A DNA stretch of 36,226 bases from Mycoemilia scoparia. Its lineage: Eukaryota; Kickxellomycota; Kickxellomycetes; Kickxellales; Kickxellaceae. The notes under the pieces are model-generated. The model ran no database searches and was not told the origin of the DNA. It was given only the letters and a program-made list of their open reading frames with translations. The stretch is taken from positions 1-36,226 of the forward strand of contig JANBPU010000163.1 in the NCBI GenBank assembly GCA_027575805.1. The letters run 5' to 3'. Shown here piece by piece: positions 1 to 36,226 of the stretch. The position numbers were made by a program, and so were the translations under genes. How positions within the stretch are numbered: position 1 is the first letter of the stretch; the number at the start of each line of letters is the position of its first letter.

Positions 1-1036
1 CACAAACTAATGACTGCTCAACCAAGATTCATCAGCTTAGTCAATCAAGGCTTTTTAGAAGCAACGCAATGAAACAAACATATGCACTCCCTGCTGCTGC
101 TGATGGTATTGTGGAGTGTGTGGGGAGGGCAAGAGTAGCCGAATCCCAGTTCTTGCGACAACCCCAAAAGATATACATGACCCGAACTCCCGTATACAAA
201 TGGAAAAGGCCTGGTCATTTTGAAGGGAGGGAATATTATATTCCATTGTTATACCCAAGGAGCGAACCCAAGAGATTACAACAGCCTTTGTTTAGAGCCG
301 CAATATGCATATATAGCCTCCTTTTATAGAAGGCTGCACCGATATGGCTGCAAGGCATCTGTCGAACAAGTTACTCTCACTTTTGTTTCAAAGTGGCCAT
401 GACTAGCAAAGCAAGTATGAGCACGCTTTTTATCATTTGGAAGACAGAATTGCATTGTATATTCACCATACAATAGCAGTTCCAACTTTGAAAGGTCCAT
501 GGCACATTGGGCTCTCTTGAAATCGTACATGTACTCAAGACCAAACTATGAAAACGACCATGCAAAATTATCTGTTATAGAATTTTCATTGATGTGGATA
601 TAAATCGCTGCTATTTAATAAAAAGAACAACTATAAACTTGTCCCTAAAATCAATCAAACTGCATCAGATTCAACACAAACTCATTCGCTAGCATGAAAA
701 CCCGGCACAACAGTCAGCCTGGCTTTTAAATGTCTCTGTATAATTGATTTTGAACGAATGCAAGGGCAAACTTTCATCACCTCTTTTCCTGCAATAGTGT
801 GAGACTAAGCGACAAATATACCCAAGCCATTATCCCCCAAAATAAAATACCTCCGTTGACAGTGGCATTTTGGATTCTGACGAACAGTGGAGTTCTCCAT
901 TTTTAATGAACTCAAACAAGAAGCCAGGCCACAAGAGCCAAGATCATCATCATTGCTGGATTCAATAGTAACTCGGACATTTACATCCATTTCACCAGCT
1001 TAATTATTGATGGAAGCATACGCATTTTGGCAGTCC
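1..1036. other. Gene-poor left edge
   Basis: This AT-rich stretch has only short open frames (under about 90 codons) with no recognisable domain, broken by stops on both strands. The part next to 1037 continues, on the minus strand, the frame of the decayed coding repeat but is soon interrupted by stops. I see no RNA gene and no intact coding region here. Confidence 0.6.
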
Positions 1037-1252
1037 TAAACCGTTTTGGCATAAAATCTTTTGGTACCTGGCAGTCAAATACCACAGGATAGGCGTCGAA
1101 GTTATCAGGTTTTGAATTGGGATTAATTTTATGTTCAAACTTTGTTAAAATAATGTCTTTGTCAGGACTGGCAGTAAACGAGGAGGTAGCCCTTTTAACC
1201 ACAATGTCAAAACCATGCGATTCGGTAAGCCTGTCCTTTTTGTTTTATTTAA
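1037..1252 (-). repeat. Dispersed coding-like repeat, left copy
   Basis: Read on the minus strand, this segment matches 36011-36226 (plus strand) over 216 bases with about 13 substitutions by my hand alignment, roughly 94% identity and no gaps. One minus-strand frame stays open across it and contains YPVVFDCQVPKDFMPKRF and, just upstream, RLTESHGFDIVVKRATSS. This looks like part of a multi-copy protein gene or mobile element. I do not recognise the family. Most differences are transitions, with A/T in this copy where the right copy has G/C, which suggests decay of this copy. Confidence 0.75.
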
Positions 1253-1620
1253 ATAATGAGAGCCAAAAGTGGTAGGGATGTATAATACGTCTTGATAAAC
1301 CTTTTTATAGCCGCATTGGCTTAGACGTTCTCTGAGATTAAGGGTATATCTTGGCAATCTTTGAATGTTTTAATGGCTGATATATGTAGGCTATTAATAT
1401 GGCCAGTTCTCCACCAAAAGAAGGAAACATACAGTTATCCTTACGTATCAGCTGCAAACCATTACGTTGCCCATACGTTTTAGCTGGTGTTTCGGCAATT
1501 ATTAGCTAGTATCCAAGGAGATTTCCTAGTACCCTTTGAGAGGAAACACCGTCATGTGTCAGATCAATTAGATCCTGGGCGAAATCAAAGCACACAATGT
1601 GATTAATCACAACAATTTGT
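1253..1620 (-). pseudogene. Decayed upstream part of the unidentified repeat protein
   Basis: On the minus strand, protein-like stretches continue upstream of the repeat core but need frame changes and read through stops. One frame covers roughly 1340-1610 with one internal stop and includes AETPAKTYGQRNGLQLIRKD and FPSFGGELAILIAYIYQPL. It is followed by a stop-broken frame containing ANAAIKRFIKTYYTSLPLLA. The stops and frame shifts mark this as a relic. The family is not recognised. It is absent from the right copy, where homology stops near 36011. Confidence is low because the reading depends on joining frames by eye. Confidence 0.35.
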
Positions 1621-1816
1621 AAACAACAAAACATTTCTGAACCAACTACGTTTGTTTACTATTATTTTTAAATCTCAACACTCTTAAAAAGCTGTTATTT
1701 ACCCTTCCAATCGCTCTTGTTCCAATTTGTATATAATTTAAAGTCGTTACCCAGACTATTTTTTCTAAAACTACAACAAAAGTTTAGTGAATACGAGAGT
1801 GAGAGTAAAGAATATA

Positions 1817-4800
1817 ATGCTATCAGGCACAGCGGCAGCTACACATTCAACAGAGCCTGAAGAGAAATTCGCACACTCTGAAGGCTACACCACTGTAAAA
1901 TTCTCCTATGATGGAACGTAAGTCTGAAGCATGTTTACAAACGCGATAATCAAGCAATCCTAGCATTAAATTCAATAACCATATTTGTAACTATATTTAT
2001 ATAATAGATTTTTTATGACTGGCGGTAATGATTCATTGATACGTGCATTCAAATCAAATAAATCTGAGCGAGACCAAGAAGCCCAAACATTTGAATACCA
2101 TTCCGATGGCGTACTTTGTTTGGACACTGCAAAGAACAGAATCCTTGTTAGTGGTGGTGAAGATTCCACTACATATGCCTTCAACCTCGCCACCACCACC
2201 ACCACAAACCATGGAGCAGCAGCAGGAAATAGCATTGGTGGAGACAACTCAGACTCAAACAGCAACATTAGTACTATAGCAACACTTACACCAAAGGGCA
2301 CACTGTTTCGTTCAACCCTATCAATTTGCGATGTAAGTGCCAGTCCTAATGGAATGCAGGTGGCAATCGCATCCCATGAAGACACAATCTCCATTGTATC
2401 TCTAATTGATATTGGAATGGTTATGCTCAAATTACCTGGTGACAGCAAAAACAACAAGCCCCAGGGAGATGGTGGCCACAAAAGCCCTATCAATAGTGTT
2501 CACTTTTCTTCGGACAGCAGGTATCTGGCTTCTTCCAGTTGCGATGGAACAATAAAGATCTGGGATATGCAGATGGATAGTCCATGCTGTGTCAAGACAT
2601 TTGAGAAATTGGCTCCGGCTTGTCAAGTTGGCGATGAGTTCCAACAATTCAAGATTCGGTGGAGCCCTGATGGATCGGTCTTGGCTGTTCCTGGAAGAGC
2701 ACATGACATTCATTTAATCAAGCGTGGCAGTTGGACCATCTCTGATTCCACCAGTGACAGTGGCGGTTCGCTGAGAGATGGTGGGCACTCGGGGACTGTG
2801 ACCCATTTGGCGTGGTCTCCGACCGGCAGGTATCTTTCTAGCGTTTCTAGTGGGGATTCAGGAAATAGGGTGATTATTTGGGAATATTCAAAGAGATCGG
2901 TGTTGGTTGACCGCCAGCATTCTTCACAGCTTTGTCAGGTCGAGTGGCATCCACATTCTAATACCATTGCGTTTAGTGATGCTATGGGAAGTGTTTCTGT
3001 GTGGGATGACGTGATTCCCAAAGGACATCTTCCTCCACATGTCGCTGCTCCTGTAAAATATGGTTCCAAGGCAAAAAGTGAAGATACAAAATCAAGCCTC
3101 GTAAAAAATGCGTCTGGTAAATCAAAGTCCAGCAATGCTGCTGATGACTTATTCAACGATGAAGCTGTTGATGATGCTAACAGCGGCAGAGATACCAGAG
3201 ATTCTGAAGATACAAGGATGGCTATCGGGGACAATGACGATGTTGAGAGCCAAGGCGAAGATGTTGAGTCGCTAAATAATTTTGTGGTCGATGATGATGG
3301 TGAAGGTGCAGCTTATATTGAACCGATTCCACAATGGACCCCACCCACCCATGTCAAAGTTAAACCATTCCAACCTGGTGCTACTCCCCTTGTCCATGGC
3401 CGCCAGTACCTTGCCCTCAACCTTATTGGAAGCGTTGTAACTATTCGACAAGAAAATGCATCTCACAATATTGTTGAAGTCGACTTCTATGACAAGAGCG
3501 CACATCGTGATACTCATTTCAGGGACACTGATTCATTCTGCATGGCCTCGCTTTCGAACCAAGGCTGTCTATTTGCCTCCAAACCATCTTCTAAAACTTC
3601 TAAAGAGAGCAGCGATGATGCTAAGCCATCACTTTTATCGTATCGTGCATTTTCTTCATGGTCGACTGTATCAAATTGGGTAGTTGGTTTGCCATTTTCT
3701 GAAGAAATTGAATGTATTGCGCTTTCATCTCGTGGTGCAGCTGCTGTTACTTCTTTGGGGTATCTTCGTCTATTCACTATTGGCGGTGTTCAGCTTCACA
3801 TTGAAAGTCTTCCAAACCGAGTATTGACATGTACGGCCTATGACAATCTGCTATTCATTATATTAGAATCAACTGGGTCTCTGGCTCACCAAGCCATGGA
3901 AACAAAGGAGCGCGAATACGAGTACATCCTAATGTCTATTGACGGCTCGGAAAAGTACAGTCAAGGCGTCTGTGTTGTTTCCAAAGAATCTACAATAACT
4001 TGGGCCCACTTTACTGAAGAAGGGCATCCGGTGGTATGCGATTCGGCTGGGATTGTTAGAGTACTACATAGACGCAGTCCCAGAATGACAAGCAAACAAG
4101 CTGGCCAGATAATAAACTCGCATGATATTAATGGCGAAAATAATTTCAATTGTTCTGCTTCATGGATTCCAATTATTGATATTCGTGAACTGGCTCGTAG
4201 TCGTGCAAAAAACGAATCTCTATGGCCTGTCGCTATTACTGGAACCCAATTGATGACAATCCTATGCAAAGATGGAACCAAATATCCAACTTACCCCAAA
4301 CCTATATTAGCAGAATTTTCGCTTCAAATTCCATTATTGAGACTCAAGTCACAGGTTGGAAAACTTGAAGAACATGTATTGAGAAGCCGGATATTATACG
4401 AGCAACTGGTGTTTGAATCAGAGCGGACAGGAAAAGAGTATCAGGGCGGTATCAATGTATTTGGTAGTGATAGTAGCACAATTGGCTCGTCAACAGGGTC
4501 TATTGACAAGGATCAATTGGAGCAAGATAAATCGGTTTTGAGGTTGATTCAGTTGGCTTGTAAAGACGATAAGATGCAAAGAGCAATGGATTTGGTGCAT
4601 TTGCTTTATAATCCTAATTCTATTTCGGCGGCTATCAAGATTGCGATGTTTAATAAGCAGTCTACGTTGGCTGAAAGGTTGGTTCAGTATCAAGAACTTG
4701 TGTATCAGCGTAACCAAGAGCTTTATGGTAATGACGAAGATGCTGATGTAATGGATGGAGATGAGGATAATGATGGGTTTGGATCAAATTTGGATCCTAA

Positions 4801-4822
4801 AAGAAAAAGAACTCGTTTATAA
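1817..4822 (+). CDS. CTF4: Ctf4/Mcl1/AND-1 replisome hub protein (two exons)
   Basis: Homologue of Ctf4 (S. pombe Mcl1, human WDHD1/AND-1), a trimeric nuclear hub that ties DNA polymerase alpha and other clients to the CMG helicase and supports sister-chromatid cohesion. The CDS is 1817-1917 joined to 2008-4822, giving 971 residues. The intron has a GTAAGT donor and an ATAG acceptor, and the join gives SYDGTFFMTGGNDSLIRAF, a typical first WD40 strand set. An N-terminal WD40 propeller covers about residues 15-340, with a clear GHKSPINSVHFS...GTIKIWD repeat near 188-215. An acidic linker follows at about 375-460. The Mcl1/SepB middle propeller runs from about 490 to 805, with PFQPG and YDKSAHRDTHF typical of the family. 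A helical C-terminal bundle ends in the basic PKRKRTRL, a likely nuclear signal. No HMG box is present, as in yeast but unlike human WDHD1. Length is near yeast Ctf4 (927). Confidence 0.95.
1918..2007 (+). other. Intron 1 of CTF4
   Basis: This 90-base AT-rich intron starts GTAAGT and ends ATAATAG. Removing it joins the short first exon in phase 2 (AC plus A forms a Thr codon) and restores the conserved start of the propeller. Confidence 0.9.
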
Positions 4823-4900
4823 TTTTATTTATCTAACAATCCAATTGAATTTTAAATTTTTTTTGTGTGTGTATGAATTTGAACATTTAAAAAGCAATAT
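4823..4900. other. CTF4 3' flank
   Basis: AT-rich sequence with a T-rich and GT-rich run directly after the CTF4 stop. It probably serves as the 3' UTR. The MITE-like element begins at its right end. Confidence 0.4.
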
Positions 4901-5012
4901 GGGCAATAATTTTTGAAGGGTGAAAGTTTACTAGAAAAACTGGACATCCATTTGGCTGTGATTCCCCTATAATCACTGGTCCCCAAAATTCACCCTTCAA
5001 AAATTATTGCCC
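4901..5012. mobile_element. MITE-like element with perfect 24-bp terminal inverted repeats
   Basis: Bases 4901-4924 (beginning GGGCAATAATTTTTGAAGGG) are the exact reverse complement of 4989-5012. The 64-base interior has no coding capacity, so the 112-bp unit looks like a miniature inverted-repeat transposable element. No convincing target-site duplication is visible: the left flank ends CAATAT and the right flank begins AAATGA. A diverged relative lies at about 35909-36008. It sits between CTF4 and a kinase relic. Confidence 0.75.
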
Positions 5013-5040
5013 AAATGATATATTATATATAATATATTAG

Positions 5041-6378
5041 GATAGGAAAAGCCAGGTATTGCTTGTAAAAGTTGGCCTTATTATTCCAGGCAAGGAAACA
5101 GAGTTTGGTAATATAATCGAAAGTATATCAACTCTATTATTCCTAACAACTCTTTCAGAGCATGACCTTGGGATTATGATTCCAAAAGCCTCAGGCCCAT
5201 TAAACATGCTCATTTTCAATAAGGGTAATTCTAAAATTCCAATAAGTGGCCTTGAAAAAGACAAAAAAAAAAGATACATTGATTTTGAGGGCTATAGATA
5301 AATTTCAATCCCCATATAAACTTTGGGGTAGAGCCACATAGGTTGTCAAGGATAAAAGCAAAAATCCTATTACAATAAAGGATAATACAATTGGATCAAA
5401 TTTCTTTGTCAAGTTCAATATCCAGCAATATAATAGAAGACAGCAAACTGAAATTGAAATACTGAAAAAACTGGCTGTACTTAACAATGATAATATTTGC
5501 AGAGCCCATCATATCAGAAAGCTTGGAATATACAATGGGTTCAATTGTGAGGCTATAATATTTCCTGACTATAGAGTTCTAGTTAATAATTATATTATCT
5601 GTGAAGGTTTATGGGTTTCCTTTACATACTTTATCCATAATATCTACACTCTGAAGCCAATGTTGGCTTCAGAATAGCCTTTTAGTGTGATAGTCAAAGG
5701 GTATGGACTTAGACTTGTCATAACCTGGTTACAAGGAAGGACATAGTTACAGTAATTGACTGGGGGTATGCCTATGTTGAATCCCCTGAGTCCAAGTATT
5801 TTCCTAATGGTGATTTCTAGATTACAGGAACTACTCCTTTCATGAGTATCAGAATGCTCAACATGATACAGGGTCAATCATGACTGGATGATGCTGAGTC
5901 CAATTTTAATCTTCTTTCTTATATGGTCACAAGGGTATATTTTAATACTATCAAGATGGACAAGATGCCCTACTGGGATTACAGCAATATCAGCAAATTT
6001 GCCCTGACAAGAGCAACAAGCCTAGAGTTATTTGATTCATTCTTAAACAATTGCTTCCCTGATCACAAAAAAGTCAATAAAGGGATAATTCAGCTACTTC
6101 ATGACTTTTATGAAGCCCTGTTTTCTAACCAATTATCAATAATGCTTTTCTGTCCCAGTGAAACAGATGTATGTTTGAAGCAAGATGAGATTTGGTCAAA
6201 GTTGTTAGACATCTTCGGCATCAATATTCAGCCTAAGGCCAGCACATCAAAAGTTCCTAATAGAGAAGGCATTGTTGATAGAGATTTACAGTCATCGGGC
6301 AATAATAAAAAGCAAAAAAATTCAAGTAATGCATCAACCTCAACCGGAAGGCAGCTCAGGACACCTCGCATTAAATAA
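5041..6378 (+). pseudogene. FunK1-type fungal protein kinase pseudogene
   Basis: The broken reading frame follows the layout of FunK1 (fungal-specific kinase, PF17667) from end to end. The N-terminal part (5041-5301) contains KVGLIIPGKETEFGN and ends in a stop. After a frame change, LWGRAT (5321-5338) resembles the glycine loop but runs into a stop at 5339-5341. FVKF (Lys at 5411) and QQTEIEILKKLA resemble the VAIK lysine strand and helix C. After a further frame change, VIDWGYAYVE (metal-binding Asp at 5758) and ITGTTPFMSI give the activation segment, and LDDAESNFNLLSYMV the C-lobe. In-frame stops lie at 5710, 5818 and 5881. The catalytic HRD region seems to be where the 5710 stop falls. The tail from 5923 is intact and ends in a basic, Ser-rich sequence (GRQLRTPRIK). 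The gene cannot encode an active kinase. Confidence 0.8.
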
Positions 6379-7116
6379 GCTATTCAAACAGATACACCCA
6401 AAGCCTTACATTTCTTTTACTTTTAGTAACCTATTGTTTTATTCCCTTCATTTGTACAAGTATGTAGAATACTATATTTTCATTTAAAAATTTCGAATCC
6501 AAATACTTTATATTGAAAATGATATATATGCATATGATCCGTATTGGGATCCAATCCCAAGCCATTTGTTATACAACTCCTGAGGACTCATTTTTGCCTG
6601 AGGTTGTGTGAAATCTGACCAAATACAAAGTTTTCAGAAAAGCGCTAGACTTTGAGTGGTATAGATAATAAATAAGAAATGCCTGATGTGAATGCATTGG
6701 AATTGATTCCTAAATACAATAGAAGTGCATCCTCCATATTGATATTGTCTAATGTCATCTCACACATCATTATCCTTTTCAACAAAACATGTATTTAAAA
6801 TTGTTATAAACAAAAATTTAATCGAACAAGCAGATGATAATAAAGCGAGAGATATAAAAATGAGAGATGATAATAATAATAATAAATAAACACACCCAAA
6901 TCAACAATAAAAAGTAAAGGAAAAAATTAATAGCACAGATTTATATAATAAAGAGTATAGTGATAATTGTTGGTATGCAAAAAAATCGTTTGCTTGTATC
7001 AATGTAATATTTGTGATCCTCGCTTTGCGGTGTATTTGTTATTTTCATTGTCGTTAATGTCATTGTTATTTATAACTTCGGCATCACCATTCAACCATAT
7101 CTGATCGAGTTATTGT
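6379..7116. other. Intergenic, probable 3' UTR of the RAMA-trithorax gene
   Basis: AT-rich sequence with a short AAT/ATA trinucleotide run near 6868-6890. The part nearest 7116 probably serves as 3' UTR for the minus-strand gene. I looked on the minus strand for a continuing SET-domain exon after the 7117 stop and saw none. Confidence 0.5.
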
Positions 7117-10100
7117 TTATGAAGCCGCAACAAATGAAGTTTGCTGTTGTTGTTGAGGTTGTTGAGGTTCTTTGTTTAGCGGCTGGCTTTTATGTGTATA
7201 ATTATGAATTGGCAAATTGCTGCCAACATTACCATGAATAGCACTGTTTTCGCTGCTATCATTACTATTATTATTGATACCGCCATCACTTTCAGGGTGA
7301 GATGGTAACATGGCCAGGTTTCGAGAGATGTAGTTTTCTGTTTTTTTGGTCTCATTGGTTAGCATTGCCAAAGGCTCTGGTTTAAATGAAAGCTGGTGTT
7401 CTTCTTGGATAGTGGTTGTAGAATAAAACAATGGTGGAGATGATGAAGCGGTGGTGGTACTTGAAGATGTCATAGCAGCGGCAGCAAGTAATGGCTTTGG
7501 CTCTGGCATTGTTGGGGTTGAAAGTGTCATTGCTGATAACCGAAGCATTGGAGAAGTCAATGCAGATGATGGCTGATGATAATGACCATGGTTATTGCTG
7601 TGTTCGCCATTACCACCATATCCTCCGGATTGATGGCCTATCAAAATATCAAGGTTGCTCGGTGCCCTGGATCTTGGTCTAGGCCTGCTAATTTTTTTAG
7701 ATCCATGACCAAGATTATCATACTTGATTCCTTTGTTGCGTGCTTGGCCAGCCCATTGGCACAAATCTTGGTACCCATTGACTTGGCTACGCAAACCATC
7801 GCCAAATGCCTGTCGACTTAGACCCAAAAACAAGTATGGTCTGGATTTTGCCAACATACTTATAGGGTGATTGTTTGGGAGTATATTATTAGCCATTTTA
7901 ACCACTAGTTCGCGAATGCTTGGTGCAGTATCAACATACAAGGGGTTGCTGTTGGAATTTATTTGCAATTCACCGTTTTTACCAGCGCCAGAATATTGGT
8001 ACTGGGGATTGATATAGGAGCCTGTTGCCGATGTGCCGCCCTCTGTAACAGTGATACGCCATTTGACAGAAAATGAGACATATGTGTCTTTGCTCAGCTT
8101 GACGGAGTATGGCGAATCGACTGAACAATCGGACAAATCAACAGGAAGCAGTGACTCAAATCGCAAACGCAACCAGCCCCCACAAGCAAAAATGTAACGA
8201 TCACATACAATTCCAGGAGGCAATGCCCATTGTGGGAAATCAGCAGTAGCCAAAACTAGTCTTCCTCCATTATTATTGCTATTATTATTGTGAACATTAG
8301 ATGAAGATGCTGTTGACGATGATATCCGTTTCCATTCATTATTACCACCACTGTTATCTCCAGAATTAACAACCAAAACAGAGCCCCATTCTTGGACATA
8401 CAGCATACCCACTTTGCAGGAGATGTTGTGTAGAGAGCGTGGTGGCATGCTTTGTATATCAACTCGCATGGAAGCATAGCAAGCACTGGTCACTGATCCT
8501 TCTGTTGGAAGGTATCCGCGGAATTCGGGGCTATGTGGTGGACAAAGGGCTCTTCTCCACTCTCTGGATACGACTGGAACTCCCAAAGGGGACTTTCCGA
8601 GGTTCATAGAGCCGCTGGTGTTTGTGTTGGGTGTATTCATAGCTGAGGCCAGAAGCAGGCATGGAAGGTGATACGATGAATGAGTGCACTGGATCGGAGC
8701 ACAACAGCGAACTGTAGCGCCTAATCTTCCACACATACCGCAATTGCTGGACGATACTTGTTGCAGTGCAGCACTGATATCTGTGAACTGGGTGTACGAC
8801 AGCTGCTGTTTCTGCTGCTGTCCTTGAAGGGACGATACACTCCTTGGTCCCCATGACCAAGCCACACACTCGACATGTGCCCATTGTGTTGTATTATTCG
8901 GCAATTCAAAGGGAAGCAGGCGCCCAAGAGCGTATGGTCCTTTGGCGTTGCTGTCTCCACATAGTCCACAGAGTGCGCACATTCTGGTGAGTTTGAATAG
9001 CTTGTCTGCACTGTTTCTGTCGGCTGTAGGTGATTTGGGCAAAGCGAAGCGTTTTTCAAGCTCAGGAATGCTATAGGCAATAGCGGGATTCTCGAATCGA
9101 ACATCAGAGTGGGTAAGACATAATAACAGACCTGCCATTTCAGCATCCGAAGTACTTGGAGATCTGGCAGCCGGTGGTGGATGTGGCGCAGAACCACTCG
9201 ATAGCTGGGCAGGCCAAGTTGTCGAACGGGTGGTCTTTGGTCGGTTGATAACATGATCCGTATCCGCAGTATCAAGGCTATCTGGATCCTTTTTTATTTT
9301 GATCTTACCGTCCTTTCTTAGACAGACAGGAACAATAGTAGAGGGCCATTGTTCATCTCCACCCCGACATAAAGAGCAAGCATATGGTGCATCCTCATCA
9401 TCGATCAGGCTATCATAAACAGATGCAGTGATTTTGCTGTCACAAGTGACGTGAACCCAACATGAACAGCCATCACAACAAACCATTGGGGAAGCATTTT
9501 CGTCATCAGAATAGGTGTGTAAACACAGTGGGCAGATCTCAGCCTGGTTAATGGCATCAGAACAATCGCCACACACTTGGAAATCAAACTCCCACCGAAC
9601 TTTGATATTAGTCTTTGTATAATGTGACGCGCCTTTATGACCGGAATTGGACGAGTTCTTGTGCGAATTGTGGTGATGGTGGCTTGATGAATAGGATGTT
9701 GTGGAAGCTGATGAAAGAGATGCTTTTCTTTGGTTTCGAGAATTTGGTGACATTTTTTCAATAATTTCATTAATTGTCGACCCACACTCAATACACAAGA
9801 GACAAGCATCACATACCCAGCGCTGATATTTTTGGATATTTTCTGCGATATCTTTTTGCCTACTACAAGTGGCATGTATATTCTGTCCACATTCATCGCA
9901 CTCAAGAAGACTAGGTGCTGGATCGAGCTGATGGCAAGCTTGGCAAGATGAGCATGTGGGACACGAAAAGTCATTGATTGAAATCTCCGCAGTAAGACCA
10001 ACACAGAAGGGATGGTAGTATTCAGAGCATGATTTACATAACAAAAGATCGTTTCCACCAGAGCAGCATAGCGAACAAAGCACGAGATGTTGCTCATTGT

Positions 10101-11625
10101 TGTTCAGACCAAGGTATAATGGTCTATGCAGAGTTTGTAGTATTTCTGGTGTACAACGCAAAAGTTCTGGATGTTTAACAATGGGTTGCTGAAATGGTGG
10201 TAATGAGTCTTTAGACCCATCACCTGATCTCTTAATAATACGTTGCTCATTCCATTGTTGGAGTCCATTCTGTAACCGTTCTTCAAAAGTAAGTTGCTGA
10301 AGTGCCGATGGACAATCATTGGAGCTGATCTTCTTGACAGCCTTCTTGAATGTTTCCAAGATCTCCAAGGTTTCATCATCAACTTCATGATCGGAGGCTG
10401 TTGATGCTCTACGGCCAGATTTGAGGGGCTGCTGTGGTTGCTTAGAATTGGCAGTCGACATCTTACGTTTGCGACTCCCCTTACGTCCAACTCCTCTGGT
10501 TCTTGAGGAACTCCTTCCACTTCTGCCACTCGATTTCTCGGGAATGCTACCACTATTACCATCAGTCTTGTGTGGATTATAATTACCATGATGACCTCTA
10601 TTTACAGCAGCTGAAATCGCGTCGGCAGCAACCGCAGCTGCCTTTCTCTGACGAACATATGATCCAGACAAATTAACTGTCTCTGGGGACAGGCCTCTGA
10701 TGGAAGATTTCGAATACCCATGTTTATCGTATTTGCTTTCACTCTCAACAAAGTCACTACTAATATTAGTATTATTATTATTATTATGATCCAAATTATC
10801 TGATGATCCTGACGTTACAGAGCTGTCTGAGCTGCCGCTTTTACTACTACTGCTTTCATTATCACTACCATCATTATGGTGATCTCCATGGTTTTTAGCA
10901 CTATTACTAATAGTAGTGGACTTGGATTCGGAAGCATTGCGTGATCTACGTTCTCGTTGCCATGCAGAGATCAATTCACTCCGTAACAACGCGATAACCG
11001 GCTCAATGACTTGATCTGACTTATTGAAGTGAATACCATCCTTTTCCATAAGTCGTTCACCAAGTAGCCTTTGTGGATCATCTTTAGTAAGTCGGACTCT
11101 ACATGCTGTCCATCCATTAACCGCCACGCGACTTTCTGAGGATTTTGTTGTAGTGGCTGGAGCCGATCCTCGCCTACTGATATTATTGGTTGATCCATTT
11201 TCGTCCTCAACTGCCATTTCGTCAAATTTGCCTTCATTCCCACCAACACTATTTTTATTGCTATTTGAAAGACTTTCGCGACGAGACAAACTGCGTTGAG
11301 CCTTAACTTGAGCTCTGGTCATTTTGCAAACCGATGTAGCCCAAGCCGATGGAGTTTCATATTCGCTTCCCATATGCTGTTCGCCAATAGGCCTGATAAA
11401 GTCAGGAGGCAAATGAGTCCAGTCAGGTATTAAGGTACCATAGTTTGTGACTCTGGCTATATAATGCTGGTTATATGTCAGGATCGACCCTTCGCGCAGT
11501 AGTCCACATTGCACCAAATGTAATATGGAAATTTTGCCATTCGCGGGAGGAACGAAATTCGAAGCATCGGTTAAAAAGGCAGGGCTATTATCGTCTTTTT
11601 TTGAAGATGATGATGATGATGACAT
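7117..11625 (-). CDS. RAMA-PHD-ePHD-FYRN/FYRC protein, SET-less trithorax/MLL-like
   Basis: A 1502-residue nuclear chromatin protein in one exon. ATG 11625 is the first Met after an upstream in-frame stop. Order of domains: Ser run (2-8); RAMA domain (about 33-180), with ILHLVQCGLLREGSILTY, an ARVTNYGTLI hairpin, the ETPSAWATSV signature and a NGWTACRV segment after an insertion; a basic disordered region (225-410); a zinc cluster (517-753) in MLL1 layout. Cross-brace Cys/His are at 517, 520, 530, 533, 538, 541, 555, 558; then 561-608; then CIECGST, a W..DF..CGDC stretch (678-688) and CPLCLHTYSDDE...CWVHVTC (698-728), very like MLL1 PHD3. An extended PHD spans about 883-1031 (CALCGLCGD, GRLLPF, CGMCGRLGATVRCC, LCPPH). 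An FYRN-like stretch (about 1068-1150) and an FYRC-like stretch (about 1170-1290, ending FLGLSRQAFGDGLRS) follow, then a low-complexity Gln-rich tail. There is no bromodomain and no SET. Inferred role: a reader/scaffold, possibly linked to 6mA and H3K4 methylation. Confidence 0.85.
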   Translation of the reverse strand: MSSSSSSSKKDDNSPAFLTDASNFVPPANGKISILHLVQCGLLREGSILTYNQHYIARVTNYGTLIPDWTHLPPDFIRPIGEQHMGSEYETPSAWATSVCKMTRAQVKAQRSLSRRESLSNSNKNSVGGNEGKFDEMAVEDENGSTNNISRRGSAPATTTKSSESRVAVNGWTACRVRLTKDDPQRLLGERLMEKDGIHFNKSDQVIEPVIALLRSELISAWQRERRSRNASESKSTTISNSAKNHGDHHNDGSDNESSSSKSGSSDSSVTSGSSDNLDHNNNNNTNISSDFVESESKYDKHGYSKSSIRGLSPETVNLSGSYVRQRKAAAVAADAISAAVNRGHHGNYNPHKTDGNSGSIPEKSSGRSGRSSSRTRGVGRKGSRKRKMSTANSKQPQQPLKSGRRASTASDHEVDDETLEILETFKKAVKKISSNDCPSALQQLTFEERLQNGLQQWNEQRIIKRSGDGSKDSLPPFQQPIVKHPELLRCTPEILQTLHRPLYLGLNNNEQHLVLCSLCCSGGNDLLLCKSCSEYYHPFCVGLTAEISINDFSCPTCSSCQACHQLDPAPSLLECDECGQNIHATCSRQKDIAENIQKYQRWVCDACLLCIECGSTINEIIEKMSPNSRNQRKASLSSASTTSYSSSHHHHNSHKNSSNSGHKGASHYTKTNIKVRWEFDFQVCGDCSDAINQAEICPLCLHTYSDDENASPMVCCDGCSCWVHVTCDSKITASVYDSLIDDEDAPYACSLCRGGDEQWPSTIVPVCLRKDGKIKIKKDPDSLDTADTDHVINRPKTTRSTTWPAQLSSGSAPHPPPAARSPSTSDAEMAGLLLCLTHSDVRFENPAIAYSIPELEKRFALPKSPTADRNSADKLFKLTRMCALCGLCGDSNAKGPYALGRLLPFELPNNTTQWAHVECVAWSWGPRSVSSLQGQQQKQQLSYTQFTDISAALQQVSSSNCGMCGRLGATVRCCAPIQCTHSSYHLPCLLLASAMNTPNTNTSGSMNLGKSPLGVPVVSREWRRALCPPHSPEFRGYLPTEGSVTSACYASMRVDIQSMPPRSLHNISCKVGMLYVQEWGSVLVVNSGDNSGGNNEWKRISSSTASSSNVHNNNSNNNGGRLVLATADFPQWALPPGIVCDRYIFACGGWLRLRFESLLPVDLSDCSVDSPYSVKLSKDTYVSFSVKWRITVTEGGTSATGSYINPQYQYSGAGKNGELQINSNSNPLYVDTAPSIRELVVKMANNILPNNHPISMLAKSRPYLFLGLSRQAFGDGLRSQVNGYQDLCQWAGQARNKGIKYDNLGHGSKKISRPRPRSRAPSNLDILIGHQSGGYGGNGEHSNNHGHYHQPSSALTSPMLRLSAMTLSTPTMPEPKPLLAAAAMTSSSTTTASSSPPLFYSTTTIQEEHQLSFKPEPLAMLTNETKKTENYISRNLAMLPSHPESDGGINNNSNDSSENSAIHGNVGSNLPIHNYTHKSQPLNKEPQQPQQQQQTSFVAAS

Positions 11626-13217
11626 GGACGATGAAGGTAGTTTTTTGGTATTGAATAATGTATCTTTCGTTGCCTTTGGCTTTGCGATTCAAATTGGAAA
11701 ATATTGGTGATACTATTGATTTGTCTTCTGTGTGGTTTGGCTTGCCTTGTTTTCACAGCTACGTTATTGTTCTTGGTTTTGTGGTTATTGTTGTGTTAGA
11801 TGCCAGTCTTGTAAATTAATTTGTAGTACTCTATTTTTGCTCGAGAAATTTCAAAATGTCATTAGACAGGGGACAACAGGCTCAGAAGCAGATTCAGAAG
11901 CGCGTGCGTGTGTATGCTGAAGCAAGTATTTAAATATACCACGGCGGCTAACCAGGCGAATCTAAAACAATGGATAAGTAGTATATGGGGAATTACAAAG
12001 GCTTCTCTTTTGCTCGAATGCGTGTTTGAAATGCAAAAATGAGTTGAAAGCGTGATTCACAGCACCCCACAAATTCGAAGTTTTTTATGCGCGAACAATA
12101 TAGTATCCAGAACACGGAAGGCGCTATGGACCCGAACTCGGTTAAAGCTTTTTAGCACTTTATAAAACTTTCTGGGTTAGCGTGGAATTACTCTAGTACC
12201 AGTGAATGAGTGAGCAAATGCGAGAATGACTGCTACCGCTATGCGCGTATGTGTATTTATTCTTTAAAGTTCCAATGAAATGGACTTATCGAATTATAAC
12301 AAAGGACGCTGAATCACAGGCTATCAGCGACGCAGGGATATTTATGTGTCTTTGTACAAGAATGGTTGTCGATTATTATAATTTTGGTAACAATGGCGCG
12401 TCTCTTCACGCTTCTCACCCTCCTTGGTTAAAGGAAAACGACTCTTCGAAAAAGCAATGTATGTGTGTGTGTGTATATACACGGAATAAATGTGTGTTTA
12501 GAGTAATATCAAAAGGTATGTATGAGGGTAGAAAGGTTAAGTGGGCGTTATAAGCAATTTAAAGAAGAGGAGAGGAAGAACAATATTGTCAAACTAGAGA
12601 GAGGCGAACAAGTAAATTCCACCAAAAACTAAACTGGGGAAGCACACACACATATTCACTGAAAACAGCGCTTGATTCCTTCTCTTTATTAATAATGCTC
12701 TGGTATTATTCTTTTGTGGGTAGCAGCAGCACAACAAGAGGATCAGCATAAGCAGTACTCTATTTTATTGCTCCTTCTTGGGTCCAAGCACTCTGCTTTG
12801 AATTGCGATGTCTACCCACACCCGCACATATACACGAAACACACTCACTGACTGTGAACTTGGTTTGATCCTAAAATTAACTTGTTTGTAGAACTAGGCA
12901 CTCTTAATTTGATCTTGCTGCCCCCTAATTTTTCATTTTGGGTCCTTTGACTCTCACTAAGAGATTATTCAAATGTGGCTGATAACAACAAGCTTGACTA
13001 CAAGCATAGTAGCTTGGTTTGATCAAACCGCAGAGCGCTCTTTACTTTCGCTTTCCTTTATACATTTATACATACCAATTTAAAGGTAATTTAAGATAAT
13101 TCAGCTTAGCCACCCTCATTGCCTGGGTCTCGATTTTACTCCTACCTCTGGATTTACAAATCACGAACAATCAAGACCCCTTCTTTTCTCCCTTATAATT
13201 CACAATTTTTCTTATAC

Positions 13218-13256
<39 letters not shown>

Positions 13257-13317
13257 AATTACTAATTTTCTATCATATGAATCACATAGAAATCCGAAAT
13301 ATATACACAAATATAAA
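11626..13317. promoter_or_regulatory. Divergent intergenic region, RAMA-trithorax / QCR8
   Basis: This 1.7-kb region separates two divergently transcribed genes and must hold both promoters. I see no supported coding region: the longest plus-strand frame (12251-12553, 100 codons) is GT-rich low-complexity sequence without a domain. GT/CA microsatellite patches occur near 12460-12480, 12645-12655 and 12820-12845, and a TA tract lies close to QCR8. Exact promoter elements cannot be assigned from sequence alone. Confidence 0.5.
13219..13254. repeat. (TA)18 microsatellite upstream of QCR8
   Basis: An uninterrupted TA dinucleotide tract of 36 bases ends 63 bases before the QCR8 start codon. At this distance it probably lies in or beside the core promoter or 5' UTR and could vary in length between strains. 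Confidence 0.95.
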
Positions 13318-13584
13318 ATGGGTGGAACACCATCAGGTTGGTGGGGCGCTTTTCCCGGCCCCAAGGTTCGCGGTATCACTACTTACATGCTTTCCCCATA
13401 TGAATTGAAGGCCAACCACAACCTTTTCGCTAAGGGTACTTTCAACATGTTCCGTCGTGTTGTTCGCCAATTGCCTTACCTTGTTCCCGCTGGTCTTTTG
13501 TACTGGGGTACTCTTTCATATGGAAAGAAGAAGCACGACTATCTTAGCAGTAAGGCTGGACATGCTGAAGCCGAGGGCCACTAA
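13318..13584 (+). CDS. QCR8: Cytochrome bc1 complex subunit 8 (QCR8)
   Basis: An 88-residue homologue of the small ubiquinone-binding subunit of mitochondrial complex III, which packs against cytochrome b in the inner membrane. The N-terminus GWWGAFPGPKVRGITTYMLS matches the family signature (GWWG, GPK, KGITSY, SPY). A central basic stretch (FRRVVRQ) precedes one membrane segment (about residues 50-67, LPYLVPAGLLYWGTLSYG). The tail YLSSKAGHAEAEGH matches the yeast end (YLYSKAGREE). The length is typical (yeast 94). There is no cleavable presequence, as expected for the family. It is a single exon with GC-richer, well-ordered codons, consistent with high expression. It converges on RPA190 with 328 bases between the stops. 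Confidence 0.97.
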   Translation: MGGTPSGWWGAFPGPKVRGITTYMLSPYELKANHNLFAKGTFNMFRRVVRQLPYLVPAGLLYWGTLSYGKKKHDYLSSKAGHAEAEGH

Positions 13585-13912
13585 TTCTCCATCGCGCCAT
13601 CTTTAGTATAGTATATTATATTATAGATGGTAAAAGGGCTTTTAGCTTGTTTCAAAGATTAAATTTTATACCACATACACAGACTTGAAAATAGATAGAT
13701 TCATATTAGACCAACAAGTTGTGCTTGAAATTTATTACATATCATTCTATGCTTTTATGCTACCTTGGATCAAAATTATATTGATATTTTTGTGTTTTAT
13801 TTTTGATGAATTCAAACGCATAATTTTGAGCAACAGCAGGGCGCTGTAGCTATTTTAATAGTAATAATAGAAACGAATTTAATGAAATAAAGTGATAGAT
13901 AGAAATAGAAAA
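13585..13912. other. Convergent 3' intergenic region, QCR8 / RPA190
   Basis: A 328-base AT-rich region between two converging stop codons. It must carry both 3' UTRs and polyadenylation signals. Several A-rich AATAAA-like stretches are present but none can be singled out. Confidence 0.5.
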
Positions 13913-16900
13913 CTAAAGGTTCATCAAAACGTCGAACGATCCAGTTCCACCAACAAATGGCTGACCAACCACAACTCTAGCACTAGGATTGTTCAGATTA
14001 TCATAGTCGCCTCTAAGAACCGCATCAGTCAAGAACTTGCATGTGGTTTCGAAACTCATCTTGGCAAAAGGACTGACATTGCTCTGGATACCTGTTCTGT
14101 TAAATGGCTTGTAGCCGCCCTCAAAGGTCATGTAATCAGCAACCAAGCCAATGTGACGGTTATCAACACCAATACCATAGGCATCGAACACATTGAACAC
14201 CTCCCGTTGGATACTGGCACGAGCGGCCTCAACACCATAGGTCAAGAGCATGCCACCGATGTCATTGGTCCGCAATCTTTCCAAATCGGTCCATGGCTCA
14301 AGTTTGGTGGTGTTGTCCTTTTCGTTTGTAAGTGGGAGCAGGGCTCTTTCCCAAATGCTGTGAAGACTAGATCCTTCAGTCTGCAAACATGTCTCGGTGT
14401 CTTTTTCGGAGGCCTTGGCTTTGACCAGACATCTGTCAATTCCTGGTGTCTCACGCACAACTGTCATCTTGGCAACTGTTTCGGCAATGTTGACCATGAG
14501 AATCTTGGGTGTCTTGGCTGGGAACTCAAGAATGATCTCGCACCAGCTTCCCTTATCAGTGTCGCCAGACTTACGGCTAGGCTTGCGTTCAGGTTGGAAT
14601 GTGTAGCCAGAAACATGGGTAAAGCGGTCGATTATATCAGCTTCGCGGACATTGATATTCTTAAGACCAGTGTTGTCTTCAACTTCACTGTCACTATCGG
14701 TGTGCGAGTTCTTGTTACCTTTCGATGATGCAGCAGCAGCAGCAGCATCCAAGGCCTTGAGCTCATCGCCAAGTTCTTCAAGAGTAGCAGCGGCGTTTTC
14801 GTTTTCATTATCAGACTCTTCATCATCATAGGTGGCCTTCTGTCTGCGGCGAGAGTTGACTTTAGAGTCAGTAGCGTCTCCATCAACGTTATCATCGTCT
14901 TCAACCTCGTCGTCATCGTCATCTACATCATGCTGGCGGCCTGCTGAAGACTTCTTGGTGCCATCATCCTCACCGTCATCACCATTGGCAGCAGAGCTCT
15001 TCTTTGACAAGGGAACGCCAATATCAGGCATATCAAATTCGCCTTCACCTTCTTCCCCACCTGCCGTCGTCGATTTCTTGTAGGACTTCTTCAAGTCTTT
15101 GGCAATGCTACGCTCCATATTGGCCAAGAATTGGTTAGACAATGCATCTTCAATATCCTTGCGCTTAAGATTGTACTCAGCCTCAAGCTCAGTCATTGGG
15201 AACAGCTGTATCTTGATACGGAACTGTCTGGTTCTTCCAATTGCATCACCACTACCACCTGTTCTTCCACCCGAGAATAGCTTGCCACCACGGTGAGCAG
15301 ATTGACTAACCAGTTTCTCATATACCTCGATGTAGTCAACAATATCTGACATTCTGACTTTAGATAGTGACTGGGCAATGATCTTGGCCTGTTCCTTACC
15401 AATGGATGACAACAGGGGCAAAATCATACTGGGAGTCTTGGGTGTCATTGAAGCAGTCATGACAATTTCACGCAGACGGGGAATACCGAGAGTAACGTTA
15501 GCAGCACCGTGACCAGCCAAGTGGAAAGTGTTGAGTGTCATTTGAGTAGATGGCTCACCAATAGACTGGGCAGCCAACAAGCCAACAACTTCGCCCGGCT
15601 CGACGAGCGATTTCATGTAGTTGAGCAATTGAAGAGTCATAAAGTTCTTGGAGCTGCATTCCTTGACAACTTTGAGTGGTGGTGTTTGAGCAAGTCTGGT
15701 AAGCTGTTGACCCAAAGCGGTAGGCATTTTGGCATAGTCATTATCAATCTCAGTATCTTTGTCAGCCTTGGATGGAGCATCAGCAGATTTATCTTTACTA
15801 GATGCTAGTACCAACTTATCAGGATTACCACGGATATATTCATCAAGTTCTCTATAAAACTTGTCACTAACAGAGCCAAGATATCTGGATGGATTGTAAA
15901 TCGACAATGCGGGATCGTACTTGTTCAACTTCTTGCCTGACTTCTTGGCCACCTTCTTGGAATATGATGAAGCCACTCCATCATCCAACACGTGAGCCGC
16001 ACTACGAGGTCTCAACTTATCACGCAGGGCCCGGTAGTTAGCTGCGGCAAAGTCAAATTTTTTCAAATACTTTTGTTTACCAACATCCAATGCATCTTCA
16101 CCATAATGGAACTGTACAATTGATCCATCAGAATCACGAACCGAATAATCATAGTGGACTCTCAATCCTTCCAAATGTTTAATCAAGCAACGCTGCAGAT
16201 AACCGGAGTTGGCCGTCTTGACAGCCGTATCGATAAGACCTTCACGACCAGCCATACAATGGAAATAAAATTCCTGGGGATGCAAACCAGTCAAGAATCT
16301 GTCTGCAATAAATCCACCAGCACGGGCTGATGAATCAAATGGTACAAACGATGGTAGAGATTTTCCAGACACCATGATGGGGACACGACGGCCTTCCAAA
16401 CTCTGTTGACTCAAACAGCACGAAATTTGCGAGAAATTGACGTTACTTCCCTTGGCTCCAGATGATGTCATTACCAAGAATCTGTTCTTGGGGAATCCGA
16501 TCAACAAGTTTCCGGGCAATGTGGCTTTCAGCAACTTGTCTGCTACATTACTTTTGGTGGCATCACTCATCAACATATCAAGCATAGCCAACTTGTTATC
16601 GTGTCGTAAAACTTCCTCCATACGTTTGCGGTACTCGTTAGCTAACCCAGGATCATTATATCCAACCTTTTCAGCATGTTCCTTGAGGCCAATATATTCA
16701 TATGCAACTTCTGTGCCAAGTCCCTTAGCGGCATCAATAATTTTGCGTCTAACTTTATCGCCTTCAGGAGTAAGTCTAAGATCATCCATACGACACGAGA
16801 ATCCTGCCAACTGGAAGAATTTGATCAGCAATCTTGAAATAATTGTCAGCATCCGGCCAGCATGTTGTGGAGTGTATAGTTCATAGATAGCGTGAACTAG

Positions 16901-19627
16901 GCCATATCCAGAGGCACCAAGCTGACTCTTGTCCAAAACACCAGTCAACAACTCACCATCCATAACCAAGACATGTTCTTCCTCTTTAGAATTGATACCC
17001 CAGTATTTTCCGGGGACTTTACATTGTCCTCTAAAGTTCATTGGCTGGTATCCGTATGTCAAATTGAGTAACACAGTAGTGACTAGCTGTTTGCCCGTCC
17101 ACATGGGGCGGGGTTTAATAATGGCCGGTGGCACAATCATGATCTTGCCTTCTGGTAACTGGGGTTCATCTTCAGGACGAATTGCACCATACAACAGTTG
17201 CATATACTCTTCTCTAGTAAAGAATGTGTCACGCTTAGCCAACAACACACCAGCATCTATGGAGTCCATAATCAAGCCGCGAAGGGGACTTCCATCAGTG
17301 GGTTTGAGGTACTGGTAATCGGTGGATGCAATCATCATGGCTTCGGTACGGGCAGTTTCGGATTGTGGGAAATGCATGTTCATCTCGTCACCATCGAAAT
17401 CGGCGTTATATGTGTTACAGTTGGCATAGTGCATGCGGATTGTGCGTTCACCAGGCAAAACCTTGACACGGTGGGCCATAATGGAAGGTTTGTGAAGGGT
17501 TGGTTGACGATTAAGAAGGACATAATCACCATCACGCAAATGTCTGAATACCTTTTTGTTTACAACATTAGAGCGATCAATAAAGAGATTGCCCAACTTG
17601 GTCGATGAGGATCGACCAGATCTGACATTGGTCTTGTCCTGGGGAGTAAGCAGTTGGTTAGCAAGGGCAACACGAGACTCATAACTAAGTCGTTCAAGTG
17701 AAGTTAGGGATCCATCTTCATGTTGAACATGGCTGGCACCAGGCCATTGTTTGGATCCATTAATAACCGCTCTTCTCAACTCCTTGACATTGTATGGGGT
17801 TACAGGTTCAGGGTATGTTAGCTTTTCGGCAAACACCGGGGGTACACCAACCTCACAGGTTTCAACATTGGGGTCTGGGGAAATGACAGAACGTGCGGCG
17901 TAGTTAACACGCTTACCCATCATGTGCATGCGGAATAGACCCTGCTTCTTTTCAAGCAATTGGCGGATGCCGGGTGGAGGAGCTTCGCCACGAGAACCGA
18001 GGGTGGGGTTCTTGGAGCTGTCAAAGAGGTTGTTTACTTCTTGTTGAAGACTGATCCAGCTGTTGATGATACGAGCAAATATAACATCACTGCTCAGGCC
18101 ACTCTCAGGGGAGGATTGGCCTTTCGATACAGCCTTAGCAATGGATTCACCAGTATTGGCGTTGTCAACAGTTTCCTTGCCACCATGGACCAAATCACGA
18201 AGGTATACACAGGTCTTTAGGATCTTGCCCAAAAAGACGTTTTGGGAATTTTCCATAACCTCATCGTTCATGATCGAGGGTGGACGGTACCTGGTGGGGG
18301 GAATTGGTAACGTTTCGATGAAGAACATATCAGCCAGCTGTTGGCTGGACCGCTGGCCACGAATTAGTCTGTTAAGCTGGGCTCTGGGAGTTCCTTTCTT
18401 GGCATTGTTCTGGATATCCTCAAGCGTCTTGAAAGTAACCAAAACGTCAGGATCCTTCTGACCAAACAAAAGCTGAACCAACATGCTTTCATTGGTAAAG
18501 AGGAGACGCAAGTGATTGCGAATGTGCATAGGAGACAAGAACTCGGGCACATCCTTTAGGTCAGACTTAGAGGAGGTTTTGGTAGGGATAGCATCAATAC
18601 TATCGTACCTGTCGTCGCCGTCATCTTCGTCCTCCTCGGCAAACTCGTGCTCATCATTATCATTAATGTGCGACGAAAGTCTATTATCTTCTTCAGCCTG
18701 TGTATTATCAAACTTCTTTAGCTTATCTAGATCTTCTGTATCAAGCTTAAGCACATCCGGCTGTTTCATACCAGTAGCATGCATAATGATGCGGTGTTTC
18801 TTGGACAATGGCATTTTGAATATCTTTGTATATTCACCATGTCTCAACTTGGGATTAATGGCTCGACAGTTTGAACAAGCATCCTTTTTGCAACGCTTGA
18901 TAAACCTGTCAATGACACGGCTACGTTCCTGGTTAACTATCATGATCTTGTACTTTTGGCTTTTCTTGCCATCGTTAAGTTCTTGCTGTTGCTGGATCTT
19001 GGTTTCAACAAATTGATGAATTCTGGCAATGAACTCAGAAGAAGTTTCAGGGGCATCAGATTTTCTGGATCCATCGTCATCGATATGTTCAATATCCATA
19101 CCGTCACCATCACCTGTCTCTTCACCAATTTCGTCGTCTGCGATCGAACCCTTCTTTGCACCCTTCTTTGGGCCACTGCTGCCTTTCTTGTTGCCAAGAA
19201 TCATGCTCATATCTGACACTTCCATGGCCTCAGCCAACAATCCATTTTCCAGCAACGTCAACATGGCAATAAACTGGGCTTGTTCAGTCCTTGAAAGCTT
19301 GAATCGATGACAATAAAAGCACATACCCTGAAGTAAATTCAAAACTTCGCCAAACAAAAGGGTGTTGATGACTGGGCAGGGTAGATCGATGTGACCAAAA
19401 TGGCCTGGACATGAAAAGTGGTCCAACGAACAGGTCGCACACAAATGCTGTTTGCTAAATGGCCCTAAAGCTGGATCGTAGAGACCGCCCTTGGTGGGGT
19501 TGCCGAGGTTGTCAAGGAGTTGTGGGTTTACGATTTGTTTGACTGACATAGCTTTGATTTCAGAGGGGGTGTACAGCGTGAATGAAACGCCCGTGATACG
19601 GGAATTTACGGGTTTTGCGATGTTCAT
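13913..19627 (-). CDS. RPA190: RNA polymerase I largest subunit (A190)
   Basis: A 1904-residue homologue of yeast Rpa190 (1664) and human POLR1A, the catalytic subunit of nucleolar RNA polymerase I that transcribes 35S rRNA. It is in one exon. The N-terminus has the clamp zinc site CATCSLDHFSCPGHFGH (residues 63-79), CFYC (103-106) and CSNC (251-254). The RMHMMGKRVNYAARSVISPD segment near 566-585 and LLNRQPTLHKPSIM near 704-717 are universal in large subunits. NADFDGDEM (741-749) holds the three catalytic Mg-binding aspartates. The trigger loop TLNTFHLAGHG (about 1362-1372) follows SIGEPSTQM. An acidic, low-complexity insertion (about 1517-1646) lies in the jaw region, the usual site of a variable Pol I insertion but long here. 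Shorter acidic loops lie at about 165-190 and 310-345. The C-terminal part (FEGGYKPFNRTGI, SPFAKMSFETT) is well conserved. Confidence 0.98.
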   Translation of the reverse strand: MNIAKPVNSRITGVSFTLYTPSEIKAMSVKQIVNPQLLDNLGNPTKGGLYDPALGPFSKQHLCATCSLDHFSCPGHFGHIDLPCPVINTLLFGEVLNLLQGMCFYCHRFKLSRTEQAQFIAMLTLLENGLLAEAMEVSDMSMILGNKKGSSGPKKGAKKGSIADDEIGEETGDGDGMDIEHIDDDGSRKSDAPETSSEFIARIHQFVETKIQQQQELNDGKKSQKYKIMIVNQERSRVIDRFIKRCKKDACSNCRAINPKLRHGEYTKIFKMPLSKKHRIIMHATGMKQPDVLKLDTEDLDKLKKFDNTQAEEDNRLSSHINDNDEHEFAEEDEDDGDDRYDSIDAIPTKTSSKSDLKDVPEFLSPMHIRNHLRLLFTNESMLVQLLFGQKDPDVLVTFKTLEDIQNNAKKGTPRAQLNRLIRGQRSSQQLADMFFIETLPIPPTRYRPPSIMNDEVMENSQNVFLGKILKTCVYLRDLVHGGKETVDNANTGESIAKAVSKGQSSPESGLSSDVIFARIINSWISLQQEVNNLFDSSKNPTLGSRGEAPPPGIRQLLEKKQGLFRMHMMGKRVNYAARSVISPDPNVETCEVGVPPVFAEKLTYPEPVTPYNVKELRRAVINGSKQWPGASHVQHEDGSLTSLERLSYESRVALANQLLTPQDKTNVRSGRSSSTKLGNLFIDRSNVVNKKVFRHLRDGDYVLLNRQPTLHKPSIMAHRVKVLPGERTIRMHYANCNTYNADFDGDEMNMHFPQSETARTEAMMIASTDYQYLKPTDGSPLRGLIMDSIDAGVLLAKRDTFFTREEYMQLLYGAIRPEDEPQLPEGKIMIVPPAIIKPRPMWTGKQLVTTVLLNLTYGYQPMNFRGQCKVPGKYWGINSKEEEHVLVMDGELLTGVLDKSQLGASGYGLVHAIYELYTPQHAGRMLTIISRLLIKFFQLAGFSCRMDDLRLTPEGDKVRRKIIDAAKGLGTEVAYEYIGLKEHAEKVGYNDPGLANEYRKRMEEVLRHDNKLAMLDMLMSDATKSNVADKLLKATLPGNLLIGFPKNRFLVMTSSGAKGSNVNFSQISCCLSQQSLEGRRVPIMVSGKSLPSFVPFDSSARAGGFIADRFLTGLHPQEFYFHCMAGREGLIDTAVKTANSGYLQRCLIKHLEGLRVHYDYSVRDSDGSIVQFHYGEDALDVGKQKYLKKFDFAAANYRALRDKLRPRSAAHVLDDGVASSYSKKVAKKSGKKLNKYDPALSIYNPSRYLGSVSDKFYRELDEYIRGNPDKLVLASSKDKSADAPSKADKDTEIDNDYAKMPTALGQQLTRLAQTPPLKVVKECSSKNFMTLQLLNYMKSLVEPGEVVGLLAAQSIGEPSTQMTLNTFHLAGHGAANVTLGIPRLREIVMTASMTPKTPSMILPLLSSIGKEQAKIIAQSLSKVRMSDIVDYIEVYEKLVSQSAHRGGKLFSGGRTGGSGDAIGRTRQFRIKIQLFPMTELEAEYNLKRKDIEDALSNQFLANMERSIAKDLKKSYKKSTTAGGEEGEGEFDMPDIGVPLSKKSSAANGDDGEDDGTKKSSAGRQHDVDDDDDEVEDDDNVDGDATDSKVNSRRRQKATYDDEESDNENENAAATLEELGDELKALDAAAAAASSKGNKNSHTDSDSEVEDNTGLKNINVREADIIDRFTHVSGYTFQPERKPSRKSGDTDKGSWCEIILEFPAKTPKILMVNIAETVAKMTVVRETPGIDRCLVKAKASEKDTETCLQTEGSSLHSIWERALLPLTNEKDNTTKLEPWTDLERLRTNDIGGMLLTYGVEAARASIQREVFNVFDAYGIGVDNRHIGLVADYMTFEGGYKPFNRTGIQSNVSPFAKMSFETTCKFLTDAVLRGDYDNLNNPSARVVVGQPFVGGTGSFDVLMNL

Positions 19628-21054
19628 CTTTTTGAGCGGCGTCCTCTTCTCCTGCTACCTCTTCCTTGGTGTCTTTTGTGGGATTTTATTATATGTATTT
19701 TATAAGGGAAAAGAGAAGAAAGAAAAGAGTTTTTGCAGAACTTTATACCACTCTATTGGTTATGTATAAATATATAAAGCGATAGAGAGAGAGAGAGATA
19801 GAGAGAGATAGAAGGAATGCCCTTAGTGATTAATCCAATAAGCTCCAATGCAAACTTCCTAGCATAGTCTTTAGATTTTTTTATCCTCTGTGCTATGTTT
19901 GGATTTAAAATTTTATTTGATTATAATCAACGATTTATAATTTTATCAATATGGTCTTGATTCAGAGAGCTCAGATAGGAAAAAAATATTTTGAATCCTT
20001 TGTGGTGAAATTTCATTAGCGATCAATGGAGTGGTAAGTAGGAGTGGGACCTGAGACTTTGCCCCAATCATAGGCCATTTATTCTGCAATTCCAAAAAAC
20101 ACAAATTTCTCTAAGGGCTTGTGAAATCTGACTTTCTATGGGCGTGGGCTCAATTTTGGCAGTCAATGGATACAGAGCCACCAAGTTTGATTTCTGCACC
20201 ATTCAAAAATCTCTTTCGGATTCTGTCCGACTCTTTTCCACACATATGCCCCCCTTCTGCTCCCTCACTCCAGTTGCTCTTTCTCTCCACATTTTGCTCT
20301 CGTTTAGACACCACCTATATTTACTATTTTTTGTGTGTCCGGGTGTTACCTTTTCTTGTTGTTGAAAAAGTTTCGTACCTGAGCTCGCTATCCAAATTTC
20401 TGCAACTATTTTCTCGTCCCTTTAGAGATTCCAAGTAGGATACAGAGGGTTATTATAGCCTATAAAGTGCGCGCAATAAAGGAAACCTTTTGCATCGTCG
20501 TTGAATACAATCCAATCAAGGTTTCACGAAATTACCGCAAGCTCCAAATTAAATATATATTCTGGTTTAGCCGTAATTACTGGTAGCTCGATATATATAA
20601 AGGTTCGTACCAAAAACAGCTTTCGCCTTCCCTTATACATGTGCAATTTCTTGGGCCTATTCCAAATTTATTTGCAGTCACAATCTTTCGCTCCCTCAAA
20701 TTTGGTCTTCAGCTATCCTATTGAGCCCCGCCTATCACAACACTTTGCTCCACAAATATTTTCTATCACATCACGATGCTGATATGCTCCATTCCCAGGC
20801 ACATCAATTCCGACTTTTCTATAACAACGGTGGCGTATATGTCCATTGAGCCAGCCATTTTAATAAATACTCTATAAACATTAGACCCACAGCTAATAAC
20901 ATAGCATTGTTTTACTGTCATTGTTACTAACCTTAAAGCCCTTTTTATTTTGCAGTCAATCAGTGTTGTTAGCCTTTGCTGCTTCTAGCTGATTTGATCC
21001 ACCCGTGTGTCAAGAAGAAAGTCATCCTCTCTTTCAACCTTCGTGAAATACAGA
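19628..21054. promoter_or_regulatory. Divergent intergenic region, RPA190 / LARP1
   Basis: This 1.4-kb region lies between divergent start codons and must carry the RPA190 and LARP1 promoters. On the minus strand an AT-rich TATA-like stretch occurs around 19761-19779, about 140 bases upstream of the RPA190 ATG, next to a GA tract. On the plus strand a pyrimidine-rich acceptor TTTTTATTTTGCAG ends at 20955, about 100 bases before the LARP1 ATG. With the GTAAGT at about 20033 it could bound a 5' UTR intron; this is inferred. Open frames in the region (up to about 105 codons) have no recognisable domain. Confidence 0.45.
19781..19812. repeat. GA-rich microsatellite
   Basis: An interrupted GATAGAGAGA tract about 155 bases upstream of the RPA190 start on the minus strand, where it reads as a CT tract. 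It may lie in the RPA190 promoter or 5' UTR. Confidence 0.85.
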
Positions 21055-24000
21055 ATGGCTTCCACATCTGTTGCTGCCCAAGATAATAATAAAGCCACGG
21101 CTCCCGTCGCTGTCGAGTCTACTGCCCCCAAGACACAGAACCCCCAAGATACCGCCCCCACTTCCAGTACTGACAAGACCGCCGCAGATCCCGTAAAGGC
21201 AAACAGCAAGGTCTCGGTACCTGAGCCTGCCCCTGCCCCCGCTGTCAACGTCTGGGCTGCACGCAAGCAGGCTGTCACTGGTACTGATGGTCTTGCCAAA
21301 TCAAATGAACAGCAGCAGCAAGCCAAGAGCGCCGGTGCTACTGGTGCCTCAAAGGATATTGCAGTAGCTTCACCACCTCCAATTGATGATCCAACGTCGT
21401 GGCCTGATCCCGCCACGGCTTCGGCAACTGCAAATGATCCCAAGCATCACTCACAGACCCACCATGACAGATCGAGGGCTCCTGCTGCTACTGATGGAGT
21501 CCAACAGTCATCTTCAACCACTGCTTCTGCCCAAATAAAGGATGACAGCGCCAACGAATCTGCCGGATCCGCTACCGCTGCTGGCAAAAAGAAGGGCAAG
21601 GACAAGTGGATCCCACTAGAAGCCGACATAAAGTACACAAAACCCTCCAATGCCACATCTGGTTCGTCAGGTGGCTGCAATGGCTCTGGATCACGCAGAG
21701 GGGGTGACCGTAAGGCTGGCTCGAATAGTGCTGGAGGAAGACGGCCAGGAAGGTCATCCAACCGGAGTTCTGATCGTTCTCGCCGTGGTCAAAACCGTGG
21801 CCCCAGATCTACCGATAATGCGGAGGCCAATGCTGGTGCTGGAAAAGACAAGGCCCAGCAACAGCAGACCTCTTCTTCAGAACAATCGTTAGCTGCAGAT
21901 AGCAGCAAAAACTTGGGCGAACAGGCCACTACTCCTGCAGCTCAAGACCAAGAAGTCACCGGAGCTGATGGTTCAAGGGCAAGTCCTGCCAACCATGGAC
22001 GAACAGCAGGGCCAAATGCTGCTTCTGCTGACACTACCACCTCGTCTCAGTCCAGCGGTGGCGGTCGTGGAAGGGGTCGTGTCGGAAAGGGTGGCGATAG
22101 AAGAGGTGGTGGCCGCTCTGCTGCTGGTTCAGGAGGTAATGGCAACTACCGTGGTGGATTTGGTGGCCAAAGAGGTAGACCCCACCACCACCAGCAACAC
22201 CCACACTACCCAGGACAGCACTTCGTCCCACAAATGGGAGCCAATGCTGGCAGTGTCCTTCCAGTCCCTGCACCATTGCCCCAGCCCATCCCTCAAACCG
22301 AAGCCGATCTCAAGCTGTTCATTCAGAAGCAGGTTGAATACTACTTCAGCGTTGAGAATCTGTGCAAAGATGTGTTCTTCCGCACCCAGATGGATGCTGA
22401 AGGTTATGTTCCATTGACGCTGATCTCTGGCTTCAACCGTGTGAAGATGTTGACCAGCGACATGAACTTGATTATCCAGGCACTCGAGCCATCAAAGGCA
22501 GTCGAGATCAACGATGCCAAGGACAAGGTCCGAAAGAGCGGAGATTGGTCAGTCTGGCTATTCCCAAAACAGGCAAGTCTGGTTCATGAGCACCACCACT
22601 AATATAAAAATCAATAATTCTGCTGCACGAATAAATATGTCATACTGCAGAAGAAACTAAAGGATCGATAAGCGGGCCTTTCTATTATCATAACTGTGCT
22701 ATCATCGATCGATATTTGCTTTCAGAACATTGTATCACTACATGAAACTTTTTTTCTGGTTTAGGATGTGGTTCAAAGGCATACGGCGTCTCTTGAAAGT
22801 GAGTTGATGGAACAATAATAACACTCTATTATTATATATGCTCTCTCCGCCCACCCTGTCCTTTAGACATCTCCTTTACAACCCACCATCGCCAAAAACA
22901 CCACCTATACCTGCTACAAACACCAAACAACCACTGCAATCTCTATTGCCTACAACTCACTTCCTTCCTGCTTCTTCCCAAAACCCATCTTTCACTGCTA
23001 TTTCACACTGACCTATTTTGTATCAAATGTGTAATGTGCACCTGTGAGGGAATGTTCCACAGCACTCGAGCAAGTACAATTTGCTGCTACTTTGCCCATG
23101 AAGAGGATGTGCTGAGGTGGAATGACGGATAAGAACCCAACTTTTATAAATCAGCTGTGCTGAAACTATTACTATTATTGCTGCTGCTACCACAACACAC
23201 ACTATAAGAAGTTGCTTGACCTGTTAATTCGCATGTATAAACACATACACACACACATATATATATATATATTCCCACTATTGAAAACCTCCTCCCTCTC
23301 ATCCTATAAGCCAAATATAACTATAAATAAATGTTCCTTTTTCACCCCAATTTAACCCTTATCTAATGTTAAAAAGGACAACAAAAACATTTGTGGTGTT
23401 TTAGTAGCTGTGGTGGCGATGGTATTATGGTGGATTTAATATTGTGATGGTGTTACATAATACACGCTTGCTTACTAACAAATAAACCCCTCCCTATGGC
23501 TTCTGTATAGAATCCTCACCTGGACAAGCAACATTGGCCGCTAACAGCCAGCAGCAGCCCAGTCCAGCTGCTGTAGCTGCTAGCGTTCTGGGTAGACCAC
23601 CTCCACACCCATCTCTTCCTGTTCCATCAACTGAAGGAGGTGTTGAGGGATGGAATAGAGCAAGCCATGACCGCCATTCACAGGGATATGGTGGCCGTGG
23701 ATTTGGCCGCTCATTAAGACGTGGATCCCCATCCCCACGTATTGGCCCCAAGATTGGTGGTGGCACTAAAGGAGGCGCCGCTGGCCATGCCAGTGGTGAG
23801 TTTGGAGACAGCCACAACGAAGCTGATGATGACGATGACCTGTTCCAATTTGATGAAGAGCTCGAGGGAACTTCTGGAAGCAGACCCAATGTCAGTGGGG
23901 GTCATAAAGGTGCCTCTGGTCTTGGAATGAGCCTTGGTTCTGGTGTAGGAGGAGGAGCTGACGCCCAACGTCACCGTTCTCGCTCAAGAGTCCGGAACGG

Positions 24001-25609
24001 AAGTATCAGCCATGGTCAATCCCGCAGATCTCGCAGACTTTCTTCCCATGCCCACAAGGGAGCAGATGACAACAGCCACCTTTACTACTCCAGTTTGGAT
24101 GAGTCAAGTGGCTGGGGCTCAGCCATTGATGATTATGACGACTCTGAGGCCGAAGACATTGATGAGGATACCGTAGCCCGCCTCCTAATTGTTACCCAGA
24201 AGCGCACAAGAGATCGTACACACTATCACTATGACCGCAAGGCTGCCCACCAGGACTTTAATGAGATCATCAACGAGGGTCTTTTGCATTATGAGGAGGA
24301 TCTTCGCCTAAAGCGTCGTGCTGAGCGCATGAAGCGTGCCCAGAAGGTTGAGGCCATTGACTCTGAACAGTTTGCCCAGCTTCAGCAGGCTGCCCAATCT
24401 GCCTTGCCAACACCCCAGGCAGAGAGCGGCAACTCTAAGCAGAGAAGACGCAACCGCAGAAAGCAACGCCGCCCAGCGGCCAAGTTCATTCCTGTCCATG
24501 ATGAAGCGACAGGTAGCAGCAGAAACCCACAGCAACGCAAGGCATCTGTCAGCACAAATATGGGCGGATCATATGGCAAATCACCAGCCTTTGGCACTGC
24601 TGGTGGACGCTCATTCAATGCCAATACTGGTCTTCCCGGTGGCCGCCGTCCCAAAGACTCCCGCAGGTATCATGCCCAGGCACCAGTTGGTTGGGTCGTT
24701 GGTAACGAGGCCTACCACTACACTGAGCAAGATTTGGCCCACTCGATGCAGTCTCCTAGCTCAGGATTTGGTTACATGCCAGGCTCTCACCAGTCCAACT
24801 TTGGCTCATACATGGAGTCTCATATGGTTGGAAGCATTGGGTCTATGATCTACAACCACCAGGGCGGTGCTGCCAGCGTAGGCAGTAACCATGGCCAATC
24901 CCACAGGCATTCTTGCTCCCGCTGTGAGCACCCTTCGCATGAGCTTTTGCGTGAGAATGGCTTTGTCCAGCACAAGTACTATCGCTACCATGCCAAGGCA
25001 CTTCGTGAACGTCGCCGCTTGGGTGTTGGCCAATCCCAGGAAATGAACACCCTGTTCCGCTTCTGGTCCCACTTTTTGCGTGATACTTTCAGCAGGAGCA
25101 TGTACAGGGAATTCAAGAAGCTTGCACTTGAGGATGCTGACTCCCACTACCGCTATGGTCTTGAATGCTTGTTCAGATTCTATTCTTATGGTCTTGAAAA
25201 GAAGTTCAGAAAAGATATCTTTGAAGATTTCCAGAACTTGACATCTGATGACTACTTCAATCGCAATGAGCTGTATGGCCTTGAGAAGTTCTGGGCCTAC
25301 CTTTACTATCGCAAGCAGAAGCAGCAGAAGGAGGAGCTCACCATTAAGGAGGATTTACAAAAGGCGTTGGACAAGTTCAAGTCATTTGATGACTTTAAGA
25401 AAGCCAATGCTGCTGCTAAGGCTGCCTCTGTTGTGGCTTCATCACAACCAGCACCAGGTGCACCATCATCATTGACATTAGAAGTCCCAGAAGAATCATC
25501 AACTGAGCAAGAGAAGAAGCAGGGTATCACATTTGCTTCTGGAATCGGAGGAATCGGAGCTGTGGTCGATAGCTCACAGACTAGTGATCAGGTTGTTCCT
25601 CAGTCCTAA
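21055..25609 (+). CDS. LARP1: La-related protein 1 (LARP1), three exons
   Basis: Predicted CDS: 21055-22572, 22765-22798 and 23511-25609, 1216 residues. LARP1 is a cytoplasmic RNA-binding protein that, in animals, binds the cap and 5' terminal oligopyrimidine tract of ribosomal-protein mRNAs downstream of TOR. The N-terminus is disordered and Ala/Ser/Gln-rich. An RGG-like Gly/Arg region covers about 332-375. The La motif (about 415-495) has [20 protein letters not shown] and the [11 protein letters not shown] core. After the joins ([21 protein letters not shown]), a long disordered linker leads to the DM15 region (about 996-1120), whose repeats include [27 protein letters not shown] and [14 protein letters not shown], the LARP1 hallmark. 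The two halves read separately would look like a La-motif protein and an orphan DM15 protein. Phase agreement and total length divisible by three support one gene. Start: first in-frame ATG, CAGAATGGCT. Confidence 0.88.
22573..22764 (+). other. LARP1 intron 1 (GC-AG type)
   Basis: The donor CAG/GCAAGT is the classic strong form of the rare GC donor. The acceptor is TTTTTTTCTGGTTTAG, preceded by a pyrimidine tract. It is 192 bases long, in phase 0. Without splicing, the reading frame stops 30 bases past the donor. Confidence 0.8.
22765..22798 (+). other. LARP1 34-nt micro-exon
   Basis: Flanked by a pyrimidine-rich AG acceptor and a GTGAGT donor. It enters in phase 0, encodes [11 protein letters not shown] plus one base, and exits in phase 1. 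That is exactly the phase needed by the third exon, which begins with the last two bases of a Lys codon. Confidence 0.8.
22799..23510 (+). other. LARP1 intron 2
   Basis: A 712-base intron with donor GTGAGT, a perfect TACTAAC branch site at 23473-23479 and acceptor TTCTGTATAG, 31 bases beyond the branch site. It contains a CA/TA microsatellite at about 23241-23272 and no open frame with a recognisable domain. Confidence 0.82.
23241..23272. repeat. CA/TA compound microsatellite in LARP1 intron 2
   Basis: ACACATACACACACACAT runs into an AT dinucleotide tract. It lies inside the intron, so length changes would not affect the protein. Confidence 0.85.
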
Positions 25610-26375
25610 ATTATTTGTTTATAATCAATTGCTCCAAATAGTAGAGTGACTATAACAACTACTATACTCAGCAGCAATAGCAGTATTGATATACTTTAAT
25701 TCCTCTAAGCTATACTATACATCTACGGCCAGATTATACATCATATATAAATATATTAAAATACTTATTCTGGCGTCTCTATATATTTTTTCCTTTTTTA
25801 TTTCAATCTTTTGTTTGTCTCTCTCTCTCCTCTCTCTCTCTCTCTTACTATTTCATATCGAATTATTTATATAATTGTCTTTCCCTTTTTTATACTTTTT
25901 GTTTCTTTTTTCTTTTTATTATAACCCTAAACCAAAAATACATATAAACTCAAACACCACACTATAACCTTCGAAATAATAATGCTCAATTAAGTTGATC
26001 TCCAATAATTCTTGTAAGCCTCTTTCCCTAGAAAGAACATATAAAAAATTTCAACTTGATTTAATCGCTCTTCAATCAATGTGGCAGGGGATTAAATTAG
26101 ATGTATTTTTATGTGTAGTGTTGATGATGAAGGCAGAGTTTGCTAGCTAGAAAAAAAAGCAGAGCAATAGCTGATTCTCTAATAAAAAAGTATTTAGTAG
26201 GGGGTGGGTATTTGGAACCGTACAAATAGGTTACTACAACTAATAAACCTATACTTTTGTACTTCTGTCTGTCTTTATTAAATTGCTTTATACTTTGAGG
26301 TTTGGCTTTTTTACATTTCTCTTTTTCCGACTGAAATTAAACCAAGTCAGGAAGAAGTATAAAATATAGAATAGT
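25610..26375. promoter_or_regulatory. Intergenic region, LARP1 3' / URB1 5'
   Basis: AT-rich 766-base spacer between two genes in the same orientation. The left part should carry the LARP1 3' UTR and the right part the URB1 promoter. A CT tract lies at 25818-25845. Small open frames (such as 25686-25874) are hydrophobic AT-driven sequence with no domain. Confidence 0.5.
25818..25845. repeat. CT microsatellite
   Basis: A nearly pure TC dinucleotide run of 28 bases, interrupted once by CC, in the LARP1-URB1 spacer. Confidence 0.9.
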
Positions 26376-29300
26376 ATGGTGAGGCATAAGCACAAAAAGT
26401 CCACTCCAAGGACCACCACCACAAGTCTTGGTAAAAGAAAAAGTCAAAAGCATAAAAAAGACGACGAAGGTTCGGATGGAGATGATTATCAGACTATTCC
26501 TACATTTTGGCCTAATAAAAAGCAATTTAGATCAACAAAAAAAGAAGACGATGAGTCTGATGATGATGGTGATGATGATGAAGGAGTAGCAGCAGCAGCA
26601 GCTAATCAACCAGAAACCGATAGCGAAAAAAATGAAGCTGAAGATATCCATAACCACCACCACCACCACCACCAGGCTCAGCCTCCACAAAAACAATATA
26701 CAGAATCGTCTATAGATCCATCAGACATATTCCAAGACCATTACGATATTATCAAGGCACTAAAATCACGAGGAAACGAAGTAATGGTCCAGACGTTTAT
26801 GAAGCTACGCGACCATCTCAAATATCTTCAAACAACATTCCCAAATTCTACGGAGAAAACTGGCGAGACTGTTGCTGTTGACAATGGCAATGATAATAAT
26901 AATAATAACAACAACAAAGAGAAATACAGACGAGTTGTTTATTCTTGGCTTGATAGTTCCAAAGATTTGGAAGATGTTTTTGCAGCATGGGATACTCAGC
27001 ATCAATTCTCAATTGCTCGAGCGGATGTACTGATTCTCGAAGTCATGTCACGAATCCTAAATTTCCTCGATAGACCCCTAGCTACTTCAGCTGGAAATAA
27101 CAGTAGCAGCAGCAGCAGCAATAGAACATTGGGAGTTCAAATTATTCGAGTGATACTTCGGCAATCAATGAAATGTGTTTATCGTGCCCTGTCAAATGTC
27201 AGATCCAGTGCATGCACACAAGCCCTCAGGCTACTAAACACTATGGCGAGGTTTGGGGACGGAGCAATGATTGTCGAGATCAAGGAGAATTTCAAGTGGG
27301 ATCTCAAGTCGCTTAACGCGATATGTAATGACCGTAGTGGGAATGGAAGATGCCGCCAGTTGTGGATCCGTTTTGTGCTGGCGTTTTTTATTGATCACTC
27401 CAGAAATAGTTCCAATACCAACACCAGCAGTGGTGAAGGCGGTGGCGGCCAAGACTTGCAAAAGTCCACTACTACTACTACTATTGGAAGTAGTAGTAAT
27501 GGGAGGCTGAAGACTGAGCTTTTGGAGATCAAGGATTTGGTTTCTGGCTTGTTTAAAGGGCTTTGTAACGATTCGTACCAATTGATTGACGAGCTTTTGG
27601 TTGCGATTTATAACCATATTGTGGTTGATCATAGTATTAGAAGAGTTGTAAAGATCAACCACCTTTTGGCCACCAATATGGTTGTTGGCAATTTGGTCAA
27701 ATGTCTTGAAAAACAAGAGCCCGAGCAAGTTTTTGTTGGCGCTGCCACTTCTACTAATGATAGCAGCAAAGATGGTGGTAAACAGAAGCGGTCCAACATC
27801 TCGACGTTTGCGGTCAGTGGCGTGGTCCACAAGCCTTTGGCTAATGCAAACAGCGATGGCGAACAGGAAGATGCCAGTGAAAGTATCGCTGATCTGGTCC
27901 AAAGATTTATTTTGGCTATAACTACAGTACCTGGGATTGGTCTGTGTTACAAGGATTATGGATTATATCCTGCGCCCAGGTCCTGGTCATCCATGGACAT
28001 TTTTAGCGAAACCTATAACAACAGCCAATCCCAATCCCAACAAGGAGCCGGCGATGGTCAGGACAGCCAAGCTTTATCCAAAGGTTCTATTTCCGAATCT
28101 CCGCCATCAACTGTTCCCGGAAATCCCAATAGCAGCAGCAGCAGCAGCAATTATCTTTGTAACCACGCCTTACTCCGCGTCATGACAAACAATTTCAAAC
28201 CCACCGAAAATAAACGCCAAATGGACATAGTTTTGGCTATCCTAAGACATGTTCCCGAACTGACAGCACCCTACTGGAAATCCCAAACTTGTTCGTTTGA
28301 GCCTCGACTCTCTTTGCCCTACCTGATCAACACATCGCTGGCTATAAAAATCATGAGTCTGCCCCTTCCTATAGCATCTCGACATGACCATCAAGGGCAG
28401 CAGCAGCAGCAGCAGCAGCACAACTATGGCTACTATGCTGATATTCACGAGCACACAAAATCTCCTCCAAGTCTATCAACCCTCATTGAGCATGTTCTTC
28501 CAACCCCACTAAACCAGCTAGTCTTGACCAAAGGAATCCAGCACAAAGAGTCGCCCGCCCTTATTAGATATCGTACATTCCAAATCCTTTCGATCGCGGC
28601 ACGGAAGTTGGATCATGTCCGAAATTGGATATTCTCCCAAGCACAGAAATATCAAACTCAGGGGCAACGGCATCCACGAGGCAGTATTTCTGAACAGTGG
28701 ATTAAATGTTTTTCGAGACTGTTGGGTGTTATTAAAAGGAAATTACCGGAATGGTCGACTGTTGTTGAAGCTTATCAGATTTTACCGTCGCTCAGCCAGC
28801 CCACCACAACCACGAAAAATGACGATGGTAATGATAATGGTGATTGTGACGAAGAAAGCCAGGTCCAAAATTATATGTTCCGTCTTGCTATTCTCCAAGT
28901 AATGACTACTTACCAAACTCATTTTCCCGAATCCGTTGCTGAATATAAATTCGATGTTGGGAAATTGTTGAATGAAGCTTATAGTGGCGGGTTGTTTGAT
29001 ACTGCCCTGACGACAACAACTAAGCAGACCGAGAGTGGCGGGGTTTCGGTGCTTGGTAGGTTCAAGAGACTTTGTCTTTTATCTATTCTCAAGTTACTCG
29101 AGGTTTCGCCACCAACAATGATCAAATGGCAATCCACAACCATGTCCTCTTCGGAGGGCGGCGGTGGTGGTTCGGTGTCACATACTTTGTTTGGCCAGAT
29201 TTTATTGTTGTATCTGGGAAGCCATGTGCCTCAGATCCAAGAATCTAGTCACAGGGTCGCACTCAATGCTCTAAAATCATTTGGACTATTCTCCTCCACC

Positions 29301-32300
29301 TCCTCAAACAGTCACTTGGCAACAACAACAACGACCCTTGGAATGGGTTTTGGAAATAGTAGTAAAGTGAATGGTGGTGATGATAATGATGATGGCAGCG
29401 AAGTGGATGTTTGGTTACAATCCCTTAAATTTATTTCCCAATCCGTATTATCCACCACAACCACGGATGATAGCAGCAGTAGTAGTAGTGGGAAAGGAGG
29501 AGATCAGCTTGGTTCCCAGTTTTTATTGTCCTTTGAATCTGCGGTTGTAAAGGCCAGTAAATTACCATTCAGATTTTTTGATCGTACTAGCGAATATTAT
29601 GACCACGACCATCTCGGACACAGCCAAGAGCAGCATATCAGTCCGCTGTTATCTGCTGTTGCGGAATCGCTTTTGGCTAAATGGATATCATCAATTGAAA
29701 AGGCAGCCAAAAACACCACCAACCAGCCATCAACAACAACAGCAAATGCTGCTGGTATTGATTATAATGCATTGTTGGCGGTTAATGATATGTACAATGT
29801 TGCTTACATCAACGACGTTCTTATTCGGTTAACCCATCATTATGGTCATCAGATAGTGCCTGTTCTACTAAGATTTCTGGAAATTGCGCCTAAACAAGTC
29901 TTTGCTTCAAGAACCACCACCATCGATAAATCCAGTGGTAGTAGTAGTAGAAGTAGTAATAATACAGGAAAAGGGAATGTTGTTGATACCGAAAGGATCA
30001 TTTGCGAAAGATTTGAAAAGTCTACCTTGCAGATTAAAGCTTATCTACAGAGATTTGTGCCAAGCAATAGCAGCAGTGAAGATGGAGGAGAACTTGTGCT
30101 GTGTTCTAAGGAAAAAACTATACAAGATATCAATTCGATCATACATCCCAAAGACCAACAAAATTGCAAGGGTCTGGCTGTTGATAGTGTTGTTTTGGAA
30201 TTATGGAAGCTGGTGATGTCGGTGCCTGTCAATCAAACTTCTTCAACTATATCCCAAATTACAGAGCAGCTCTTACTATCTATCACCAGTAGCAGCAGCA
30301 GTATCGGGAAGAGTATGGAGCCGTTCTATTATAGTGTTACAATGTTGTGGTTATCAATAGTAGACAGATCCGGCACATCAAATTATTCAGTGTGGAATGA
30401 TTTTGATAACCTTGAAAAATTGATCAACACAACCATAGAATCGCCCAAATTATTGTCGTTGTCGTCGTCGTCGTCGTTGTCTTGTACGTGGTGGATATTC
30501 ATGAATATATTGTGGACCCATTTGACCGTATCCAACAATATTATCGAGATATTCAACTCGCCTAATCATTACAGATTGATCCGAAAGCTGCTGTTGAAAT
30601 ATTCTGGAAATAATGATAACAATTTTGGCGCCAGTGGTGGTGATTCATTGATTTGGACAACAACAATTGTTGCACTTTCTAATTTGAAACTAATCCTATA
30701 TCGGCTACTTAGACACACCAACAGTAACATTGACCAGATGCCATCGAATATCGATGTCGTTGCTGATGAATTTGAAGTATCAATAGTCGCGGTATTTAGC
30801 CTGCTCAAATCCATAATCTCCAACCACCACAACCATCAAAAATCTCTAGGAAACCCTCATCAATTTATGTCCAACAGTTACCAACAACTTAAATACCTGG
30901 TTCATTGTGTTTTATCCGATTTCCAGAACCAAAACGGTGATGGTGATGATGGTGGTGAGTTGATGGATTCAAAATTCTTGAATCTGTATCTACACAACAA
31001 CCAGAGCAAGAAGGCTATACTACTACTACTAAAATCTGGTAGCAACAGTAGGGCTGCTAGAATTTATAATCTGATTGATCATTGCTGGGTGGATTATGCC
31101 AGACATTCTGTTCAAACTTTATTAAACTTGCCCAACTACAACAACAAGCTGGATGAACTTTGGATTTCACATCCTCATCATTCTCGTCTTTACAATCAGG
31201 ATCAATCATCAAATTTGGGAGCGGGGTTGAGGTCGGGTATGACGATTCCTGACGATATTGTGTCTTTGTGGCAAAGATTTTCAGATAGGCTGATTACTGT
31301 ATTTAAGTCTATTCCAGCTCCACAGCCCAAATCTCAATTCTCCTCATCTTCGGACAGCCGCCACGATCATTTGTTGTCGATTTATCATTTAATGTTACCT
31401 GTTTTGCCTATAAATGCAGTCAAGCAGGTGCTGGGTATTATCAAGGGATGGATCAAGGTTGCTTACGATGACCAGCAAGAAGAGGAGAGAGTATTTAATA
31501 TTGAGCCGGTGTGGCTTATTGTATTGCTTGAATCTATGAACAAAATTTCGGCCCATTCAGATGCTAATGATGACCTATTGGACGGAGATCAGATAACAGG
31601 TAGCAGTAAAATTGTTACGAATCTTTTTGGGGATTCTGAGTCTGGGTTTGAGTCTGAGTCAAGCGAAAGTGAAGGCCAAGATGATGAAAACGAAGACAAA
31701 ATCCAAGACGATAGTGATGAGGAAGAAGACGATGACGTTTTGGATTCGAAGATTCAATCCAAAATTTTTGAATCCTGGTTAAACACCAATATCCACCATT
31801 CATCACCTTCATCAATTAGTCGTAGGCAGAGCCTGCAACAAAGCCGTCTCTATGATGTTGCGATTCTTGAACTTTTACGCACAAAATATCGAAAGTATTT
31901 GCAAGTTCCTGTTGACTCTCCTGCTTATGTCCCAAGCCTTGTGTCTAACCTTTTGGCTGGATTTACTAACCAAGATATTAATCCAATAACCTCTTCTTCT
32001 GCTGCTGCTGCTACTACCACTGCTGCTGCTAATGGTGACAAAAGGGTTAAAAAATCTTTGGTAAAGATTGATCAATCTGCAAATATAACTACAATGCTGA
32101 TGGAAATGACGATTGGAATTTTGGAATATCTATCCAAACTCAGCCACAACAACTCTACTAATATGGATGTAGTAGATTCAAAGTTGTCTATACTTTTGCT
32201 GTTGATCAGTATTGACAAGAACATCAGAATTAAGGCAGCATCATGGATTGTCAACCAACAGACCAAAAAGGGCAAACTTTCGTTGTCAATTCTTGTAAAG

Positions 32301-35300
32301 ATTTTAAAGGCGGTCATCGATGTTTGCGCTTCTACTGTTTCAGATAAAGTTGGTTATGGTTTGCTTTGTTGGAATGTCAATGCCATTACCACCGATCCAA
32401 GGACTAGTGATGGCGGGAAGGAGGAGACAGATGTTGTTAGGGATTTGGTTTCTTTGGTTGGTACACAGCTCTTTTCTCTAATGATCGATGGTGACAATAG
32501 TATTCAAGGCTTAGCATCAAGCCTGTATAGCCAACAACAATTTGGTGGTATCGTCGATCTTTCCACAATCCTTCATTTAGTTGGCTTAAATCTTGGTTAT
32601 CAGTCACACGATGATAACGGCGATATGATTCAAAAACTTGTTGCTAGGTCATTGAGGTTTGTACAATCTCTTGAAGCTGAAATCAACGACAAGAACGATG
32701 ATGATAATGATGATGGTATGGAGGTTGAAGATACCGAACAAAATGAGACTGACGTGAATAAGAATGATGTGTACAGAGAAATACAAATGTATGTCCAACT
32801 TTATATATACGCCATCTCGTCAATAATCGATACTACTGTCGTCACCAAGAAGAGCAAAACTAAACACTCGTCAGAATATTTCAATATCCTTGGATCGTGC
32901 TCCAAAATTGTTACATGGATTGCTAACCATCATCATTCCTCTGTTGAAAATCAAACTTTGCTTGAACGTATTTTGGCTACGATAAATTCAATCTATAAGT
33001 TGGCTTACGCCAACCATAATGTTATTATATCCACGGTTGATGATTATGAAGTGGTGGCATCATCGTTCTACAAAACTCTTTCTACCCAGCTATCCAGCCA
33101 AATTGAAAGCCTAGTGGAAAATAATATCTTTATCTCACAAGAATCTTTTGATTCATCCAACGAGCCGTTATCATCCACAAAAGAAAAAGCAACAGCAGTC
33201 ACCACCGCCTTTTCGTCTCTGTTCAACACCATGTTTGTTGAAACTGTCAGCATCCAAGGGCTTTCTACACTACGTCTATCTCAAGATCTGCCCAGCCATG
33301 AAATCGCGGCCACCAACAACATTTCATGGATTGATGTTCTAAAATCCTTGCTCAGTTGTCCAGGATATCTCAAATCTATCTATCATCCAACTTTCCGTAA
33401 TCCGTTGATCGCCCTGACTGCCACATTCTGGAATCTAACCAAATTGCAGCCAGAATCATCGCTAACCTACGACCAAACTGGAAATATACTATCAGTCGAC
33501 CAACTAGAAAGTCTCTTTGTTTCCTATGGCGGCACTCATTCCAAGAGTGACAAGATTTTACTCAAAATAGTTAACGAGTACGAATCTATGACTGGACAAA
33601 GCTTAGCCGGATTGGCATTCGTGTTTGGCCCCAGTGCGGTAAAGACTGTGGTTAAAGCTAGATTTGATCGAGAGCGGTTTGGTATTCAGAGATCAGATAC
33701 CTGTGCACGTGATTTGGTTAATGCTGACAATGCAGGAAGAGGTGTATTATGTATTGATGAGCAAAGGCTGTATGATTCAGTGATGAATTTTTATTCGATG
33801 CCTTTGTCTAAACTTTCCGAAAATGTTGATAATCAAAACAGTGGTAATGGCAAAAATGATAGCACTGGTGATATCGAAAGTTTAATTATTCGTTCATTCA
33901 ACAACTCCAACTCCAGACAATCACCTGATGATGAAGAAGATGAAGAGAACAATGCTAGACTATACGATTTTGACTTCCTACTTCCATGGACACTCCAAAT
34001 ATTCTCATACCTACCGTCGCTAGATCTCCGCTCTCTAATAAACATGGGGATCGGTGGAATCGGCGTGGTCTGCCTATCATCCACCAACGAGTTTTATCGT
34101 AAAGTCGGCTACACTCTAATGGACCACCTCTACCTATCCATAAATTCCTCAAACTTGCGTGAAAAATCCCAACTCTTGTCAGTCCTGGATCCTCTCAAAA
34201 ACGCCATCCCCAACCGTACAGCTACAAACTACCCACGAATCCCATTTGTCACTACCCTGTTCATCACCACCGCTCTAGTAACTACGCTCCGACCTGAACA
34301 AACAATTTACCCATTGATTCAAGGATTTTTACTAAAAAGCCCGGTTTTGGATTTATCGTCGATTCCGCTATTTTATAAAGCACTGTTTTCATCAGCGGGT
34401 CAAGGGTCCAGGCGTGAGCGCAACTACTTGCTTAGATTGGCCGCGGCGTTTGGGTCAGCGGCTTATAGATTGGACTATAGGTTGTATAATCGTAGAAATG
34501 TGACTGATTTGTTGTTGACTATGGTGTCTAGTCCCATTACGGATGTGGCCTCGGCCAAGTCTATTCTGGGGTTCTTGTTTAACCTAACTGCTGGCCCTTC
34601 TGATATCACCAAGAGCTACCATAATAGCGGCGAGGATAACATTGGTGATGACGATGATGGTGATGATGGTTTGTTTGATAGGATTGAAGCTAAACAAACA
34701 CAAATGATTATGAGTTGGATTCATCAGCAGATTTTGTTACAAGTTAGCTCGATGCGCCAGCAATCGGCAAATTACTTGCAAAGCACTTGTCGTACTGCTA
34801 CTCAAAATTATCAGGGTTCGGAAAAGTCTTCTAGTGGTGGTAACAAGAAACACATGCAACAGCGTGGATCGGCTGATTTGCATTTGGATCGGTGGTTAGC
34901 TGATTGTGCGGTATTGTTGGCACTTGTTCGGCTGGTTGCTCGTATAGTCGCTAATTCCCAAACTGCCAAGGAATCACAGCAACAAAAACCAATGTTTAAA
35001 GCTGGCTGGGTTTGTGATAGTAATAACAGCAGCACCGTCCCACATAAATTGGTTTCAACATTGACAATCCTAAAAGACGCACTAGATGCATTCGACCCAT
35101 TGATCATATCCAAAGTATCATTATCATTACCATCATCTATAAACAGTAGCCAAGATATTCGTCAACAGAAACCACCCTCATCTATCAACCACAATAATAA
35201 TTCTGGTGGTGGTGGTGAGCTTTCAGCCAAAAATTCAGTTGTAACCAACCTAGTCTTATCAGTTTCCAGAACTGTTACAGACACAATATCATTGCTTTGG

Positions 35301-35804
35301 AAAATGCAACTAGTAGTAGTTCCAGATAATCCAACCGACACCGCAACAGCAACAACAATCCTGACCAATATGCCTAACCTTTACTTCACATTATTTAACA
35401 TATTGAAACAAGTTGAGCCCTACATTGTCTTGACAACAAAGTCACAAATATCATCTTCCGGTTCAATCAGGAATGATAATAATAATGACGACCCGAATAG
35501 CCTTGAATATATTGTTGGATCCAAAAATGCCGATTCTTTGTTCACCACTCAGTTGTCGTCGTCGTCGTCGTCGTATCCTCAGTTTGCTACCAATTCTAAT
35601 AATTATAAGGCTTGTATCTCGATACTTTCTAAAATTTCGATATTGGTGTTACAAAATCGATATAACGAAATTATGAAACAGAAGAATATCAGCGTCAGGG
35701 CTAGTAAATCGAATAAAAATGGGATTAGGGAGTTACTGGGGTTGGTTGAAAAACTGGTTACTAGATCTAAACTAATTGCTGCAAAATCTTCACCATCTGT
35801 TTAG
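26376..35804 (+). CDS. URB1: Nucleolar pre-ribosomal factor Urb1/Npa1
   Basis: A 3142-residue homologue of Urb1 (Npa1), a large alpha-helical nucleolar scaffold of early 60S pre-ribosomal particles. It is in one exon, much longer than yeast Urb1 (1764) or human URB1 (2271). The N-terminus is basic and acidic by turns (KRKSQKHKK, then Asp/Glu-rich to about 85), with a His run near 93-99. The Npa1 N-terminal domain starts near 120 (WLDSSKDLEDVFAAWD, ACTQALRLLNTMARFG near 280-295). The NopRA1-type C-terminal region has GLSTLRLSQDLPS (about 2290), YHPTFRNPLIALTATFW (about 2335), SKSDKILLKIVNEYE (about 2390) and the SIPLFYKALFSS...RRERNYLLRLAAAFG stretch (about 2660-2695). The extra length consists mainly of Ser, Asn, Gln, Thr and Asp runs in predicted loops, plus an acidic loop near 1750-1785. 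Start: first ATG, in AGTATGGTG. Confidence 0.93.
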   Translation: MVRHKHKKSTPRTTTTSLGKRKSQKHKKDDEGSDGDDYQTIPTFWPNKKQFRSTKKEDDESDDDGDDDEGVAAAAANQPETDSEKNEAEDIHNHHHHHHQAQPPQKQYTESSIDPSDIFQDHYDIIKALKSRGNEVMVQTFMKLRDHLKYLQTTFPNSTEKTGETVAVDNGNDNNNNNNNKEKYRRVVYSWLDSSKDLEDVFAAWDTQHQFSIARADVLILEVMSRILNFLDRPLATSAGNNSSSSSSNRTLGVQIIRVILRQSMKCVYRALSNVRSSACTQALRLLNTMARFGDGAMIVEIKENFKWDLKSLNAICNDRSGNGRCRQLWIRFVLAFFIDHSRNSSNTNTSSGEGGGGQDLQKSTTTTTIGSSSNGRLKTELLEIKDLVSGLFKGLCNDSYQLIDELLVAIYNHIVVDHSIRRVVKINHLLATNMVVGNLVKCLEKQEPEQVFVGAATSTNDSSKDGGKQKRSNISTFAVSGVVHKPLANANSDGEQEDASESIADLVQRFILAITTVPGIGLCYKDYGLYPAPRSWSSMDIFSETYNNSQSQSQQGAGDGQDSQALSKGSISESPPSTVPGNPNSSSSSSNYLCNHALLRVMTNNFKPTENKRQMDIVLAILRHVPELTAPYWKSQTCSFEPRLSLPYLINTSLAIKIMSLPLPIASRHDHQGQQQQQQQHNYGYYADIHEHTKSPPSLSTLIEHVLPTPLNQLVLTKGIQHKESPALIRYRTFQILSIAARKLDHVRNWIFSQAQKYQTQGQRHPRGSISEQWIKCFSRLLGVIKRKLPEWSTVVEAYQILPSLSQPTTTTKNDDGNDNGDCDEESQVQNYMFRLAILQVMTTYQTHFPESVAEYKFDVGKLLNEAYSGGLFDTALTTTTKQTESGGVSVLGRFKRLCLLSILKLLEVSPPTMIKWQSTTMSSSEGGGGGSVSHTLFGQILLLYLGSHVPQIQESSHRVALNALKSFGLFSSTSSNSHLATTTTTLGMGFGNSSKVNGGDDNDDGSEVDVWLQSLKFISQSVLSTTTTDDSSSSSSGKGGDQLGSQFLLSFESAVVKASKLPFRFFDRTSEYYDHDHLGHSQEQHISPLLSAVAESLLAKWISSIEKAAKNTTNQPSTTTANAAGIDYNALLAVNDMYNVAYINDVLIRLTHHYGHQIVPVLLRFLEIAPKQVFASRTTTIDKSSGSSSRSSNNTGKGNVVDTERIICERFEKSTLQIKAYLQRFVPSNSSSEDGGELVLCSKEKTIQDINSIIHPKDQQNCKGLAVDSVVLELWKLVMSVPVNQTSSTISQITEQLLLSITSSSSSIGKSMEPFYYSVTMLWLSIVDRSGTSNYSVWNDFDNLEKLINTTIESPKLLSLSSSSSLSCTWWIFMNILWTHLTVSNNIIEIFNSPNHYRLIRKLLLKYSGNNDNNFGASGGDSLIWTTTIVALSNLKLILYRLLRHTNSNIDQMPSNIDVVADEFEVSIVAVFSLLKSIISNHHNHQKSLGNPHQFMSNSYQQLKYLVHCVLSDFQNQNGDGDDGGELMDSKFLNLYLHNNQSKKAILLLLKSGSNSRAARIYNLIDHCWVDYARHSVQTLLNLPNYNNKLDELWISHPHHSRLYNQDQSSNLGAGLRSGMTIPDDIVSLWQRFSDRLITVFKSIPAPQPKSQFSSSSDSRHDHLLSIYHLMLPVLPINAVKQVLGIIKGWIKVAYDDQQEEERVFNIEPVWLIVLLESMNKISAHSDANDDLLDGDQITGSSKIVTNLFGDSESGFESESSESEGQDDENEDKIQDDSDEEEDDDVLDSKIQSKIFESWLNTNIHHSSPSSISRRQSLQQSRLYDVAILELLRTKYRKYLQVPVDSPAYVPSLVSNLLAGFTNQDINPITSSSAAAATTTAAANGDKRVKKSLVKIDQSANITTMLMEMTIGILEYLSKLSHNNSTNMDVVDSKLSILLLLISIDKNIRIKAASWIVNQQTKKGKLSLSILVKILKAVIDVCASTVSDKVGYGLLCWNVNAITTDPRTSDGGKEETDVVRDLVSLVGTQLFSLMIDGDNSIQGLASSLYSQQQFGGIVDLSTILHLVGLNLGYQSHDDNGDMIQKLVARSLRFVQSLEAEINDKNDDDNDDGMEVEDTEQNETDVNKNDVYREIQMYVQLYIYAISSIIDTTVVTKKSKTKHSSEYFNILGSCSKIVTWIANHHHSSVENQTLLERILATINSIYKLAYANHNVIISTVDDYEVVASSFYKTLSTQLSSQIESLVENNIFISQESFDSSNEPLSSTKEKATAVTTAFSSLFNTMFVETVSIQGLSTLRLSQDLPSHEIAATNNISWIDVLKSLLSCPGYLKSIYHPTFRNPLIALTATFWNLTKLQPESSLTYDQTGNILSVDQLESLFVSYGGTHSKSDKILLKIVNEYESMTGQSLAGLAFVFGPSAVKTVVKARFDRERFGIQRSDTCARDLVNADNAGRGVLCIDEQRLYDSVMNFYSMPLSKLSENVDNQNSGNGKNDSTGDIESLIIRSFNNSNSRQSPDDEEDEENNARLYDFDFLLPWTLQIFSYLPSLDLRSLINMGIGGIGVVCLSSTNEFYRKVGYTLMDHLYLSINSSNLREKSQLLSVLDPLKNAIPNRTATNYPRIPFVTTLFITTALVTTLRPEQTIYPLIQGFLLKSPVLDLSSIPLFYKALFSSAGQGSRRERNYLLRLAAAFGSAAYRLDYRLYNRRNVTDLLLTMVSSPITDVASAKSILGFLFNLTAGPSDITKSYHNSGEDNIGDDDDGDDGLFDRIEAKQTQMIMSWIHQQILLQVSSMRQQSANYLQSTCRTATQNYQGSEKSSSGGNKKHMQQRGSADLHLDRWLADCAVLLALVRLVARIVANSQTAKESQQQKPMFKAGWVCDSNNSSTVPHKLVSTLTILKDALDAFDPLIISKVSLSLPSSINSSQDIRQQKPPSSINHNNNSGGGGELSAKNSVVTNLVLSVSRTVTDTISLLWKMQLVVVPDNPTDTATATTILTNMPNLYFTLFNILKQVEPYIVLTTKSQISSSGSIRNDNNNDDPNSLEYIVGSKNADSLFTTQLSSSSSSYPQFATNSNNYKACISILSKISILVLQNRYNEIMKQKNISVRASKSNKNGIRELLGLVEKLVTRSKLIAAKSSPSV

Positions 35805-35908
35805 ATTTTAAAATATAGCTATACCCTTTTTATACATTTATATTTTTGACTTTTATTTTTATAAATATGAATGTTTTTATTTACACTTGTTGGATTTCAG
35901 ATATATAT
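35805..35908. other. URB1 3' flank
   Basis: AT-rich sequence right after the URB1 stop, with T-rich and ATAAATA stretches suitable for 3' end formation. The degenerate MITE begins near its right end. Confidence 0.4.
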
Positions 35909-36008
35909 GTGTAGTTATTTTTGAAGAGTTGTCATTTACTAATCAACTGCAATTGCTCCTATGATCGTTGACTGCCACCAAAAGATACCCTTCAAAAATT
36001 ATTTCCCA
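35909..36008. mobile_element. Degenerate second MITE-like copy
   Basis: The ends form an imperfect inverted repeat: TTATTTTTGAAGAG near 35915-35928 against ACCCTTCAAAAATTATTTCC near 35987-36006. The interior resembles that of the element at 4901-5012 (shared TTTACTA near the left end; CTCCTATGATCGTTGACTGCC here against CCCCTATAATCACTGGTCCC there). I read it as an older member of the same family. Exact limits are uncertain by a few bases. Confidence 0.6.
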
Positions 36009-36010
36009 CT

Positions 36011-36226
36011 TAAATAAAACAAAAAGGACAGACTCACCCAATCGCATGGTTTTGACATTGTGGTTAAAAGGGCTACCTCCTTGTTTACTGCCAGTCCTGA
36101 CAAAGACACCATTTTAACAAAGTTTGAACATAAGAGTGACCCCAACTGAAAAACCTGATAACTTCGACGCCTATCCTGTGGTATTTGACTGCCAGGTACC
36201 AAAAGATTTTATGCCAAAACGGTTTA
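36011..36226 (+). repeat. Dispersed coding-like repeat, right copy (cut by window edge)
   Basis: Matches the reverse complement of 1037-1252 at about 94% and runs off the window. The frame that is open in the left copy carries TGA stops here, in the stretch near CCCCAACTGAAAAACCTGA (around 36145-36160 depending on frame), so this copy is also non-functional over this stretch. The homology starts just after the degenerate MITE. Confidence 0.75.

Follow-up and report, generated by a model that had tools for sequence, protein, structure and literature searches.

In MLL1/2, the DNA-reading CXXC finger, which requires eight cysteines, lies N-terminal to the reader core, at the place where the protein described here carries a RAMA domain. 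Iyer reportedly predicted in 2016 that RAMA is a sensor of 6-methyladenine (6mA). According to the parts of a 2025 survey used here, robust 6mA is found only in species with AMT1, in which it lies between H3K4me3 nucleosomes (PMC12695648), and part of another report includes Kickxellomycota among the high-6mA fungi (PMC11258239). The same passages of the survey state that, where the p1 subunit lacks a PHD finger, colocalization 'would require intermediate proteins', and regard the identification of readers as key (PMC12695648).

Here, we analyzed a window (the whole stretch of DNA under study, 36,226 nucleotides) from Mycoemilia scoparia, whose assembly comprises 21.2 Mb in 466 contigs, and found a gene for a protein that joins RAMA to a trithorax-type set of reader domains (Table 1). 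The gene is read from the minus strand, with its ATG at 11625 and its stop at 7117-7119, and the coordinates given in a preliminary description of the locus are correct. Its neighbors are housekeeping-like: Ctf4/WDHD1, UcrQ, RNA polymerase largest subunit, La and LARP1 pieces, and Npa1/URB1. Two of them occupy very long unbroken frames, at 13913-19654 (RNA polymerase largest subunit, 1913 aa) and 26370-35804 (Npa1/URB1-type, 3144 aa).

Table 1. Coordinates of the gene and of the features of its product within the window
Feature	Position	Strand	Residues and remarks
Whole coding frame	7117..11625	-	1502 aa plus stop; single uninterrupted open frame
RAMA domain	10960..11538	-	aa 30-222; low-confidence spacer inside, about aa 140-168
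TPSAWAT motif	11335..11355	-	aa 91-97; T91 and S93 at MPND DNA-contact positions S113 and S115
NGW motif	11110..11118	-	aa 170-172; W172 at MPND DNA-contact position W135
PHD finger 1	9946..10080	-	aa 516-560; Pfam and PDB matches
PHD finger 2	9802..9945	-	aa 561-608; Pfam and PDB matches
MLL1-type PHD3 with upstream cysteine-rich stretch	9364..9600	-	aa 676-754; alignment to 2kyu
Extended PHD (ePHD)	8533..8988	-	aa 880-1031; via Dispira P0033
Putative FYRN/FYRC-like region	7771..8409	-	aa 1073-1285; by position and the Dispira P0033 orthologue only

The family counted here has 32 members: the window protein, 18 relatives and 13 further proteins obtained with a RAMA query. All named relatives belong to Coemansia, Martensiomyces or Dispira; a taxonomy check placed the latter two genera in Kickxellomycota, to which we take Coemansia to belong as well. 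Since the searches rely on shared short words, they may have overlooked more distant relatives. A tree built from 27 of the 32 members (752 columns) and rooted on Dispira placed the window protein outside all others, whose clade had a support of 100. For two Coemansia members (P0012 and P0013), the family protein is fused to SMC5 in the database gene models, probably because neighboring genes were wrongly joined in the prediction.

The RAMA domain claimed in the preliminary description was confirmed in the window protein. The Pfam model (PF18755) gave no match to the full-length protein; on the cut residues 26-224 it gave an E-value of 3.6e-4 (20.9 bits, below the curated cut-off of 35.2). The same search matched all 10 cut family members scanned, the window protein included (best E 3.4e-7), and none of five controls (four shuffles and one reversal), and 10 of the 32 members carry a precomputed PF18755 annotation. 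The RAMA-like fold, on which the claim had been staked beforehand, is present in the predicted structure of this region, which clearly matched RAMA structures only. Two other comparisons spoke against it: with an HMM built from MPND and CcrM alone, the window protein scored 3.7 bits, not above the best of 1200 shuffles (8.6), a level exceeded by only 5 of the 32 members (top, Dispira with 14.8), and a RAMA family profile run on the PDB sequences (E-values of 10 or less) found no RAMA chain. Another RAMA-like match in the host genome (L021, E 0.04) appears to be due to chance; the short frame in which it lies lacks the PSAWA motif.

Of the remaining core, PHD1-3 were confirmed. Pfam matched PHD in three stretches of the window protein (6.6e-11), and the top PDB matches were the PHDs of KMT2C/KMT2D and MLL1 PHD3, as proposed. 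In the alignment to 2kyu, Y705, M714 and W723 of PHD3 fall on three of the four MLL1 cage positions, with N710 at the fourth; their MLL1 counterparts, Y1576, M1585 and W1594, are presumably H3K4me3 cage residues. Of the 32 members, 29 retain the cage M and W, with Y (24 members) or H (five) at the first position; the pattern used for counting did not match the remaining three. Dispira keeps all four positions. As for the ePHD, which had also been proposed, Pfam found no match in the window protein itself, and the domain is supported through its orthologue Dispira P0033 (Pfam zf-HC5HC2H, E 1.4e-8), to which the same stretch aligned with an E-value of 8e-9.

A search of the host genome for MT-A70 gave three matches in two genes. 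The first gene (contig C56) contains a DPPW-coding stretch; its match has internal stops, which probably represent an intron, and one of its exons scored 119.9 bits against PDB 7f4r, an MT-A70 protein that we take to be Tetrahymena MTA1, versus 55.8 against METTL3. The second gene scored 46.3 bits against MTA9 versus 31.7 against METTL14. An MT-A70 writer, which the preliminary description had called for in the host, is thus present as AMT1-like and MTA9-like genes, identified by sequence likeness as the putative 6mA writer pair. A 1637-codon frame elsewhere in the assembly (G000:C433, L022) matched a cytosine-5 DNA methylase, and the host may therefore carry both 5mC and 6mA systems.

Yang et al., in the part of their study cited here, found that the MPND residues S113, S115 and W135 touch the backbone, the only part of DNA that its RAMA contacts, and all three mutants nearly lost binding (Yang 2023, PMC9963953). 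In our alignment, which maps residues only, the MPND S-P-S aligns with T91-P92-S93 and W135 with W172, and the 22-residue spacing from S113 to W135 agrees with the MPND letters. The TPSAWAT motif, with T replacing the first contact serine of MPND, occurs in all 32 members, and the NGW tryptophan in 31, the exception (P0032) being a record that starts near TPSAWAT. Such conservation of backbone contacts is compatible with a RAMA that serves as a general DNA- and histone-binding module indifferent to 6mA, with PHD3 alone providing the targeting and any coincidence with 6mA being indirect. The MPND RAMA behaved in this way in the same part of the study, binding histones as well as plain dsDNA (1.5 uM) regardless of 6mA (PMC9963953). 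On the other hand, 6mA binding by MPND was reported by another group, in contradiction to Yang 2023 (cited in PMC9963953), the motif is kept in all 32 members, of which 13 had been found with a RAMA query, and the fungi that carry the protein are described as 6mA-rich, the host having AMT1-like and MTA9-like genes. We consider an indifferent RAMA a serious competitor, with a probability somewhat below one half.

The relationship of the family to KMT2 proteins became clearer from two Dispira proteins, P0033 and P0034, of about 1890 residues each. The RAMA-query search returned Dispira at non-significant E-values (0.59 and 7.7); by Pfam, both proteins have RAMA (25-107), PHD, ePHD and SET, and they align with the window protein along the whole core. 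For P0033, the PHD part aligned with an E-value of 3e-34 and RAMA with 46% identity over 76 residues (E 7e-12); the best match of its PHD3 was MLL1, and the top matches of its SET were KMT2A chains followed by KMT2C/D, all weak (E 0.016 to 0.067). Because the Dispira proteins carry RAMA, PHD fingers, ePHD and a divergent SET, the family is of trithorax type, with RAMA at the place of the MLL1/2 CXXC. This arrangement, recognized in the preliminary description, holds and is strengthened by the SET-bearing orthologues. A CXXC finger is absent from the window protein, whose residues 1-515 contain only five cysteines where eight are needed. Searches of the host genome for CXXC and CpG_bind_C gave no match, but control genomes gave none either, so that these searches do not speak for absence from the host.

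Other trithorax parts were less complete. Direct searches for FYR in the window protein and the tested Kickxellales pieces (Pfam, PDB profile, hhalign and home-made HMMs) were empty, which leaves the proposed FYRN/FYRC of the window protein with a single sub-cut-off trace, a FYRN at the matching position of P0033 (E 1.3e-4, 21.9 bits, cut-off 24). Pfam found no FYRN in P0034 at E up to 1, and hhalign of the family against Dispira gave the expected register at only 3% probability. By its position, a FYR region in the window protein is likely. The host assembly also contains an N-SET gene of Set1 type (L010) and, separately, two FYR genes, of which the first resembles TBRG1. These two (L004 on contig C81 and L005 on C46) are genuine FYRN+FYRC genes, with no further Pfam match in the scanned frames, and the FYR part of L004 matches TBRG1 (2wzo, 111 bits). 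SET was recognized by Pfam in both Dispira proteins; the window protein gave no match to it, nor did any of 11 other members scanned from outside Dispira, which include some incomplete sequences. Lacking SET, the window protein was rejected as a full KMT2 member.

In the simplest reading, RAMA joined a KMT2-type protein before Dispira split from the other branch, on which SET was then lost. It is conceivable that the rest of the protein is drifting too, as a decaying KMT2 remnant. The Dispira SET, with QHSA for the NHSC of KMT2D and LSF (P0033) or LYF (P0034) for YDY, is doubtful as a catalyst, so that these KMT2-like proteins are possibly pseudo-methyltransferases; the domain is missing from the window protein and the scanned Kickxellales members, and, among the matches listed in the host genome, none of the 13 SET places shares a contig with either of the two FYR places, and all of them lie on other contigs than the window. 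However, the 1502-codon frame is unbroken and the RAMA and PHD residues are invariant across deep branches, which indicates continued selection and makes decay improbable. Slightly less probable still is a RAMA that shuns 6mA and reads unmethylated DNA, as a functional copy of CXXC for CpG. Its standing at the CXXC place of MLL1/2 would suit such a role, but 6mA and H3K4me3 share regions in AMT1 species according to the survey passages (PMC12695648), so that a domain averse to 6mA would work against the reader function of PHD3. An artefact of gene model or assembly joining a RAMA gene to a PHD gene was rejected, being contradicted by the single open frame and by orthologues with the same fusion (of the 31 other family proteins, all have TPSAWAT and 28 show the PHD3 pattern).

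From the computed architecture, predicted RAMA fold, conserved contact residues, writer genes and missing SET, we infer the binding of DNA and histones, the genomic location, the partners and the 6mA preference as follows. The window protein would be a SET-less trithorax/KMT2-type adaptor at active genes, a reading to which we give about an even chance. Its N-terminal RAMA would grip the DNA backbone where animal MLL1/2 has CXXC, and PHD3 would read the H3 tail methylated at H3K4; together they would seat the protein next to H3K4me3 nucleosomes, on the DNA of active genes or promoters. Such regions in Kickxellomycota are expected to be rich in 6mA laid by AMT1 with MTA9, and RAMA would be expected to favor 6mA DNA in them, or at the least to tolerate it. 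As the protein lacks SET, its most likely role would be that of a scaffold recruiting Set1/COMPASS or transcription factors to these sites. The idea of the preliminary description, a coupling of 6mA recognition to reading of the H3K4 state, is thus partly supported: the RAMA-for-CXXC architecture, the RAMA fold and the host writer genes hold, 6mA recognition by RAMA is putative, and the FYRN/FYRC element is unproven in the window protein.

More tentatively, the family might be a dedicated 6mA reader of early-diverging fungi in which CpG reading by CXXC was swapped for 6mApT reading by RAMA, linking AMT1-made 6mA directly to H3K4me3, at first with SET (the Dispira type) and later, in the window protein and Kickxellales, purely as a double reader. 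We regard this stronger form as less likely than not, and selective reading of 6mA by RAMA itself has a probability of about one in three. In Acanthamoeba, inhibitors of H3K4me3 barely altered 6mA, as stated in the part of the survey cited (PMC12695648), and therefore a tight coupling of 6mA to H3K4me3 need not exist.

The domain parts are already known, and what is new is their combination and its fit to the open reader question. The window protein combines both parts required of an intermediate such as the survey calls for, belongs to fungi described as 6mA-rich, and provides a testable candidate for linking adenine DNA methylation to the histone marks of active genes in little-known early-diverging fungi. 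Among the titles listed by literature searches, none dealt with a fungal RAMA combined with PHD or KMT2; an earlier listing, for example in Iyer 2016, is possible. The ichthyosporean p1 subunit with a PHD finger likewise couples a histone reader to a DNA partner of adenine methylation; it differs in belonging to a writer complex, and the survey passage on it names neither RAMA nor trithorax (PMC12695648). In contrast with the CcrM adenine methyltransferase, which has a C-terminal RAMA, the window protein showed no Pfam match to a methylase. It resembles KMT2A/KMT2B and Drosophila trithorax in the order of PHD1-3 and ePHD, to which the Dispira orthologues add SET and, in one of two, a weak FYRN match, and differs from them in having RAMA for CXXC, no Pfam match to bromodomain or SET, and an undetectable FYR. 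Drosophila Lpt/Cmi is also a SET-less KMT2 half with PHD fingers; Lpt belongs to the KMT2C/D type and is not known to carry RAMA. With MPND, a RAMA-MPN protein, the window protein shares the RAMA fold, the PSAWAT motif and the DNA-contact serine and tryptophan; it has no Pfam match to MPN, and its RAMA is joined to histone readers instead.
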